DNA of 64,000 nt from Bacteroidales bacterium (GTDB taxonomy: Bacteria > Bacteroidota > Bacteroidia > Bacteroidales > P3), in contig JAFRTM010000028.1 of assembly GCA_017439185.1 (NCBI GenBank), positions 1 through 64,000 on the forward strand, written 5' to 3'. Of this stretch, positions 1 to 64,000 are shown one piece after another; the stretch's first letter is position 1; each line of letters begins with the position of its first letter. The notes under the pieces are model-generated. The model was not told the origin of the DNA. It saw only the letters and a list, made by a program, of their open reading frames with translations, and did no database searches. The position numbers and the translations under genes are program-made.

Positions 1-183
1 GCCGAGGGTGTGGATGAAGGTGGAGACGAGGGAGAAGTGGCTGCGGTGGGCTTGCTGGGCGGGTGTGCGGGGGTTGCGGACGTGGGCGGGCATGGAGCGG
101 AGGTAGCGGTGGCCGCGGACGGTGTAGCCGATGACGGGGCCGAGGGCGCCGTGCCAGTGGGTTAGGGATGCGTTTGTTGCCAT
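1..183 (-). CDS. DUF6266 family protein, N-terminal part only
   Basis: The reading frame starts with ATG at 183 and runs off the left edge of the window after 61 codons. The visible N-terminus (MATNASLTHWHGALGPVIGY, then a VRGHRYLRSMP segment and NPRTPAQQAHRSHF) has the pattern of the Bacteroidetes DUF6266 family: an early G-x-G turn, a short basic stretch and the PRTxAQxxxRxxF signature. The function of this family is not known. Codon use is strongly GC-rich. A TAnnTTTG -7 box lies about 65 bases upstream. Family assignment is from motif recognition; the C-terminal two thirds are outside the window. Confidence 0.7.
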   Translation of the reverse strand, partial: MATNASLTHWHGALGPVIGYTVRGHRYLRSMPAHVRNPRTPAQQAHRSHFSLVSTFIHTLG

Positions 184-246
184 GGGGGTTGGGTGTTGAT
201 ATGTTTAATGTGGATAAGTGGATAAGTTGTATGTTGAAATCGGGGG

Positions 247-254
247 CAAAGGTA
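247..254 (-). promoter_or_regulatory. -7 promoter box for the DUF6266 gene
   Basis: Reads TACCTTTG on the minus strand, matching the Bacteroidetes -7 consensus TAnnTTTG, and sits at a suitable distance from the start codon at 183. I see no convincing -33 element at the right spacing. Confidence 0.45.
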
Positions 255-311
255 CGAATTTGTTTTTAATTGGTGAAGTTTTTTGTGATTTTTATTTTTC
301 TTGGTTTTTGT

Positions 312-370
312 AAGTTGCTGGTAACTAGGTATCATGTAGGTATCAAGTCTATGATAACGCTATGGTTGAT
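312..370. repeat. 60-bp dispersed repeat, copy A; main content of the 184-525 gap
   Basis: This stretch matches the reverse complement of 23951-24011 at about 51 of 60 positions, including an identical 18-base start (AAGTTGCTGGTAACTAGG). Inside it, TAGG or TATG motifs recur at 326, 337, 350 and 361, so the internal step is 11, 13 and 11 bases. The rest of the 342-base gap holds only the promoter of the leftward DUF6266 gene and the terminator of the PCMD gene. Confidence 0.7.
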
Positions 371-470
371 TTTTTACTGATTTTGGGGTGGAAGTGGGGC
401 GGTTTTGGGGAGGGAAATGTTAAAATATAGGGTGGAAAGGGAGGATTTTGGGGTTGGGGGATAAAAAAAG

Positions 471-496
471 TAGAGCATATCGTGGGATATGCTCTA
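471..496 (-). terminator. Terminator of the PCMD gene and sterol operon
   Basis: An 11-bp perfect stem (TAGAGCATATC pairing with GATATGCTCTA) with loop GTGG is followed on the minus strand by CTTTTTTTATCC. It lies 30 bases past the stop codon at 526, so it ends the leftward transcript. Confidence 0.8.
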
Positions 497-525
497 GTGG
501 GTTATGGGGAGGGATGGGGAGGTGG

Positions 526-1482
526 TTAGTACTCGAGGGCCACGTTGTCAACCCACATGGTGTTGCCCACGGTGCCGACGAAGGCTTCCTGCACCGAGGC
601 CGTGATGATGAGCATGGCGTGGGTGGGTGTCTCGTCGGGTTCGGCCCATCCTTCTTCTTGGATTTTCACTACTTTGCCTTTGCTGTTCTTGGCGTAGTAG
701 GTGAGTCCTTTGGGACCGAGTTTCATGTAGTCTTTGTAGTTGGCATCCTTGCGTGCGTCGCCGTAGATGACGGGGACTTTGTAGTTTTTGACCCAGCCGT
801 TGGACGGGTTCTCGATGCGGCGGATGGCGGTGCCTACGCGCAGGGCGTGGACGTGGCCGTCCTCGTCCTCCCAGCGCTTCTGCAGGATGAAGATGATTTC
901 CTGAGAGTCGTTGCCAGCATAGGAGGTGACGCGGGTAGCAGGTTTGCATTTGGTGATGGTGCCCTTGTTGGGCATCTCCGACTTGTAGTCGAGGATCAGT
1001 GCCGTGGGGCGCTCGGTGAACGGAATGCCCCAGTTCATGAGAGCATAGGGGTTGTTGGCGGTCTTGATGGGCTCGAATATCTTGCCCCAGAAGATGCAGC
1101 CGCTCACGAGGAGTTTGAGGTTTACCATACCGGCCACCTTGAGAGTCTCGTATTTGGTTTCCAGCTTGGCGCAGGTGCTGCCGTCCCAACTCTTGGCCGG
1201 GGTCACGGTGCAGGAGGTCTTGGTCACGCCCGACACTTTGGCATAGGCGTTGGAGCTGCACCACGGGGTGTTGGCTTTGTAGGCTTGGTTTTCGTTGATG
1301 GTGTCTTTGGGGCCGATGTTGTAGATGGTCTTGGTGTTGCCACCAATGATTGGACTTTCTTTGATATGCCTGACACACCAACTTTCGAATTTGCCGTAAG
1401 GGACAATCTTTTTCTGTGCATTGGCGATGGAGGGGACAATGGTCAGCGCCGCCATCGCGAGGGTCAGTAATTTGAGTTTCAT
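526..1482 (-). CDS. PCMD-domain exported protein at the end of the sterol operon
   Basis: 318 residues. The N-terminus is a Sec signal peptide (MKLKLLTLAMAALTIVPSIANA, cleaved near residue 22-23). The mature part resembles the PCMD family (putative carbohydrate metabolism domain, PF13201): an early GKFESW motif, a conserved aromatic pattern in the middle, and the closing MWVDNVALEY strand. PCMD proteins are Bacteroidetes surface or periplasmic beta-sandwich proteins of unproven ligand. The gap to the steroid reductase gene upstream is 50 bases with no TAnnTTTG box, and the terminator lies just downstream, so it is probably the last gene of that operon. A ligand-binding or capture role for the operon's substrate is only inferred. 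It has no lipobox and no T9SS tail. Confidence 0.65.
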   Translation of the reverse strand: MKLKLLTLAMAALTIVPSIANAQKKIVPYGKFESWCVRHIKESPIIGGNTKTIYNIGPKDTINENQAYKANTPWCSSNAYAKVSGVTKTSCTVTPAKSWDGSTCAKLETKYETLKVAGMVNLKLLVSGCIFWGKIFEPIKTANNPYALMNWGIPFTERPTALILDYKSEMPNKGTITKCKPATRVTSYAGNDSQEIIFILQKRWEDEDGHVHALRVGTAIRRIENPSNGWVKNYKVPVIYGDARKDANYKDYMKLGPKGLTYYAKNSKGKVVKIQEEGWAEPDETPTHAMLIITASVQEAFVGTVGNTMWVDNVALEY

Positions 1483-1532
1483 GTCTTATAATTATTATTT
1501 AGTTTAGTACGTTTATTGTCTGTTTTATTGCG

Positions 1533-2333
1533 TTACCAGATAAAGGGAATCATGCGTTTGCGAGGTTGGGCTTTCATCTGGTCGCCGAACTCTTGCTGGT
1601 AGCGGTGGTAGATGCGGTGGGCACGGGGACCTAGGTTGGCGAATGTCCAGATGGCGAATACGGCGCCGGAAAGGCTCCAGGTGAGGATGGCGAAGCCGCA
1701 CCACTCGATGAACTCGCCGAAGTAGTTGGCGCTGGTGACGTAGCGGTAGAGGCCTTTCTGTGGGAGGTAGTGGTTGGTGTCGCCGGGTTTGCGGAGGTGG
1801 CGAATGACGTGGTCGGAGTTGATGTTGATGGCCATACCGGCAAAGAATATGACGGTGCCGATGATGAACTGAGGAGATGTGAACCAGGAGGTGTTATAGG
1901 TGGGGAGGGTGAAGAACCATCCGCCTTGCATCTGTTCGGGCTGGAAGAGCCATCCGCCTTGCATGAGGGCGTTGAGGGAGTTGAATGTCATACCCATAAG
2001 GGCGATGGCGAGGGGCATGCGGCTGTTGCCTTTGAGCATGAAGGGGAAGATAAAGGAGCGCTGGAAGTAGTGGAGCTCGAAGAGGCAGAGGAAGACGAAA
2101 AGTACGGCGTTGCCCTTATCGGCCCAGAAGATGTAGAATACCAGCATCAGGATGAATACGGGTGCTTCCATCAGTACCCAACCGAGTTTGTTGTTGACGG
2201 TGGGGCCCCAGCGTTTGGTGTAGAACTTGCCGTAGCCTGCATCGACGAAGAAGAGGCAGATGAACACGATTACGGCGGTGATGGTCATGCCGATAAGAAA
2301 CCAGTCGTAATGATTGAGTAAATAGTTTATCAT
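1533..2333 (-). CDS. Steroid 5-alpha-reductase (SRD5A-like membrane enzyme)
   Basis: 266 residues, about six to seven membrane helices. The start is ATG at 2333, overlapping the upstream stop as ATGA; an upstream in-frame ATG at 2378 would lie inside the previous gene. Hallmarks of 3-oxo-5-alpha-steroid 4-dehydrogenases are unusually clear: YGKF...RWGP near residues 34-44, Glu56 where SRD5A2 has its catalytic Glu57, HYFQRSFIFPF near 88-98, NSDHVIRHLRKPGDT at 172-186, ANYFGEFIEWCGFA at 202-215 and RKRMIPFIW at the end. These follow the human SRD5A1 pattern almost block for block. The family reduces the C4-C5 double bond of 3-oxo-delta-4 steroids with NADPH to the 5-alpha (allo) product. Neighbours suggest bile-acid or steroid-hormone substrates; the exact substrate is not shown by sequence. 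Confidence 0.88.
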   Translation of the reverse strand: MINYLLNHYDWFLIGMTITAVIVFICLFFVDAGYGKFYTKRWGPTVNNKLGWVLMEAPVFILMLVFYIFWADKGNAVLFVFLCLFELHYFQRSFIFPFMLKGNSRMPLAIALMGMTFNSLNALMQGGWLFQPEQMQGGWFFTLPTYNTSWFTSPQFIIGTVIFFAGMAININSDHVIRHLRKPGDTNHYLPQKGLYRYVTSANYFGEFIEWCGFAILTWSLSGAVFAIWTFANLGPRAHRIYHRYQQEFGDQMKAQPRKRMIPFIW

Positions 2334-3109
2334 ATTATTATTCCTTTTTCTTTTAATCGTTTTTCGGTCTCGTCCCACAGCCAGGCGGCGAGTTCGGGTT
2401 TTTGCCAGCGGTGGGGGATGTTCATGTGTTTTTTGCCGCGGAAGAGCTGAAGGGTGCAGTCGTTGGTGACGGCGTTGACGGCGGGAGTGGCGCCGCCTTC
2501 GCCGCTTTTGCAGAAGGGACGGAAGAGTGCGTCGGCGAGAGGGTCGTACCAGCGGTCCATGGATATCATCTTGCTGTTGACCACGCCCGGGTCGGTCATG
2601 TTGACGCGGTTGCCGGTGCGGCGGGCCAGTTCCTGGGAGAAGAGCATGACGGCGTATTTGGAGTTGCCGTAGGTGCCGAGCTGGCTGTAGTTGCTCTCGT
2701 TGACGTCGAAGAAGTCCTTGCCGAAGTGGGCGGTGTAGCAGGTGAGCGACACCGTGTTGGCTATGCGGAGGTCTTTGCCGTAGGCCTTGACCATGAGACG
2801 GCTGAGGAGGTAGGTGCCGATGTAGTTGGCGGCGGTGACGCGCTCGAAGCCGTCGGCGTTGCGGCCGTAGTCTTTAAGCATGGTGCCAGCGTTGTTGAGG
2901 AGGCCGTTGACGTGGATGCCGTCGCGTTTGAGTCCGTCGACGAAGTCCACGATAGAGGACAGAGAGTCGAGGTTCAGGCGGCGTTCGCCCTCGCGAGGTT
3001 CGCGGCGGGTGGTGCCGATGACGTTGTAGCCTTTTGCACGAAGCATCTTGACGGCCGCTTGGCCTACGGTGCCGGTGCATCCTGTAACCACTATTGTCTC
3101 AGTCTCCAT
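2330..3109 (-). CDS. Short-chain dehydrogenase, retinol-dehydrogenase-like; probable hydroxysteroid dehydrogenase
   Basis: 259 residues, classical SDR. Visible motifs are the nucleotide-binding TGCTGTVG (9-16), NNAG (72-75), Ser121 and the YGNSK active site (Tyr147, Lys151), followed by VNMTDPGVV. The order of motifs and the PGVV segment resemble the retinol dehydrogenase / WWOX-like branch. The gene overlaps the 5-alpha-reductase start by four bases, so the two are probably translationally coupled. In this operon the most likely role is NAD(P)-dependent oxidation or reduction of a steroid hydroxyl, for example at C3, but stereospecificity cannot be read from sequence. There is a 7-base gap from the upstream SDR. 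Confidence 0.75.
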   Translation of the reverse strand: METETIVVTGCTGTVGQAAVKMLRAKGYNVIGTTRREPREGERRLNLDSLSSIVDFVDGLKRDGIHVNGLLNNAGTMLKDYGRNADGFERVTAANYIGTYLLSRLMVKAYGKDLRIANTVSLTCYTAHFGKDFFDVNESNYSQLGTYGNSKYAVMLFSQELARRTGNRVNMTDPGVVNSKMISMDRWYDPLADALFRPFCKSGEGGATPAVNAVTNDCTLQLFRGKKHMNIPHRWQKPELAAWLWDETEKRLKEKGIII

Positions 3110-3116
3110 GGAATTG

Positions 3117-3902
3117 TTATCTTCTGAATTTGTTCCATATTTTCATCTCCAGCCAGTTGGGCAGGAGGCCGATGAGGACCGGCAGGTAGTAGTTCATGGC
3201 GCCCGGTTTTACAACGTGGCGCTTGTGGAGCATGCCGCGGATGGCCCAACGCACCAGGCGTTTGGGCGGGGTGATGACGCCGATGTTGACGCCAAGCTTC
3301 ATGAGGCTCGGCTTCAGGCGGTAGAGCGGAGTTGCCACCGCGCCGGGGCAGACGGTGGTGACGCCTACGTTGTAGGGACGCATCTCGAAGTACATGGACT
3401 TGGAGAAGTTCTTGAGGTAGGCTTTGGTGGCAGAGTAGAAGGTGATGCCTGGAGTCGGGAGCATGGCGGCCAGGGAGGACATATTCAAGATGTAGCCTTT
3501 CCGGCGCTGCTTCATGGCCTCTCCGAAGAGCATGACGAGTTTGGTGGGAGTCATTATGTGGAGCTGCAACATGGTGTTGGCCTTGGCGCGGCTTTCGGGT
3601 GTGAGTTCGGCGAAGAAGAACATGCCGGCGTTGTTGATGAGGATGTCGATTTCCATGCCTTTCTCCTGGCAGTAGTCCCAGAGTTCCTGTGCGGCAGTTT
3701 CTTTCGAGAGGTCCATGTAGAGGCCAGTGGCGGAGACGCCGTATTGTTCGGATATTTCTTTGGGGACGGTTTCCAGCTCTTCGCGCTGGATGGAGACGAT
3801 GAGCAGGTTGCAGCCTTTGGCAGCCAGCTGGCGGCAGTATTCGAGGCCCATGCCCGAGGTGCCGCCGGTGACTAAGGCTGTGTATCCTTTGATGTCTTTC
3901 AT
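3117..3902 (-). CDS. Short-chain dehydrogenase, 17-beta-HSD12/ketoacyl reductase-like
   Basis: 261 residues. TGGTSGMG (12-19), NNAG (90-93), Ser143 and YSATK (Tyr156, Lys160) form the SDR nucleotide site and catalytic triad; CPGAVATPLY follows. A C-terminal basic, amphipathic stretch (NWLEMKIWNKFRR) could touch the membrane. The sequence is closer to the hydroxysteroid dehydrogenase 12 / very-long-chain ketoacyl reductase type than to the following SDR, so the operon carries two distinct dehydrogenases. Together they could supply a 3-alpha and a 3-beta (or 3 and 17) activity, which is an inference from context. It lies 15 bases after the Old Yellow Enzyme gene. Confidence 0.75.
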   Translation of the reverse strand: MKDIKGYTALVTGGTSGMGLEYCRQLAAKGCNLLIVSIQREELETVPKEISEQYGVSATGLYMDLSKETAAQELWDYCQEKGMEIDILINNAGMFFFAELTPESRAKANTMLQLHIMTPTKLVMLFGEAMKQRRKGYILNMSSLAAMLPTPGITFYSATKAYLKNFSKSMYFEMRPYNVGVTTVCPGAVATPLYRLKPSLMKLGVNIGVITPPKRLVRWAIRGMLHKRHVVKPGAMNYYLPVLIGLLPNWLEMKIWNKFRR

Positions 3903-3917
3903 TGCAGGTGTTATAGG

Positions 3918-5162
3918 TTATTTGTTGGAGAGTTTAACAGCGGCTTCCAGTTGGTTGACCTCTTTCTCCAGTTTCTTGGGCAGGTTGTCCACGCATTTGT
4001 GGCATTTCATCTCGAGGGTGTACATACGTCCGATGCAGTAGTTGGAGTGGCCGCATTCGCTGCATTTCTGTTCGCCTGACTTGATCTTGTTCATGAAGTC
4101 GGTGTCGCGGACGAGTGTGCGTGCCATCTGGAAGGCGATGAAGCCCTCGTTGAGGACGGTGTCCATGTTGTCTTTGGAGCATACGCCGCCGACGTAGATG
4201 AGAGGCATCTTGACAGCGGCACGGAACTTCTTGGCCGTCTCGAGGAAGTAGAGGTCCTTGTAGGGTACGGTGGGGACCATCATGCGGCCAGCCACGGCGA
4301 GGCCGGCTTTGAGCCACCAGAACTTGCAGGTGTCCATGTAGTGGGCCATGGCCTTGAGAGGCATGGCGCCGTGCATGACGACCATGGGGGCGCGGCTGAC
4401 GAAGCCTGCGGTGAGGACCAGAGCGTCGACGCCGAGGCGTTCGAGTTCCTGAGCCACCTTGATGCAGTCGTCGACCTGCATGCCGCTGCGGAAGCCGTCG
4501 TACATGTTAGTCTTTACGACCACGGCGATTTCGCCGTTGGCAGCCTCTTTCACCTTCTTGATGACCTCCTGCATGAGGCGCATGCGGTTTTCGAGGGAGC
4601 CACCCCACTTGTCGTGGCGGTGGTTGGTGTAGGGAGAGATGAACTGGCTGATGAGGTAGCCGTGGCCGGCGTGGATCTCCACGCAGTCGAAGCCCGCCTT
4701 TTTGGCGAGGGTGACGGCGTTGCCGAAGTCGATGATGAGTTGCTGTATTTCTTCCTCTTTCATGCCGCGCACTAAGGTGGGGGAGTACATGTTGAAGCCC
4801 GTGGAGGCTCCGATGGGAGTCTGTCCGCATGTGGCGCGGTGGGTCATGTTGCCGCAGTGGCCGAGCTGGATGCTGGCCTTGGCACCTTCGGCGTGGATGG
4901 CGTCGGTGAGATTTTTAAGTTCGGGTACTATTTCTTCTCTCATCCAGAGTTGCCCGTCGAAGGAGAGGCCGCTACGAGAGACGGCGGCGTAGGCCACGGT
5001 GGTCATGCCGATGCCTCCGCGGGCCACGGCGGTGTGGTAGTCGAACAACTCTTTCGTAGGACGATTAGCCTTGCACATATTTTCAAAAGCAGCAGATCTT
5101 ATGCTACGGTTTCTCAATTCGATAGGACCTATTTTGCAAGGTGTAAAAATCTGTGACTCCAT
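3918..5162 (-). CDS. Old Yellow Enzyme-family flavin reductase; candidate delta-4-steroid 5-beta-reductase
   Basis: 414 residues, one TIM-barrel domain. Typical OYE motifs are present: QLGHCGNM, HAGHGYLISQFISP and NHRHDKWGGSLENRMR, plus the late (I)YVGGV phosphate-binding segment. A cysteine cluster follows at the C-terminus (C-x2-C-x5-C-x10-C-x2-C), suggesting a metal or Fe-S site, but the second FAD/NAD domain of long BaiCD/BaiH-type enzymes is absent. Family members reduce activated C=C bonds; relatives in gut bacteria act on 3-oxo-delta-4 bile acids and steroids to give 5-beta products. With the 5-alpha-reductase three genes downstream, this would give both A/B ring geometries. It is the first gene of the operon, with a promoter at 5224-5255. 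Confidence 0.78.
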   Translation of the reverse strand: MESQIFTPCKIGPIELRNRSIRSAAFENMCKANRPTKELFDYHTAVARGGIGMTTVAYAAVSRSGLSFDGQLWMREEIVPELKNLTDAIHAEGAKASIQLGHCGNMTHRATCGQTPIGASTGFNMYSPTLVRGMKEEEIQQLIIDFGNAVTLAKKAGFDCVEIHAGHGYLISQFISPYTNHRHDKWGGSLENRMRLMQEVIKKVKEAANGEIAVVVKTNMYDGFRSGMQVDDCIKVAQELERLGVDALVLTAGFVSRAPMVVMHGAMPLKAMAHYMDTCKFWWLKAGLAVAGRMMVPTVPYKDLYFLETAKKFRAAVKMPLIYVGGVCSKDNMDTVLNEGFIAFQMARTLVRDTDFMNKIKSGEQKCSECGHSNYCIGRMYTLEMKCHKCVDNLPKKLEKEVNQLEAAVKLSNK

Positions 5163-5223
5163 AGTCGTTACTTTTTGTTTTCTAATATATTAAATGTATT
5201 CTACATATATACAAAAGAAAATG

Positions 5224-5255
5224 CAAAAGTAGCAAAACTATTGAAACTGACAATA
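5224..5255 (-). promoter_or_regulatory. Promoter of the sterol-reduction operon
   Basis: On the minus strand TACTTTTG (5231-5224) matches TAnnTTTG, and an ATTG-type -33 element lies 19 bases upstream at 5251-5255. It sits between the MFS terminator and the ATG at 5162, giving a leader of roughly 55 bases. Confidence 0.5.
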
Positions 5256-5288
5256 AAAATGCCCTGCTTTTTATTAACAGGGCATTTT
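5256..5288 (-). terminator. Terminator of the MFS transporter gene
   Basis: Eleven-bp perfect stem AAAATGCCCTG / CAGGGCATTTT with an 11-base A/T loop. A- and T-rich flanks on both sides could let it work in both directions. It separates the transporter transcript from the sterol operon. Confidence 0.75.
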
Positions 5289-5324
5289 ATTAAACTGTTT
5301 TATAGAATCTTATTGTCTAATAAC

Positions 5325-6938
5325 TCAGTCTTTGATGTTGGGTTCTTCAAGGCCGAGGTGTTTCTTGCGGTCTACAATTTTCAGTACGAAACCGATGATG
5401 AGGGCGAGCACGCCAAGTACAGCGAGCATGACGAGAGCCCAGGTGTAGTTGAGTTCGTGAGCGGCGGTGCCGGCATCATTGGTCTTGGTGAGCACGTTGC
5501 CGATGAGGAGGGGGAAGAGCCAGAGGCCGATGTTCTGAATCCAGAATATGAGGGCGTAGGCAGAACCGATGATTTTCTCGTCGACCAGCTTAGGCACAGA
5601 GGGCCAGAGTGCAGCGGGAACCAGCGAGAAGGAGGCTCCGAGTACGAGGATGGTGACGTAAGCCACGATGGTGCCGCCGATGGCGCTGCCTTTGCAGAGT
5701 GGCAGAATGAAGGCGAAGGTGAGGTGGCAGGCGATGAGGAGTATGGAGCCGAGCACGAGCATGGAGGCCGCTTTACCCTTGCGGTCGACATAGTTGCCGA
5801 GAATCGGGGTGATGGCCACGGCGAGCAGCGGGAATACGGCGAAGATGGTCTCGGCGGTGCCGCGCATGAAGCCCATGTAGCAGTAAGCGACCAGGGCGAC
5901 TACGGCGAGAGCCATGAGTCCTATCTTGAGGCCTTTATTCTTGGAGAAGTTGCTGGCGAAGGAGCAAATAGCCACGAGCAGCATCACGACGTACTGCACG
6001 ATGGTCACGGTGTTGCTGGCGAAGAAGCCTTCGGTGGCTGGAGTCAGGGTGAGGTTGCACTGGAGCATGTTGACGGCGTATTTCTGGAAGGGGAAGATGG
6101 CTGAGTAGTAGAGAACGCAGAGGAGGGCGACCAGCCAGAAGCCGAGGCTGGAGAGGATTTTGCCGATGTCGGAGATCTTGAAAGGATCGTCCTTTTCTTC
6201 GGCCTCGCCGGTCTGTTTGTCGAGTTTCTTATCCATGAAGAAGTAGACGACGAACATCATGAGAGCGATGCAGAGGAGGACGACGCCGAACTTGACGGAG
6301 TTGTCGACATGGACTTCGCCGCCCAGACGAGCGAAGAAGGGGGAGAAGATCATGCAGGTGGCGACGCCGAGGCGGGCGAGAGCCATCTCGGAACCCATAG
6401 CCAGAGCGGTCTCACGGCCTTTGAACCATTTCACGATACCGCGGCTGACGGTGATGCCGGCCATTTCGGCACCGCAACCGAAGATCATGAAGCCGATGGC
6501 AGCGACCTTGGCGCTTGCCGGCATGCCTTTATAGAAGGGGCTTACGCCGAGTTCGTCGAAACCGGGGATGTAGTTGAGGTGGTCGGTGAACCAAGTCTCG
6601 ATGCCGGTGCCGGTGAAGTAGGGGCTCACGGCAAAGTATTTGATAAGTCCGCCGACGAGCATGACGGCGCCAGAGAGGACGGCGGTGAAGCGAACGCCCA
6701 TCTTGTCGAGGATGATACCGGCGAAGATGAGGAAGAAGACGAAGACGTTAAGGAACGTCTCGGCTCCCTGCATGGTGCCGAAGGCTTTTGAATCCCAGCC
6801 GAAGTCCTGCATGTAGTCCTTGATGGGGCTGAGGATGTCCATAAAAATGTAAGCGCAGAACATGGCGAGGGCCAGCAAGAGGAGTGCTGTCCAGCGCATT
6901 GCCGCACTGTCTCGTAAAGTTTTCAGTTTCTCGTTCAT
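5325..6938 (-). CDS. Major facilitator superfamily transporter, MFSD1-like
   Basis: 537 residues with about twelve hydrophobic helices. The first helix pair starts RWTALLLLALAMFCAYIFMD, a charged central loop lies near residues 215-245 (KKLDKQTGEAEEKDDPFK), and the second half has LWPSVPKLVDEKIIGSAYAL followed by IQNIGLWLFPLL, a pattern shared with the MFSD1-like branch of MFS. Substrate is not evident; small peptides or organic anions are transported by relatives. It is read in the same direction as the sterol operon but has its own promoter (6985-7014) and terminator, so a link to steroid uptake is possible only by proximity. It ends with a short cytosolic tail KKHLGLEEPNIKD. Confidence 0.75.
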   Translation of the reverse strand: MNEKLKTLRDSAAMRWTALLLLALAMFCAYIFMDILSPIKDYMQDFGWDSKAFGTMQGAETFLNVFVFFLIFAGIILDKMGVRFTAVLSGAVMLVGGLIKYFAVSPYFTGTGIETWFTDHLNYIPGFDELGVSPFYKGMPASAKVAAIGFMIFGCGAEMAGITVSRGIVKWFKGRETALAMGSEMALARLGVATCMIFSPFFARLGGEVHVDNSVKFGVVLLCIALMMFVVYFFMDKKLDKQTGEAEEKDDPFKISDIGKILSSLGFWLVALLCVLYYSAIFPFQKYAVNMLQCNLTLTPATEGFFASNTVTIVQYVVMLLVAICSFASNFSKNKGLKIGLMALAVVALVAYCYMGFMRGTAETIFAVFPLLAVAITPILGNYVDRKGKAASMLVLGSILLIACHLTFAFILPLCKGSAIGGTIVAYVTILVLGASFSLVPAALWPSVPKLVDEKIIGSAYALIFWIQNIGLWLFPLLIGNVLTKTNDAGTAAHELNYTWALVMLAVLGVLALIIGFVLKIVDRKKHLGLEEPNIKD

Positions 6939-6984
6939 TGTTTATTAAGTATTTATATTAATTCAATAATTGTAATAGAAAGTG

Positions 6985-7014
6985 CAAAGATACGAAAAAA
7001 ATAATTAATAACAA
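6985..7014 (-). promoter_or_regulatory. Promoter of the MFS transporter gene
   Basis: TATCTTTG on the minus strand (6992-6985) with TTG 19 bases upstream (7014-7012). The leader to the ATG at 6938 is about 40 bases. Confidence 0.65.
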
Positions 7015-7117
7015 CCTTTCTTTCCCATTTTGTCAAAAAATATTTGCCGAGGTTAACCATAAAATAAGATGAAATAGATATAAAGAAAACTTTTTTTTAC
7101 AAAAAAAGAGAAAAATA

Positions 7118-7148
7118 TTTGCCAATTAAAAATAAAGTTGTATCTTTG
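7118..7148 (+). promoter_or_regulatory. Consensus promoter of the 44-residue gene
   Basis: TTTG (7118-7121), a 19-base spacer, then TATCTTTG (7141-7148): an exact match to the Bacteroidetes housekeeping promoter. It implies a leader of about 70 bases before the ATG at 7225. Confidence 0.85.
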
Positions 7149-7224
7149 CAGAACGTTTTGTAACCGAGTGATCGGTGCTACGTGTTGTAATTCAGTTAGA
7201 TAAATAATAAAAAGTATAGCAGTT

Positions 7225-7359
7225 ATGGGTATTAATGCAAACAAAAAGGTGAAAAGAAGAAAGGTAAGAGTGCAGGGTAACAAGAACAGCACCAACAACT
7301 GGGGCATCAATGCTGCCGGTTGGAATGCTGTGCACAAAGCAGTTATTGCCGCTGAATAA
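7225..7359 (+). CDS. Small basic protein of 44 residues, unknown function
   Basis: A short frame (MGINANKKVKRRKVRVQG, then NKNSTNNWGINAAGWNAVHK and AVIAAE, stop TAA) between a textbook promoter at 7118-7148 and a strong terminator at 7387-7415. The first half is rich in Lys and Arg, the second half in Asn, Ala and Gly. It has no signal peptide or membrane segment. The compact promoter-frame-terminator layout and high-quality promoter argue that it is a real, possibly abundant product. An overlapping 114-codon frame on the other strand is hydrophobic noise over the promoter and terminator. I do not recognise a family; a nucleic-acid-binding role would fit the charge but is a guess. Confidence 0.6.
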   Translation: MGINANKKVKRRKVRVQGNKNSTNNWGINAAGWNAVHKAVIAAE

Positions 7360-7386
7360 TTCGGCGCTCCTTTCTTTGTAGAAAAA

Positions 7387-7415
7387 AGCGACACCACAAA
7401 AGTGTCGCTATTTTT
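7387..7415 (+). terminator. Bidirectional terminator between the small gene and the Nudix gene
   Basis: Stem AGCGACAC / GTGTCGCT with loop CACAAAA, followed by ATTTTTGTTTT on the plus strand and preceded by GAAAAAA, which gives a T tract on the minus strand. It serves the small gene and the leftward Nudix gene ending at 7450. Confidence 0.85.
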
Positions 7416-7449
7416 GTTTTATGAAGAAATTGGGTGTACGAGGTTCGGG

Positions 7450-7941
7450 TTATATGTGGTTTGAAGAATCGTCAAGATTTAGAGGGACCCCGTTGAGTTT
7501 AGCGGCTATGAGGTCATCGCCCTTGTAGGTCAGTTTCAGAGAAAAGAACGGCTGGTTGTCGAGCAGGAGTTTGAGGAATATGCGGTCGCCTTGCCATAGG
7601 TTGAGGTTGCCGAGTTGCTCCCGGTCTATCCATTGCAGGATACCTTCATTGCAGTCAGAGATGGTCCCGGACCACCCTGTAGCGCTGAACAGGTGCATGT
7701 ATTCGCAAGGCCAGATGTCGGAGATGAAGGTGACGATGCCACGATATTGCCATTGGGTGATTTTTAGAGATGTCTCTTCTTCTACCTCGCGGAGCATACA
7801 TTCGTCGGGACTCTCGTCAGGTTCGCATTTTCCGCCAACGCCTATCCATTTCCCGTGAGATGCGTCGTTGTCTTTGAGTGTACGGTGGAGCATAAGGTAG
7901 CGCTCGTTATCCGAGATGTAGCACAAGGTAGTCTGCTTCAT
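7450..7941 (-). CDS. Nudix hydrolase, 8-oxo-dGTP diphosphatase-like
   Basis: 163 residues. The complete Nudix box G-x5-E-x7-REV-x-EE spans residues 37-55 (Gly37, Glu43, Arg51, Glu52, Glu54/55), binding Mg2+ for cleavage of a nucleoside diphosphate linked to another group. The HRTLKDNDASHGKW(I)GVGGK context before the box is typical of bacterial MutT/YjhB-like proteins annotated as 8-oxo-dGTP diphosphatases. It is the last gene of a leftward operon: its ATG overlaps the stop of the C10 peptidase gene (ATGA). Why it is joined to efflux and peptidase genes is unclear. The substrate assignment is by family resemblance only. Confidence 0.8.
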   Translation of the reverse strand: MKQTTLCYISDNERYLMLHRTLKDNDASHGKWIGVGGKCEPDESPDECMLREVEEETSLKITQWQYRGIVTFISDIWPCEYMHLFSATGWSGTISDCNEGILQWIDREQLGNLNLWQGDRIFLKLLLDNQPFFSLKLTYKGDDLIAAKLNGVPLNLDDSSNHI

Positions 7942-9383
7942 AGTTTAACCACTTTCTTGACATTAGAACCGATACGAATGAAATACACGCCGGCGGGATA
8001 GTCGGAAAGGTTGAGAGTTCTATGATTGTCTCCTGCTTCGATAGGTATTGTGGCCAATATTTTGCCAGACATGGAGAGAATGTAGGCCGAGGTCGGCTCT
8101 TTTGCGGAATAGTTAAAGGAGGAAATACCGTTAGTGGGATTAGGGGCAATGGTAATGGGGGATTGAGAGTCGTCAACTATGGTTATTCTTTCAGAGGTGG
8201 TGTCGCTACTTGAGGTGTCGGGGACGGCAGGTTGAATGCCGGCCACTACGACTTGGAGAGAGGAGAAGTGATAGCCTCCGGCGTTAAGGTCGGAGGCGCG
8301 TAGGTTGCACCAGCCGTTGTATGAGCCGCCCCATCCCCAATTGAAATGGAAATAGCCGGTGTAGGAGTCGAATCCATCGCACACGAAGGCGTGTCCGGCA
8401 TCGGTGCCGCTGCTATTGTTGTCGTAGCCGCAGTAGAATACAGGACGGCCTGCATCGATTTCAGATTTGATAAACGAGCACCATGCTGTGTCGTCGCCAA
8501 GATAGGTGGAGCGGTAGACGACAGAGGCATTGGTGTCGTAGGAAAAGTTGTTGATCAATGCGTTGTAGGCATACTCGCCGACGCTGGTCATTCCCACCCC
8601 GCTACTGGTGGGTTTGTACTGCATCCTTACGGAGACGCCCACATGGTAACACAGTTTTGCTACGGCATATTGCTCAACTTCGTTGTCGCTATAGTAGAGG
8701 TCATATGGCATGTTTTCCCAATCGTAGTAGGCTGTGTCAAAGTTTAGAGAAATACGTGTGGCGCATTGCTGGCAGTAGTATGTTATAGAACCGTGTCCTT
8801 GTGTAGGGTGAGACCAGAATCGCATGATTTGGGACAATGCGGTAGCGACACATCCTACAGGCGCAGGCTCGTCGTCAAAGACAGGGCAAAGTATGTTGAA
8901 AGGCCAGAACTGGTCCCATCGAGACTCAAGGAGGAAAGGATTAGTGGGTTTTGGGGCAATAACGGTCGTGGCATCGGAAAGGCTCTGCCATTGCTGTCTG
9001 ATTTTTTTTGTAGGGAGAATTGCGTTGTTCTGGACATAAGATATAGCTCTTGCTTGCTCGGCAATATATCCGGCGAAGGCAGGAGGAATGCTACGGGAAT
9101 CGATTTGAGAGTCGAAAGAATAAGCGATGATAGGAGCAGAACAGTCAGATCCTGATACAATAACATATCCACCTGAGGGGTTGTTGAACATATAGAGTGC
9201 GGCAACTCCGAGGTCGTCGTTGAGGACAGTCCTGGCGAGTATTAGATTTTCAGCCGATGTGGGGACACCGCGACTTGAAAGAAATGCGCTTGCAACATTT
9301 CGGGCTGTAGTGCTATCAACAGTCCCTGCCTGAGTGGCTAGGGCGGCAAAAATCAGTAGAAAGGATAGCCAAATATGTTTCAT
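7938..9383 (-). CDS. C10 family (streptopain-like) cysteine peptidase with T9SS signal
   Basis: 481 residues. A signal peptide (about residues 1-19) is followed by an inhibitory propeptide region (about 20-140) and the catalytic domain. The nucleophile is Cys178 in GCVATALSQ; His331 in AGHAFVCDGF and the FHFNWGWGG segment complete the streptopain-type site. After a Ser/Thr linker near 395-405, residues about 410-481 form a type A T9SS sorting domain (ITIAPNPTNGISSFNYS..., ending VYFIRIGSNVKKVVKL), so the enzyme is likely exported and surface-attached or released. Relatives include interpain and PrtT. It starts 3 bases after the RND pump stop and overlaps the Nudix gene, so it belongs to the efflux operon. 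Confidence 0.9.
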   Translation of the reverse strand: MKHIWLSFLLIFAALATQAGTVDSTTARNVASAFLSSRGVPTSAENLILARTVLNDDLGVAALYMFNNPSGGYVIVSGSDCSAPIIAYSFDSQIDSRSIPPAFAGYIAEQARAISYVQNNAILPTKKIRQQWQSLSDATTVIAPKPTNPFLLESRWDQFWPFNILCPVFDDEPAPVGCVATALSQIMRFWSHPTQGHGSITYYCQQCATRISLNFDTAYYDWENMPYDLYYSDNEVEQYAVAKLCYHVGVSVRMQYKPTSSGVGMTSVGEYAYNALINNFSYDTNASVVYRSTYLGDDTAWCSFIKSEIDAGRPVFYCGYDNNSSGTDAGHAFVCDGFDSYTGYFHFNWGWGGSYNGWCNLRASDLNAGGYHFSSLQVVVAGIQPAVPDTSSSDTTSERITIVDDSQSPITIAPNPTNGISSFNYSAKEPTSAYILSMSGKILATIPIEAGDNHRTLNLSDYPAGVYFIRIGSNVKKVVKL

Positions 9384-9386
9384 AGG

Positions 9387-12300
9387 TTAGATTGTTTTCT
9401 TTTTCATTTTACGTTGCGCATACCAGGCGTAAACAATGGGTACGACAAATATATTGAGCAAGGTGGAGGAAATAAGCCCACCAAGCACCACTATCGCCAT
9501 CGGGGCTTGAATCTCATTTCCAGCACGGCTGGCGGCTGCAACCATGGGAATAAGAGACAGGGCTGTGGTTAATGCAGTCATGATGATAGGATTCAACCTG
9601 TCGCAGGAACCTTTCATTATGGCCTCGCCGAGAGAAGTTCCCTCTGCGGACAGGGATTGGTATTTTGCTATTAGTAATATGCCGTTGCGAGTGGCAATGC
9701 CGAAAAGTGTGATGAATCCAATGATGGCAGGAATACTGAGAACTCCCGAAGTGCATCTTACAGCGATGACTCCACCGATAAGGGCAAGAGGCAGGTTTAG
9801 CAGCACAATAAAAGAGAGGGACAGGCTGCGAAACTCGGTATACAGAAGTAGGTATATTACTGCGAGAGACAGCAAGAACACAAGGATGAGGGTGCGAGTG
9901 GCACTGTGTGCATTTTCAAATTGTCCAGAATATTCTACACGATAACCCTCAGGCAGAGTCACATTGTTGTCAACAATTTCTTTTATGTCATCAACCACGC
10001 TTACAGCATCACGTCCGCTTACATTGGCGGATATCACAAGTTTTCTCTGTACGTTTTCGCGTGATATGGTGTTGGGTCCTCCAACCGAAACAATCTCGCA
10101 GACTTCCGATAACGGAACTTTCCCGCCAAGAGGAGAGTCTATGAGAGCGTCGCACACATCGTCGATGGTTGGACAGTTGTGTTCACCTTTTGACATCATT
10201 ACCAAGTCAAACGCCCGTTGCCCTTCATAGATTTCGCCTAGTTTTTCCCTTTCAAAGGCTTGGGCTACAAAGTGGTTGAATTCCTCGATAGTGATTCCAT
10301 ATTGGGCCAACCTGTCCCGGTCGGCACGCAGTTGCAGTTGAGGCACTTCTGTCTGTTGCTCCACATTTACATCCACAAGGCCTTTTACTTCCGATGTGGC
10401 TGCTTTTATGTTGTTGCCTAGCATATAGAGCGTACTAAGGTCGTTGCCGAATAACTTTATTGCTATGGTGGCTTGTGTGCCGCTCACCATGTGCTCAATT
10501 CTGTGGCCGAGAGGTTGTCCGATGCTTACGGCCAAACCGGGGATGGTTCCCAGTCGTTGGCGGACTTCGGAGAGGAATGCCTCTTTTGACCTGCCTTGGA
10601 GTTTGAAATTTACGTCAATCTCGGCACCATTGGTGGCTTGGGAATGTTCGTCGAGTTCTCCGCGGCCTGTCCTTCTGGCGGTGCTGGTTACTTCAGGAAT
10701 GTCCAATAATTGGGACTCTATAAGGTTGCCAAGTCGGTTGCTCTCTTCGAGAGAAATGCCCGGTTTAGCTACGGCGGCAATGGTCAAGGAACCTTCGTTG
10801 AAGTCGGGTAAGAACCCCCTTCCAAGAGTGAAAAGGAGCGCTACGGCCGCCACCAATGCAACTGCCGTTGCAGTAATGATGACAGTTTTGTGGCGCAAGG
10901 CTTTTTGTAATGCTTTCTCATAAATTTTTGCAGTCCATAGGCTTATTTTGCTTTCGCTAGACTTGCGAGAAAGATATTTGTTGTCGGAGAGTAGTAGTTT
11001 GCACATAAGCGGAGTCACCGTCAGTGCTACCACAAGTGACATGAACAGAGATATGAGATAAGCTATGCCGAGAGGTTTCAGCATTCTCCCTTCTAACCCA
11101 CTTAGGAAGAATAGTGGTACGAAGGTTATCATTATGATAAGGGTGGCGTGAATGATGGAGGAACGAATTTCAGAGGAGCCGAGGAATACCACCTCGTAGG
11201 CGCTTCGCCTTTCTTCCGGTGGCAATTGGTGGTTCTGCCGTAGTCGTTTATATACGTTCTCCACATCGATTATGGCATCGTCAACCAAAGACCCTATGGC
11301 AATGCACATACCGCCAAGGGTCATGGTGTTTATCTCCAATCCCATAAGATGAATGCACAGGATGGTTCCGAGCAGTGATAGAGGTATGGCAATGATAGAT
11401 ATCAGTGTTGTGCGGAAACTTCCGAGGAAGAGGAGTAGTATGACAACGACACATATAGCCCCTTCGAGGAGTGCTTTCCCTACGTTGCCTACCGAAGAAG
11501 AAATGAAGTCTGCCTGGCGGAATATTTTTGTGTTCATCACCACGTCTGGAGGAAAACTCTTTTCAATGTTGGCCAGGTTCTTCTCTATGTTTTTGGTGAC
11601 TTCAAGTGTGTTTATGTTTGGTTGTTTTGAAATAGAGATGATGATGGCGGGAGATCCGTTCATTGAGGCATAGCCTTGTTTGGTGGCATTGCCTATAGTG
11701 ATGTCGGCAACATCAGCGAGGCGAACTTTGTGTTCGGTATCGCATTTGACAAGACTCTTGCCCAATTCGTCGAGATCGCAGGTCCGTGCCATCCCTCTCA
11801 GTGAGTATTCGTTGCCATAGTCGCGCACGACACCGCCTATGGAGTTGGAGCCGAGGGAGCGCGTTACGGCTTCAATCTCGTCCATGGTTACCATGAATTT
11901 CTTCATTCTGATGGGGTCGGCAATTATCTGGTATTGCTTGTAATCGCCACCAATAATGGTTACCTGAGACACCCCTCCGGTGCCCAATATGGCAGGTTTC
12001 ACAACCCAGTCTGCGAGTGTCCTCAGCTCTTGCATTGAGGTGTGTACGCCTAGTGAGTCGCCGCGGACGCTGTCGGTTTGCAGTCCGACAAATAGGATTT
12101 CACCCATCACACTGCTTTGGGGAGCCATTACCGGTGTGATCCCCTCAGGCAACTCGCTTGCAAGCGTAGACATCTTCTCGCTCACTATCTGACGGGCTTT
12201 GAATGGGTCCATGCCCCAATCGAATTCTACAAATACAAACGAACTTCCCTGCATTGAGGTGGATCTTACCCGTCGCACATTTGTGGCACCATTAACAGCG

Positions 12301-12512
12301 GTTTCTATAGGAAACGACACAAGGCGTTCAACCTCTTCGGGTGCCATGCCATGGGCATCGGTCATAACCACCACGGTGGGTGCGGTCAGGTCGGGAAATA
12401 CGTCGATGTCGGTTTTTCTGCTGGCCCAGATACCCGCCACTATCAGCAGTCCTGCGGCGAGCAGGATGAGGAGTTTGTGGTCGAGGCTATATTTTATAAT
12501 CTTATTCAGCAT
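9387..12512 (-). CDS. CusA/CzcA-family heavy-metal RND efflux pump
   Basis: 1041 residues, full length for an HME-RND pump: a helix near residue 15, a large periplasmic domain, eleven further helices and a second periplasmic domain. The proton-relay motif GGMCIAIGSLVDDAIIDVENVYKR in helix 4 carries the paired acids of CzcA. The segment RTGRGELDEHSQATNGAEI is typical of the Co/Zn/Cd/Ni branch rather than Cu/Ag. The pump takes metal from the periplasm or cytosol and passes it through the adaptor and outer-membrane channel encoded just upstream. It ends in a basic tail (AQRKMKKKTI). The 22-base gap from the channel gene and 3-base gap to the C10 gene mark a single operon. The exact ion is not certain. 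Confidence 0.88.
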   Translation of the reverse strand: MLNKIIKYSLDHKLLILLAAGLLIVAGIWASRKTDIDVFPDLTAPTVVVMTDAHGMAPEEVERLVSFPIETAVNGATNVRRVRSTSMQGSSFVFVEFDWGMDPFKARQIVSEKMSTLASELPEGITPVMAPQSSVMGEILFVGLQTDSVRGDSLGVHTSMQELRTLADWVVKPAILGTGGVSQVTIIGGDYKQYQIIADPIRMKKFMVTMDEIEAVTRSLGSNSIGGVVRDYGNEYSLRGMARTCDLDELGKSLVKCDTEHKVRLADVADITIGNATKQGYASMNGSPAIIISISKQPNINTLEVTKNIEKNLANIEKSFPPDVVMNTKIFRQADFISSSVGNVGKALLEGAICVVVILLLFLGSFRTTLISIIAIPLSLLGTILCIHLMGLEINTMTLGGMCIAIGSLVDDAIIDVENVYKRLRQNHQLPPEERRSAYEVVFLGSSEIRSSIIHATLIIMITFVPLFFLSGLEGRMLKPLGIAYLISLFMSLVVALTVTPLMCKLLLSDNKYLSRKSSESKISLWTAKIYEKALQKALRHKTVIITATAVALVAAVALLFTLGRGFLPDFNEGSLTIAAVAKPGISLEESNRLGNLIESQLLDIPEVTSTARRTGRGELDEHSQATNGAEIDVNFKLQGRSKEAFLSEVRQRLGTIPGLAVSIGQPLGHRIEHMVSGTQATIAIKLFGNDLSTLYMLGNNIKAATSEVKGLVDVNVEQQTEVPQLQLRADRDRLAQYGITIEEFNHFVAQAFEREKLGEIYEGQRAFDLVMMSKGEHNCPTIDDVCDALIDSPLGGKVPLSEVCEIVSVGGPNTISRENVQRKLVISANVSGRDAVSVVDDIKEIVDNNVTLPEGYRVEYSGQFENAHSATRTLILVFLLSLAVIYLLLYTEFRSLSLSFIVLLNLPLALIGGVIAVRCTSGVLSIPAIIGFITLFGIATRNGILLIAKYQSLSAEGTSLGEAIMKGSCDRLNPIIMTALTTALSLIPMVAAASRAGNEIQAPMAIVVLGGLISSTLLNIFVVPIVYAWYAQRKMKKKTI

Positions 12513-12534
12513 TTATGTTCCGACGATTTAGTGT

Positions 12535-13716
12535 TTATAGGTTGTAGGATTCAAGTTGCAGGACCGTTTGTTCCAGTTCGTGGGCTATTTCGAGTATTGA
12601 TATTTCGCTATCATGATAGAACTCTACCTGTCGAAGGTAGTCTTCCAATGAAATTTCGCCTGCTTCGAAAGCTTTCAGTAGCAGGTCCTCGCTGTTGAAT
12701 GTGTCGAATGTCTGTTGGAGGTGCTTGAGGTTCTGTTGCAATGCTACGGCTTTACGATAGAGCCCTTTTAGATGGTTGTATTGTAGAGCATATTCGTTGT
12801 CATATTCGGCTTGAGCTGCAGTCTCGGCGAGGCGGGATTTTTTGATGGTCCCTTTTTGTCGCCAGAGGGGAAGTGTTGCTTGTAGGGCGAAGCCACGGTA
12901 GGTGTCGCCTACCACGTTCTCGCTCACATATCCTGCGGCAAAGCGAGGCCACCATTCGGATTTTGCCAAGGCGGTCTGCTCTTTGTTTAGAGTTTGCTTC
13001 TGCCTTAGTGCTGTAAGAGCAGGACTCTTTTCTGAAGCAACAGCAAACCATTCTTCGTAGTTTTCTGGCAGTGGGGTAGGGGAGAAGGTGTCTTGCACAA
13101 AGGCTAAAGGTTTGCCTCCATTTAGCATCTGCAGGTCGTCGGCCATCATGTCTCTCTCGGCTTCTGCCATGCGCAACTTGTTTTGGGTGGCGGCCAAGTC
13201 CATCTGCACTCTGTTGTATTCTAAAATTGTGCACTCGCCTGCCTGAAGCTTCTTTTCGAATATTTTGCTCAGCTGTTCGGCGCTTTTCACGCAGTGGCTG
13301 TAGAGTGTTACGTATGCATTGTAGTATACCATATCCGAACACACCCGTTGGGCTTCGGTAAGCAGCTCTATGCGGTGTCGGTTATAGTCGGCGTTAGCAC
13401 ATTCGGACATTAGGTGGCGTATGCGTGCACGATGGACATATACTTGTGGCATCTCGAACGGTTGCATTACTTTTAAGTCCCACCGTTTTCCGTTATTCTG
13501 AGGATCTGGCCAGAAGTAACCGAACTCTACTTCCGGATTGTCTAACAGGGCACCGGCTGTGGCGTCAGCCTGGGCTGCATCACGCTCTATGGCTATGGCA
13601 CGGAATGCAGGACTGTTTACCATAAGGGTGTCCAATACCCACTGATAATGATTCTGCGACACAAGGGAGGCGGTCGCAGCGGTTGTCAGTAATATCAGTA
13701 TCAGTGTCCGTTTCAT
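12535..13716 (-). CDS. TolC/CzcC-type outer-membrane efflux channel
   Basis: 393 residues with a signal peptide (MKRTLILILLTTAATASLVS). The body is the two-fold alpha-helical repeat of outer-membrane efflux proteins: long heptad-like helices rich in Ala, Glu and Gln (for example NKLRMAEAERDMMADDLQ and the C-terminal ISILEIAHELEQTVLQLE) with a beta-barrel insert around PLWRQKG. Three copies would form the exit duct for the CzcA-type pump downstream. It lies 33 bases after the adaptor gene and 22 bases before the pump. Confidence 0.85.
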   Translation of the reverse strand: MKRTLILILLTTAATASLVSQNHYQWVLDTLMVNSPAFRAIAIERDAAQADATAGALLDNPEVEFGYFWPDPQNNGKRWDLKVMQPFEMPQVYVHRARIRHLMSECANADYNRHRIELLTEAQRVCSDMVYYNAYVTLYSHCVKSAEQLSKIFEKKLQAGECTILEYNRVQMDLAATQNKLRMAEAERDMMADDLQMLNGGKPLAFVQDTFSPTPLPENYEEWFAVASEKSPALTALRQKQTLNKEQTALAKSEWWPRFAAGYVSENVVGDTYRGFALQATLPLWRQKGTIKKSRLAETAAQAEYDNEYALQYNHLKGLYRKAVALQQNLKHLQQTFDTFNSEDLLLKAFEAGEISLEDYLRQVEFYHDSEISILEIAHELEQTVLQLESYNL

Positions 13717-13749
13717 CGTGTTTAAGCCGTGGTATTCTTCAATAATCTA

Positions 13750-14910
13750 TTAATGCACATGTCCTGCGTGGGGGTCCAAAGCACCGGCACCTTGAGCCAG
13801 TTTCAGCATTATGGCACCTTTGCTCACTACCCGTTCACCAGCTTTTACGCCTTCTTTTATTTCGGTCTCTAGTCCGTTGCTCAGCCCTGTCTGCACAAGC
13901 CTTTTTTCGTAGAGTTCTTCTGCAGTGTTAACAAACACAAACTTCTCGCCCATCTCTTCCACTATTCCTTCGTTGGGTAGCATCAGGGCATTACCGTCTC
14001 CTGTTGTCACTATATATATCGTTAGAAATGAACCAGGCAGGAGGCCTCCGGTGTTGCGGATGCGGAAGGTGACGGGAATTAGTGGGTTCGCAGTGCCTGT
14101 GGCTTTGCCGTACCCTACGAGGTTACCATCCAACTCTTCGAGCGACTTCACCTCCCCGTTGGGCATCACTATATTTGCCCCGGTAATTTCTTTAAGTTCG
14201 TTATAGTGGCGCGATGGTATTTCGGCTTTCAGGTAGAGGTCTTTGTTTTTGGCTACGGCTACCACTGCCTGTCCTGCCTCAACGAAACCGCCGTTGCTTA
14301 CCATTATTGATGTTATATATCCACTGATCGGGGCTTTCACTACGGCACCAGTGGCCGAGAAGTTCCCTTGCAGGTTGTCGTATTCGGCTTTTGCCCGTTC
14401 ATAGCGGGCACGGGCCTGCTCAACATCGCTTTCGGTCACTATTCGGTCTGCGGCAAGTTGTTGTTTTCTTTCGTATGCTGTGCGTGCTGCTTGGTATTCG
14501 GCTTCCTCCTCTTTTCTCCTCACGCTCATGTTTCCGCTAGCCATACCGCTACTGCTGATACTCATCAGTCGCTGGCCGGCTGTCACATAACTTCCTTCTA
14601 CGATATACTCTTTGTCCATTACGACTACGCCAGATGCGCTTGCGGTGGCTATGCGCTCGTCGCACTGCGTGGGCATTATCTGTGCGGTGGCCCTTATCGC
14701 TCCGCTACTCTTCTTTGCCTCCAGTGTTATAACTTCAACACCTGACAGTTCTGCTTGCTCGTCGTGGAAGTGTACTGTGTTGGGTGGTAACTGCTCTAAT
14801 TCGTCGTGGTCGTGATGATGATCGTGATTGTGATGGCAACCGGCAACACCCATAACTGCAGCCACTACGGCTGCAATTATGATGCATTTTATATTTTTGA
14901 AATATGTCAT
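13750..14910 (-). CDS. RND efflux periplasmic adaptor lipoprotein (CzcB/CusB-like)
   Basis: 386 residues from ATG at 14910. A longer frame starts at 14964 but that would put the promoter box at 14962-14969 inside the gene, and it would bury the signal sequence. The N-terminus is a lipoprotein signal (IIIAAVVAAVMGVAGC) followed at once by a histidine-aspartate cluster (HHNHDHHHDHDE), a likely metal-binding tether. Then come a biotinyl-lipoyl-like half motif, an alpha-helical hairpin (residues about 140-195, EEEAEYQAARTAYERKQ...), the second lipoyl half (VVKAPISGYITSI) and beta-barrel and proximal domains. The C-terminus is again His-rich (DPHAGHVH). It couples the pump to the channel and may sense or deliver metal. 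Confidence 0.87.
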   Translation of the reverse strand: MTYFKNIKCIIIAAVVAAVMGVAGCHHNHDHHHDHDELEQLPPNTVHFHDEQAELSGVEVITLEAKKSSGAIRATAQIMPTQCDERIATASASGVVVMDKEYIVEGSYVTAGQRLMSISSSGMASGNMSVRRKEEEAEYQAARTAYERKQQLAADRIVTESDVEQARARYERAKAEYDNLQGNFSATGAVVKAPISGYITSIMVSNGGFVEAGQAVVAVAKNKDLYLKAEIPSRHYNELKEITGANIVMPNGEVKSLEELDGNLVGYGKATGTANPLIPVTFRIRNTGGLLPGSFLTIYIVTTGDGNALMLPNEGIVEEMGEKFVFVNTAEELYEKRLVQTGLSNGLETEIKEGVKAGERVVSKGAIMLKLAQGAGALDPHAGHVH

Positions 14911-14961
14911 TATGTTAGGTGTCAGAGTGTTAGTGGCGGGAGACAATTGTATTACAACTTG

Positions 14962-14969
14962 CAAATATA
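14962..14969 (-). promoter_or_regulatory. -7 box of the metal efflux operon
   Basis: TATATTTG on the minus strand matches TAnnTTTG and gives a leader of about 45 bases to the ATG at 14910. The upstream stretch is A/T-rich and shows no clear -33 TTTG, so the promoter may need an activator. Confidence 0.5.
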
Positions 14970-15105
14970 CAAATATTTTTTTATTTAGGTACTTATTTTA
15001 TAATAATTTTTTTTACTAAAAAAATATAAATGCGTTACACAATATTTTTATGAGGATGCCGTTATTTTGTTAATTCACATTTATGCAACCTTAAAATACA
15101 AGATT

Positions 15106-15822
15106 ATGGAAGAAAACAAGAAATGCTGTGCCTCTGGCAAATCCATCATCCTCGGTGTGTCTATCATTTTAGCTGCCGCAGTTCTCGGTATTCTGATGGT
15201 TCAGATGGTAAGAACGCTCAAGTCTTTCGACGACACGGTTTCAGTCCGCGGACTCTGCGAAAAAGAAGTACCTGCCGACAGGATTGTCTATCGTGTAAAC
15301 TATTCATCGCAAAGTAACTCGCTCGCCGAGCTGCGAACTACAATGAAAAACAACGATGCCATCATCATTCGTAAGTTGAAAGAGGCGGGTTTGGACGATT
15401 CCGAGATTGTCTATACTCCTGCAACCTTTAGCGATCGTTATGCTGACTCGTACTACTACTCCACCGATCGTATTGCCTACCGTTATAATGCCCATCAAAA
15501 CATATCGGTATATACCACTAAGGCTAACATCGTTGAGAAACTCTCAAACCTCGAGGCAGACCTGCTTAACGAGGATATCATTGTCTCGGCCTACACGTCT
15601 TATGAGTATAACGGCTTGAATGAGATCAAACCTGCCATGATTGCCGAATCTCTTGAAAAGGCTCGCGAGTCGGCTGAGGAGTTCGCAAAGAATTCACATT
15701 CCAAGATTGGTAAAATGAAGACCGCTTCACAGGGATACTTCTCTGTTGATGACCTTGATGAGAACAATCCCCAGATTAAGAAGGTCCGTGTGGTGACAAC
15801 GGTTGAATATTATCTCAAATAA
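15106..15822 (+). CDS. SIMPL (DUF541) domain protein, membrane-anchored
   Basis: 238 residues from ATG at 15106; an in-frame ATG at 15067 would add 13 residues with no family support. Residues about 10-35 (SIILGVSIILAAAVLGILMV) form one transmembrane anchor. The rest is a SIMPL/DUF541 domain: SVRGLCEKEVPADRIVYRVNY opens it, an LSNLEADLLNEDIIVSAYTSYEY segment lies in the middle, and IKKVRVVTTVEYYLK closes it. Family members are periplasmic or surface proteins of unclear function, some linked to oxidative stress or signalling. It stands alone between a divergent efflux operon and its own terminator. Confidence 0.8.
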   Translation: MEENKKCCASGKSIILGVSIILAAAVLGILMVQMVRTLKSFDDTVSVRGLCEKEVPADRIVYRVNYSSQSNSLAELRTTMKNNDAIIIRKLKEAGLDDSEIVYTPATFSDRYADSYYYSTDRIAYRYNAHQNISVYTTKANIVEKLSNLEADLLNEDIIVSAYTSYEYNGLNEIKPAMIAESLEKARESAEEFAKNSHSKIGKMKTASQGYFSVDDLDENNPQIKKVRVVTTVEYYLK

Positions 15823-15844
15823 TAAGCAATCTCAATAGGATGCA

Positions 15845-15877
15845 AAAAGCTCCCGCAATCAACGGGAGCTTTTTTTT
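15845..15877 (+). terminator. Bidirectional terminator between the SIMPL gene and gmhB
   Basis: Stem AAAAGCTCCCG / CGGGAGCTTTT with loop CAATCAA, T-rich on the right and A-rich on the left. It serves the rightward SIMPL gene and the leftward heptose operon ending at 15902. Confidence 0.9.
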
Positions 15878-15901
15878 ATTTGATGTTATGTGGTGCACCC
15901 C

Positions 15902-16426
15902 TTATCCTTCTATAGATAAGGCAAATTTTAATAAGTTATCATAACAATAATCCACAAGATAAGGATATTGCTGTGCAATGGATAGCCCATCTCTGCCGAC
16001 GACTACGGTTGTCATACCGGCCCTCTTGCCAAACAGCATGTCGCTCCAACTGTCCCCCACCATCACGCTCTCTTTCAAGTTTACCCCAAAATCTCTCTTA
16101 GCCTTCAGTGCCATGCCGATGTTTGGCTTGCGGTCAAAACTGTTCTCTTCCTTGCGTTTGGGACAATAGTATATCTTGTCAATAGCACCTGTTTCTTCCA
16201 ACAACCGCTTGTGTATCAACGCCAGGTCTCCTTCCGTCATTAGCCCTTTGCCTATACCTTGTTGGTTGGTAACTATAAAAATATGGTCAAACCTATGCCT
16301 CAATATCTCCATCGCCTCTTTTACTCCACCTATTACCTCTAATTCATCAACCCTCTTCACGTAGTCGTCTCGTCTCAGCACATTGAGCACACCGTCTCTG
16401 TCCAAAAACAATGCTCTTTTGATCAT
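15902..16426 (-). CDS. gmhB: D-glycero-alpha-D-manno-heptose 1,7-bisphosphate 7-phosphatase
   Basis: 174 residues, HAD superfamily of the histidinol-phosphatase type. Motif I is LDRDGVLN (Asp9 nucleophile, Asp11 acid/base), motif II VTNQQGIGKG, and the end of the core is VMVGDSWSDMLFGKRAG. It removes the 7-phosphate from heptose 1,7-bisphosphate. The zinc loop of enterobacterial GmhB is shortened here (YYCPKRKEENSFDRKPNIGM keeps one Cys), so the zinc site is probably missing. It is the last gene of the heptose set, overlapping hddC by ATGA. With hddA, gmhA and hddC it completes the GDP-heptose pathway, which supports the alpha-anomer assignment. Confidence 0.85.
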   Translation of the reverse strand: MIKRALFLDRDGVLNVLRRDDYVKRVDELEVIGGVKEAMEILRHRFDHIFIVTNQQGIGKGLMTEGDLALIHKRLLEETGAIDKIYYCPKRKEENSFDRKPNIGMALKAKRDFGVNLKESVMVGDSWSDMLFGKRAGMTTVVVGRDGLSIAQQYPYLVDYCYDNLLKFALSIEG

Positions 16427-17130
16427 CGTTCAGGCCTCCTTTCTGCAAAGTCGCGCTGAGCCTTATGGTAGTCCTCAGGAATTCCAATGTCTATGAAATA
16501 GCAATTTGTCGTATAGCAAAATACATTATTGTGCCTATAGTATTGCTGCAACACCTCTTTCTCAAACGAGAAGCTCTCACCTACTCTATATTTTGCAAGC
16601 AGGCTTGCTTTCAACCTATATATACCTCCGTTGATATGGCCATGTTTTTTCTGCTCCGATTTCTCCTCGAATCCTATCACTTTTCCATCCTCGTTAATCA
16701 CCACCGAGCCATATCTTCCGGCATCGTCAACCTCCCTAGCAACCATGGTTAGTCCACATCCTTTCTGTTCTGCAAAGGAACGGAAATCTTTGTGGTCAAT
16801 GGCCAGAAAGGTGTCGCCGTTCAACACAGTAACCTCATCTTCTCCACATAATGTTAATCCGTTAACTATAGCCCCGCCTGTCCCCAGTGGTTCAGTTTCT
16901 ACCGCATAGTCAATCTTCAGTCCACAATATTCGTTGCCAAAATGCTGCTCTATCACCTCATGTTTGTATCCTGTTGCAAGCACCACATGACTGTAGCCTT
17001 GCACCGACAAGTTGTCAAGCATCCACTCCAGAAATGGACGCCCTGCAACTTGCGCCATTGGCTTTGGCACATCGCTGACTACCTCCCTCAGCCTTGTTCC
17101 GAAACCTCCTGCCAGTACAATCGCTTCCAT
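16423..17130 (-). CDS. hddC: D-glycero-alpha-D-manno-heptose 1-phosphate guanylyltransferase
   Basis: 235 residues, sugar-nucleotide pyrophosphorylase fold. The N-terminal LAGGFGTRLREVVSDVPKPM is the nucleotide-binding loop with the catalytic Arg and Lys; GTGGAI and NGDTFLAI (metal-binding Asp) follow. Together with GmhA, HddA and GmhB this makes GDP-D-glycero-alpha-D-manno-heptose, a donor for surface glycans or O-antigen/capsule. The start overlaps the gmhA stop by one base and the end overlaps gmhB. Other NTP-transferases of this size use glucose- or mannose-1-phosphate, but the neighbours make heptose the best call. Confidence 0.82.
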   Translation of the reverse strand: MEAIVLAGGFGTRLREVVSDVPKPMAQVAGRPFLEWMLDNLSVQGYSHVVLATGYKHEVIEQHFGNEYCGLKIDYAVETEPLGTGGAIVNGLTLCGEDEVTVLNGDTFLAIDHKDFRSFAEQKGCGLTMVAREVDDAGRYGSVVINEDGKVIGFEEKSEQKKHGHINGGIYRLKASLLAKYRVGESFSFEKEVLQQYYRHNNVFCYTTNCYFIDIGIPEDYHKAQRDFAERRPER

Positions 17131-17702
17131 TAACCAAAAATCTCTTTTTCAACTAATTCACAGATGATATGACCCACCATAATATGACTTTCTTGTATGC
17201 GTGGTGTGTCGGTCGACGGGATATTCAGTAATATTCCACCAAATTCCTTCATCTTCCCTCCAGAGGCTCCTGTAAGTGATATGATGTCAATGCCAACCTC
17301 ATGGCATACTTTGTATGCTTCGATAATATTAGCACTGTTGCCAGATGTGGAAATGCCGACTAAGACGTCTCCTTTATGTGCAGTGCCTCGCAGTAAACGG
17401 CTAAAAATATATTGGTAACCATAGTCGTTACCCACGGCAGTAAGATATGACGTGTTACAATGCAATGCCTCTGCATTTAGGGGTGGACGGTCAAAATAGA
17501 ATCGGCCGCTGAGTTCTGCAGCGAGGTGTTGTGCATCTGCGGCACTACCTCCGTTGCCGCAAAAATGTATTTTACCGCCTGATTTGAGCGACTTTACTAT
17601 GATTTCAACTGCCTGTTGTATACCGTTAACAATTCTCATATCCGAGAGTATTGTTTGTTTGACGGAGATACTTTGCTCTATGGCTTCTTGTATCCTATTC
17701 AT
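17130..17702 (-). CDS. gmhA: Sedoheptulose 7-phosphate isomerase (phosphoheptose isomerase)
   Basis: 190 residues, single SIS domain. HFCGNGGSAADAQHLAAELSGRF is the GmhA signature (phosphate loop plus active-site residues), with GISTSGNSANIIEA binding the second phosphate side and an ESHIMVGHIICELVE end carrying the metal-site His and Glu of the family. It converts sedoheptulose 7-phosphate to D-glycero-D-manno-heptose 7-phosphate, the first step of the heptose pathway. It is 30 bases after hddA and overlaps hddC by one base. Confidence 0.92.
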   Translation of the reverse strand: MNRIQEAIEQSISVKQTILSDMRIVNGIQQAVEIIVKSLKSGGKIHFCGNGGSAADAQHLAAELSGRFYFDRPPLNAEALHCNTSYLTAVGNDYGYQYIFSRLLRGTAHKGDVLVGISTSGNSANIIEAYKVCHEVGIDIISLTGASGGKMKEFGGILLNIPSTDTPRIQESHIMVGHIICELVEKEIFG

Positions 17703-17732
17703 GTAAAAGTTATCTTGTGTTTGTCTAAATTT

Positions 17733-18755
17733 TTATACAGTCCACGTCTTTAGTCCTTCAGAGGTAAAGTCATAGCGTTTTGTCTCGCCGCCAAACTTTT
17801 CCCTCAAAGCCTCTCGCACTGCAAAGCGGGTCAAGCCGGGGCAATAGAAAAACATAAAGCCACCGCCCCCGGCTCCGGATATCTTACCTCCGGTAGCTCC
17901 TGCGGCCATGGCCGTGTCGTATATTGCATCAAGCCTGGAATTGCTGACGCTTTGAGCCATCTGTTTTTTGTATTCCCATCCGAAGTTTAATAACTCACCG
18001 ATTTCTCCAACTTGTCCTTTTAATAGTACCTCTTTCATCTTGTGGGATTGCTCTTTCAGTCGGTGCATACTCTCAATACTTTTGCTTTTGCCTGCATTTA
18101 CGTTCTGTTGTTGCTCCTTTATGATGTCAGCGGAAACATGGGACGTATCGGTATAGTATAGTACTAGGTTGTGTTGCAATTCGTCAATATAGCGCTGACG
18201 AACCCGTAAAGGATTTACTATGACGTTTTCTCCTTTGAATTCCATAAAGTTGAATCCCCCAAAGGTGGCTGCATATTGGTCTTGCTTTCCCCCTGCAAGA
18301 CCGAGATCTACGCGTTCTATTTCGTAGGCGAGGCGGGCTATGTCATATTCACCGAGGGGCAATTTTAACCACTCTACGTATGCACCAAGAATGCTTACGA
18401 CTAAAGTGGAAGAGGACCCTAGTCCACTTCCAGCTGGTGCATCTACAAAAGATGCTATTTTTAGTGACAGGGGTTTGTGGGTAAATTGGTGTACAACTCG
18501 GTTATAAACCCCTTTGTGCAGAATAAAATATCCGTTGGTGTCTACTTCCATTGCATTTTCATACACCTCACAGAGATTTTTGTCTGGGGCCAGAAACTGT
18601 ACTTTTCCGTCGTTAGTGGGTTCTATTGTAGTATAGGCATACATACTAATGGTAGCATTGAGAATAGCTCCTCCATATATGTCGGAATATGGAGACACAT
18701 CGGTTCCGCCGCCTGCCAGTCCCAGTCGCAAAGGTGCCTTACTTCTTATTGTCAT
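17733..18755 (-). CDS. hddA: D-glycero-alpha-D-manno-heptose 7-phosphate kinase (GHMP kinase)
   Basis: 340 residues. The GHMP kinase ATP loop DAPAGSGLGSSSTLVVS lies near residues 107-123, preceded by the N-terminal RSKAPLRLGLAGGGTDVSPY typical of HddA and related sugar kinases, and followed by GAGGGGFMFFYCPG near the C-terminus. It phosphorylates heptose 7-phosphate at O1. The ATG overlaps the upstream glycosyltransferase stop (ATGA). All four enzymes for GDP-heptose are consecutive, so this is the kinase of that route rather than fucokinase or galactokinase. Confidence 0.88.
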   Translation of the reverse strand: MTIRSKAPLRLGLAGGGTDVSPYSDIYGGAILNATISMYAYTTIEPTNDGKVQFLAPDKNLCEVYENAMEVDTNGYFILHKGVYNRVVHQFTHKPLSLKIASFVDAPAGSGLGSSSTLVVSILGAYVEWLKLPLGEYDIARLAYEIERVDLGLAGGKQDQYAATFGGFNFMEFKGENVIVNPLRVRQRYIDELQHNLVLYYTDTSHVSADIIKEQQQNVNAGKSKSIESMHRLKEQSHKMKEVLLKGQVGEIGELLNFGWEYKKQMAQSVSNSRLDAIYDTAMAAGATGGKISGAGGGGFMFFYCPGLTRFAVREALREKFGGETKRYDFTSEGLKTWTV

Positions 18756-19903
18756 TTTTTTCCTAATTTTCTATTGTTAATTTTTATTCCGTCAATAGTC
18801 TCAACCATTCTGCTCCACATATATTTCTTGCGTTCCTCGATGGTCCCTTCTGTCAATTGTTTTTCAAGGTTGTCGTTGAAGTACTTCACAATGCCGTCAG
18901 CGATGACATGGCTGTCGGGCTCTACCACCAAGCCCACTTTCCCGTCGGGCACAATTTCGGGCAAGCCTCCTACATTGGTGACCAACATGGGTTTGCAGAA
19001 GTTAAATGCAATTTGTGTCACTCCGCTCTGTGTGGCGCTTCGGTAGGGTTGTGCCACTAGGTCGGCAGCACAGAAATAACGGTTCACTTCACTGTCGGGG
19101 ATAAAGTCGGTATGTAATACCACTTGGCCGCTTATGCCGAGTCGGTCAATAAGCGCCATATATTTTTCCTTGTTCCCATAGAACTCGCCGGCCACTACCA
19201 ATTTTACGTCCATCTCTTTCAGCCTTCTGTCTGCCATCGCTTCCAGCAGAAGGTCTAATCCTTTATAGTCACGGATAAAACCGAAAAATAGTACATATCT
19301 TCCGTTCTTGTCGAGAGAAAGCAAGCTTCGGGCGTCTTCTTTGCTGAGGGGCTCGCCATAATGGTCGTAGAGCGGGTGGGCACAGAATTTGCGTGGCTTT
19401 TTGTTTTGTGAATCGAATTGGTCGACATCAACTAATACCGACTGAGACATTGCAACCATCCCATCGACCGAACATACGAAATATTTGGCAAACAATTTGT
19501 CGCCAATCCTTTTTTCGTGGGGTATTATGTTGTCCAATATTGAAATACGGAAAATATTGTGGCTCTTTGCCACTCGATTAACGGTCCCTAAGGCAGGTGC
19601 CATAAAGGGGAGCCAAAACTTGGTTATCAGCAAATCGGGCTTCCGTTTCTTTATGTACCTCCCAACTTTCAGCCAGTTGAACGGATTCACCGAGTTGAGC
19701 ATCCTCTTTATCTTCAGTCCTGCCGGGGCTGGCTCTGTGCTGTATTGCGTCTTGCCTGGGAAGAGAAATGAGGGGTATTGCATTGTGAATGTCACAATCT
19801 CCACCTCGTCTCCCCGTTTGAGGTATTCCATCGCCAGCCGCTCGTTGAAAGCGGCCAATCCGCCCCTGTAGGGCCAAGCCGTGCCGAGGATTATTACTTT
19901 CAC
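18752..19903 (-). CDS. Glycosyltransferase family 4
   Basis: 383 residues, GT-B fold. The N-terminal domain starts VIILGTAWPYRGGLAAFNERLA, with the Gly-rich loop and the donor-independent acceptor domain; the C-terminal donor domain contains GFIRDYKGLDLLLEA, VQPYRSATQSGVTQIAF and NVGGLPEIVPDGKVGLVVEP, including the GT4 E-x7-E type region. It transfers an activated sugar in the cytoplasm to a glycan or lipid-linked acceptor. Being coupled to hddA, it may use GDP-heptose or act in the glycan that carries heptose. It starts one base after sppA ends. Confidence 0.82.
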   Translation of the reverse strand: MKVIILGTAWPYRGGLAAFNERLAMEYLKRGDEVEIVTFTMQYPSFLFPGKTQYSTEPAPAGLKIKRMLNSVNPFNWLKVGRYIKKRKPDLLITKFWLPFMAPALGTVNRVAKSHNIFRISILDNIIPHEKRIGDKLFAKYFVCSVDGMVAMSQSVLVDVDQFDSQNKKPRKFCAHPLYDHYGEPLSKEDARSLLSLDKNGRYVLFFGFIRDYKGLDLLLEAMADRRLKEMDVKLVVAGEFYGNKEKYMALIDRLGISGQVVLHTDFIPDSEVNRYFCAADLVAQPYRSATQSGVTQIAFNFCKPMLVTNVGGLPEIVPDGKVGLVVEPDSHVIADGIVKYFNDNLEKQLTEGTIEERKKYMWSRMVETIDGIKINNRKLGKK

Positions 19904-19904
19904 C

Positions 19905-21701
19905 TTACCTGATGTCTATGTAGTACGGCAGGCGTGCCTGCATCTCTTCGGCCGTCGCCCAATAGTAAAGTTCTTTGTATCCCGGTATCAGCTTCTCGAT
20001 CCTCGCCTCTATTCTTGCCTCTTCGCTCTCCTCTCCCAATTCCATGATGCTTTCGTACCATTTCTTGGCTTTGGGATAGTTAGTTACGCTGTAGTCTGAA
20101 ATTCCAGCCTTGTCGGCGGCAATGGCCAACGCGGTGTTCATGCCTCCCAAGGTGTCCACCAGCCCGATTTTTATGGCTTCGGCTCCGGTCCACACTCTGC
20201 CGCGGGCTATGCTGTCCACATATTTCACGTCGAGGTTTCTGCCTTTTGCCACTCTCTCGCAGAACGTGACATAGAACTCCTCCACATTTCTCTGCATCAA
20301 TGCTCGTGCGTCGGGCGAGAGGGCCCTCATCATTGTCATTCCGGTGGAGTTGCGGTTGGTGTTTACCGTGTCGGTGGTTATGCCGAGTTTGTTGCGCAGG
20401 GCGTCTCCTATCATGGGGAATGCGGCGAATACTCCGATTGAACCGGTAATCGTGGTCGGCTGTGCCACTATGCAGTCGGCGTTGCACGAGATCTCATATC
20501 CGGCCGATGCCGCCAAAGTGCTCATCGACACCACCAGCGGCTTCTTCTCTTTGGCTCTCATCACGGCGGCGGTCATTATTTCCGATGCAAGCACTCCGCC
20601 TCCGGGTGAGTTGACGCGCAGCACTATGGCTTTCACGCTTTTGTCGTCAGCGGCCTCGTCAAGTGCTTTGGCTATGTCGTCGCCATAGACCGCGGTCTTG
20701 AATCCGTTGCTCTTGCCGCTTACCACATCGCCTTCGGCATATATCACGGCTATCTTGTCGGCTTTCGCCTTGCTCTTGAAACTGTCGGCATATTTTGTCG
20801 CAGCCACCATCTTCTTGCTCTGATAGGCCTCTTCCATGTAGTCGGTCACATATTTCTCAAGGGCGAGCGTATCCACCAGCTTTTTCGACACCGCATCTTC
20901 TGCCATACAGGCCGAGAGGTTGTCGGCGAAGTCGTTCAGCTGCTCGGGAGTCAGGTTGCGTGATTGGGCCATTTGCTCCACCACATGGTTCCATACACTT
21001 GTCACGTAGGCTCTCACTTGTTCGCGGTTGGCATCGCTCAGGTGGTTCATCGTATAGGTCTCGCCGGCGCTCTTGTAGGCGTTGCTCACAGGGCGTATCA
21101 GTTCCATCTTCACGTCGAACTTGTCCAGAAGGTCCTTGTAGAACATAACTTCGGCTCCCAGTCCTCTGAAGTCCACCATTCCGGCGGGGTGCAGCACCAC
21201 CTTGTCGGCTACCGACGCCAGGTAGAGGTCTGCTTGGCTGTAGTTGTCGCTATAGGCTATTATCGGCTTGCCGCATGCTTCCTTGAAATCTATAAGTGCG
21301 TTTCTCAGCTCTTCGCTCTGTGCCCACGATGCGCTGCCGCCCGAACCGAAATAAAGGTACAGGCCTGCCACTCTGTTGTCGTTCTTTGTCTCTTCTATGG
21401 CTTTCATCAGTTGATCCATTCCCATGTCCTTGCTCGTCGACATCATTGACATGATAGCCTCATTCTCCGAGCATTCCACTATGCCGCGGGTCATATCCAG
21501 CTTAACAAACAGGTTGTTGCCGGTTACCGAGCTGCTGCTTCCCATTCCCGAAACTGCTCCGGCCAGAAACATTGTCATTATGCAAACCCATACCAGGTTG
21601 ACTATCAGAAAGGCTACCACGACTCCTACCGTCGAGGCCAGCATGGTCTTCCAGAAACCCATCGGTTTTCTCTCTTTCTTTTCTTTTGCCTTGTTTTCCA
21701 T
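19905..21701 (-). CDS. sppA: Signal peptide peptidase SppA, 67-kDa type
   Basis: 598 residues, two tandem ClpP-like domains after one N-terminal transmembrane helix (about 20-48). The catalytic dyad is visible: Lys210 in SNAYKSAGE (domain 1) and Ser399 in STLAASAGYEIS (domain 2), at nearly the same positions as Lys209/Ser409 of E. coli SppA. It degrades released signal peptides in the inner membrane. The gene sits in the middle of the operon, one base from the agmatine deiminase and one base from the GT4 gene, which is a tight but functionally mixed arrangement. Confidence 0.92.
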   Translation of the reverse strand: MENKAKEKKERKPMGFWKTMLASTVGVVVAFLIVNLVWVCIMTMFLAGAVSGMGSSSSVTGNNLFVKLDMTRGIVECSENEAIMSMMSTSKDMGMDQLMKAIEETKNDNRVAGLYLYFGSGGSASWAQSEELRNALIDFKEACGKPIIAYSDNYSQADLYLASVADKVVLHPAGMVDFRGLGAEVMFYKDLLDKFDVKMELIRPVSNAYKSAGETYTMNHLSDANREQVRAYVTSVWNHVVEQMAQSRNLTPEQLNDFADNLSACMAEDAVSKKLVDTLALEKYVTDYMEEAYQSKKMVAATKYADSFKSKAKADKIAVIYAEGDVVSGKSNGFKTAVYGDDIAKALDEAADDKSVKAIVLRVNSPGGGVLASEIMTAAVMRAKEKKPLVVSMSTLAASAGYEISCNADCIVAQPTTITGSIGVFAAFPMIGDALRNKLGITTDTVNTNRNSTGMTMMRALSPDARALMQRNVEEFYVTFCERVAKGRNLDVKYVDSIARGRVWTGAEAIKIGLVDTLGGMNTALAIAADKAGISDYSVTNYPKAKKWYESIMELGEESEEARIEARIEKLIPGYKELYYWATAEEMQARLPYYIDIR

Positions 21702-21702
21702 A

Positions 21703-22758
21703 TTATTTTATTTTTTTGTTATTCTCTTTTGGCATCTGCTGACTCAGGCAGTGGAAACTCCCAAGTCCCCACACTATGTCGGTCGAGTCTATTCCTATCA
21801 CCTCCCTGTCGGGGAAGCATTTTTCCAGCACGTATGCCGCTCTTGTGTCGTTCAGGCATTTGTACGTCGGGAATATCACCTTGCCGTTGGCTATGTAGAA
21901 GTTGGCGTACGAGGCCGGAAGTCTTTGCTCCTCATAAACCACGGTGTCGGGCATCGGCAACTCCACCACCGTGGGCTGCTTCCCGTTCGCCAGGCGGCAG
22001 CTGTTCAGCTTCTTCAGGTTCTCCTGCAGGGGAGCGTAGTTTTCGTCCCACCGGTCTTCTTCCACTGCTGTGACTATCACGTCTCTGTCTACAAATCTAG
22101 AAAGGTCGTCCACATGTCCGTCGGTGTCGTCACCGGCTATTCCGTCTCCCAGCCATATAATATTGTCAACACCATAATAGTCACACAGATATCCTTCTAT
22201 CTCTTCCTGTTTCAGTTCGGGGTTGCGGTTCTCGTTCAGCAGGCACGACGTGGTCGTCAGCAGGTCGCCTTCGCCGTTCACGTCTATGCTGCCTCCCTCC
22301 ATCACTATCGGGGCGTCGAACAGTTTTATCCCCTCGTAAAGGCTGTGTATCTTGCTGGGTATCAGGTCGTCGAGTGCCGACTCGTATTTCCCTCCCCAAG
22401 CGTTGTATTTCCAGTTCACCATCGCACGGCCATTGCCGTTGCGGTTAAGCAGAAAAGCCGGACCGTGGTCTCTGCACCATGCGTCGTTGGTGGCAAACTG
22501 GTGAAACTTCACCCGCTCCATCGCCGTGCCGATATTGGTCAAAGCCTCTTCCACCATCTGCCTCATCGCCAGGTTCTCCACGTTGATGTGGACTTCTTCC
22601 GATTCGGCCAGCGTCTTGATGAACAGATGGTACGACGGGAATATGGCCTCTATCTTCCCCGGCCACGAATCCTCGTTGTGCGGGTAGCTCAGCCACGTCC
22701 CTTCGTGCTCTGCCCACTCTGCCGGCATATAGTAGCCTTCCTCTTTCGGTGTCTTCAT
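21703..22758 (-). CDS. aguA: Agmatine deiminase
   Basis: 351 residues, guanidino-group modifying (PPADL-type) fold. The N-terminus MPAEWAEHEGTWLSYPHNEDSWPG is characteristic, as are ANDAWCRDHGPAFL, the EGGSIDVNGEG motif and the C-terminal nucleophile Cys337 in LGSFHCLSQQ. It hydrolyses agmatine to N-carbamoylputrescine and ammonia. The next enzyme of the pathway, AguB, is encoded 18 bases upstream, so the pair makes putrescine from agmatine. Confidence 0.92.
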   Translation of the reverse strand: MKTPKEEGYYMPAEWAEHEGTWLSYPHNEDSWPGKIEAIFPSYHLFIKTLAESEEVHINVENLAMRQMVEEALTNIGTAMERVKFHQFATNDAWCRDHGPAFLLNRNGNGRAMVNWKYNAWGGKYESALDDLIPSKIHSLYEGIKLFDAPIVMEGGSIDVNGEGDLLTTTSCLLNENRNPELKQEEIEGYLCDYYGVDNIIWLGDGIAGDDTDGHVDDLSRFVDRDVIVTAVEEDRWDENYAPLQENLKKLNSCRLANGKQPTVVELPMPDTVVYEEQRLPASYANFYIANGKVIFPTYKCLNDTRAAYVLEKCFPDREVIGIDSTDIVWGLGSFHCLSQQMPKENNKKIK

Positions 22759-22776
22759 ACTTCTTACTTTTGTTGT

Positions 22777-23652
22777 CTATTTTTCTTCGTCTATGAAACG
22801 CTTCGTGATAGGTCCGTAGCTGTCTATCCGGCGGTCCCTGAAGTAGGGCCAGTGTCTCCTGTAGTGGTCGCTCTCGTCGAGGTCCAGTTCCTCCACGTGC
22901 AGCGCCTCCTCCAGGTGGGGCGCCTGGTAAAGCACCCGTCCGAAGGCGTTAGTCACGAAACTGCCGCCCCAAAACTGCATCCCTCCCTCTTTTCCGGTCC
23001 TGTTCACGCTCACCACCGGCACTCCGTTCGCCACCGCGTGGCTCCGCTGTATCGTCTGCCACGCCTCATACTGCTCCCGGTTGTCCTCTTCTCTCTGCCT
23101 CTCGTCCCAGCCTATCGCCGTCGGGAACACCAGCATCTCGGCTCCCTTCATCGCCGTAATTCTCGCAGCTTCGGGATACCACTGGTCCCAGCATATCAGC
23201 ACTCCTATCTTGCAGTATTTTGTCTCAAAAACCTTGTAACCCAAGTCGCCGGGCGTGAAATAGAACTTCTCGTAGTAGCCCGGGTCGTCGGGAATATGCA
23301 TCTTCCTGTATTTTCCCAGATAGCTCCCGTCGGCGTCTATAACCGCCGTCGTGTTATGGTATAGTCCCTCGGCCCTTTTTTCGAACATCGAGCACACCAG
23401 CACCACTCCCAGCTCCTTTGCCAACGCCATAAACTTCTGTGTAGTAGGTCCTTCGGGTATCGCCTCGGCCAATTTGAAGTTCTCGTACCGCTCCTCGTCG
23501 CAGAAATATAGCGACGCAAACAGCTCCTGCAGCACCACCACCTGCGCTCCCATCCCTGCCAACTCTCTCACCTTCTCGCTGAACTTCTCTATGTTCTTCT
23601 CCTTGTCCCCCACACAACTCAGCTGCGCCAAGCCAACCTTTACTTTTCTCAT
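22777..23652 (-). CDS. aguB: N-carbamoylputrescine amidohydrolase
   Basis: 291 residues, nitrilase superfamily. The Glu-Lys-Cys triad is visible: Glu43 (VVLQELF), Lys117 (GKYRKMHIPDDPGYYEKFYF) and Cys154 (GVLICWDQWYPE). The residues around the triad match N-carbamoylputrescine amidases, which give putrescine, CO2 and ammonia. It is the first gene of an eight-gene leftward operon. Putrescine feeds polyamine synthesis; no arginine decarboxylase is in the window. Confidence 0.92.
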   Translation of the reverse strand: MRKVKVGLAQLSCVGDKEKNIEKFSEKVRELAGMGAQVVVLQELFASLYFCDEERYENFKLAEAIPEGPTTQKFMALAKELGVVLVCSMFEKRAEGLYHNTTAVIDADGSYLGKYRKMHIPDDPGYYEKFYFTPGDLGYKVFETKYCKIGVLICWDQWYPEAARITAMKGAEMLVFPTAIGWDERQREEDNREQYEAWQTIQRSHAVANGVPVVSVNRTGKEGGMQFWGGSFVTNAFGRVLYQAPHLEEALHVEELDLDESDHYRRHWPYFRDRRIDSYGPITKRFIDEEK

Positions 23653-23782
23653 ATCACTTATTATTTATGTATATACATTATATATTATGTCTCTCAAACG
23701 TTTTGCCTGATCTGTTCAATGCCACTAATTCTCAGTCGCTTATCCGTTTTTATACAAATTCTCCCCATAATATTACAAACTG

Positions 23783-23812
23783 CAAATATACAACTTTTTT
23801 TTTATCTGCCAA
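23783..23812 (-). promoter_or_regulatory. Candidate promoter of the aguB-to-gmhB operon
   Basis: TATATTTG on the minus strand (23790-23783) with a TTGG-type -33 element 19 bases upstream (23812-23809). It implies a leader of about 125 bases, which is long; no closer TAnnTTTG was seen. Confidence 0.5.
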
Positions 23813-23919
23813 CAAATTCCCCGAAATATTTTTCCCTCCGCGGCAATTCCCCCTCCGTCACCCCCTCGCCCTCCAACTGAAAACCACCCACTGCCCACTA
23901 AAAAAATCCCACACTAAAA

Positions 23920-24012
23920 TTTTCAACTTTCAATTCTCAATTTTCAATTTTTTCAACCATAGACTTACCATAGAGTTGATACCTAGTTGAGTCCTAGTTA
24001 CCAGCAACTTAG
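23920..24012. repeat. AATTGAGA-type low-complexity repeat plus copy B of the 60-bp repeat; content of the 23653-24200 gap
   Basis: 23920-23953 is an imperfect repeat of TTTCAATTCTCAATTTTC units, which recurs inverted at 44121-44154 and 47896-47932. 23951-24011 is the inverted partner of 312-370, with CCATAG at 23957 and 23968 and CCTAG at 23982 and 23993 (11-base steps with one 14-base centre). The rest of this 548-base gap holds the leftward aguB promoter and the rightward promoter at 24162. Confidence 0.65.
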
Positions 24013-24161
24013 CATTATCCGGTTTTTGCCCTTCGCTCCACTTTTTTTCACTTTTTGTTACACTTCGTTTACTCGGCACCTATCGTTCTTGTTTTCAGTT
24101 TTTTAACCTCCATGTTGAAAAATGTTTCCCCCTCAACCGCCTCTATGTTAAAAAATCTTCG

Positions 24162-24169
24162 TATCTTTG
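24162..24169 (+). promoter_or_regulatory. -7 box of the outer-membrane beta-barrel gene
   Basis: TATCTTTG followed by C, matching TAnnTTTG, about 32 bases upstream of the ATG at 24201. The -33 element is not clear. Confidence 0.55.
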
Positions 24170-24200
24170 CACTTTCAAAACTCTCACTAATACCTTGAAA

Positions 24201-24815
24201 ATGAAACAATCGACTCTCATCCTCGTCATCTTTTTGGCCTTGCTCTCTCCTTTGGCGGCTCAAAACCGTTTCGACGCCGCTCTCGCGCTCGGTGTCAACC
24301 TCGGCCAGATCGACGGCGACAACTCCGGCCACTACACCCACTTTGGCATCCACGGCGGCATCCAGACATCCTTCGCCCTCTCGCCCGACCCCGATGGCAA
24401 ACTTCGTATGCTCCTCGAGCTCGGCGTCACCCAGAAGGGTGCCAACAAGGCCAACACCTCCATCCATACCGACCTCCTCTACGTCGAAATCCCCATCCTC
24501 ATCACCTACTCGCTCTTCTCTTCCCGTCTCCGCCTCGGTGTCGGCTGGGCCCCCGCCATCCTCGCCCGCGCCAAAGTCACCGATGCCGGCGTGCGCGACC
24601 CCGCCTCCGAAAAGGCCTACCGCCGTATGGACTGGGTCCCTCTCTGTGCCGACATCACCTACTTCTTCAACCGCCATTGGGCCGCCAGTGCTCGTATCAA
24701 CGCCTCGTTCCTCTCCATTATGGACAACCCCTCTCACGGCACTTATCGCGTCTTCCGCAACAACAAGGGGGCCTTTAACAACTACCTCAGTTTCAACCTT
24801 ATCTACCGTTTCTGA
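24201..24815 (+). CDS. PorT-like outer-membrane beta-barrel protein
   Basis: 204 residues from ATG at 24201 (a TTG six bases upstream is also in frame). Signal peptide MKQSTLILVIFLALLSPLAAQ, then a beta-barrel pattern of alternating hydrophobic strands: FDAALALGVNLGQIDGD, HFGIHGGIQTSFALS, RMLLELGVTQKGA, LLYVEIPILITYSLFS and an ending in SFNLIYRF with the terminal aromatic. This is the outer-membrane beta-barrel (OMP_b-brl_2/PorT-like) type common in Bacteroidetes. The GVTQKGA and YVEIPIL segments are the most characteristic. Function is unknown. It is a single-gene transcript. Confidence 0.75.
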   Translation: MKQSTLILVIFLALLSPLAAQNRFDAALALGVNLGQIDGDNSGHYTHFGIHGGIQTSFALSPDPDGKLRMLLELGVTQKGANKANTSIHTDLLYVEIPILITYSLFSSRLRLGVGWAPAILARAKVTDAGVRDPASEKAYRRMDWVPLCADITYFFNRHWAASARINASFLSIMDNPSHGTYRVFRNNKGAFNNYLSFNLIYRF

Positions 24816-24930
24816 GCCTTCCGCACCCTTTTGGCAACAGCCTTCTCCGCCTTTTTTCTATTTTTTTTCTTTCGCCACACAATATTTTCATGTTTCTGGC
24901 GTTATATAATTTTGAATTAATTGTAATACG

Positions 24931-25710
24931 ATGAAAATCCGCTCAGTAATAGACTATCTCAACGAAATCTATCCACTCTCCCTGCAGGAACACTACGACA
25001 ACTCGGGATTCTGTATCGGCGACCCCGAAAACGACCTCTCCGGCATCGTCGTCGCTCTCGACCTCACCCAAGAGGTCATCGACGAGGCCGTCTCCTCCAA
25101 CGCCAATCTCATCGTTACCCACCATCCGCTGATTTTCAATCCTATACGTAATATTACCTCCGACACGCTCCAGGGCAGCCTCATCCTGAACCTCATCACC
25201 AACCATATTGCGCTCTATTCTGCCCACACCTCCCTCGACAACCACCCTTCGGGCGTAAGCTTTGCCCTCGCCGCTAAACTTGGCATCCGCAACACGCAGA
25301 TCCTTCGCCCGCTTCCCAACTTCCCCGACAGCGGCGCCGGCATGGTCGGCGATGTCGAACCTGTCGATTTCCAGAGTTTCGTCTCCTTCGTGAAGGAACG
25401 ACTCGGACTTCCTTTCGTCAAATGCTCCGGACGCCTCGCAGGCAGTGTCTCCCGTGTGGCTCTCTGTGGTGGCTCGGGTTCCTTCCTCATCGGCGACGCC
25501 ATCGAGGCCGGCGCCGACGTGCTCCTCACCGCCGACATCAAATACCACGACTTCCAACTCGCCGACGACCGCATTTCCATCATCGACATCGGACATTTCG
25601 AGAGCGAACAATGGGCTCAAGAAATTATTTATAGTGATATTATAAAAAAATTTAGTAACTTTGCCTGCCGAATCGTAAGGCACAAGACCAATTATGTGTC
25701 ATATATGTAA
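24931..25710 (+). CDS. Nif3-like dinuclear metal centre protein
   Basis: 259 residues, the short form without the PII-like insert found in some relatives. HHP in VTHHPLIFNP and SAHTSLDNHPSGVS at the N-terminal half, and DIGHFESEQWAQE near the C-terminus carry the metal-binding His, Asp and Glu residues of the YbgI/NIF3 family. These proteins form hexamers with two metal ions per subunit; activity is not settled, though GTP cyclohydrolase I type 2 is a frequent label. It is followed after 61 bases by the zinc-ribbon coiled-coil gene, a pairing common in Bacteroidetes. A TAATTTTG box at 24907-24914 may be its promoter. Confidence 0.88.
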   Translation: MKIRSVIDYLNEIYPLSLQEHYDNSGFCIGDPENDLSGIVVALDLTQEVIDEAVSSNANLIVTHHPLIFNPIRNITSDTLQGSLILNLITNHIALYSAHTSLDNHPSGVSFALAAKLGIRNTQILRPLPNFPDSGAGMVGDVEPVDFQSFVSFVKERLGLPFVKCSGRLAGSVSRVALCGGSGSFLIGDAIEAGADVLLTADIKYHDFQLADDRISIIDIGHFESEQWAQEIIYSDIIKKFSNFACRIVRHKTNYVSYM

Positions 25711-25771
25711 TTGTCAGTCAGTGTCTTATGTGGGTAAATAACTAATGAAAAAACAATAAAAAATATAAACA

Positions 25772-26590
25772 ATGGCAAAAAAAGCTTCAACAAACACACC
25801 GGCCGCCGAGCCAGAAAAAGCAAATGTAAGACTCGATATCGATGAAAAAGTAGAGCAACGCCTTATCGCTCTCTACACCCTCCAATGTGTGGACTCCAAA
25901 ATCGACAAGATTAAGATTATCCGTGGCGAGTTGCCCCAGGCCATCCAGGATCTCGAGGACGAGATTGCAGGACTGCAGACTCGCATAGATAACCACAACA
26001 ATGCCATTAAGGAGAACGAGGCCGCCATCGCTCGCCGCAAGAACGAAATCAGCGAACATCAGGACAACGTCGCCTCCATCGAAAAGAAAATGGAGAACGT
26101 GAAGAACAACCGCGAATACGACAGCCTCGAGCACGAACTGGAATTCCAGAACCTCGAAATTGAACTCTGCGAGCGCAAAAACCGCGAGTCTAAAGCTGCC
26201 ATCGAAAACCTCCACAGCCACATAGCTGCCGCCCAGTCTCTCCTCGAAGGCCGTCAGGCTGACCTTCAGACCAAGAAGAACGAACTTGAGTCCATCATCG
26301 TGGAGACCGAGAAGGACGAGGAGCGCCTCAAGGCCAAGTCTCTCGAGCAGGAGCAGTTTATCGAGCCTCACTATCTCGCCGCCTACAAGCGTATCCGTCA
26401 AGCGGCCCACAACGGTCTCGCCGTCGTGTCTATCGACCGTGCCGCCTGCGGTGGTTGCTTCAGCAAAATACCTCTCCAGCGTCAGACCGAGATCAAGATG
26501 CACAAGAAAGTTGTCGTGTGCGAACATTGCGGCCGTATCCTCGTCGATGACGCCCTTGCAAAAATCGTCAACGAAAAACTCGAAAAATAA
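25772..26590 (+). CDS. Coiled-coil protein with C-terminal C4 zinc ribbon
   Basis: 272 residues. After a low-complexity start, residues about 45-205 form a long coiled coil rich in Glu, Lys and Asn (heptads such as IAGLQTRIDNHNNAIKENEA). The C-terminal domain is a zinc ribbon with C226-G-G-C229 and C250-E-H-C253. This layout matches the C4-type zf-RING_7 / YbgI-partner family (related to chlamydial CdsZ), whose role is not firmly known, possibly in RNA or nucleic-acid contact. It follows the Nif3-like gene and precedes hutH by 24 bases. Confidence 0.82.
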   Translation: MAKKASTNTPAAEPEKANVRLDIDEKVEQRLIALYTLQCVDSKIDKIKIIRGELPQAIQDLEDEIAGLQTRIDNHNNAIKENEAAIARRKNEISEHQDNVASIEKKMENVKNNREYDSLEHELEFQNLEIELCERKNRESKAAIENLHSHIAAAQSLLEGRQADLQTKKNELESIIVETEKDEERLKAKSLEQEQFIEPHYLAAYKRIRQAAHNGLAVVSIDRAACGGCFSKIPLQRQTEIKMHKKVVVCEHCGRILVDDALAKIVNEKLEK

Positions 26591-26614
26591 TATCAACTCA
26601 AGACTCTACCGCTT

Positions 26615-28111
26615 ATGACTCACTATATTTCAAGCGAACGCCTTACCATCGGGCAGGTCAAGCAGATCATAGACAACAAGATGGATATTGCCCTTTCCGA
26701 CGATGCCAAGCAGCGCATCGAGAAATGCCGCAACTACCTCAACAACAAGATGGAGACCCAGAAAGAGCCTATCTACGGTGTCACCACCGGCTTCGGCTCG
26801 CTCTGCAACATATCCATAAGCAAGGAACAGCTCAGCCAGCTGCAGAAGAATCTCGTGATGAGCCACGCCTGCGGCGTGGGCGACGAGGTGCCGCAGGAGA
26901 TCGTGAAGCTTATGCTCCTCCTCAAGGTCCAGAATTTCAGCTTCGGCTATAGCGGTGTGCAGCTGCAGACCGCCCAGCGTCTGGTGGACTGCTTCAATCT
27001 CGACATCCTGCCGGTGGTCTATCAGCAGGGTTCTCTCGGCGCCAGCGGCGACCTCTGCCCTCTCGCCAACCTTATGCTCCCCTCGGTTCTCGGCATGGGT
27101 GACGTCTATTACAAAGGCGTCCGTACCGATGTATCTAAGGTTTATGCCGAGTTGGGCTGGCAGCCTATCACGCTTCAGAGCAAGGAGGGTCTGGCTCTCC
27201 TCAATGGCACTCAGTTCATGAGCGCCTACGGCGTCTGGAATATCCTCAAGGCCCAGCGCCTCAGCGCCCAGGCCGATATGGTGCTTGCTCTCAGCCTCGA
27301 CGCTTTCGACGGCCGTATCGAACCTTTCTTCGAGTCGCTCCATCTCGTACGTCCCCATAAAGGACAGTTGGAGACTGCCGCTGCAGTACGCAAATACACC
27401 GAAGGAAGCCAGATTATAGCCCGCCACAAGGAGCACGTCCAGGACCCCTACAGCTTCCGTTGCGCTCCTCAGGTGCACGGTGCGGCTAAGGACACCATCC
27501 GTTATGTCGCTTCTGTCCTCGAGACCGAGATAAACTCCACCACCGACAACCCGATAGTCCTCCCCGACGAGGACCTCGTCATCAGCGGCGGTCACTTCCA
27601 CGGCGAGCCTCTCGCCATGGTGCTTGACTTCCTCGCCATCGCGGTGGCTGAACTGGGCTCCATCAGTGAGCGTCGTTGCTACCAGCTTATCGACGCCAAG
27701 CGTGGCCTGCCTTCGTTCCTCGTGGCCAAGCCGGGTCTCAACAGCGGATTTATGATTCCCCAATATGCCGCTGCGGCTATCGTAAGCCAGACCAAGCAGT
27801 ACTGCACTCCGGCAAGCGTGGACAGCATCCCGTCGAGCCAGAACCAGGAAGACCTCGTGTCCATGGGCGCCAATGCTGCCACCAAGTGCTACAAGGTTAT
27901 GGAGAACGTGGAGCGCGTGCTCGCCATCGAGCTTTTCAACGCTGCCCAGGCTCTCGATTTCCGCCATCAGGAAGGGCTTAAGAGCAGCCCGTTTATCGAG
28001 CAGCTCGTGGCCGACTACCGCAAAGTGGTCAACTTCATAGACATCGACGAGATAATGTATCGCCATATCCACGCCAGCGTGAAGTTCCTCCAGGAGATGA
28101 AAAACGTGTAA
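26615..28111 (+). CDS. hutH: Histidine ammonia-lyase
   Basis: 498 residues. The self-made MIO cofactor triad Ala143-Ser144-Gly145 lies in GSLGASGDLCPLANL, at the standard position. Other markers are the N-terminal YGVTTGFGSL (catalytic Tyr), NGTQFM, QDPYSFRCAPQVHG and the SQNQEDLVSMGANA segment. It converts L-histidine to urocanate and ammonia, the first step of histidine use. No other hut gene is in the window. It is the last gene of the Nif3 transcript and ends before a strong terminator. Confidence 0.93.
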   Translation: MTHYISSERLTIGQVKQIIDNKMDIALSDDAKQRIEKCRNYLNNKMETQKEPIYGVTTGFGSLCNISISKEQLSQLQKNLVMSHACGVGDEVPQEIVKLMLLLKVQNFSFGYSGVQLQTAQRLVDCFNLDILPVVYQQGSLGASGDLCPLANLMLPSVLGMGDVYYKGVRTDVSKVYAELGWQPITLQSKEGLALLNGTQFMSAYGVWNILKAQRLSAQADMVLALSLDAFDGRIEPFFESLHLVRPHKGQLETAAAVRKYTEGSQIIARHKEHVQDPYSFRCAPQVHGAAKDTIRYVASVLETEINSTTDNPIVLPDEDLVISGGHFHGEPLAMVLDFLAIAVAELGSISERRCYQLIDAKRGLPSFLVAKPGLNSGFMIPQYAAAAIVSQTKQYCTPASVDSIPSSQNQEDLVSMGANAATKCYKVMENVERVLAIELFNAAQALDFRHQEGLKSSPFIEQLVADYRKVVNFIDIDEIMYRHIHASVKFLQEMKNV

Positions 28112-28142
28112 AACGACAAAAGTCAGTCGCTTTTTTACCTTC

Positions 28143-28178
28143 ACGGGAGTCTTGCCATCGGCAAGATTCCCGTTTTTA
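28143..28178 (+). terminator. Terminator after hutH
   Basis: A 14-bp stem (ACGGGAGTCTTGCC / GGCAAGATTCCCGT, one G-T pair) with a 3-base loop, then TTTTATTTAG. Confidence 0.9.
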
Positions 28179-28280
28179 TTTAGTATTCCATTTTATATAT
28201 TAATATATTGTAAACCATAACGATTGCTGCCTTGGGGGCCGGTTATCGCCAACGGTGTGTGTATTTTTTTTGGTCCAAAA

Positions 28281-28312
28281 TTTGGTGGAATAAAATAATT
28301 TTAGTATTTTTG
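28281..28312 (+). promoter_or_regulatory. Promoter of the OmpA-family gene
   Basis: TTTG (28281-28284), 20-base spacer, TATTTTTG (28305-28312). Leader of about 40 bases to the ATG at 28360. Confidence 0.75.
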
Positions 28313-28359
28313 CATTGTGGGAAAATATGTTTTAATCTTGATAAAATATCTATAGTTAT

Positions 28360-29775
28360 ATGAATTACATTACGTTAAAGCGTCTTTTTATTGCCCTGCT
28401 CGCTTGTACACTCCTCTTTGGTTACAACGATGCTTCGGCACAGAACAAGAAGTCGAAAGCCAAAACGTCGAAAACTTCCAAGAAGAAAGGCAAGAAGGCC
28501 GAGGCTGCTCCTGCTCCGTCCAACGACACCAAGCTCCCCTATAACTCCAACGACTGCCTCTTCGCCATCGAGCTTCAGCCCGACGTGGCTTACGGTCCCA
28601 CCTCCGCCCCTCAGGGTGCCGGTCGTGTGATGGATGTCAAAGCCGACAAGAAACACCCGTACCTCTTCGAGTACGAGCATAATACCGTATGGTATCGCTT
28701 CAAGGTGCCTTACAACGGCTACCTCGAGTTCTCCATCACTCAGACCGATGCCAAGGACGACTACGACTTCCTGCTCTACAAATATACCGACGAGTATTTC
28801 AGCAACCGTCTGTGCCAGAATATCATACTGCCCGTGGCGGTCAATATCGGAGGCCTCGACACTGCTGCCAAGGCTGGCGGTCCCTCCCTTGGTATGAAGG
28901 TCGATGCGACCGTGTCCAATGTCAAGAAGAAAGATCAGCCGGGTGGCTTCATCAAGTCGATTTATGTCCACAAAGGCGATATATACTATCTGGTGCTCGA
29001 CAATGTCAATCCGGGAGGTTCGGGCCATACCATCAAGGTCTCCATCCACGTGGATTCCTTTGAGCCGCAGGTGGTCTTCTTCGACCCCCAGGCCCGTCGC
29101 AATGTGCCCGTTGACCTCCTCATCCTCGAGAAGAACACCGACAATCGTCCGGTGGCCAAGAACGCCAACTGGACTGCCGGCAAGGTGAAATTCGTACCCG
29201 GATTCACCTACACCCTCTACGCCAAGCGCGACGGCTACTTCTCGGTTTATAAGGAGTTCAACTCCAACCAGTTTATCCACGATTCCGTACTGCGTTTCGT
29301 GATGAACCCCAAGAAGCGTGGCACCTCGTACCCCATCAACGACGTCTATTTCGAGGACGGCAACTCCAAGCTCCTCCCCGAGTCGGACACCGCGCTGCTC
29401 AACTATGTATATATGTTCAAGAACCATCCCGAGGTGACCTTCCTCATCAAGGGAAGGGTTCCCACCTTCGGAGTTGATCCCAAGTCCGATATGGAAATCT
29501 CGTTGCAGCGTGCCGTGGCGGTCAAAGAGTTCTTCGTCAAGAACGGCATAAGCGAGGACAGGATAGCCGTGGCCGGTATGACCGAGAGCGAGGTGAAGAG
29601 CGCCGCCAATGCCGCCTTCGCGTCCGAAGGGGCGTCCAGTTCCAAGCAGAACGTTACCAAGAGTCAGACACAGAAGTCCGACAAGCGTCTCGCCGACCAT
29701 ATCAACAACAAGATTGAACTGTTTATTACAAGCGTAGGCGACGAGCCCACCAAACCCGTCTCCTCGCGCCGATAA
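28360..29775 (+). CDS. OmpA-family envelope protein with N-terminal beta-sandwich
   Basis: 471 residues. Signal peptide to about residue 27 (ASAQ), then a Lys-rich linker (KKSKAKTSKTSKKKGKK) and an acidic, aromatic-rich domain at about 55-235 that resembles PPC-type beta-sandwiches (YNGYLEFSITQTDAKDDYDFLLYKYT). Residues about 325-430 form an OmpA/MotB-like peptidoglycan-binding fold (INDVYFEDGNSKLLPESDTAL, then SLQRAVAVKEFFVKNGI and RIAVAGMTESEV). It is probably a periplasmic or outer-membrane anchored protein linking surface to cell wall. The C-terminus is Ser/Lys-rich and disordered. It has its own promoter and terminator. Confidence 0.75.
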   Translation: MNYITLKRLFIALLACTLLFGYNDASAQNKKSKAKTSKTSKKKGKKAEAAPAPSNDTKLPYNSNDCLFAIELQPDVAYGPTSAPQGAGRVMDVKADKKHPYLFEYEHNTVWYRFKVPYNGYLEFSITQTDAKDDYDFLLYKYTDEYFSNRLCQNIILPVAVNIGGLDTAAKAGGPSLGMKVDATVSNVKKKDQPGGFIKSIYVHKGDIYYLVLDNVNPGGSGHTIKVSIHVDSFEPQVVFFDPQARRNVPVDLLILEKNTDNRPVAKNANWTAGKVKFVPGFTYTLYAKRDGYFSVYKEFNSNQFIHDSVLRFVMNPKKRGTSYPINDVYFEDGNSKLLPESDTALLNYVYMFKNHPEVTFLIKGRVPTFGVDPKSDMEISLQRAVAVKEFFVKNGISEDRIAVAGMTESEVKSAANAAFASEGASSSKQNVTKSQTQKSDKRLADHINNKIELFITSVGDEPTKPVSSRR

Positions 29776-29789
29776 CCGATAAAGACGCC

Positions 29790-29827
29790 AAAGAGCCCCG
29801 CCGAGAATATCGAGCGGGGCTCTTTTT
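29790..29827 (+). terminator. Terminator after the OmpA-family gene
   Basis: Stem AAAGAGCCCCGC / GCGGGGCTCTTT with a 12-base loop, running into a T tract (CTTTTTTAT). Confidence 0.92.
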
Positions 29828-30042
29828 TATGATCTTTTAGGACTCTTTCCTGCAAGAAACGAAACCGCGAACGTACTAATCTCGTATAAGACGGGGAATT
29901 GCAAAACGAGGCTCCGGTAGGTTGTCAACAAGTTATTAACATCGAATGTTTAATAAGTTTTGAGGGAAGGGCGATTCCATTATAAAAAATGTTGCTAATT
30001 TTGCAATCACAAAAATCGTTCATAATATAAGCACATAAAGAT

Positions 30043-30168
30043 ATGAAAAAGACCATTGCAATCCTCTCGTTGGCATTGATTCTGCTGACTTTGGCCGCAT
30101 CCTGCTATTCGACTCACCACACCTGCCCCGCCTACCGTGGCTCGGTGGTTGAAAACGTTGCCGAATAA
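30043..30168 (+). CDS. Small lipoprotein of 41 residues
   Basis: ATG at 30043: MKKTIAILSLALILLTLAAS, then Cys21 and a short tail YSTHHTCPAYRGSVVENVAE, stop TAA. The N-terminus is a lipoprotein signal with LAAS-C as lipobox; only about 20 residues remain after cleavage. The xxTCPAYR tail is a pattern seen in tiny Bacteroidetes lipoproteins of unknown role. A TAATTTTG box at 29996-30003 (about 40 bases upstream) and a terminator at 30203 frame it as a single-gene unit. Confidence 0.6.
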   Translation: MKKTIAILSLALILLTLAASCYSTHHTCPAYRGSVVENVAE

Positions 30169-30202
30169 CAATTACCGATAATCCAAGTCATAGAGCAAGC
30201 AC

Positions 30203-30240
30203 AAAAGAAGCTGGCACTTATTGTGTCCGCTTCTTTTATT
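30203..30240 (+). terminator. Terminator after the small lipoprotein gene
   Basis: Stem AAAAGAAGC / GCTTCTTTT with a 17-base loop, followed by ATTTTTGG. Confidence 0.75.
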
Positions 30241-30469
30241 TTTGGTTACCATTAATCTTATTTTGCGACAGAAGTCTTGGAGTGCGCATTGCACTCACAT
30301 AGCACACACATAGTAGGCAAATTCGGGAATTGTTCTACTTGGTTCTTACATTGTCTTACTTGAGGTTGTTTTTGGAGGTGGGAAAAATTACACTCGGTTC
30401 CGTTTTAGAAATGAGAGTTAAAAGTGGTGCGATAAAAAATAATGAAAATTTTTTTGAAACGAAAGTAGG

Positions 30470-30720
30470 TCAATGGGTTAAGACCCGATCTTAGTGGTCT
30501 CGAAGAGGGCAAAAAGCGATTTAGAATTGGCCATCTTCGTACTTATTATTGAGAGGCGTAGATTTTGAGTGCAGGGAATAGACAGGCGGGAGCCTGGCAG
30601 ACGAGCCGTCGAGGCTGAGAGAACTTTTACATGTCAGAAACAAGGGTTGGGTAGCCGCCAGTGCGACGGCTGCCCCCATCGGGGATCAGTGGCGGGAAGG
30701 ACCGTCACACCCCCGATTGG
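30470..30720. other. Hairpin-rich GC island with no protein gene; possible structured RNA
   Basis: Within an 867-base gap (30169-31035), this stretch is GC-rich against very A/T-rich flanks and has several strong stems: AGACC/GGTCT near 30481-30500, CGAAGA/TCTTCG (30500-30539), CAGGC-GGGA-GCCTG near 30583-30596, AGCCGTCG (30604-30611) with CGACGGCT (30664-30671), and GTGGCGG/CCGTCAC near 30689-30708. The only open stretch noted is about 50 codons on the minus strand. It does not match RNase P RNA, tmRNA, SRP RNA or rRNA as far as I can tell. Neither strand has a clear promoter at its edge. The rest of the gap (30241-30469) shows nothing recognisable. Confidence 0.4.
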
Positions 30721-30785
30721 ACAATTGGGTAAAAGTCGATAAACAAGATGTTATCATATTGGCGCCGTAAATATTGATAATAAAC

Positions 30786-30816
30786 TTGTGGGGCTAAAAA
30801 AATATTTGTAAATTTG
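30786..30816 (+). promoter_or_regulatory. Probable cas9 promoter
   Basis: TTG at 30786-30788, a 20-base spacer and TAAATTTG at 30809-30816 match the Bacteroidetes consensus. Transcription would start near 30823 and give a leader of about 210 bases that passes through the tracrRNA gene in the antisense sense. Confidence 0.65.
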
Positions 30817-30898
30817 CCAAATAAACCTAATGATAATATTGAAGGTTAAGTTGTTGATAATGAAAATAATATTGCTTTCAATAGATGGGTGTTAAATG

Positions 30899-30976
30899 AA
30901 AAAAACGAGACCCACGTAATCGCGGGTCTCAAGAACTCTTCGGCTTATAGCCTTATTGTGAAAAGCTTAAAAAGTG
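30899..30976 (-). ncRNA. tracrRNA of the type II-C CRISPR system
   Basis: Read on the minus strand, CACTTTTTAAGCTTTTCACAA (30976-30956, 21 positions with 18 matching and a one-base deletion against the repeat) is the anti-repeat that pairs with the 5' part of the CRISPR repeat. It is followed by a GGCT-ATA-AGCC nexus-like hairpin, a small AAGA/TCTT element and a 10-bp terminator stem (30907-30916 with 30921-30930) running into seven T. A promoter lies directly upstream at 30980-31009. The order anti-repeat, nexus, terminator is that of tracrRNAs, which base-pair with crRNA and load Cas9. Exact ends need mapping. Confidence 0.88.
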
Positions 30977-30979
30977 ATG

Positions 30980-31009
30980 CAAAATTACAAAAAAAATAAT
31001 AACTGACAA
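30980..31009 (-). promoter_or_regulatory. tracrRNA promoter
   Basis: TAATTTTG on the minus strand (30987-30980) with TTG 19 bases upstream (31009-31007). It lies in the 26-60 bases before the cas9 ATG, pointing away from cas9. Confidence 0.75.
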
Positions 31010-31035
31010 GGAAAATACAAAAAAAATATACAATT

Positions 31036-34000
31036 ATGAGTCAAAAAGTATTAGGTATAGATTTGGGAACGAATTCATTAGGAATCTGTTTGAGAAACCC
31101 TGACAATGGTAAAAATATTGTTGATCAACAGGAATTTTTTGGTGTAACAATATTCAAATCAGGTGTTGGTCGCGATGATAAAGGCGAGTTTTCATACGCT
31201 GCTATAAGGACATCGAAGCGTTCAGCTAGGAGATTGTATCAGGCGAGAAAGTATAGGATTTGGGCAACATTGCAACTTTTGGTAGACGATGGTTTTTGCC
31301 CAATGACTCAGGACGAGTTAAATCAGTGGAAAGTATATGATAAAGAAAAAGGATATTTCAGAAAATATCCAGTTGGAGCTGTTCCCTTTGAGCAGTGGGT
31401 GAGGCTTGATTTTAATGGTGATGGAAAGCCTGACTATAGCAGTCCGTATCAGTTAAGGGCTGAATTGATAGAGAATGTGTTGGATATGACTATCCCAGAG
31501 AATAGGTATAAGTTTGGAAGGGCTATGTATCATATTGCCCAGCGAAGGGGTTTTAAGAGCAGTAAAGGAGAAACACTGAAAGAGGCAAAGGAAGATGTGG
31601 ATGTGTCTAATATAGAAATAACCAGCGAATTGAAAAAGTCGGAAGAGAAGAAGTCTAAAACGTTGGTTACGTATATGGAGGATAATGGTTTCTGCACAGT
31701 AGGTTTGGCCTTTGCACATTTAGAAAGAGAGGGGGTAAGAGTTAGAAACAGCGAATATCAGGCAGTCAGGTCGCAATATATGGAAGAAGTGGATTTGATA
31801 TGTAAGAAGCAGGGATTAGATAGAACCCACGCTGAATTATACCGGAAACTTGTTAGTACTAAGAGAGGGGAGGGCACGATATTCTATAAGCGTCCTCTTC
31901 GTTCTCAGAAAGGTTTGGTCGGGTATTGTACATTAGAGCCTAATAGTAGGCGCTGCCCTGAAAGTCATCCCGAATATGAACTGTTTAGGGCCTATTCATT
32001 TATTAACAACATAAAATATCGTATAGACAATAGTGAGTCATGGAAAAGTCTTGATGATAAGCAGAGGGAATCCTTGTTCAATTCATTGTTTACACGTGTT
32101 AAAAGTACGTTCAAATTCCAAGAGATACGAGAATGGCTGGAAAAAAATGTGGTAAGTGTTCCGTTAAGTTACAAACAAAAGACGATAAACTATCAAGATT
32201 ATGTTACGGTTGCAGGATGTCCGGTGGTTAGTAGATTGAAGAAAATACTTGGTGATGACTGGATGTCAGTTGAAGTTGAAAATGGGCAGGATAGAACTTC
32301 CGTGAATAAAGTAACAGGCGAGATTGTGAGCCATCGAGTTAAGTACAACTATGAAGATCTATGGCACTTGTGTTATACTTGTGACGACATGGAAGACTTG
32401 GCAGAAATTATCGGATTGAAAGAGACGTTTGATAGTAAGAAAAAGAATGAAATGATGCATCTTTGGGGTGCGATGAGGGAAGGCTATGCCACGCTGAGCT
32501 TGAAAGCGATACGCAAAATTTTGCCATTTCTGAAAGAGGGTATGTTATATAATGAAGCTGTAAGTTTTGCGAAGTTGCCAGAAATTTTGGGAGAAGAATG
32601 GGAAAAGAACAAGGAGAGTATTATAGAGTCGTTGCGCACCATTTCAAAGGAGGCGAGCCGTTGTCGGCAAGTATGTGGTATTGCAAACGCTTTGATTGGG
32701 GATTACAAAGCAAATGAGGATTATGTTTTAACGAGAAATGAAGAGTATCTGCTTGATGATGGGGACAAGAAGAAGGTGACAGAAAAAATTATCGACACGA
32801 TTAGTCAGAAACGGTGGGATGCGTTGGGGATAGAAAATCAAATTCTCTTGCAGAAGGAGGTCGAGGACTTATTGCAGAAGTTCTTCTATACAAAAGAACG
32901 GAGTTACTATCGATTACCCAAGGCAAACGAGATAATAAAAGACTGGTTGGCGGAACACTACCCACACATAAAACGGGAGGTGCTCGATACAATGTACCAT
33001 CACTCGCAAATTGATCGTTTTGCGAAAGGAATCCCGCAAACAATAGAGGTTGACGGAAAATTGATGAGTGTAATGCAATTAGGGACGCCAGATATTGGCT
33101 CCATCAAAAATCCGGCAGTAATGCGCGCATTATACGCTTTAAGAAACAATCTAAACCATCTTTTACGCGAAGGGATGATTGATGAGGAGACGAGGCTGGT
33201 GGTAGAAACGGCACGTGAGATGAATGACGCAAATTGGCGTAGGGCGATAGAATTGTATCAAAAAGAGCGAGAAAAAGAGAATGAGGCCATTGCTAATATA
33301 ATCAAAGAATTTCGTCCAGGATATTCAGACGAGGATATAGATAAAGGCAGGCTTCTTTTTGAGCAGAATATTGTGAGTGCAACAACAAAAGAAGGTAAAA
33401 TTAAGGCAGAGAATTTTGCTAAAGATATGACAAAATATAAGTTATATCAGGAACAGAAGTTCCGTTGCATTTACACGGGGAAAAGTATAAGTCTTAACGA
33501 ATTGTTTAATGATAATGTAGTGGATATAGAACATACAGTGCCACGTAGTATATCGTTTGACAATTCGCTTGCCAACAAGACAATATGTGATGCGAGTTAT
33601 AATCGTAAGGAGAAGAAAAATCAGATACCTTCACAACTGGGGAATTATAATGCCATATTGGAAAACTTGAAGCCGTGGGAAGAAACCCTTAAACATACCG
33701 AAAAACAGATTGAAATATGGCGGGATAAGGCGAAAACAGCGGCTACTGTTGATTATAAAAACAAGTGCATACAGCAACAACATCTTTGGCAGTTAGAGCA
33801 CGATTATTGGCAGGCTAAACTTAAAACATTCTATCTAAAAGAAGAAGATCTGACATCGGGGTTCAAGCATAGCCAGTTGGTTGACACCCGAATCATTACA
33901 AAATATGCTTTTCATTACTTGAAGACACTGTTTGAACGAGTAGATGTACAGAGAGGAGAGATGACCGCTGTTTTCCGTAAAATACTCGGAATTCAAAGTG

Positions 34001-35306
34001 TTGACGAGAGGAAAGATCGTAGTCGTCATAGCCATCACGCCGTTGATGCTGCAGTGCTTGCACTCATTCCTGAGTCAAACAAAAGAGATGCTCTTGTAAA
34101 ACTATTTTATGACAGAGAAGAGGCCAAGAAGAATCATGATGAGGATGGTTTTAGGAAGTATAATGAAGAATTGCAATTAGAGCGAAAAAAGATGTTTCGT
34201 GGTGATTCAAACGCCTTGGTCAAAATGATAGAAAACGATATACTAATAAATCATACCACTAAAGATCAGTGTTTGACGCCAGCGTATCGTAAGAGGCGCA
34301 TAGGTGGAAAATTGATAAAAGGAGAAGACGGTAAGGAACAGTGGGTACGGGGAGATAGTATTAGGGGTAGTTTGCATCAAGATAAATTCTATGGAGTAAT
34401 TAGCAACAAGAAAGAACTCAGGGTTGTTGTCCGTAAAGAATTAAATGGTTCTAATGGATTACTTGCAGGATTTATTAAGGAGGCAAAGGACAAAAAGAAG
34501 TTTGATGAGGCGTTTGGGGTAATTGTTGATAAGCGATTGGGTGATATGATAAGACTGCAATTGGAACAGTTGTTGGCCAATCCTAACTGTTCTAAATCAG
34601 AAATTCTTGCGACTCCATTTTATATGCTCGATAGAGAAGGCAATGCTATAAAACAAGGTAAAACAGGCAGTCCTATTTCGCCAATTCGTCATGTGAGATG
34701 TTATGCTCGTGCAGGTCGTGGAGAATTGAGAAAAGATACATTACTGACCATTAAAAATCAAACGTATATCTCCAAGCAAGAATATAAGCGTACATACTAT
34801 GCCCAAACCGATGACAATTATCTGTGTCTTCTGTACGAAGGAGCAGTAAAAGGTTCAATTCAACGTGAGATGAATTTGATAAGTTTGTTTGAGATGTCGT
34901 GCATTGTAAGAGGTGGTGTGGCTATGCGAGATGTTAATGCTTTGCGGTTAGAGCCCGCATACTCGACATTCGGGAAAAATAAACTGCCACTTAGAGCGTT
35001 GATTAAACGTGGTACCAAAGTTATATTCTATGACAAAATGCCGGAAGAAGTGAACGATTACGACAAGGAAACGATGAGTAAGCATTTGTATGTAGTGTAC
35101 AAATTCAATAATATGGGTACGGCTACACTATATCTAAAAAGGCACATTGAAGCAAGGACGGAAACACAGTGTGAGAAAGGTGAGAAAGGTACAATATTTG
35201 ATAGTAACAATGCTAAATCCTATCTAACGCTTAAGGCGAATGGACTTAAGGCTCTAATCGAAGGTGTTGACTTTACTGTGGATGCTGTAGGCAATATAGT
35301 GATGCT

Positions 35307-35310
<4 letters not shown>
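31036..35310 (+). CDS. cas9: Type II-C CRISPR endonuclease Cas9
   Basis: 1424 residues, in the usual range for Bacteroidetes Cas9. RuvC-I is GIDLGTNSLG (Asp9); an Arg-rich bridge helix follows (RTSKRSARRLYQARKYR). RuvC-II has Glu724 in VVETAREM; the HNH domain has DIEHTVPRS with His833 plus Asn847 and Asn856, spaced as in SpCas9 (H840, N854, N863); RuvC-III has HHAVDAAV (His1001, Asp1004). All catalytic residues are present, except that the HNH Asp next to the catalytic His is Glu832. It cuts DNA matched by the crRNA-tracrRNA guide. The gene is visibly more A/T-rich than cas1 and cas2. It overlaps cas1 by ATGA; no cas4 or csn2 is present, hence type II-C. Confidence 0.96.
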
Positions 35311-36549
<1,239 letters not shown>

Positions 36550-36607
36550 ACGGGTGGGACAAAGTGCAATAAAAAGAAAAAATCGTCGTTAATAACAAGA
36601 TAATTGA

Positions 36608-36649
36608 TATAGAGTTTATAGAATTTATAGAGTTTATAGAATTTATAAG
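36608..36649. repeat. 9-nt tandem repeat upstream of the four-helix-bundle gene
   Basis: Four full units of TATAGA(A/G)TT (36608-36643), alternating AGTT and AATT, plus a partial fifth. The same unit occurs on the other side of the gene at 37325-37396. It lies between the cas2 stop and the ATG at 36664. Confidence 0.85.
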
Positions 36650-36663
36650 TAATAGTTAAGGAA

Positions 36664-37320
36664 ATGGATCAAAAATATCAGATTCTGAATCGTCAGATGC
36701 CATTCAGCGCTACTTACTACTACCAGAAATCCGAAGTTCTGTACCAGCTGACGTTTGCTTTCTGTCGTCGTTTTCTGCCTACCCACGGAGATCGTACAGT
36801 GGACCAGATGATACAGGCAGCACGTAGTGGCAAACAGAACATTGTAGAGGGGACAGAGGACGGGGTTTCGTCAACCGAAATGCAACTGAAATTACTCAAT
36901 GTCGCCAGAGCGTCGCTTCAGGAACTGCGTGAAGATTATAAAGACTACCTTACAGCGCGCAATCTTCCAATATGGGATGACTCGAATCCTCGCTTTCCAA
37001 CCATGAGAAAATTTTGTTCGACACATAATACACTCGATGCCTTTAAGCCATTTTTAGAGTGTTGGTCAGACGAGGAGATGGCAAACGTGGCCCTTACACT
37101 CTGTCACCAGACAGACTCGCTGCTCAACAAACACCTCAAACGTCTTGAAAGCGAATTCGTAGAGCAAGGAGGCATAAAAGAAAGGATGTATGCGGCACGT
37201 ACCGGCTATAGGCAACAAGAGCAGAAAGAGCTTGCGCAGCTAAGGAGCGAGAACGAGCTCCTTAAAAAGGAAATTAGCCGATTGAAGGATATACTCAAAG
37301 TTAACGGGATAAAGTATTAG
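36664..37320 (+). CDS. Four-helix-bundle protein (23S rRNA intervening-sequence / S23 type)
   Basis: 218 residues. Residues about 15-145 match the long four-helix-bundle form seen in Bacteroidetes: SEVLYQLTFAFCRRFLPTHG, DRTVDQMIQAARSGKQNIVE, GTEDGVSSTEMQLKLLNVA and SLQELREDYKDYLTARNLP. A second helical part and a C-terminal coiled coil (QKELAQLRSENELLKKEIS) follow. The family is found in rRNA insertions and as orphan genes, and shares its fold with Avd of diversity-generating retroelements; its job is not known. It lies between cas2 and the array and is bracketed by identical 9-nt repeats, which suggests a small independent unit rather than a cas gene. Confidence 0.8.
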   Translation: MDQKYQILNRQMPFSATYYYQKSEVLYQLTFAFCRRFLPTHGDRTVDQMIQAARSGKQNIVEGTEDGVSSTEMQLKLLNVARASLQELREDYKDYLTARNLPIWDDSNPRFPTMRKFCSTHNTLDAFKPFLECWSDEEMANVALTLCHQTDSLLNKHLKRLESEFVEQGGIKERMYAARTGYRQQEQKELAQLRSENELLKKEISRLKDILKVNGIKY

Positions 37321-37324
37321 AGGA

Positions 37325-37396
37325 GATAGAATCTATAGAATTTATAGACTTTATAAAATTTATAGAATTTATAGAGTTTATAGAATTTATAAATTA
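37325..37396. repeat. 9-nt tandem repeat downstream of the four-helix-bundle gene
   Basis: Eight consecutive 9-base units from GATAGAATC (37325) through six TATAxAxTT-type units to TATAAATTA (ending 37396). Most units are TATAGAATT or a one-base variant. Confidence 0.85.
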
Positions 37397-37403
37397 CGAT
37401 TCG

Positions 37404-37459
37404 TAAAAAAGAGAGAAGGGGAGAAACGGATTGGAATTCCAATCCGTTTCTCCCCTTCT
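37404..37459 (-). terminator. Perfect 46-bp palindrome; terminator of the CRISPR array transcript
   Basis: 37414-37459 is a perfect inverted repeat with 23-base arms meeting at GGAATTCC and no spacer. On the minus strand the hairpin runs into CTCTTTTTTACG, the layout of an intrinsic terminator for leftward transcription, that is, for the array. On the plus strand there is no T tract. Confidence 0.75.
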
Positions 37460-37505
37460 AAGACATCAACTAAACTGCTGAACGTTAAAAGATTAGAGAC
37501 ATCGA

Positions 37506-37857
37506 GATGTCATTTATCAATGTAACGTTCACTTTTTGAAGCAATTCACAACCTCACGACGAATACGTCGACGTGCTGTGCTGATGTCATTTATCAATGT
37601 AACGTTCACTTTTTGAAGCAATTCACAACCTGGTGAATATGGAGCGGCAACCGCTGGTTGATGTCATTTATCAATGTAACGTTCACTTTTTGAAGCAATT
37701 CACAACTTAATTAAAGAAATGGTAAAATGAAAACAGATGTCATTTATCAATGTAACGTTCACTTTTTGAAGCAATTCACAACCGTACCTCTCGAATGGAG
37801 TGTACCACTCGATGTCATTTATCAATGTAACGTTCACTTTTTGAAGCAATTCACAAC
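37506..37857 (-). CRISPR. Type II-C CRISPR array, five 47-nt repeats and four spacers
   Basis: Five identical 47-base repeats start at 37506, 37583, 37660, 37736 and 37811; spacers are 30, 30, 29 and 28 bases. On the minus strand the repeat begins GTTGTGAATTGCTTCAAAAA, the usual orientation for Bacteroidetes type II repeats, and pairs with the tracrRNA anti-repeat. Minus-strand transcription is supported by a TATCTTTG box at 37982-37989 and the terminator at 37404-37459. The newest spacer should therefore be at the right end (37783-37810). The array is short and the repeats show no decay. I found no spacer match inside the window by eye. Confidence 0.97.
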
Positions 37858-37989
37858 GTGTGGCTTATCAGCGTGTTAAAGAAGGGTGTAAATGACCACA
37901 CTTTTGTTGTGATTCATATATATCAGTATGTCAATGTGCTATACGCAATAATGGAGGCGTTATGTGCCGCTTTTGCAATTGCAAAGATA
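37858..37989 (-). promoter_or_regulatory. CRISPR leader with promoter box
   Basis: TATCTTTG on the minus strand (37989-37982) places the start of array transcription near 37975; about 118 bases of leader precede the first repeat. The -33 element is weak. The leader contains GTGTGG...CCACAC, an inverted pair (37857-37863 and 37896-37902) right next to the first repeat. The remainder of the 336-base gap to 38193 holds an 11-nt repeat (38057) and a terminator (38119). Confidence 0.6.
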
Positions 37990-38056
37990 CACAATTTTTT
38001 TAATATAATGACACTTTTTCGCTAAAAGTTTTTTATGTCGCAAAGTAATACCAAAC

Positions 38057-38089
38057 ATGGTTCAACCATGGCTCAACTATGGCTCAACC
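38057..38089. repeat. 11-nt tandem repeat, ATGG(T/C)TCAAC type
   Basis: Three units, ATGGTTCAACC, ATGGCTCAACT and ATGGCTCAACC, at exact 11-base steps (38057, 38068, 38079). Confidence 0.8.
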
Positions 38090-38118
38090 TTATAGAGGCC
38101 ATATTGCGGGGGAGGGAA

Positions 38119-38148
38119 AAAATAGCGGGAGCCTGTCAGGGCTCCCGC
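38119..38148 (-). terminator. Terminator of the PPDK-like operon
   Basis: Stem GCGGGAGCC / GGCTCCCGC (38125-38133 and 38140-38148) with loop TGTCAG; on the minus strand it is followed by TATTTTTTCCC. Confidence 0.88.
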
Positions 38149-38193
38149 CTAGGGTAAGGAAAACCTTGTCTGCTAATAGTGTGTCTGCGGGGG

Positions 38194-40827
38194 TTATTCC
38201 GTCTTTAGCAGGTCGTCGATGCGAATTTTTACCCAGCTTTTTTCGAGGTCGAAGATTTTTTCGGCGGGCTGCGACAGTTTCGATACCAGCAGGTGGGTGT
38301 TCTCCTGGTGGTCGGTGTGGTTGAGCGCCTCGCCGATCTCGTCCCAGTTGCGGTGGCAGAAGACGAGCGGGGCGAAGGTGTAGAGGTCGAAATTGCTCAC
38401 GGTCATATTGTCGATGCCTTCGGTCTCGATTTTCGAGTGGGCGCGTGCCAGCTTCATCTCGCCGACCTCCTCCAGCACGTGGAGGTATTTCTCGTAGAGC
38501 ACATACTCGTTGAGCAGGAAGGCTATGGTGTCGGGCGAGAGGGCTTTCCAGAGACTTTGGGGTAGGGGACGGGCCACGAAGCGGCCTATCATAAACGAGC
38601 CCGCCTGGAGTCCTGTGAGCCCTTTGGCACGGCAGATGCGTTCCACGCGGCGGAAGAAATCGACTTTGAGGTCGGACGACAGCAGGTCGAACACGCGCGA
38701 CTGGTCCTGATGGCTTCCCATCTTGCTTTGCAGCACCTGGGTGACGTATGTGTCGGCATGGGAGGAGTACCAATTGTTGACCAGCGAGCGGGCCTTCTCG
38801 GGCTGGTTTTGCAGGTCGCAGCGGATGAGGCGTGCCAGCTTGTCGATGTCGTTGATATAGCTTGTCTGCTGGCTGTTGATAATTTTCTGGTAGGTGATGT
38901 AGGCCTCTTTCATGTCGGCGAAGAAGACCTTCTCTTCGTCGTTGAGTTCCACGGCAGTGCCGTGCAGGTATTTGGTGAAGCGTGCGGGCTTGAAGGCTGC
39001 CACTCCTTTGTAGATGGTCTGGCGTTTGCTTGAGAGGGTGATATGTTCCAGCTCGTGGATTTCCAGCCCTTCCTCGTTGACGATGCTGCCGTTCTCCATC
39101 TTTATGCCGTAGGACTGGAGGTCCATAAATGCCGGAATGCCGTAGCCGCGGCAGGCGGTGACCACGTGTATGGCGGCGGGGGCCATGCTGAGTATGGCGT
39201 CCACCTCGTTGAGGGTTATGGTGTCTTCGGGGATGAAGCGTTCCTGGCAGAGGCACACATTCTCGCCTTTGGCTTTCATCTGGCGTGCTGTCGCCACCGA
39301 GAAGCAGAGTACGGCGGAGATGGCGGTGCGTGGCAGCACATTGAGTCCTTTGCCGAAATACTGAAGCTTGGAGAGCGAGCGGTCGTCGATGGATGCCGAC
39401 ACTATCTGGCGCAGGTGGTAGGGCTTTATGATGTCCACCACGTCGCCGTCGGCAATCAGTCCTCCTTTCAGCATGTCTATGGCCGAGAGGAGAGCCGCGC
39501 GTCCGGTCATCTCGCTCATGTTGAGTTGCAGCACCGAGAAGAGGCTCACCTGGTTGGGACGTGTCTCCACGGCAAATTCTATGGTGACGGGGCTCTTGTA
39601 GCGCCCTTCCAGCTTCTTGAGCAACGGGTCGAAGTGATAGACTGCGGGGAAGGTGTCTTTTATCTCGTTGCGGTCGAAGTAGGCCGAGTCGGTCGAGGTG
39701 ACGTCGCCGGTCATGATCTCTTCGCCGAAGATGTTGCGGTAGCTCTCTATCTGGCGTCCTTTGCCGGTGCGGCTGTGGCGGCTGTAGAGTACGCCCGGGT
39801 AGGACTGCTCGTTGCCGATGGTCCACACCATCCGTTGCAGTATCAGCGACGGGAACGCCTGCTTCCCTTGCATAAAGGTGAGAATGAGGTCCTGGTTGGA
39901 GACGTAGAATTGCCTCACATACTGTGCCAGTCGCAGGGCCTGGAAGTGGGCGTCGGTGAGCAGGCGCTCCCCTTCGGGGGTGGCGGCTTTGATGGCTTCT
40001 TCCATCTCTTCGATGCGTTGCAGCTGGTGTTCGCAGGTGAGCTCTATGTCGCTCGTGGTGTAGCGTTTCTCGATGCCGAGCATCTCTTTTATGGTGTGCA
40101 GGGTCGAGAGGTACACGCGGTTGGCCATCGCGTCGGTATATACGCGGCGGAAGGCCTGGTAGGAGTTGCGGGTGACGCCGATGTTGAGGAGCGTCGGCAT
40201 CAGTCCTGGGATATACTGCGGCATGGCGCAGCGTATGGCGAAGACCAGCGGGTTGGTGCTGTCGCCCAGCTTCGTGGCTGTCATGGTTTCGAGGTTGTGT
40301 ATGGCCTGTTCCAGCAGTTCTGGGAAGAGGTCGGGGCGGTTGAAGGCAGCCGCCGTGACTATGCAGAAGTCGGGCACCGGGTAGCAGTCGCGGGTGAGGT
40401 CGAGGAGCATGTGCCCTTTGTGGCTTATCTGCTGGTCGGTGAAGTCGCCTTGTGAGAGCGAGGAGATAAGGTATTCGTTCTCGAACAGCGGGTGCTGCTC
40501 CACATGGTCTTTGCAGTCTTGGCGGAAGGTCTCCCTCATCTCGTCGAGGTGTGGCACTGCCTTGCCGCCGGCTTCGTCGATGAGCATCTGGAGGTATTCC
40601 TCCTTCTTCTCGCCGCGTAGCTTCAGCAGGCGGTACATGTCGTACCAGCGGGGCGGGAATTCCCTCTTCTCGCCCTGCTCGTCGAGGTAGATCACGGTTC
40701 CCGGCTTGTTGCCCGGCAGCGGGTTGTCGGGTGCCTCATTGTCGAAGTTGAACGGCTTCTGCCCTTCGCGAGCGAAGAGGCGTGTCATATAATAGTTAGG
40801 GTAGCTTGCCCTGATAAGGAATTTCAT
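38194..40827 (-). CDS. PPDK/PEP synthase-like protein lacking the PEP-binding barrel
   Basis: 877 residues from ATG at 40827 (MKFLIRASYPNYYMTRLFAREG); a longer frame to 41037 overlaps the yqiA gene and is Pro/Thr-rich noise. The region around 200-500 has ATP-grasp features of pyruvate phosphate dikinase: PVPDFCIVTAAAF, an NEQSYPGVLYSRHSRTGKGR segment corresponding to the PPDK NPSTG region, and IEFAVETRPNQVSLFSVLQL where PPDK has its IQTR motif. The phosphohistidine domain follows, with AAIHVVTACRGYGIPAF aligning to the TSHAAVVARG motif so the swivelling His is kept. The last about 260 residues are helical and are not the PEP-binding TIM barrel. Phosphotransfer to another acceptor is inferred; the acceptor is unknown. 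It follows yqiA by 4 bases. Confidence 0.7.
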   Translation of the reverse strand: MKFLIRASYPNYYMTRLFAREGQKPFNFDNEAPDNPLPGNKPGTVIYLDEQGEKREFPPRWYDMYRLLKLRGEKKEEYLQMLIDEAGGKAVPHLDEMRETFRQDCKDHVEQHPLFENEYLISSLSQGDFTDQQISHKGHMLLDLTRDCYPVPDFCIVTAAAFNRPDLFPELLEQAIHNLETMTATKLGDSTNPLVFAIRCAMPQYIPGLMPTLLNIGVTRNSYQAFRRVYTDAMANRVYLSTLHTIKEMLGIEKRYTTSDIELTCEHQLQRIEEMEEAIKAATPEGERLLTDAHFQALRLAQYVRQFYVSNQDLILTFMQGKQAFPSLILQRMVWTIGNEQSYPGVLYSRHSRTGKGRQIESYRNIFGEEIMTGDVTSTDSAYFDRNEIKDTFPAVYHFDPLLKKLEGRYKSPVTIEFAVETRPNQVSLFSVLQLNMSEMTGRAALLSAIDMLKGGLIADGDVVDIIKPYHLRQIVSASIDDRSLSKLQYFGKGLNVLPRTAISAVLCFSVATARQMKAKGENVCLCQERFIPEDTITLNEVDAILSMAPAAIHVVTACRGYGIPAFMDLQSYGIKMENGSIVNEEGLEIHELEHITLSSKRQTIYKGVAAFKPARFTKYLHGTAVELNDEEKVFFADMKEAYITYQKIINSQQTSYINDIDKLARLIRCDLQNQPEKARSLVNNWYSSHADTYVTQVLQSKMGSHQDQSRVFDLLSSDLKVDFFRRVERICRAKGLTGLQAGSFMIGRFVARPLPQSLWKALSPDTIAFLLNEYVLYEKYLHVLEEVGEMKLARAHSKIETEGIDNMTVSNFDLYTFAPLVFCHRNWDEIGEALNHTDHQENTHLLVSKLSQPAEKIFDLEKSWVKIRIDDLLKTE

Positions 40828-40831
40828 GACG

Positions 40832-41416
40832 TCATATTTTGTCGATGGTGGCACGTATGGCCTCACGCAGCTCTTCGAAGCGTGTGAAGTGGTGACCGCT
40901 GTTGTCGCGCCATATAATGTAGGCCGCCTTGGGGAAGAGCGAGGCGGTGTGGTGATGGTCGCCGAGGGTCTCGTCGTCGGTGCTGAGGGCCAGCGACACC
41001 TGTCCGTCGCGCTGGGGCAGGTGGGAGAAGACCTCATCGACGAGGCCTTGGTAGGAGTTGAGGTTTTTCAGCGCGTCGGGCAGCAGCTGGGGAGCCTGCT
41101 TCTCCAGCCTCGGTATTATGGCTTTCTTGAACTGGGGCAGGGGGTCGGTCACCGGGTTCACCGCCCACACGGGCCCTTCGAACCAGGGGAGGGTGCAGAG
41201 GGCGTGGAATCCGCCGAGGCTGCTGCCAAGCAGCATGTCCACCTTCTCGCTTTCCACGGTCTGGCGTATCTGTTCCTGGATTTCGCCGGCGGTATGGTGG
41301 TTGAAGTCGTAGGTGGGCACGATTACACGGTGTTCGGGTACCATGGCTTTCAGCAGTTGTGCCTTGGTGGCGTTGCTGTTCGAGCCGTAGCCGTGGATAT
41401 ATAATATTGTCTTCAT
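40832..41416 (-). CDS. YqiA/YcfP-family alpha/beta hydrolase
   Basis: 194 residues. MKTILYIHGYGSNSNATKAQ opens with the oxyanion HGYGS motif; the nucleophile elbow is GSSLGG (Ser66); STDDETLG carries the likely Asp and DNSGHHFTRF the His of the triad. YqiA-type enzymes hydrolyse short-chain esters such as acyl-CoA or p-nitrophenyl esters in vitro; the true substrate is unknown. Its position between a deaminase gene (28 bases) and the PPDK-like gene (4 bases) marks a three-gene operon. Confidence 0.8.
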   Translation of the reverse strand: MKTILYIHGYGSNSNATKAQLLKAMVPEHRVIVPTYDFNHHTAGEIQEQIRQTVESEKVDMLLGSSLGGFHALCTLPWFEGPVWAVNPVTDPLPQFKKAIIPRLEKQAPQLLPDALKNLNSYQGLVDEVFSHLPQRDGQVSLALSTDDETLGDHHHTASLFPKAAYIIWRDNSGHHFTRFEELREAIRATIDKI

Positions 41417-41444
41417 TGTCTTCTTGTTTGATGGGGTAGGGGAG

Positions 41445-41912
41445 TTAGTATTCTGTCTTGTCTTCTTTGTTTTCCCAGAGGCGGAAGGCCTCCAGGGCTT
41501 CGTCGCGCAGCATCTGGCTGTAGCTGACGTGGCGCTCTTCGCGCGTGAGTTTCAGCTCGTCGTAGATGAACGAATCGTCGAAGCCAATCGTTTTGGCGTC
41601 GTCTTTTGTGTTGGCATAGATTATGCGGTCCACGCCGGCCCAGTAGAGGGCGCTGAGGCACATGGGGCAGGGCTCGCACGAGCTATAGACGGTACAGCCG
41701 TCCAATTTGAAGTTCTGCACTTTCTGGCAGGCAGCACGTATGGCGCTCACTTCGGCATGGGCCGTCGGGTCGTTGTTGGCGGTCACACGGTTGACTCCGG
41801 TGGCGATGACTTCGCCCTCTTTGGCTATCACGGCACCGAAGGGGCCGCCTCCGTTCCTCACGTTCTCTTCCGAGAGACGTATGGCTATTTGCATCAGTTC
41901 CTGGTCGGTCAT
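41445..41912 (-). CDS. Nucleoside/guanine deaminase (CDA fold)
   Basis: 155 residues. Zinc ligands are His52 with Glu54 as proton shuttle in the TAHAEVSAIRA motif, and Cys82/Cys85 in CEPCPMC. The GGPFGAVIAKEGEVIA start and the C-terminal LWENKEDKTEY tail match Bacillus-type guanine deaminase (GuaD) better than the tRNA adenosine deaminase TadA. The likely reaction is guanine to xanthine plus ammonia. It is the first gene of the operon with yqiA and the PPDK-like gene; I see no consensus promoter in the upstream 95 bases. Confidence 0.82.
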   Translation of the reverse strand: MTDQELMQIAIRLSEENVRNGGGPFGAVIAKEGEVIATGVNRVTANNDPTAHAEVSAIRAACQKVQNFKLDGCTVYSSCEPCPMCLSALYWAGVDRIIYANTKDDAKTIGFDDSFIYDELKLTREERHVSYSQMLRDEALEAFRLWENKEDKTEY

Positions 41913-42006
41913 GGGAAGAAATTGTTGATATGTGTTATGTGGATATGAGGATAAGTTATGAGTTCTAAGTTTTAAGTTTTAAGTGGGGAGTAGTGTAGGT
42001 ATAATT

Positions 42007-42033
42007 AAAAGGGCTGGCGTGGCCAGCCCTTTT
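42007..42033 (-). terminator. Terminator of the acyl-CoA synthetase gene, likely bidirectional
   Basis: Stem AAAAGGGCTGGC / GCCAGCCCTTTT with a 3-base loop, A-rich left and T-rich right. Confidence 0.88.
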
Positions 42034-42043
42034 ATTGGTTGGA

Positions 42044-44116
42044 TTACTTTTCTATCCTTATTCGGGCATCCACCGCTGTGACGTATCTCGGGTTTCCGAG
42101 CAGTGGGTTGAGGTCCATCTCGGCGATCTCGGGAGCGGCCTGCACCAGCGCGCTGACGCGGGCTATCTGGTTGGCGTAGAGGTCGAGGTTGACTCCCTCC
42201 TGTCCACGTACTCCCTGCAGTATCTTGTAGCCTTTGAGCTGCGTGAGCATCTCCTTGGCTTCGGCTGCACTGATGGGTGCGAGGGCGCTCTGCACGTCTT
42301 TCAGCACCTCGATGAAGATGCCGCCCAGGCCGAAGAATATCTGGTGGCCGAACTTAGCATCCTTGATGGCTCCGATATAGACGTCGGTTCCGTCGAGCAT
42401 GGGGTACATCTCCACAGCGTAGGTCTCGGGGATGACGATGAGGCGGTTGAACTCTTTCTCCACCGTCTCGAGGTCTTTCACGCCGAGGGTCACGCCGCCC
42501 ACGTCGCTCTTGTGCAGCGGGCCTACTACTTTCATCACCAGCGGCACATCCTTCGAGCATCCCACCTCCTTGGCGAAGGCTATGGCGTCTTCCACCTTGG
42601 AGACCTCCACCGACTTCTTGCGGCTGATGCCGGCGGCGTCGAGCAGCTCGTTATAGTCGGCTATCTCGAGGTATCCGCTCTTGCAGCGCTCGATGGTCTT
42701 GCGTATGCGTGCCACGTCGATGGCGGGCTGCTCCACGTTCTCGGGCTGCGGCTTGGGAGTGTTATATACCTTGCAGATGGCGTTGCCGAGCACACACTCT
42801 TCGGGGAAGTTGATACGTCCCTTGGCGATAAAGTCGGCAATCTCGTCTTTCACGTTGATGATGCTCGGCAGCACGGGGAAGATGGGCTTCTTGCAGGTCT
42901 TCATCTTCTCGTCGAGCAGGTCGTAAACCTCCTTGTTGGAGAACAGTCCGGGCGAGCCGAAGATGACCACCGAGAAGTCTATCTCGTCATAGTCGTTCTC
43001 CACTGCGTCGAGGATATATCCCAGCTGCTCGGCCGTGCCGGTGGCGAGGAAGTCGATGGGGTTGCCCACCGACGAGCCGCCGAAGAGTTTCGACAGCAGT
43101 TCGGGCGACTTGGGATGTTCTTTCAGGCTGGGCACTTCCATGCCTCCGTTGCTCAGCACGTCGGTGAGCATCACGGCGGGACCGCCGGCGTGGGTGACCA
43201 CGGCGCAGCGTTTGCCTTTCAGCTCGGGATGCATGAACACGGCGCACACCGTGGTGAGCTCCTGACGGTTGTGGCAGCGCACTATGCCGGCCTTGCGGAA
43301 CAGTGCGTCAACCGCTGCGTCGTTGGTGGCGAGGGCACCCGTGTGGCTCGAGGCTGCACGGCTTCCGGCTGCCGAGCCGCCGCTCTTGATGGCAGCGATC
43401 TTGCAGCCTTTGTTGATGAGGTTGCGGCTGTGCTTCAGCAGGCGTTGGGGGTCGCCGATCTTCTCCATGTAGAGCATGATGACGCGGCTCGACTTCACGG
43501 GGTCGAAAGTCTCGTCGAGGTGCTCCAGCACGTCCTCGATGCCGAGCTGGGCGCTGTTGCCCACTGCCCACACGCTGTTGAAGGTAAGTCCGTTGCTGAT
43601 GCCGTATTCCTTGATGAACACGGCGGTGGCACCCGATCCGGTGATGAAGTCGACTCCGTGGGGGTCGAGTTTAGGTATCGGCGTGTCGAAGCATCCGCTG
43701 TAGTTGGTGTTGAGGAATCCCGTGCAGTTGGGGCCTATCAGAGAGCCTCCCACGGCGTTGATGCTGTCAACGATGTGCTTCTCTATCGCGGCACCCTGCT
43801 CGTTCTCCTCCGAGAAGCCGGCGCTCACGATGATGAAGCCCTTGGTGCCTTTCTGCTGCGTCAGCACGTCGACGGTGGCGGCGCAGAACTTGGCAGCGAT
43901 GCAGAGGATGGCGCAGTCCACCTGCGGCAGGTCCTCGACTTTGGCGTAGCATTTCACGCCCTGCACTTCGCTCTCTTTGGGGTTCACGGCATAGACTTCG
44001 CCTTTGAAGCGGCTCTCCAGAAGGTTTTTCAAGGCTTTGCCGCCCGGTTTGTGTATGTCGCTCGAAGCACCACAAACCACGATGCTGCGAGGATTCAAAA
44101 GTTCTTTTGCTATCAT
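42044..44116 (-). CDS. ADP-forming acetate/acyl-CoA synthetase
   Basis: 690 residues with the fused alpha-beta layout. Residues 1-about 130 form the CoA-binding Rossmann domain (NPRSIVVCGASSDIHKPGGK), then two ligase domains with the phosphohistidine loop AASSHTGALA near residue 265, and a C-terminal ATP-grasp domain (VPLVMKVVGPLHKSDVGGV, then FGLGGIFIEVLKD and MDLNPLL). It makes ATP from ADP and phosphate while releasing acetate or another acid from its CoA ester, or the reverse. This is a fermentative energy-saving step in anaerobes. It is 74 bases downstream of pepD and may be co-transcribed; amino-acid use would link the two, which is inference. Confidence 0.88.
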   Translation of the reverse strand: MIAKELLNPRSIVVCGASSDIHKPGGKALKNLLESRFKGEVYAVNPKESEVQGVKCYAKVEDLPQVDCAILCIAAKFCAATVDVLTQQKGTKGFIIVSAGFSEENEQGAAIEKHIVDSINAVGGSLIGPNCTGFLNTNYSGCFDTPIPKLDPHGVDFITGSGATAVFIKEYGISNGLTFNSVWAVGNSAQLGIEDVLEHLDETFDPVKSSRVIMLYMEKIGDPQRLLKHSRNLINKGCKIAAIKSGGSAAGSRAASSHTGALATNDAAVDALFRKAGIVRCHNRQELTTVCAVFMHPELKGKRCAVVTHAGGPAVMLTDVLSNGGMEVPSLKEHPKSPELLSKLFGGSSVGNPIDFLATGTAEQLGYILDAVENDYDEIDFSVVIFGSPGLFSNKEVYDLLDEKMKTCKKPIFPVLPSIINVKDEIADFIAKGRINFPEECVLGNAICKVYNTPKPQPENVEQPAIDVARIRKTIERCKSGYLEIADYNELLDAAGISRKKSVEVSKVEDAIAFAKEVGCSKDVPLVMKVVGPLHKSDVGGVTLGVKDLETVEKEFNRLIVIPETYAVEMYPMLDGTDVYIGAIKDAKFGHQIFFGLGGIFIEVLKDVQSALAPISAAEAKEMLTQLKGYKILQGVRGQEGVNLDLYANQIARVSALVQAAPEIAEMDLNPLLGNPRYVTAVDARIRIEK

Positions 44117-44120
44117 TTAG

Positions 44121-44190
44121 TGAATTGAGAATTGAGAATTGAAAATTGAGAATTTATGGGGCTTATAGGGCTTATAGGTCCTATAGGTCT
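44121..44190. repeat. AATTGAGA-type repeat and 9-nt TATAGGnnT tandem repeat
   Basis: 44121-44154 repeats GAATTGAGAATTGA-like units. 44155-44190 is four exact 9-base units: TATGGGGCT, TATAGGGCT, TATAGGTCC and TATAGGTCT, ending directly at the pepD stop codon. The 9-base step and TATAG core match the arrays that flank the four-helix-bundle gene. Confidence 0.8.
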
Positions 44191-45645
44191 TTACTTCGCC
44201 GGCATTGCCTCGAGTGCTGCCACCAGGTAGTCGTAGAATTTCTTCACGCTGGCGATGTTGCAACGCTCGTCGGGGCTGTGGGGGCTGTTCAGCGTCGGGC
44301 CGAAGGAGATCATCTCCATGTCGGGATATTTGCCGCCGAGGAGTCCGCATTCCAGACCGGCGTGGATAGCCACCACTGCGGGGTCTTTCTTGTAGAGCTT
44401 CTTGTAGGTCTGCTTCATGGTCTTGAGCAGGCTGCTCTTCATGTTGGGCTTCCATCCGGGATAGGCGCCGGTGAGCTTGCAGCTGCCGCCAGCCAGTTCG
44501 GCGAGGCATACCAGTCTCTCGGCCAGGGCGTCTTTGGCGGTGTCCACCGAGCTGCGTAGCAGGGCTGCCATGGTGAACTTCTTGCCGTCGGTCTTCATGA
44601 TGGCGAGGTTCAGCGAGGTCTCAACCAGGCCTTCCATGTCTTTGCTCATCTTGATGACGCCGTTGGGGGCTACCATCACCAGGTTGATGATCTTCTGAGT
44701 GTCAGCATCGCTCATCACCTTGGGTGCCAGCTTCACGTCTTCGAGTTTCATGAAGAAGTCGGGTTCTACGGCGCCGAGCTCTTTCTTCACCCAGCCGGCC
44801 ACTTTCTCCAGCTCTTTCACTATGCAGTCTTTATGCTCTTTCGGCATGGCGAACACCATCTCGGCGTCTCTCGGTATGGCGTTGCGCATGTTGCCGCCGT
44901 TGACGCTTATCAGGCGAATGCCGCATTCGGCAACCCAGCGTATGTGGCGGAACATGATCTTGTTGGCGTTGGCGCGTCCCGTGTTGATCTCCATTCCCGA
45001 GTGGCCGCCCAGCAGTCCTCCGATGGTCATCTTCATGGCGCAGTATTTCTTGGGAGCGGTCTCGGTCTTGTAGGGCACGGTGAGCGTGGCGTCGATGCCG
45101 CCGGCGCAACCTACGTAGAGCTCTCCTTCGGTCTCCGAGTCGAGGTTCAGGAGATACTGGCTCTTCAGCACACCTTTCTTCAGACCGAAGGCGCCGGTCA
45201 TGCCGGTCTCTTCGTCGGTGGTGAACAGGGCCTCGAGGGGACCGTGCTTGATGGTCTTCGACTCCAGCACTGCCATGGCTGCTGCCACTCCCATGCCGTC
45301 GTCGGCTCCCAGGGTGGTGTCGCAGGCATACACCCATTCGTTATCCACGATCTTGGTCTTGATGGGGTCTTTGGTGAAGTCGTGCTTCTTGCCGGCACGG
45401 GCCTGGGGTACCATGTCCATGTGGGCCTGCAGGCACACCATAGGTTTCTTCTCGCAGCCTTTGGCGGCGGGCTTCCTGATGATCACGTTGCCGACTTTGT
45501 CAACTTCGCACTCCAGCTTCTTCTTCTTGGCCCAGTCAACCAGGAACTGGCGGACTATCTCTTCGTGTTTCGACGGACGGGGGCATTGGGTGAGCGAGTA
45601 GAAGTTGGCCCACACCTCTTTGGGTTGCAGATCTTTAATCGTCAT
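44191..45645 (-). CDS. pepD: Aminoacyl-histidine dipeptidase (PepD, M20C)
   Basis: 484 residues, full length. Zinc-site motifs of M20 peptidases are QAHMDMVPQ, DTTLGADDGMGVA and TTDEETGMTG; the lid domain carries GGLLGGHSGMEINTGRANANK, and EFISFGPTLNSPHSPDER-type text near the end (MISFGPTLNSPHSPDE) holds the last His. It cleaves dipeptides such as carnosine-like Xaa-His and Cys-Gly in the cytoplasm. It has an excellent promoter at 45757-45788. Confidence 0.93.
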   Translation of the reverse strand: MTIKDLQPKEVWANFYSLTQCPRPSKHEEIVRQFLVDWAKKKKLECEVDKVGNVIIRKPAAKGCEKKPMVCLQAHMDMVPQARAGKKHDFTKDPIKTKIVDNEWVYACDTTLGADDGMGVAAAMAVLESKTIKHGPLEALFTTDEETGMTGAFGLKKGVLKSQYLLNLDSETEGELYVGCAGGIDATLTVPYKTETAPKKYCAMKMTIGGLLGGHSGMEINTGRANANKIMFRHIRWVAECGIRLISVNGGNMRNAIPRDAEMVFAMPKEHKDCIVKELEKVAGWVKKELGAVEPDFFMKLEDVKLAPKVMSDADTQKIINLVMVAPNGVIKMSKDMEGLVETSLNLAIMKTDGKKFTMAALLRSSVDTAKDALAERLVCLAELAGGSCKLTGAYPGWKPNMKSSLLKTMKQTYKKLYKKDPAVVAIHAGLECGLLGGKYPDMEMISFGPTLNSPHSPDERCNIASVKKFYDYLVAALEAMPAK

Positions 45646-45756
45646 AGTTTTTCTGTTTTTTTATGTTATACAATTATTTTATTTTTATTCTAATGTCTTG
45701 CTTCTTCGTGTGTTATGTCTCGTGCACCGCCCTTTCTCCCTCACTTTTTCACGCAA

Positions 45757-45788
45757 CAAAGGTACAAATAATTTTCCGAAACTCCAAA
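45757..45788 (-). promoter_or_regulatory. pepD promoter
   Basis: On the minus strand TTTG (45788-45785), 20-base spacer, TACCTTTG (45764-45757). The leader is about 105 bases long. Confidence 0.8.
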
Positions 45789-45794
45789 TTCTTT

Positions 45795-46598
45795 TTATTC
45801 ACATTGTGTTAATTTCTCCTCTCCCTCGTGGGCCAGGAGGGCCTCCCTGCGGCGGTTGGCCTCCTCTTCCTGCATCTTTCTGAGAGCCTCTTCCCTCAGG
45901 CGCCTCATCCGGCTCACCATAAATCCGGGGTATTTTCCCCAGAGTTTGCTCCTCTTCTCGGCGTAGAAACTTTCGTCCGCGTCGTCGATGAAGTTGTTGT
46001 AGAGGTTTTTCAGCATGTCAGACATGGCGTCGAAGAGGTCTTTGTACTGGTTCTCTATCCTGCGCGACATCCGCGGGTTGGGGCTCGTCACGGGCACCAG
46101 CGAGGTCTTTATGTCGCCGATCTCCGACAGCCGGAAATAGTCTATCTGCTCCACGAAATTCCTCATCTTCCTCAGCTCCTCGACATGCAGGCGCTCCCTC
46201 AGCGTCAGCGGCTCCCTCACCGTCGGGCCGTAGGCCATATCGTTGTACAGCAGCTCCTGCTTCTTCCAGTGGTTGTCGTTGCAGGTGCTCTCGTTGATGA
46301 TAAACATCAGCAGGTTGTAGTACCTCAGCTGGGTGCTCGGCATCGTGGCCGGAATCTCCAGCAGGGCATAGTAGAAACCCTCGAGGGGAGCATAGTAGGT
46401 GTAGCAGGAGAACGACACCTCCAGCCCCGTCTTCGTCTCCGTCTTCATGCCGGTGCGGTCCCTCCTCAGCTTCAGGCCGTAGGCCTTGTTCAGCATGTCG
46501 GCGAACACGTAGGAGTAGGTGTTGCTCACCTTCCACGTCAGTATGGCTGTCGTGGACTCCTGCGGGTTCAGTATCGTCGTTATCGAGGGCGATTTCAT
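45795..46598 (-). CDS. Conserved hypothetical protein, unknown function
   Basis: 267 residues with no signal peptide and no clear membrane segment. It opens MKSPSITTILNPQESTTAIL; the middle has many Tyr, Leu and Asn (QLRYYNLLMFIINESTCNDN), and the last about 50 residues are a charged helix (RMRRLREEALRKMQEEEANR). The codon pattern is that of its neighbours, and the frame is uninterrupted, so it is most likely a real gene. I do not recognise a family. It starts 47 bases after the radical SAM gene and may share its transcript. Confidence 0.55.
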   Translation of the reverse strand: MKSPSITTILNPQESTTAILTWKVSNTYSYVFADMLNKAYGLKLRRDRTGMKTETKTGLEVSFSCYTYYAPLEGFYYALLEIPATMPSTQLRYYNLLMFIINESTCNDNHWKKQELLYNDMAYGPTVREPLTLRERLHVEELRKMRNFVEQIDYFRLSEIGDIKTSLVPVTSPNPRMSRRIENQYKDLFDAMSDMLKNLYNNFIDDADESFYAEKRSKLWGKYPGFMVSRMRRLREEALRKMQEEEANRRREALLAHEGEEKLTQCE

Positions 46599-46645
46599 CT
46601 ATGCTGCCTTATTTCGTGCTTGATATATTTCTTCCGTTGCTTATG

Positions 46646-47542
46646 TTATGAGAAAGTCTCCTGCTCGCCGAAGTGGGGACGGTAGCTCTCGCTGCTAGCC
46701 AGCTCCTGCACCCATCCTTTCCCCAGGCCCAGGCGCTCCATCTCTTCCACCACCTCGCCGTATTCCTCCTCGCTCAGCCGCCTCCTCAGGTTGTCCGGCA
46801 GCTCCAAGCCTTCGGGGGGATAATACTGCGCCATCAGCGACAGGTGCACGTTCCCCGGCAGTTCCTCGGCGATCCACCTCAGCACCCGCTTGCTCTCCTC
46901 CACCTCGCCGGGCAGCACCAGGTGCCGCACCACCAGGCCCCTGAACGCCAGCCCCCGCTCGTCGCACAGCAGCGCGCTTCCCTTCTGCCTCGCCATCTCC
47001 TTCACCGCCGCCGTCGCCACCTCCGGATAGTCCTTCGCGTGGGAATAGCGCTCCGCCACCTCCGCAGTCATATATTTCAGGTCGGGGAGATAGACGTCCA
47101 CGTAAGGCTCCACCCTCCTCAGCATCTCCACACTGTCGTAGCCGCCGCTGTTCCACACCACCGTCGGCCTCACGCCGTCCTCCCACAGCCGCTCCACTAG
47201 CTCCGGAATCAGATGTCCGTAATGGCTCGGCGTCACCAGCCCCAGCATCCCTTCGCTCTCGCCCAGCACACGCTCCACCTCCGTTGCCACCTCCGCGACA
47301 CCGCGCAGGGTAGGGGAGAGGCACTTCCGGCTGCTGATAAGGTGGTTCTGGCAATAGACACACTGCAGGTTACAATGGCTGAAAAAAACGTTGCAGATGC
47401 CCCTCTCGCCGCCTATCGGCGGCTCCTCCCCACGGTGACGCCACACCCGCGCCACCTCCATCACGTCGGAGGCACCGCAGAAGCCGCCGCCCCTCAGGCG
47501 GTCGCCAGAACACATCCGTGGACATACATTACAGGACATCAA
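46646..47542 (-). CDS. Radical SAM protein, PflX/PflA-like
   Basis: 298 residues. The radical SAM cluster motif is C57-N-L-Q-C61-V-Y-C64, followed by QNHLISSRK. Before it an N-terminal Cys-rich part (CNVCPRMC, then GGGFCG) is typical of the PflX group (COG1313), homologues of pyruvate formate-lyase activating enzymes. Conserved segments TPSHYGHLIPEL, VWNSGGYDSVE, DVYLPDLKYM and LVVRHLVLPGEVEES support this. The substrate is unknown; activation of a glycyl-radical enzyme or peptide modification are possibilities, but no partner is next to it. Confidence 0.82.
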   Translation of the reverse strand: MMSCNVCPRMCSGDRLRGGGFCGASDVMEVARVWRHRGEEPPIGGERGICNVFFSHCNLQCVYCQNHLISSRKCLSPTLRGVAEVATEVERVLGESEGMLGLVTPSHYGHLIPELVERLWEDGVRPTVVWNSGGYDSVEMLRRVEPYVDVYLPDLKYMTAEVAERYSHAKDYPEVATAAVKEMARQKGSALLCDERGLAFRGLVVRHLVLPGEVEESKRVLRWIAEELPGNVHLSLMAQYYPPEGLELPDNLRRRLSEEEYGEVVEEMERLGLGKGWVQELASSESYRPHFGEQETFS

Positions 47543-47582
47543 TACACCTTTTTATATATTAAAACGTGCGTTCTTAGTATTT

Positions 47583-47711
47583 ATTGTGTAGAGGACGTCT
47601 TTTTTTTGAAAAAAAAACGTGCCAACAAGTCATTGTGTGGAGGACGTCTTTTTTTTGAAAAAAATAGCCGGTTCGTATCCGGTTCGTATCCGGTTCGTGT
47701 TTGGTTCGTGT
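47583..47711. repeat. 33-bp direct repeat pair and 11-nt CCGGTTCGTAT tandem repeat
   Basis: Two copies of a 33-base element (47583-47615 and 47632-47664, 49 bases apart, one mismatch) each hold GGACGTC, eight T, G and at least seven A, so each can fold back on itself. Directly after comes a run of four 11-base units: CCGGTTCGTAT twice, CCGGTTCGTGT and TTGGTTCGTGT (47668-47711). Two frames that cross this on the minus strand are repeat translation, not genes. Confidence 0.85.
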
Positions 47712-47895
47712 TGAAAAGGGGGGTAAAAGCGGACTCGGAAATCGGGGTGAAAATCGACTGGTCCGAGAGGAAATTTTTAGGTCCGATTTCGGCGTGAAAC
47801 GGGATCGGATTTTTGCTCTTGGCAACCACATTATTTTCCTTCTTTCTCTCCCCCATATATTATATATATGGGGGTACAAAGATAAAGGCCGAAGA

Positions 47896-48061
47896 GAGTT
47901 GAGAATTGAGAGTGGAAAATTGAGAATTTTGAGGACGGATTTTCGGGTCGTTTTTGAAGTGATTTTTGAGAGTTTTTTTTAGACGTTACTCGCTCCCGTC
48001 GTCACCTCCTACCAAAGTCCTATCATCCTCCTATGTACCTCCTATGTGTCTCCTACCTGGG
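47896..48061. repeat. AATTGAGA-type repeat and five-unit 11-nt TCCTA repeat; rest of the 47543-48244 gap
   Basis: 47896-47932 repeats the GAGAATTGAGA-type unit. 48007-48061 is five exact 11-base units that all begin TCCTA (TCCTACCAAAG, TCCTATCATCC, TCCTATGTACC, TCCTATGTGTC, TCCTACCTGGG). 47712-47880 is GC-moderate sequence without a recognisable feature. The gap ends in the MNT promoter at 48117. Confidence 0.8.
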
Positions 48062-48116
48062 GGCACCCTCATGACACCCCTCGTGTTAATAATATTGGAA
48101 ATTTATTTATAAAAAA

Positions 48117-48147
48117 TTTGGTATTATAAAAATATTTCGTATCTTTG
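48117..48147 (+). promoter_or_regulatory. Promoter of the MNT-HEPN pair
   Basis: TTTG (48117-48120), 19-base spacer, TATCTTTG (48140-48147): an exact consensus. The leader to the ATG at 48245 is about 90 bases. Confidence 0.82.
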
Positions 48148-48244
48148 TTGCGTGATAAAAATGTATTAAAAAGACTCATTTGATTGTAGCATAGGGTGTT
48201 ATAAAAAATAATTGTTGTTGTATTATATAATAAAAGGAAACAGA

Positions 48245-48574
48245 ATGAAAGTAATGAGCGCATACGACACGGCAATGCTTGAGCAAATCAAGGCCAACGT
48301 CCACGAGGTGGAGCCCGAGGCCGAGGTGTGGCTGTACGGCTCGCGGGCTCGCGGCGAGGCCCATTCCGAATCGGACTGGGATGTGCTGGTGTTGTCGCCG
48401 CGCAGCTCGCTTTCGGTGAAGGACGAAGCCCAGTTCATCGATCATATCACCGACCTCATGATTGCCACCGGTCAGGTGATACACCTCTTCGCATACGGCA
48501 AGAGCGACTGGCATACTCGTCACAGCGTAACCCCTTTCTACCAAAACGTGAATGCTGAAGCTATAAGGTTATGA
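48245..48574 (+). CDS. MNT-type nucleotidyltransferase antitoxin
   Basis: 109 residues from ATG at 48245, chosen because AGGAAA sits just upstream and the family start fits; MSAYD at Met4 is also possible. The minimal nucleotidyltransferase motif GSRARGEAHSESDWDVLVL (G-S-x9-D-x-D) is intact. In MNT-HEPN modules such proteins AMPylate and silence the HEPN RNase partner. The stop overlaps the HEPN start by four bases (ATGA), as expected for a coupled pair. The downstream partner is frameshifted. Confidence 0.85.
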   Translation: MKVMSAYDTAMLEQIKANVHEVEPEAEVWLYGSRARGEAHSESDWDVLVLSPRSSLSVKDEAQFIDHITDLMIATGQVIHLFAYGKSDWHTRHSVTPFYQNVNAEAIRL

Positions 48575-48979
48575 ACGACGGAAAAGACAACAATTTTGAG
48601 GAATATATAGCCTATCGGGTCGCCAAGTCCGAGGAGGTCTTCGAGGCTGCCCGGATTCTGTATGACGCAGGGCAGTGGAATTCGCGTGTGAACCGGCTCT
48701 ATTATGCCTGTTTCTATATAGCGTCGGCGTTGCTCCTGCGGCGGAACATCGGGGCGAAGTCCCATGGAGGGGGTAATCGCCCAGTTCTCCGATACCGCAG
48801 TCCGTACCGGTCAGGTCTCCGCCGACGACTTCCGTGTCTATTCCAAGCTGCTCAACTGGCGGGCAAAGGGCGATTATAGCGATATGTTCGACTTCAGCAA
48901 GGTGGATGTTGACGACGTGTTGCCTAAGACGCGCGAGTTCATCAACAAGGTAAAATCCCTCCTGGAAAATCAGATATGA
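48571..48979 (+). pseudogene. HEPN-domain toxin gene, interrupted by a +1 frameshift
   Basis: The frame from 48571 (MNDGKDNNFEEYIAYRVAKS) reads the HEPN helices EEVFEAARILYDAGQWNSRV and NRLYYACFYIASALLLRR as far as NIGAKSHGG, then turns into Arg-rich nonsense. A second frame continues from the same point as GVIAQFSDTAVRTGQVSADD to the stop at 48979. Dropping one G from the run GGGGG at 48769-48773 joins them into a normal HEPN protein of about 135 residues. The R-x6-H catalytic motif (RNIGAKSH) ends just before the shift. The change could be real inactivation, a reversible slip at the G run, or a sequencing error. Confidence 0.75.
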
Positions 48980-49136
48980 CAATGCGAAAATTTATATATA
49001 CTCCATTTTGCGAGGGGAAACTAAAAAAATGTTAATAAAATTTGAGGAAAAAGGGGAAAACGGTGCAAGAAAAACAGGAAAAACGATACAAAATATAATA
49101 TAAACTTCACGAAAATTTGTCGAGAAAAAAATATAC

Positions 49137-52100
49137 ATGTTTATGGAACAAAATATACGCAATTTGATTGAAAAGCGGAGTTTGAAGAGAGTGGCGGTTG
49201 GAATGGTTGCATTGCTTGCCATGGTGTTTGTCGGCGGCCGGGCTCAGGCCCAGTGCGACCAGCTTGACGGGACCTCGTTCACCGTCAATATTATAACCGC
49301 CAACACAGCGAGCCTTGAAATAGATTGGAGTATGGACGACTTCAACGACTCGTTCAACGGCACCATCGCACTCTATTTCACCAACACCACCACCAGCCAG
49401 ACCTTCCGCTTCGAGGACAACAGCGGTTTATTCACCACCAGCAACATGCCGGTGGGAAACTACGAGTGGTATTTCCGCGGCTACTGCACGGGAGGCGACT
49501 CGACCGTTGTCATCACCGGCTCGGACTTCTACATCTGCGACGAGGGTGTGACCGTCACATCGATTACGGTAACCCCTGACTGCAACGGCAATGAGGGTAA
49601 AATTGAGATCAGCGCTATATGCGAATGCGACAACAATGCCGTAATCAGTTACAAACTGGTCGATTCCGGCGAGACAAACTACACCGGACACTTCGAAGGG
49701 CTCTCGGGCAACGAATACTACAACTTCTCCATCTCCAACGAAGGCAACGGTCTCACCGTCGATACCACCATCTATGTGCCCGAAGGCTCCACCTGTGACA
49801 TAACCGCCACAGGCACTCCCTCTCTCACCATCCTCGACTACTCCTATGAAGACTATGAGAACTCAGGCAACTTCGGCGAGTTCTACTACAGGCTCGAGAT
49901 ACCGAGCGTCGATGGCACGCCCGAAGCCATCGAGGTCCAATACGGCCTCGTGGGCAGCGACTCACCCAGTAGCGTCTATTACAATCCCTCCACCGGATCC
50001 GGCTCAATCAAGATCCCCATCACCGCCAAAGGCGACTGGGAGGTGAAGATGCGCGCCCGCTGTTGCGGCGGATCCTTCCCGGGCAACATCCCCGGCGACT
50101 GGTTCCTGATCGACACCATACACCACTACCCCAACTTCAGCATATATACCGAAGGCTCCTGCTACCGCATACCGCCGGCTCAGTCCGAAAACGGCTCCGC
50201 CGAGATAAGCTTCATCCCACCGCACAGCGTCTCCAGCAACTCGTCGAAGATGGGAATCCGTGTCTTCCCCGTTGATAACCCCGACAATATCAAGATCGAT
50301 ACCGTTGGCGACTATGGCATGGCCGGCGGCACCATCGAGCTCTCCAGCCTCACCGAGGGCGAATACAAGGTGTCTGTATATATCACCGACGGTCTTGAAA
50401 ATTACAACAATACCTACGATGCCTATCTCGACACCACCTTCACCGTCGAAAGCCGTATTAAGGTGACCATCCAGAACGACAGCTCGACCTTCTGCGCCAC
50501 CGACTCGGTCCTCTACCGCGCCATCGTGACCGGCGGAACCGAGCCCTACGATTTCGAGTGGGTCGCATACGAGACAACTTTTGGCCAATTTGACGACTCC
50601 GTATGGGTAAACTTCGATATTGCATCTTCTGACGACCCAGGAGTAACCGTGACCGATGCCGACGGATGTTTTGTTGAAACACCAATCCACGTCAACCTCC
50701 TCCCCGCCTACACCCAGGAGACCGATTACTATTACGACTCCTACACCTACAGCCGCAACCGCTACATCATCGCCAGCCAGCTCCCCTTCACCCTCCAGGA
50801 CTTCACCTTCGACGGAAGCGAAACGAGTGCCAGCCACGAGTTCACCTTCCAGACCGCCAAGGGCTGCGACTCGATAGTACATATTGATTTCACTCAAAAA
50901 CCCGGCATAGCCCTTCCGAGCAGCGGCAACCTCGACACCACCATCACCACCGGTGTTGATGTGTACGACGACGGTGGCTTTAGCTCCGCCGCCGCGCTCC
51001 ATGCCGACCGCACCCTCACCCTCCACGCCCCCGAGGGCAACACCCTCGAGCTCCAACTCACCGGTAGGACATTCGATCTCGGCGAGGGCGAAGCGCTCTA
51101 TGTCTATGACTACAACGGAGTGAACGACAACGCGCTCCTCTTCGAATACCGTCAAGGCATGAACCCGCCGAACATGGATTTCACCTCCAACTCCCGCTCG
51201 CTCACCTTCCGCTACGTCACGGGCAACAGCTGCGCGCAAGGATTCATAATGACGGTCAACACGAAAGACATCAGCAACGAGTGTCTGCCGGTGTATAATG
51301 TGACGTATTCTCTTATGAGTGGGGGTGAAACATACTCATATTGTAATATGCACTGGGAATACAGCGGCGTAGCCGACAGTTTCGAGGTGAAGTATGCAGG
51401 ACTCAAATGGAATGATGACACAGGCAACTATGACACCGTATATGGACCTTACACACGATACGAAGCAAGTGGTTCCACCGCATCGCAAGCCAGTTGTCGC
51501 AATGACCTGGATGCTTTCGGAAGGGTGGAGATCCGCGCCATCTGCGGAGAGGGCGACACGAGTGAGGTAACCAGCTTCGACTGGACTCCTCACCAACCCT
51601 TGAAAATACCCGCCAGCGGCGACACCATAGTGACTCTCGACTCGACAATTTTTAATATCAATGTATATGATGCCGGCGGCGGCAGCGGCAACTACGGGGA
51701 TAACTACAACGGCAGCCTTATAGTGAAACCTGCCGACGGATATAGGTTGGTAATTAGTTATTCTTCGCAATACAACCTGGAATCAGAATATGACTACCTC
51801 TATATCACCGACGACTATGACGGCAGCGCTGTCAATACATATCAAATCGACACTCTCACTGGCGAAGGCTCGTTAAGTGATACTTATGACTTTCATATAT
51901 ATTCCCGTTCGGGCGGCTTCAAGTTCACCCTCACAAGTGATGTGAGTAACAATAATGCAGGAGTGGAACTATACCTTAGTCAATTAAAACTCGACGAATG
52001 TCTGCCCTCCTACAACCCGAAGGCGGAGCGACGGCTGATGGACATCACTACCTACTATGTAATTACCGATGCCGGAATCTATGGATCCACCGCGGGCGAC

Positions 52101-55100
52101 CGCGTGGTGGTGAAGAAGACCAATGTGGCGACCAGCGCCATTGAGTACGACACCTTGACCCTGGAGATGTGGGACAACAGCATCGCCCTCAGTATAGAGC
52201 CCCAATACACCATGGACGTGCAGCTAGCACCTTTGTGCGGTTATGGCAATGCAACACAATGGAGCGACCCCATGCGCCTCAGCGCCTGCCAGATGCCGTA
52301 TGACATCATCGACGGCGGCACCACTGAGACCAGCCAGCAGATTTCCTGGACCGGCGACGCCTCCAGCTATGTGGTAGGCTACCGCGTGGCCAACACCGAC
52401 GAATGGAACTACGTCAGCACCCCCGACGCCACCACAGAGATAACTCTTACCGGCCTCTTCCCCGCCACCACCTATGAAGCTAAAGTAGCGTCGGTCTGCG
52501 GCGATGGCGACACCAGCGTCTTCAGCGACGAACTCCAACCTGTCACCTTCCGCACCGGCTGCGGCTACACCCCGGGCCTCCCCGACGGCAACGCCCTCAC
52601 CTCCATCCCCGACGTCCTCAACTTCGACCTGGCCGAGTCCTCGCTCACCTATCATTATGAGATGCCGGATTGCTGGAGCAGGATAGAGACCGTAGTGACC
52701 GATGCCACCGACGGTACCCAGAAACCTTATCCCCATGTGACCTATACCTATATCGGCCACGACCAGAACCAGAACCGCCTGGAGTTCTACTCCAACGCCA
52801 GCGACGACCAATACGCCATAATGCCGCCCGTAATACTCCAAGACCAGGCCTCCAATTGGAACATCGCGTTCAACGCCAGCCTGGAGGATACCAACTGCGT
52901 GTATGACGGCCTCTACTTCCTGGAGTTCGGCGTGATGACCGATCCCTCCGACCCCACCACCTTCACCACCAGAAAGACTGTGGACCTCAGCACCTTCAAC
53001 AGCGACGACGTCCTCTACAACTTCACTGAAAGCGACGTGGTGGGCGGCGACAAGATATATCCCGCCTTCAAGGTGGCGAAACGCATAGGCTGGAACTTCC
53101 ACCACGCCCACATACTGCTCAACAGTGTGAAGTTTGTGCCGACCTACGGCCTGACCGCTCCCACCAACGTGCATGTTGCTCCCCATCCCACCCAGGACAA
53201 CAACGTGGTTGTCTCGTGGGATGCCGTCGAGCTGCAAGGCTCCGACCGCACCTCGCTCCAGTATTCGCTCTCGGTGCAGCGCAACTCCAACCTTATAGAT
53301 ATCAACGACACGACGATCATCACCACCGGCACCCAAGTGACGGTGCCTGCCGGCGAGGGAGTGACGGTGGCGGCTTCGGTGTCTGCCATGGTCAACGACG
53401 CATACTACAGCGCATTCAGCCCCTGGTACAGCAACCCCTCCGACACGGTGCTATATATGGTACCCCTCTATGACCGCCAGGTGGCCGACACCATCGGCGA
53501 CCTCTCACTCGCCAATGCCGAAAACGCCGGGTCCGACTATCCCTTCCAATACGGTGGAAACGCCAGCGGCATCATGCTGATAAGCAGCAGCGAGCTGCAA
53601 AACGTGAGGACCGTCAGCGCCATAGCCTTACTCCAGGCGCCCGATTGCGGAACGTCGGGATGGCAGAACCTGGAGGTCTATATGAAGGATGTTGACGTCA
53701 ACAGTTTCTCCACAACCTACACCGGCACCGGCTACACCATCGACAACGCTAGCGATTTCACCTTTACCTCAACCGATAGGATGTGGTACAATAACGTCAT
53801 GGTGGAACCCGACAACGACGGCTGGCTGGTCATACGTCCCGGCGACGGCGACAACACCTTTAACCACGACCCCGAGAAGAACCTGATGATAGGTATTGCA
53901 GGATGGGGTGGCGACTACCCCGAAGGCACCGTAAGGTTTATGACGGACAACTCTGCTGCCGGTGACAACATGGGTCTCTCCCTGGTCGGTGTTGACAATG
54001 TGCAGAACTTGCAATCCATGACTTTGTCGTCCGACCCGTTAGTCTCCCGTCCCCTGATTATGGTTATAGAGAACAAGAACTGCGTGGGCGACACCCTCGT
54101 CGTGGATACCAACCTCTGTGAGAACGCCACCCTCGAATGGCGCGGCCAGACCATCGACCTCAACGCCTCCGACGCCGGCCTCCACTTCAACTCCGACCTC
54201 TACAGATTCATCTATTACGACACCGTGCCCAACGCGGCCAACGGCGGCACCTGCGACAGCATCTATATGCTCCGCGTCACCAGGAAATACAACAAATATC
54301 CCGACGAGGACGACCGCGTGAACAACTGCGGCCCCTACACCTGGCACGGCACCACCTACTTCCATAGCAACGGCGAGATGGTCAGCGTGGAAGTGACCCC
54401 CGGATGCTGGGAGACCGTTTGGCAAGGCACCGACCCCATCACCGACACGGTGAGAGGAGTGACCAGCGACGGCTGCGACAGTATCTACACTCTGAACCTC
54501 ACCGTTGAAGCCTACAGCACCATCATCTTCGACAGCACTTACGCCGACGCTGGCACGGGCATGAGCGACCGGTATGTGTGTACCTCCTCCATGACGGTGC
54601 CCAACTGCACCATGACCCGCCGCTACTACGACTTCGGCGCTTGGCTCTATGACGGCGACACCGTCTGGGCCAACGAGACCCTCCAGCTCACCGAGGACAC
54701 CATAATCCTGCAACCTCTCTGGGAACCCGCCTGCTACAACTACACCGACTCACTCATGGTTGTGACCGATTACGAAGACTTCTGTATGACCAACAGCAGC
54801 TACACCTGGCACGGCCACACCGTCGATTTCGCCTACCTGAGGGCTCACGGCTATGTGTTGCCGACCGTCTGGGGTGACTCTTACGACACCATCTATGTCG
54901 ATGACACCATAGTCAACGCCGCCGGCGGAGTGTGCGACAGCATCTACCGCCTCAGGCTGACGGTGGGCGACAGGCTGATGGTTACCGACTACTTCTCTGA
55001 GAACGCTGATGCCGTGGTCTGCGGCGCCGGCTACACCTGGAGCGACGGCAACCACTACACCGCCGATACCGGATATTTCTGGTGGTCAGATCCCGACGAC

Positions 55101-58100
55101 AGCGACCATTACAGTTATGCTAACCTCAACTTCAATACGGCACCTTATTATATAGACTCCACCACCAACGCCGGATGCGGCACGCTCCACATGCTCGGTA
55201 TTGCTGTTGACGATACCGTGCCGGGCGTCACCGTGACATTTATAAAGTATTATCAGGAATATGCCACATCGCTCGACACGCTGTACTCTATGACCGCCAG
55301 CGTCTGCGAAGGGGTGGGCTATATAGTGCCCGACATGCCCGACTCGGTGACCCGCGAGGGCTACCGCTTCGACCACTGGACGGACAACCCCGCCTGCGGA
55401 TGGACCGTGGACCCGGGCGAAGAGAAAGTGCTGAGCAACGAATACCTGGTATTCTACGGAGTATGGGAGAGCACCTGCTCCGATGTGACAGTGGCCGACA
55501 CCATGACGCTGTGCCCGAACGACACGATAGAGTGGTACGGCTACACCTGGAGAAGTCCCGAATTCTCGGTGGGTGTATATGATACCATAGTTACCCACTA
55601 CGGCGTGATACCCGGCGAGTGCGACAGCATATTCCACCTGAACATCGCCGTGCCCGACATCCCGACATTGTCGGTTGGTTCCGTCAAAAACGTAAGCTGC
55701 TCTGGCGACAACGATGGTGAAATCACAGTCACTGTTCCAACTATCGTCAATATATACGACTACAATCTGACCTATCAGTTCAAATTAGACACATCCGAAT
55801 ACTCCACAGCCATCAACACAAATAACTACTGGTGGGGACAACTTATGGCCGGCGAACATAAAGTGTATTTGAAAGACGGCTGCGGCCTGATGGACAGCAC
55901 CACGGTGACCATCACAGAGCCCGAACAGATAACTGTCAACATCGAATCGTACGGCGGCGAAGCCGTATGCTACTCCACAGTTATGGGAAAACAGCTTGAT
56001 GCAACTGCTACAGGCGGCAATGGTTATTACAACTACAAGTGGAACAACGATGCCACCCGCACATACGACACCCTCATGGTGTCGCTCAACGTGCCCGGCA
56101 CCTTCCACGACACCGTCATAGTCACCGACTCCAACGGCTGTACCGGCATGGGCACCTACACCTACATAGTGTATGACACCCTTAAGGTGACCATCAACGG
56201 AGGCGACACCTCATATTGTAAGAATGCACCTTCGGTGCCACTCACCGTGACTGTCACGGGCGGCGACACCAACGGCTACACCTACCAGTGGTCTAACTAC
56301 AGCCCCATCGACACCGCCACCGGTCCTTCGTTCACGGTGCCTACCAGCGGTGGCTCAACCGTGCTGTATGACAACATCAGCGTGACGGTGACCAACGCCT
56401 GCGGCGAGAAGACCGCACAAGGACCTGTCATCACGGTGCTCGACTCGATACGGATGAGCCCACAAGTGGATGATGTTAGCCTCTGTTTCGGCGCCAACAT
56501 CGGACAGATGGAAGTGGACGTTCAGGGTGGCGGCGCCTTCACCGGCCAGTGGTATATGAACGGCACCGCCGTGACCGACCACAACCCCGGCGACGCCGAC
56601 AACAAATACACCCCACGCACCGACACCGCCGGCACCTTCAACTACAGCCTGAAGGTGACCTCCAACGCCGGATGCGGCAGCGACTCGGTACAGGTGAAGA
56701 ACCTGACAGTGTATGACACCCTCGTGGTGACCTCGCTCAGCAGCGACACTACCATCTGCGTCTGGTCATCCGACACACTGCGTGTCAGCGTTGCAGGAGG
56801 AAGTGGCAGTTACACCTACCAGTGGAAGAAAGACGACAGCGACATAGCCGACGCAACCCAAGAATTCTATCGCGTCTGGGCCGAAGATGCAGACACATCG
56901 GTATATTCGGTGCATGTAACCGACGTCAACGGCTGCGGCGACACAACGATAACCATAGCCACGGTGACTATACCCGAATACATTACGCTGACCACGTCTA
57001 TGGTTGACACCACCTACTGCTACGGAGCACAGGCAGCACCCATCACACTTAACCCAACTGGTGGCGACGGCACCTACACTTATCAGTGGATTGTCGCCAA
57101 CAACGACGACATGATGGGGTCCGAAACACTCTCGACCACCGGCAACAGCCACACCCCGACCACCGACTCGGCGGCATCCTACTACTACCGCGTGACCATC
57201 ACCTCGGGAGTCTGCTCCACCGAACGCGATGTGGCGAGAATCTATGTAATGGACCAGGTGCGGATTAACCTCACCCCCGACACCAGCACCATCTGTTTCG
57301 GAAGCGAGGGCACGACCTACGAACTGACCGACCACACCGACGGCGGTTATTATGGAGATTATACCTACCAATGGTATAAGAACGGCGAAGTGTTGACAGG
57401 CGAAGAGGGCGACACCTACATGCCAGTTGGCACGACAGCCGGCACCTTCACCTACAGCGCCGTCGCCACCGACGAGATAGGCTGCCACAGCGACACCACA
57501 ACGGTGGGCGTGCTGACGGTTTATAACGAGATAACGGCACCCACCGCATCGACCGACACAGCATTCTACTGCTTCGGTACCGCCATACCGCAGCTCACAT
57601 CGGGCATTACCGGCGGTAGCGGCAGATTCTACTATTACTGGGAGCTGGATGGAGAGATGTTGGACGAGAACGGTGCAACCCTGACACTCGACTCGGCAGC
57701 AGGTATCTATCAATACTCAGTAAGTATTATGGACTCTGCAGGATGCGACGGTACAGCCCAGACCTTCCAACCGATAAGGATATATGAAGAGTTGAGAGTC
57801 GGATACAACTACGCAGAGGCGGCCAACGGTACCGATTGTTCTCACACTGAGCTTGACAGTATAAGAGCTTATCCGATGGGCGGCAGCGGCGACGTTACCT
57901 ACCAGTGGTACATGGACAGCGTGGCCATCGACGGAGCCACCGGGTGGTTCTACCGTCCCTCGGCCGATTCGGCTTCGTACAAATTCTATCACGTGGTAGT
58001 GACCGATGCCAACGGATGTGAGCAGGTGAACCTTGGCGATGGAGTATATGTGAGCGTTGTGGATTCGTTGCGTTATAGCGGACATTTGGAGGTTCCAACC

Positions 58101-60878
58101 ACACTCTGTCTTGGCAGCACCGTTACGGAAGCCAACCAGATACAGGTAAATACTACGGGAGGTGCCGGCACCTTCTATTATAGATGGTATATCAACGGAG
58201 AACCGGTAGCCGATACGGCGACAACCACTAATGTCATTATGCCGAGTACCGACGTGGCGGGTACATACTCCTATAGTGTGCAGATAACCGCAGCTGCCTG
58301 CGGTGCCGATTCGGTACACATAGTGGATCTTACTGTAAAAGCACCCACCACCACCTACGACACTCTGGCGGTGTGCGACAGCTTGCGCTGGATTGACGAC
58401 AGCCTCTACACGCTGGTCGATGAAGCCACTGGTAGAATCAACTCACAAGTATCAACTTACGGTCTGTCTCATACCGTCTCTGACCAGTACGGCTGCGACT
58501 CCACGGTATATCTCAACCTTACGCTTAACCCGTCGGGATGGTTCTATGAAGGTCGCGGAGGAATGGCACCAGACACTAATAGCTACTGCTACGGCTCGTG
58601 GATCGACATCTATACCGACTCTCAAAATCCCGATGTCTTTGCATATCAATGGTACAGGGACGGCGAGGCGATAGCCGATGCGACAGGATGGAGAGATTCC
58701 TCACTTGCCGACACACCGGGTACGCACGTATATAGTCTAAAGGTGACGCCGTACAGCGGATGTGCCAGCGATTCGGCGGCCGTAAGGGTGGCCACCATCT
58801 ATGAGCCGTTTGTGGTGACTTCTATGCAGATGGACACCGCCGGATGTATGGAAGACACGTACCTGCACCTGCCGTTTATTGACACCAATGCCACAGGCGG
58901 CAGCGGAAATATATTCTCTAATTGGTATGAGATTGTTGGAAACGACACTATAGAATCTAATACGGTATATATGGATTCGGTAGGACCCGGCGAGTACAAC
59001 TTTGTGATGAAAGAGACTGACACCTACGGCTGCGGCGAAGGCATAGCTATCTACACCACGGTGACGGTGGCCGAGAACTACACGGCTTCGTTCGTAAGCA
59101 ACGAGGACGACTCGACCACGATGAGCGACATCAGCGTGTGCGCCATCAAGGGGCTGGTGCTGCCCGATAACGAGTTCACCTATCCCAACTATAACTTCGT
59201 GGGATGGGGCACCGCCACGGCGGCCGACACCCTGCAGCCGGGCGACACGGTGTACATCACCGGCAACACCACCTACTACACCCTCTGGGAGTTTGTGTGC
59301 CAGAACATAGACACGACGGAGATAGCCCGCATCTGCGAAGGCAGCACAACGACTTGGCACGGCTACACGGTGGACGGCACGGTGGAAGCCTACGTCGATA
59401 CGGTGACGGGAGTGGTCAACGACTTGTGCGACTCCATATATCACCTGCAGGTAGAGGTTGGCACGCCCAACGAGCACGACACCACGCTGACCGTGTGCGA
59501 CAGCCTCACGTGGAACGGCACCCTCTACACCGAGACGCCCGACACCACGCTGGTGTATGTGCTGGCGAACGGCAACATGTACGGCTGCGACTCGACCGAC
59601 AAGCTGACCCTCACGGTGATATACAGCGGACATGAATATGAAGTAGTGACAGCCTGCGACAGCTACACGATGGACAACACGATATATACCGAATCGACCG
59701 ACCTGCCCACCATCACGGGCGAGATGCCCAACGGCTGCCCGTTCTACACCCACATGAGCCTCACTATACACCACAGCTACTATGGTGACACCTCGGTGAC
59801 GGCCTGCGTGGAATACACCTGGAACGACATGACGATGAGAGAGAGCGGCGAGCAGGAGTTCCGCGGACAGACCATAGAGGGCTGTGACTCGGTGGTGATG
59901 CTCAACCTCACCATCAACCCGGCGACCTACGGCGTTGACGAGCAGGTGGTGTGCGACAGCCTGACCTGGCTGGACGGCAACACCTACTACGACGGCTTCG
60001 AGGCCGACTTCAACTTCATCACCTATACCTTCGAGGGCGCCAACCAGTACGGCTGCGACTCGATAGTGGCGCTGGGCATTACGATGATGGAGCATATCGA
60101 CGTGGCGTTCCAGTCAGACTACGGCGAGGGCTGGATGGATCCCACCCAGACCTGCGAGAACACGCCGATGGTGGTTCCCGACTGTGACTATGAGAATCCC
60201 GGCTATCGCTTCGGCGGATGGCTCGACGTGGAGACCGGCGACACCATACAGCCGGGCGACACGGTGACTATGGAGAACGGACGTTCCTACATAGCTATAT
60301 GGATTCCGATATGCAACGACGCCTATGTGGTGACCGACACCGTGATGTGTACCGGCGACTCGCTGCTGTGGTGCGGCCAGCTGATGGCCGGCGACGACCT
60401 GGTGTCGGGCAGCTACGAGCACGTGGCCTACGACGTGATAGAGAACGCCTGCGACAGTATATATATGCTGAGGCTGACAGTCTATCCCACCGGCCATGCG
60501 GAATACTACGACACGGTACACGGCGAATATATGTGGAACGGCGAGATATATTCCACCACCGGCGACTACACCGTGTGGGTGGGACGTAACCGCTGGGGCT
60601 GCGACTCACTGGAGACCCTACACCTGGTGGTGAACCTCGGCATCGACGACAGCGACCTCGACAACATGAAGCTCTACCCCAACCCGACGAGAGGCGACGT
60701 GAACATCGAAGGAGTGGAGGTGAAGAAAGTTGAGGTGCTGGATATGGTGGGCCGCACGGTGGCTACCTTCGAAGGCTCCAACCACATAGACATCACCGAC
60801 CTGCCCTCGGGCACCTACACCCTTGCCATCACCACGATGGACGACCGACTGGTGACCCGCCGTGTGGCAAAACGCTAA
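49137..60878 (+). CDS. Giant T9SS-exported multidomain surface protein (3913 residues)
   Basis: Start at 49137 or Met3 (49143); signal peptide to about residue 39 (GRAQAQ). Seen in order: beta-rich N-region; two CUB-like domains near 585-710 and 823-945; fibronectin III-like modules near 1048-1140 and 1338-1430; repeated YTWHGT...GCDSIYxLxLTV modules from about 1640; InlB/Flg_new-type beta-repeats near 1799, 2029, 3313 and 3653; a row of about nine Ig/PKD-like repeats (VxGGSGxYTYQW...TDxxGC) from about 2175 to 3060; and a type A T9SS tail from about 3840 (MKLYPNPTRGDVNIEG, ending in RRVAKR). It is probably an adhesin or matrix protein on the outer surface. No enzyme domain was recognised. The reading frame is unbroken over 11.7 kb. 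Confidence 0.88.
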   Translation: MFMEQNIRNLIEKRSLKRVAVGMVALLAMVFVGGRAQAQCDQLDGTSFTVNIITANTASLEIDWSMDDFNDSFNGTIALYFTNTTTSQTFRFEDNSGLFTTSNMPVGNYEWYFRGYCTGGDSTVVITGSDFYICDEGVTVTSITVTPDCNGNEGKIEISAICECDNNAVISYKLVDSGETNYTGHFEGLSGNEYYNFSISNEGNGLTVDTTIYVPEGSTCDITATGTPSLTILDYSYEDYENSGNFGEFYYRLEIPSVDGTPEAIEVQYGLVGSDSPSSVYYNPSTGSGSIKIPITAKGDWEVKMRARCCGGSFPGNIPGDWFLIDTIHHYPNFSIYTEGSCYRIPPAQSENGSAEISFIPPHSVSSNSSKMGIRVFPVDNPDNIKIDTVGDYGMAGGTIELSSLTEGEYKVSVYITDGLENYNNTYDAYLDTTFTVESRIKVTIQNDSSTFCATDSVLYRAIVTGGTEPYDFEWVAYETTFGQFDDSVWVNFDIASSDDPGVTVTDADGCFVETPIHVNLLPAYTQETDYYYDSYTYSRNRYIIASQLPFTLQDFTFDGSETSASHEFTFQTAKGCDSIVHIDFTQKPGIALPSSGNLDTTITTGVDVYDDGGFSSAAALHADRTLTLHAPEGNTLELQLTGRTFDLGEGEALYVYDYNGVNDNALLFEYRQGMNPPNMDFTSNSRSLTFRYVTGNSCAQGFIMTVNTKDISNECLPVYNVTYSLMSGGETYSYCNMHWEYSGVADSFEVKYAGLKWNDDTGNYDTVYGPYTRYEASGSTASQASCRNDLDAFGRVEIRAICGEGDTSEVTSFDWTPHQPLKIPASGDTIVTLDSTIFNINVYDAGGGSGNYGDNYNGSLIVKPADGYRLVISYSSQYNLESEYDYLYITDDYDGSAVNTYQIDTLTGEGSLSDTYDFHIYSRSGGFKFTLTSDVSNNNAGVELYLSQLKLDECLPSYNPKAERRLMDITTYYVITDAGIYGSTAGDRVVVKKTNVATSAIEYDTLTLEMWDNSIALSIEPQYTMDVQLAPLCGYGNATQWSDPMRLSACQMPYDIIDGGTTETSQQISWTGDASSYVVGYRVANTDEWNYVSTPDATTEITLTGLFPATTYEAKVASVCGDGDTSVFSDELQPVTFRTGCGYTPGLPDGNALTSIPDVLNFDLAESSLTYHYEMPDCWSRIETVVTDATDGTQKPYPHVTYTYIGHDQNQNRLEFYSNASDDQYAIMPPVILQDQASNWNIAFNASLEDTNCVYDGLYFLEFGVMTDPSDPTTFTTRKTVDLSTFNSDDVLYNFTESDVVGGDKIYPAFKVAKRIGWNFHHAHILLNSVKFVPTYGLTAPTNVHVAPHPTQDNNVVVSWDAVELQGSDRTSLQYSLSVQRNSNLIDINDTTIITTGTQVTVPAGEGVTVAASVSAMVNDAYYSAFSPWYSNPSDTVLYMVPLYDRQVADTIGDLSLANAENAGSDYPFQYGGNASGIMLISSSELQNVRTVSAIALLQAPDCGTSGWQNLEVYMKDVDVNSFSTTYTGTGYTIDNASDFTFTSTDRMWYNNVMVEPDNDGWLVIRPGDGDNTFNHDPEKNLMIGIAGWGGDYPEGTVRFMTDNSAAGDNMGLSLVGVDNVQNLQSMTLSSDPLVSRPLIMVIENKNCVGDTLVVDTNLCENATLEWRGQTIDLNASDAGLHFNSDLYRFIYYDTVPNAANGGTCDSIYMLRVTRKYNKYPDEDDRVNNCGPYTWHGTTYFHSNGEMVSVEVTPGCWETVWQGTDPITDTVRGVTSDGCDSIYTLNLTVEAYSTIIFDSTYADAGTGMSDRYVCTSSMTVPNCTMTRRYYDFGAWLYDGDTVWANETLQLTEDTIILQPLWEPACYNYTDSLMVVTDYEDFCMTNSSYTWHGHTVDFAYLRAHGYVLPTVWGDSYDTIYVDDTIVNAAGGVCDSIYRLRLTVGDRLMVTDYFSENADAVVCGAGYTWSDGNHYTADTGYFWWSDPDDSDHYSYANLNFNTAPYYIDSTTNAGCGTLHMLGIAVDDTVPGVTVTFIKYYQEYATSLDTLYSMTASVCEGVGYIVPDMPDSVTREGYRFDHWTDNPACGWTVDPGEEKVLSNEYLVFYGVWESTCSDVTVADTMTLCPNDTIEWYGYTWRSPEFSVGVYDTIVTHYGVIPGECDSIFHLNIAVPDIPTLSVGSVKNVSCSGDNDGEITVTVPTIVNIYDYNLTYQFKLDTSEYSTAINTNNYWWGQLMAGEHKVYLKDGCGLMDSTTVTITEPEQITVNIESYGGEAVCYSTVMGKQLDATATGGNGYYNYKWNNDATRTYDTLMVSLNVPGTFHDTVIVTDSNGCTGMGTYTYIVYDTLKVTINGGDTSYCKNAPSVPLTVTVTGGDTNGYTYQWSNYSPIDTATGPSFTVPTSGGSTVLYDNISVTVTNACGEKTAQGPVITVLDSIRMSPQVDDVSLCFGANIGQMEVDVQGGGAFTGQWYMNGTAVTDHNPGDADNKYTPRTDTAGTFNYSLKVTSNAGCGSDSVQVKNLTVYDTLVVTSLSSDTTICVWSSDTLRVSVAGGSGSYTYQWKKDDSDIADATQEFYRVWAEDADTSVYSVHVTDVNGCGDTTITIATVTIPEYITLTTSMVDTTYCYGAQAAPITLNPTGGDGTYTYQWIVANNDDMMGSETLSTTGNSHTPTTDSAASYYYRVTITSGVCSTERDVARIYVMDQVRINLTPDTSTICFGSEGTTYELTDHTDGGYYGDYTYQWYKNGEVLTGEEGDTYMPVGTTAGTFTYSAVATDEIGCHSDTTTVGVLTVYNEITAPTASTDTAFYCFGTAIPQLTSGITGGSGRFYYYWELDGEMLDENGATLTLDSAAGIYQYSVSIMDSAGCDGTAQTFQPIRIYEELRVGYNYAEAANGTDCSHTELDSIRAYPMGGSGDVTYQWYMDSVAIDGATGWFYRPSADSASYKFYHVVVTDANGCEQVNLGDGVYVSVVDSLRYSGHLEVPTTLCLGSTVTEANQIQVNTTGGAGTFYYRWYINGEPVADTATTTNVIMPSTDVAGTYSYSVQITAAACGADSVHIVDLTVKAPTTTYDTLAVCDSLRWIDDSLYTLVDEATGRINSQVSTYGLSHTVSDQYGCDSTVYLNLTLNPSGWFYEGRGGMAPDTNSYCYGSWIDIYTDSQNPDVFAYQWYRDGEAIADATGWRDSSLADTPGTHVYSLKVTPYSGCASDSAAVRVATIYEPFVVTSMQMDTAGCMEDTYLHLPFIDTNATGGSGNIFSNWYEIVGNDTIESNTVYMDSVGPGEYNFVMKETDTYGCGEGIAIYTTVTVAENYTASFVSNEDDSTTMSDISVCAIKGLVLPDNEFTYPNYNFVGWGTATAADTLQPGDTVYITGNTTYYTLWEFVCQNIDTTEIARICEGSTTTWHGYTVDGTVEAYVDTVTGVVNDLCDSIYHLQVEVGTPNEHDTTLTVCDSLTWNGTLYTETPDTTLVYVLANGNMYGCDSTDKLTLTVIYSGHEYEVVTACDSYTMDNTIYTESTDLPTITGEMPNGCPFYTHMSLTIHHSYYGDTSVTACVEYTWNDMTMRESGEQEFRGQTIEGCDSVVMLNLTINPATYGVDEQVVCDSLTWLDGNTYYDGFEADFNFITYTFEGANQYGCDSIVALGITMMEHIDVAFQSDYGEGWMDPTQTCENTPMVVPDCDYENPGYRFGGWLDVETGDTIQPGDTVTMENGRSYIAIWIPICNDAYVVTDTVMCTGDSLLWCGQLMAGDDLVSGSYEHVAYDVIENACDSIYMLRLTVYPTGHAEYYDTVHGEYMWNGEIYSTTGDYTVWVGRNRWGCDSLETLHLVVNLGIDDSDLDNMKLYPNPTRGDVNIEGVEVKKVEVLDMVGRTVATFEGSNHIDITDLPSGTYTLAITTMDDRLVTRRVAKR

Positions 60879-60927
60879 CGTGAAACTGTAAATATTAATA
60901 AGAACATATTATTTTAATATACTACCG

Positions 60928-62313
60928 ATGAAAAAACTCATAATAGCAGCACTCGCACTGACACTGGCAGGCCTCGCCTGCCAGGCGCAGACACTGAAAC
61001 AAGACGAGGTAAGCAAGCTCTACGGCTATGTGAACAGCAACGGAGCGTGGCAGATACAGCCAGAGTACCAGTATGCCTACCCCTTCGAGAAAGGCCGCAA
61101 GATATTCGCCGTGGTGAAACTCGACAATCATTTCGGATGTGTCGATAACCGCGGCGAGTTGATAGTGAGAAATATCTTCCCGACGAGGGAGGAAGCGTTG
61201 GAGTGTGGCCGCCAGTGGCAGACCGGCGACGAGCCGGGCAAGTGGCTCTACCCGCTGATGAACCCCACCGACAGGCAGTGGGGATTTGTGGACTACTACG
61301 GCAACTGGAAGTTCGAGCCCCAATATGAGGGAGCCGGCGAGTTTATCGGTACCGAGCCCAAGAGCTTCGCCCCGGTGAAACAGAACGACCGCTGGGGTTG
61401 CATAGACCGCAGGGGCGTGATGATCATAGCCGCCGTTTTTATGGACCAGGCTGACGCCACCGAGGCAGGTAAGCAGTGGATTCATGCTCTGCACTACACC
61501 ACGTGGCTCTGCCCCACCATGAACGAACGCAGACGCTGGGGTTATGTCGATTACCTCGGCCGCTGGGTGGTGAGAGCCCAATACCAGGCTTGTATGAGGT
61601 TCGGCGACGACAATATGTATCCCTACGCCCAGGTGCAGCGCACCGGTCGCTGGGGCAACGTGGACCGTAACGGCAAAGAGGTTACCTTCTGCATATTCTT
61701 CACACGCGACGATGCGGCTTACGCCATGAGGCAGATCGCCAACGGCCGCGATGTGAAAGACTGGCGACTGCCGGTAACCGAGCCTACCACAGGACTCTGG
61801 GGCTGGGCCAACCAGGAAGGGGAGTGGGCTATAAAACCCCAATACGAAGAGGTGTGCAACTTCCCCAACGACACCGGAGCCTTCGCCGCAGCCAAGCTGG
61901 ACGGATTCTGGGGTGTGGTGGATGCCGACGGCGAGCTGCTCACCCGCCACGTGTTCACCCTCGCCAGCGAGGCCACGAAAGCCGGACAGGAGTGGGACAC
62001 CCATCAGGAACTGGGCCACTGGCTCTATCCCGTGATGAACCCCAAGACCGGCCACTGGGGCTATGTCAACTACAAAGGCATATACTCCATCGACCCGCTG
62101 TTCCAGGACGCCAAGACCTTCATCGAGACCTGGAACAACCGAGTGGCCCCCGCCAAGAAAGAAGGCAAGTGGGGCGGCATAGACCATACCGGCCAGTATG
62201 TGATACAGCCCATCTACGAGACCTCCGCCGACGCCTACAAGGCTTGTCGCGAATGGGCCTCGAAGACCAAGTTCAACGCATACAAAGAGACCGAAGTGTT
62301 ACAGACCTATTGA
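60928..62313 (+). CDS. WG-repeat protein, exported
   Basis: 461 residues. A signal peptide or lipoprotein-like start (MKKLIIAALALTLAGLACQAQ; Cys18 could be a lipobox Cys) is followed by about eight to ten WG repeats: WGFVDYYGNWKFEPQYEG, WGCIDRRGVMIIAAVF, WGYVDYLGRWVVRAQYQA, WGNVDRNGKEV, WGWANQEGEWAIKPQYEE, WGVVDADGELLT, WGYVNYKGIYSIDPLFQD and WGGIDHTGQYVIQPIYE. WG repeats form beta-rich scaffolds; function is unknown. It lies 49 bases after the giant surface protein and 13 bases before dihydroorotase, so it probably shares a transcript with the latter. Confidence 0.85.
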   Translation: MKKLIIAALALTLAGLACQAQTLKQDEVSKLYGYVNSNGAWQIQPEYQYAYPFEKGRKIFAVVKLDNHFGCVDNRGELIVRNIFPTREEALECGRQWQTGDEPGKWLYPLMNPTDRQWGFVDYYGNWKFEPQYEGAGEFIGTEPKSFAPVKQNDRWGCIDRRGVMIIAAVFMDQADATEAGKQWIHALHYTTWLCPTMNERRRWGYVDYLGRWVVRAQYQACMRFGDDNMYPYAQVQRTGRWGNVDRNGKEVTFCIFFTRDDAAYAMRQIANGRDVKDWRLPVTEPTTGLWGWANQEGEWAIKPQYEEVCNFPNDTGAFAAAKLDGFWGVVDADGELLTRHVFTLASEATKAGQEWDTHQELGHWLYPVMNPKTGHWGYVNYKGIYSIDPLFQDAKTFIETWNNRVAPAKKEGKWGGIDHTGQYVIQPIYETSADAYKACREWASKTKFNAYKETEVLQTY

Positions 62314-62326
62314 TAGACGACGAGCG

Positions 62327-63748
62327 ATGAGATACCTGATAAGGAATGCGAAGATAGTAAGCGAGGGCACGATACGCCAAGGCAACGTGCTGGTGGAGAA
62401 CGGAAGGATAGCGGACATAGCCTTTACCGACGGGGAAGAGAAAAACGCGATGGGGTCGGTGTGGGCGTTGTCGGCGACTCTGTTGCATTCTGGTTCACAG
62501 ATCATCGAAGCCGAAGGGAGTTACCTGCTGCCCGGCGTGATCGACACCCACGTCCATTTCCGCGACGGCGGCGACGGGGAGAACCCCGCCGGCGACATGG
62601 CCACCGAGTCGAGGGCCGCCCTGATGGGAGGAGTGACCTCGGTCATAGACATGCCCAACACCAATCCTACCACCACCACCCTCGAAGCCTTGGAGCAGAA
62701 AGAGGAGGCGGCGGCAGCGAAGATGGCGATGAACTACGGCTTTATGGTAGGCGCCACCAACGACAACATAGACATGCTCCTCGGGCTTTCGCCCGACCGC
62801 TACGCTGCGGTGAAGCTGTTCCTCGGCTCCTCGACCGGCAACATGCTCGTGAACGACGAGGCCGAGCTGGAGCGTCTGTTCCAGGAGAGCCGCAAGCTGA
62901 TAGTGGCCCACTGCGAGGAAGAGGCGGTGGTGCAGGCCAACCTCAGGACCTTCAGGGCTGAGTTTGAAGGCACCGAGAAAGAGACCGCCGCGCTGCATCC
63001 CCAGATACGCAACACCGAGGCGTGCTACCTCTCGACCTACAAGGCGGTGGAGCGGGCCAGGAGGCATGGGACGAGGCTGCACATAGCCCATATATCCACC
63101 GCCACCGAGCTCGACCTGCTGAGCAACAAGGCGCTCGACGAGAAGAACATCACCGCCGAGGTGACACCCAACCACCTGTGGTTCGACGACAGGGACTACG
63201 ACACGCTGGGTAACTTCATAAAGTGCAACCCCGCCATCAAGAGCAACAACGACCGCCTGGCGCTGTGGGCCGGACTCTTCGACGGCTTGATAGACACCAT
63301 AGCCACAGACCATGCACCCCATCTGCTGGCGGCGAAGCAGAAGCCCTACTTCCAGGCCCCCAGCGGCATACCGTCGATACAGCATTCACTGCTGACGATG
63401 CTCGAAGGGGTGTTCCACAACACCGCCGACGACTACGACGAGGTGCTGAACACGTGGCTGCCGCTGATAGTGGAGAAAATGTGCCACAACCCGGCCACCA
63501 TCTTCGGCATACAGGACAGAGGATTTATACGCAAAGGCGACTATGCCGACCTGGTGCTGGTGAGGCCCGACGAGAAGGGCCGTGAGGTGACGAGGAAGAG
63601 CCTGCTGTACAAGTGCGGCTGGAGTCCGCTCGAAGGAGCTACCTTCCACACCGAGATAACCCATGTGCTGGTCAACGGCAAGCTGGCCATGGCCGACGGC
63701 AACCTGCTGGACACCACGGCGGCGAAGAAACTGCAATACACGAAATAG
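62327..63748 (+). CDS. pyrC: Dihydroorotase
   Basis: 473 residues, amidohydrolase fold. The metal-binding DTHVHFRDGG and the DMPNTNP substrate loop are conserved, as are NYGFMVGATNDN, VAHCEEE, HIAHISTATE and TDHAPH near residue 326 (catalytic Asp). It closes N-carbamoyl-aspartate to dihydroorotate in pyrimidine synthesis. Length and motif order resemble the type I enzymes of Bacteroidetes. An allantoinase could look similar, but the RDGG and DMPNTNP context favours dihydroorotase. Confidence 0.88.
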   Translation: MRYLIRNAKIVSEGTIRQGNVLVENGRIADIAFTDGEEKNAMGSVWALSATLLHSGSQIIEAEGSYLLPGVIDTHVHFRDGGDGENPAGDMATESRAALMGGVTSVIDMPNTNPTTTTLEALEQKEEAAAAKMAMNYGFMVGATNDNIDMLLGLSPDRYAAVKLFLGSSTGNMLVNDEAELERLFQESRKLIVAHCEEEAVVQANLRTFRAEFEGTEKETAALHPQIRNTEACYLSTYKAVERARRHGTRLHIAHISTATELDLLSNKALDEKNITAEVTPNHLWFDDRDYDTLGNFIKCNPAIKSNNDRLALWAGLFDGLIDTIATDHAPHLLAAKQKPYFQAPSGIPSIQHSLLTMLEGVFHNTADDYDEVLNTWLPLIVEKMCHNPATIFGIQDRGFIRKGDYADLVLVRPDEKGREVTRKSLLYKCGWSPLEGATFHTEITHVLVNGKLAMADGNLLDTTAAKKLQYTK

Positions 63749-63772
63749 TAACAAGTACCATTAATATACCCT

Positions 63773-64000
63773 ATGAACTTACCCAAGATACATTCCATAA
63801 CCAAGAAAATCACCGTAGCGTTGTTGGGGGGATTCCTCCTGGTGTTCCTCATGTTCCACGCGGCGGCCAACCTGCTCATACTCCTCGACGACGGTGGAGC
63901 GGCCTATGGCGCTTTCTGCCACTTTATGGGGAGCAACCCCCTGGTAAAGATAATGGAGGTGGTGCTGCTGGGAACAATAGTGCTTCATATAGTGATAACG
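63773..64000 (+). CDS. Succinate dehydrogenase/fumarate reductase cytochrome b subunit, N-terminal part
   Basis: The frame starts at ATG 63773 and runs off the right edge after 76 codons. TVALLGGFLLVFLMFHAAAN is the first transmembrane helix with the heme-ligand His typical of Bacteroidetes type B SdhC/FrdC; AYGAFCHFMGSNPLVKIMEV and VVLLGTIVLHIVIT follow with a second His. It would anchor the flavoprotein and iron-sulfur subunits, which should lie just beyond the window. The gap after pyrC is 24 bases. Confidence 0.8.
   Translation, partial: MNLPKIHSITKKITVALLGGFLLVFLMFHAAANLLILLDDGGAAYGAFCHFMGSNPLVKIMEVVLLGTIVLHIVIT

Follow-up and report, generated by a model that had tools for sequence, protein, structure and literature searches.

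Clusters of a steroid 5-alpha-reductase (5AR), an OYE and a 3-beta-HSDH in Bacteroidota reportedly make isoalloLCA. According to the available text of a review (PMC10382948), the 5AR of Parabacteroides merdae lies in a cluster together with an NADH:flavin oxidoreductase and a predicted 3-beta-HSDH, and alloLCA derivatives were not made once 5AR was disrupted. In Firmicutes, according to the accessible text of PMC9645264, 5-alpha reduction belongs to BaiP/BaiJ, which are FAD-dependent oxidoreductases. The accessible sections of PMC12238238 stated that gut OYE enzymes reduce progesterone, and that two residues separate the hormone from the bile-acid OYE reductases, the hormone clade having N and S at these sites.

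We analysed a window of 64,000 nucleotides (the whole stretch of DNA, from the first base of contig JAFRTM010000028.1) of a Bacteroidales bacterium, and the features of the locus are given in Table 1. The initial annotation had described a four-gene minus-strand array at 1533..5162. Our analysis agreed with this arrangement, since the four genes run head-to-tail with gaps of 15 bases (OYE/SDRa) and 7 bases (SDRa/SDRb), followed by a 4-base overlap of SDRb and 5AR (2330-2333). All four genes lie in that span, but it ends before the PCMD gene, which is a likely member of the same unit. The 5AR was read from the ATG at 2333 (266 aa), and its listed ORF of 281 aa begins at an upstream GTG.

Table 1. 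Features of the 5AR locus and their positions in the window.
Feature	Position	Strand	Description
OYE	5162-3918	-	414 aa; Oxidored_FMN; candidate 5-beta-reductase / delta-4 dehydrogenase
SDRa	3902-3117	-	261 aa; classical short-chain dehydrogenase; candidate 3-hydroxysteroid dehydrogenase, function inferred from context
SDRb	3109-2330	-	259 aa; divergent short-chain dehydrogenase
5AR	2333-1533	-	266 aa; predicted SRD5A-type membrane steroid 5-alpha-reductase
PCMD protein	1482-526	-	318 aa; PF13201; fused to 5AR in three relatives
Bacteroidales-type -7 element TACTTTTG (matches TAnnTTTG)	5224..5231	-	predicted operon promoter
Terminator-like hairpin + T run	5256..5288	-	between upstream MFS gene and OYE
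Terminator-like hairpin + T run	471..496	-	past PCMD; -15.0 kcal/mol

The promoter call before OYE used TAnnTTTG, which we take to be the Bacteroidales-type -7 consensus. An ATTG was found 19 bases upstream of the predicted element, and a second TAnnTTTG lies at 5240-5233 on the minus strand. No TAnnTTTG was found on the same strand from the OYE start to the PCMD end. The region carrying the upstream hairpin (5300-5245) folded at -18.4 kcal/mol, although the consensus terminator scan did not flag this hairpin. The MFS gene further upstream (6938-5325) was considered as the transporter of the operon and left out, because 57 of the 59 genus genomes searched carry a match to it; the hairpin and the promoter-like sites also separate it from OYE. 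With a promoter-like site before OYE and a terminator-like hairpin after PCMD, these scans, which are no proof of a transcript, suggest that the transcription unit probably consists of five genes, OYE-SDRa-SDRb-5AR-PCMD. Little is visible past PCMD because the window begins at base 1 of the contig.

The 5AR, OYE and SDR genes adjoin here, which bears out the earlier assignment of the locus to the Bacteroidota class of 5AR / OYE / 3-beta-HSDH clusters. The same three core families stand together in the P. merdae cluster, as far as the available text describes it (PMC10382948), and the locus of Parabacteroides massiliensis (L080) resembles that three-gene cluster in having 5AR-OYE-SDRb only. SDRa and PCMD are extra to the P. 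massiliensis set, and the OYE falls in a different tree group. Judged by gene content, the window operon thus extends a cluster type that is already known, with a different gene order.

The 5AR matched Steroid_dh in the Pfam search (1.5e-39; 135.8 bits against a cut-off of 22.6). Its nearest solved structure was 7c83, a 3-oxo-5-alpha-steroid 4-dehydrogenase (1.8e-55) that we take to be a bacterial enzyme, and SRD5A2 (7bw1) matched at 1.4e-36 with 84 of 228 aligned residues identical. E56 and Y89 aligned with what we assume to be the catalytic pair of SRD5A2, Glu57/Tyr91 (the numbering in the structure alignment is offset by 4), and both were invariant in 16 of 16 rows, the window included. The initial annotation had called this protein SRD5A-like from two motifs and Glu56; all three are present and the Glu/Tyr pair is kept. 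The 5AR is therefore predicted to carry out 5-alpha reduction of a 3-oxo-delta-4 steroid. This predicted reaction is the one that it would have in common with BaiP/BaiJ of Firmicutes, from which it differs in being an SRD5A membrane protein rather than an FAD-dependent oxidoreductase (PMC9645264, accessible text).

The OYE matched Oxidored_FMN at 3.8e-59 in the Pfam search. Its top NCBIfam score was for BaiCD (195.4 bits), tied with mycofactocin OYE 2 (195.3 bits), but this is far under the BaiCD cut-off of 825 bits, and the best stretch covered profile positions 3-257 of 642. Judged from the Pfam match and the protein length, the protein is too short to hold the FAD/NAD domain that BaiCD has. 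The OYE domain is common to this protein and to BaiCD and the further Fe-S flavoenzymes that the bai operon encodes; the FAD/NAD(P)H domain is absent from the window OYE. Three C-terminal cysteines were near-invariant (Cys370 and Cys376 in 79 of 79 rows, Cys387 in 78), spaced C-x5-C-x10-C where 2,4-dienoyl-CoA reductase has C-x2-C-x3-C in the same place. The catalytic-type tyrosine Y169 is kept; G168 directly precedes it and Q173 follows at a distance of four residues. Each of the latter two is conserved in 78 of 79 rows, the remaining row having an X. By our own position mapping through a 1ps9 alignment, G168 and Q173 occupy the two discriminating sites and are unlike both the hormone and the bile-acid clade. 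Compared with the gut steroid-hormone 5-beta-reductase ci2350 family, as far as the available text describes it, the OYE family and the catalytic-type tyrosine are alike but G168/Q173 differ (PMC12238238).

SDRa and SDRb matched adh_short at 7.2e-43 and 4.1e-13, respectively, in the Pfam search, and the motifs TGxxxGxG and YxxxK were seen by eye in SDRa. By family and neighbours, SDRb is the counterpart of the single SDR in the P. massiliensis cluster. Solved structures were uninformative on the identity of either enzyme, as none of the matches considered (the best 60 of 278 for SDRa and all 12 for SDRb) was a hydroxysteroid dehydrogenase by name.

The PCMD protein scored over the PF13201 cut-off (6.8e-22), the PCMD fold was also recognised, and its start looked signal-peptide-like by eye. 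The fold is predicted to be a CBM-like beta-sandwich of sugar-binding-like type; the solved PCMD structures 3hbz, 4het, 3s30 and 4jrl were 16-21% identical to it in alignment. By family search the window genome holds one PCMD, that of the operon. For the comparison among 190 family genomes we kept 19 of 21 5AR matches as strong (the two dropped had E values of 6e-4 and 7.7e-4) and 14 of 26 PCMD matches as close (E<1e-90). Of the 19 genomes with a strong 5AR, 14 also had a close PCMD, against 0 of the 171 others. The Fisher value for this contrast (2e-17) is only a guide, since the relatives are not independent. At the looser threshold of E<1e-50 the counts were 16/19 and 4/171. PCMD and 5AR share a contig in 10 of the 14 genomes and lie on separate contigs in G032, G181, G182 and G183. 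Moreover, 5AR and PCMD are joined in a single open reading frame in three genus genomes, and such single frames made up 19 among the 120 protein clusters listed. This suggests that PCMD is likely a fifth cluster member, beyond the Bacteroidota 5AR class as we found it described, and the fusion would supply a functional partner for a PCMD protein. Among the 12 papers listed, of 11,371 matching PCMD with steroid terms, none mentions the PCMD domain, which does not prove absence.

Habitat classes of the loci were read from record titles, with reindeer, red deer and duodenum loci placed under other. The organ is named in the titles of 13 of the 19 foregut loci; the other 6 belong to the RUG series, taken as rumen from a search listing. 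For the 25 hindgut loci, the titles of 14 mention caecum, colon, rectum or faeces, while the remaining 11 (Heminiphilus, Sanguibacteroides, Parabacteroides, Barnesiella, and the SC03 and Mgla series) are loci that we presumed to be hindgut. PCMD was present within 8 kb of 5AR at 19 of 80 named loci, namely 11/19 foregut, 1/25 hindgut or faecal and 7/36 other or unknown, so it is neither exclusive to the foregut nor universal there. With organ or faeces titles only, the counts were 8/13 foregut and 0/14 hindgut.

In a quick OYE tree of 79 rows with a midpoint root, the window OYE fell in a group of 43 rows (support 93) that held all 17 foregut-labelled rows, 3 from horse faeces and 23 unlabelled; foregut rows were thus 17 of its 20 habitat-labelled rows. 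Seven hindgut or unknown rows branch beside this group, joining at support 98, and the rows of Parabacteroides, Sanguibacteroides, Barnesiella and Muribaculaceae form a separate group of 29 (support 98). This grouping shows where the OYE sits and is no test in the statistical sense, because there are only 3 habitat changes on the tree; the independent-pairs test of habitat against PCMD had 3 pairs. Two genomes of the same genus are of rumen origin by their record titles (water buffalo and yak). The ecology leans away from the customary bile-acid explanation.

Epismilagenin, smilagenin, tigogenin and their like are 3-alpha or 3-beta, 5-beta or 5-alpha stereoisomers. In sheep, sapogenins are turned into epismilagenin, smilagenone, smilagenin and tigogenin, and diosgenin becomes epismilagenin in the rumen; the process also continues in caecum and colon, so it is not foregut-specific (PMC10385484 and PMC5535167, available parts). 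The available parts of the literature searched named no gene for this rumen conversion. An OYE, a 5AR and two HSDHs would give that stereoisomer mix from a 3-oxo-delta-4 intermediate. In the suggested route, one or both SDRs would oxidise the 3-hydroxyl, and the OYE would act from the 5-beta side, adding or removing hydrogen across C4-C5. The membrane 5AR would then use NADPH for reduction of the delta-4 bond from the 5-alpha face, and an SDR would turn the 3-ketone back into an alcohol, either 3-alpha or 3-beta. The PCMD protein, likely periplasmic and beside 5AR, perhaps captures glycosylated steroids. We suggest that the locus is a cassette for epimerising the A-ring, with plant steroids as likely substrates and bile acids as possible further ones. 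The full statement, that the five genes flip the steroid A-ring between 5-beta and 5-alpha via 3-oxo-delta-4, with plant steroids as the likely substrates in the ruminant foregut, has in our judgement an even chance of being right. Rumen steroid epimerisation is known chemically, and a compact gene set predicting its products would make the question directly testable, with a possible bearing on saponin poisoning of sheep, faecal stanol markers and bile-acid feed additives. A bolder form is unlikely in our estimate: that this rumen plant-steroid machine is the source both of ruminal alloCA and of the epimerised sapogenins that underlie saponin photosensitisation disease (epismilagenin, smilagenin, tigogenin). 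In that form PCMD, which in relatives is joined across the membrane to 5AR, would grip the glycoside sugar and pass the steroid on for reduction.

An ordinary bile-acid A-ring operon, as in P. merdae, which would convert secondary bile acids to 3-oxo-allo and isoallo forms in the intestine, is a possibility that we take seriously but doubt. The core families shared with P. merdae fit it, as do the 58% identity of the window 5AR to that of P. massiliensis and the 5AR positions themselves: between the foregut-side and hindgut-side groups (39 and 27 rows) no 5AR position differed at the thresholds used. In the OYE, 15 positions differed between the groups, with 0 charge changes. Sequence thus gives no positive sign of another substrate, as 5AR has 0 group-specific positions and the 15 of OYE involve no charge change. 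The window OYE, however, sits in the other tree group, alongside the foregut rows. The window genome has no PF02275 (BSH family) match. Among the 19 strong 5AR genomes, 4 had PF02275 over the cut-off, 2 of them strongly, and a strong match was present in 10 of the 171 others; this evidence is weak, since BSH may be absent from bile-acid modifiers. The available text of PMC11193847 bears on this reading in several ways. Rumen microbial communities form alloCA when given bile acids, which favours it, but bile acids are said not to be normally present in the rumen, and a different enzyme cluster was proposed for rumen secondary bile acids. Its survey section covers eight bile-acid enzyme families in rumen MAGs (full list 82), with 5-alpha-reductase not among the eight, and the term 5-alpha-reductase occurs 0 times in its main text. 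Nothing on 5AR was found in the available part of PMC9750977, on dairy cow bile acids.

Two further readings appear very improbable to us. Host steroid hormones or dietary progestogens as substrates would agree with SRD5A2 being the closest human homologue among the solved-structure matches listed and with the progesterone reduction by gut OYE enzymes mentioned above, but G168/Q173 stand in place of the reported N/S of the hormone clade by our mapping, and little hormone would reach the rumen. The reductases might otherwise act on a non-steroid lipid made by the cell, of polyprenol or enoyl-CoA type, given that OYEs are promiscuous and that the SRD5A relatives include the enoyl-CoA reductase 22of. 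As a match to 5AR, however, SRD5A2 is far above 22of (1.4e-36 against 2.1e-5), and the patchy presence of 5AR, with 19 strong matches in 190 family genomes, is unlike a core lipid pathway. The plant-steroid reading is the one that we prefer.

Among relatives, clustering of 1189 neighbouring ORFs at 94 loci gave only two clusters present in more than 18 loci, both of core families. The cluster present at 18 loci is encoded on the opposite strand and resembles an antisense shadow, and smaller ones were unrelated or housekeeping genes by eye, without family search; none was taken as a partner. The 721-aa 5AR of L122 was rejected as a fusion, its extra length being an upstream open frame. A frame joining 5AR and OYE (P0181, one member) was not counted and may be an assembly product, because the end of 5AR and the beginning of the OYE each look truncated by eye. 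We counted partners at the 60 relative loci where 5AR is flanked by 5 kb or more in each direction, after dropping five that repeat contigs of named loci; SDRa and SDRb were assigned by best match to the window's own SDRs. OYE was found at 54 loci, SDRa at 44, SDRb at 37 and PCMD at 22, and 5AR stood with none of these at 5. The second SDR had been thought to distinguish the window, but it is not special, since 5AR, OYE, SDRa and SDRb occur together at 31 of the 60 loci, 16 of them with PCMD too. In the 120 genomes of the genus, strong 5AR was found in 13 and close OYE in 14; all 13 fall within the 14, and G013 (76% complete) is the sole genome with close OYE but without strong 5AR.

Relatives of PCMD, the predicted exported protein of the operon, were also found in other contexts. 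Proteins P0152–P0154 and P0156–P0160 each consist of an operon-type PCMD fused to an SGNH hydrolase, and in both of the two fusions inspected the joint between the two parts is a hydrophobic segment. From these fused sequences, it seems that PCMD has been joined to another gene on more than one occasion. In genome G150, the small contig that bears the 5AR gene (C87) also contains a weak and short PCMD-like match (3287–3382; 32 residues, E 3.7e-4), and another, more distant PCMD is located elsewhere in this genome.

At locus L029 of genome G048 (9796–12958, minus strand), the SDRa match 3′ of the OYE start is split into two partial pieces with 64% and 25% coverage, while the region upstream of OYE carries SDRa at full length (73.8%) together with a fragment of SDRb. 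The locus is read as a partial duplication. A close OYE (71%) was identified in the genus genome G013 (C13:5087–6313), but no 5AR match was found in this genome, which is 76% complete.

Bacteroidales-type 5AR genes were found on contigs whose titles name Proteobacteria, Myxococcales or Pseudoflavonifractor (loci L081, L092 and L094), and at L094 the OYE and SDRs accompany 5AR. These contigs are possibly mis-binned.

The other window features are listed below; the Cas9-type protein points to the likely presence of a type II CRISPR system.

Other features identified in the window
Feature	Position	Strand	Domains or components
C10-family peptidase	7938-9383	-	Spi inhibitor prodomain; type IX sorting tail
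RND efflux trio	9387-14964	-	AcrB-like pump; outer membrane efflux protein; HlyD-like adaptor
Cas9-type protein	31036-35310	+	HNH_4, RuvC_III, Cas9_a
3913-aa protein	49137-60878	+	fn3, SprB-like and Listeria-Bacteroides repeat matches; type IX secretion tail
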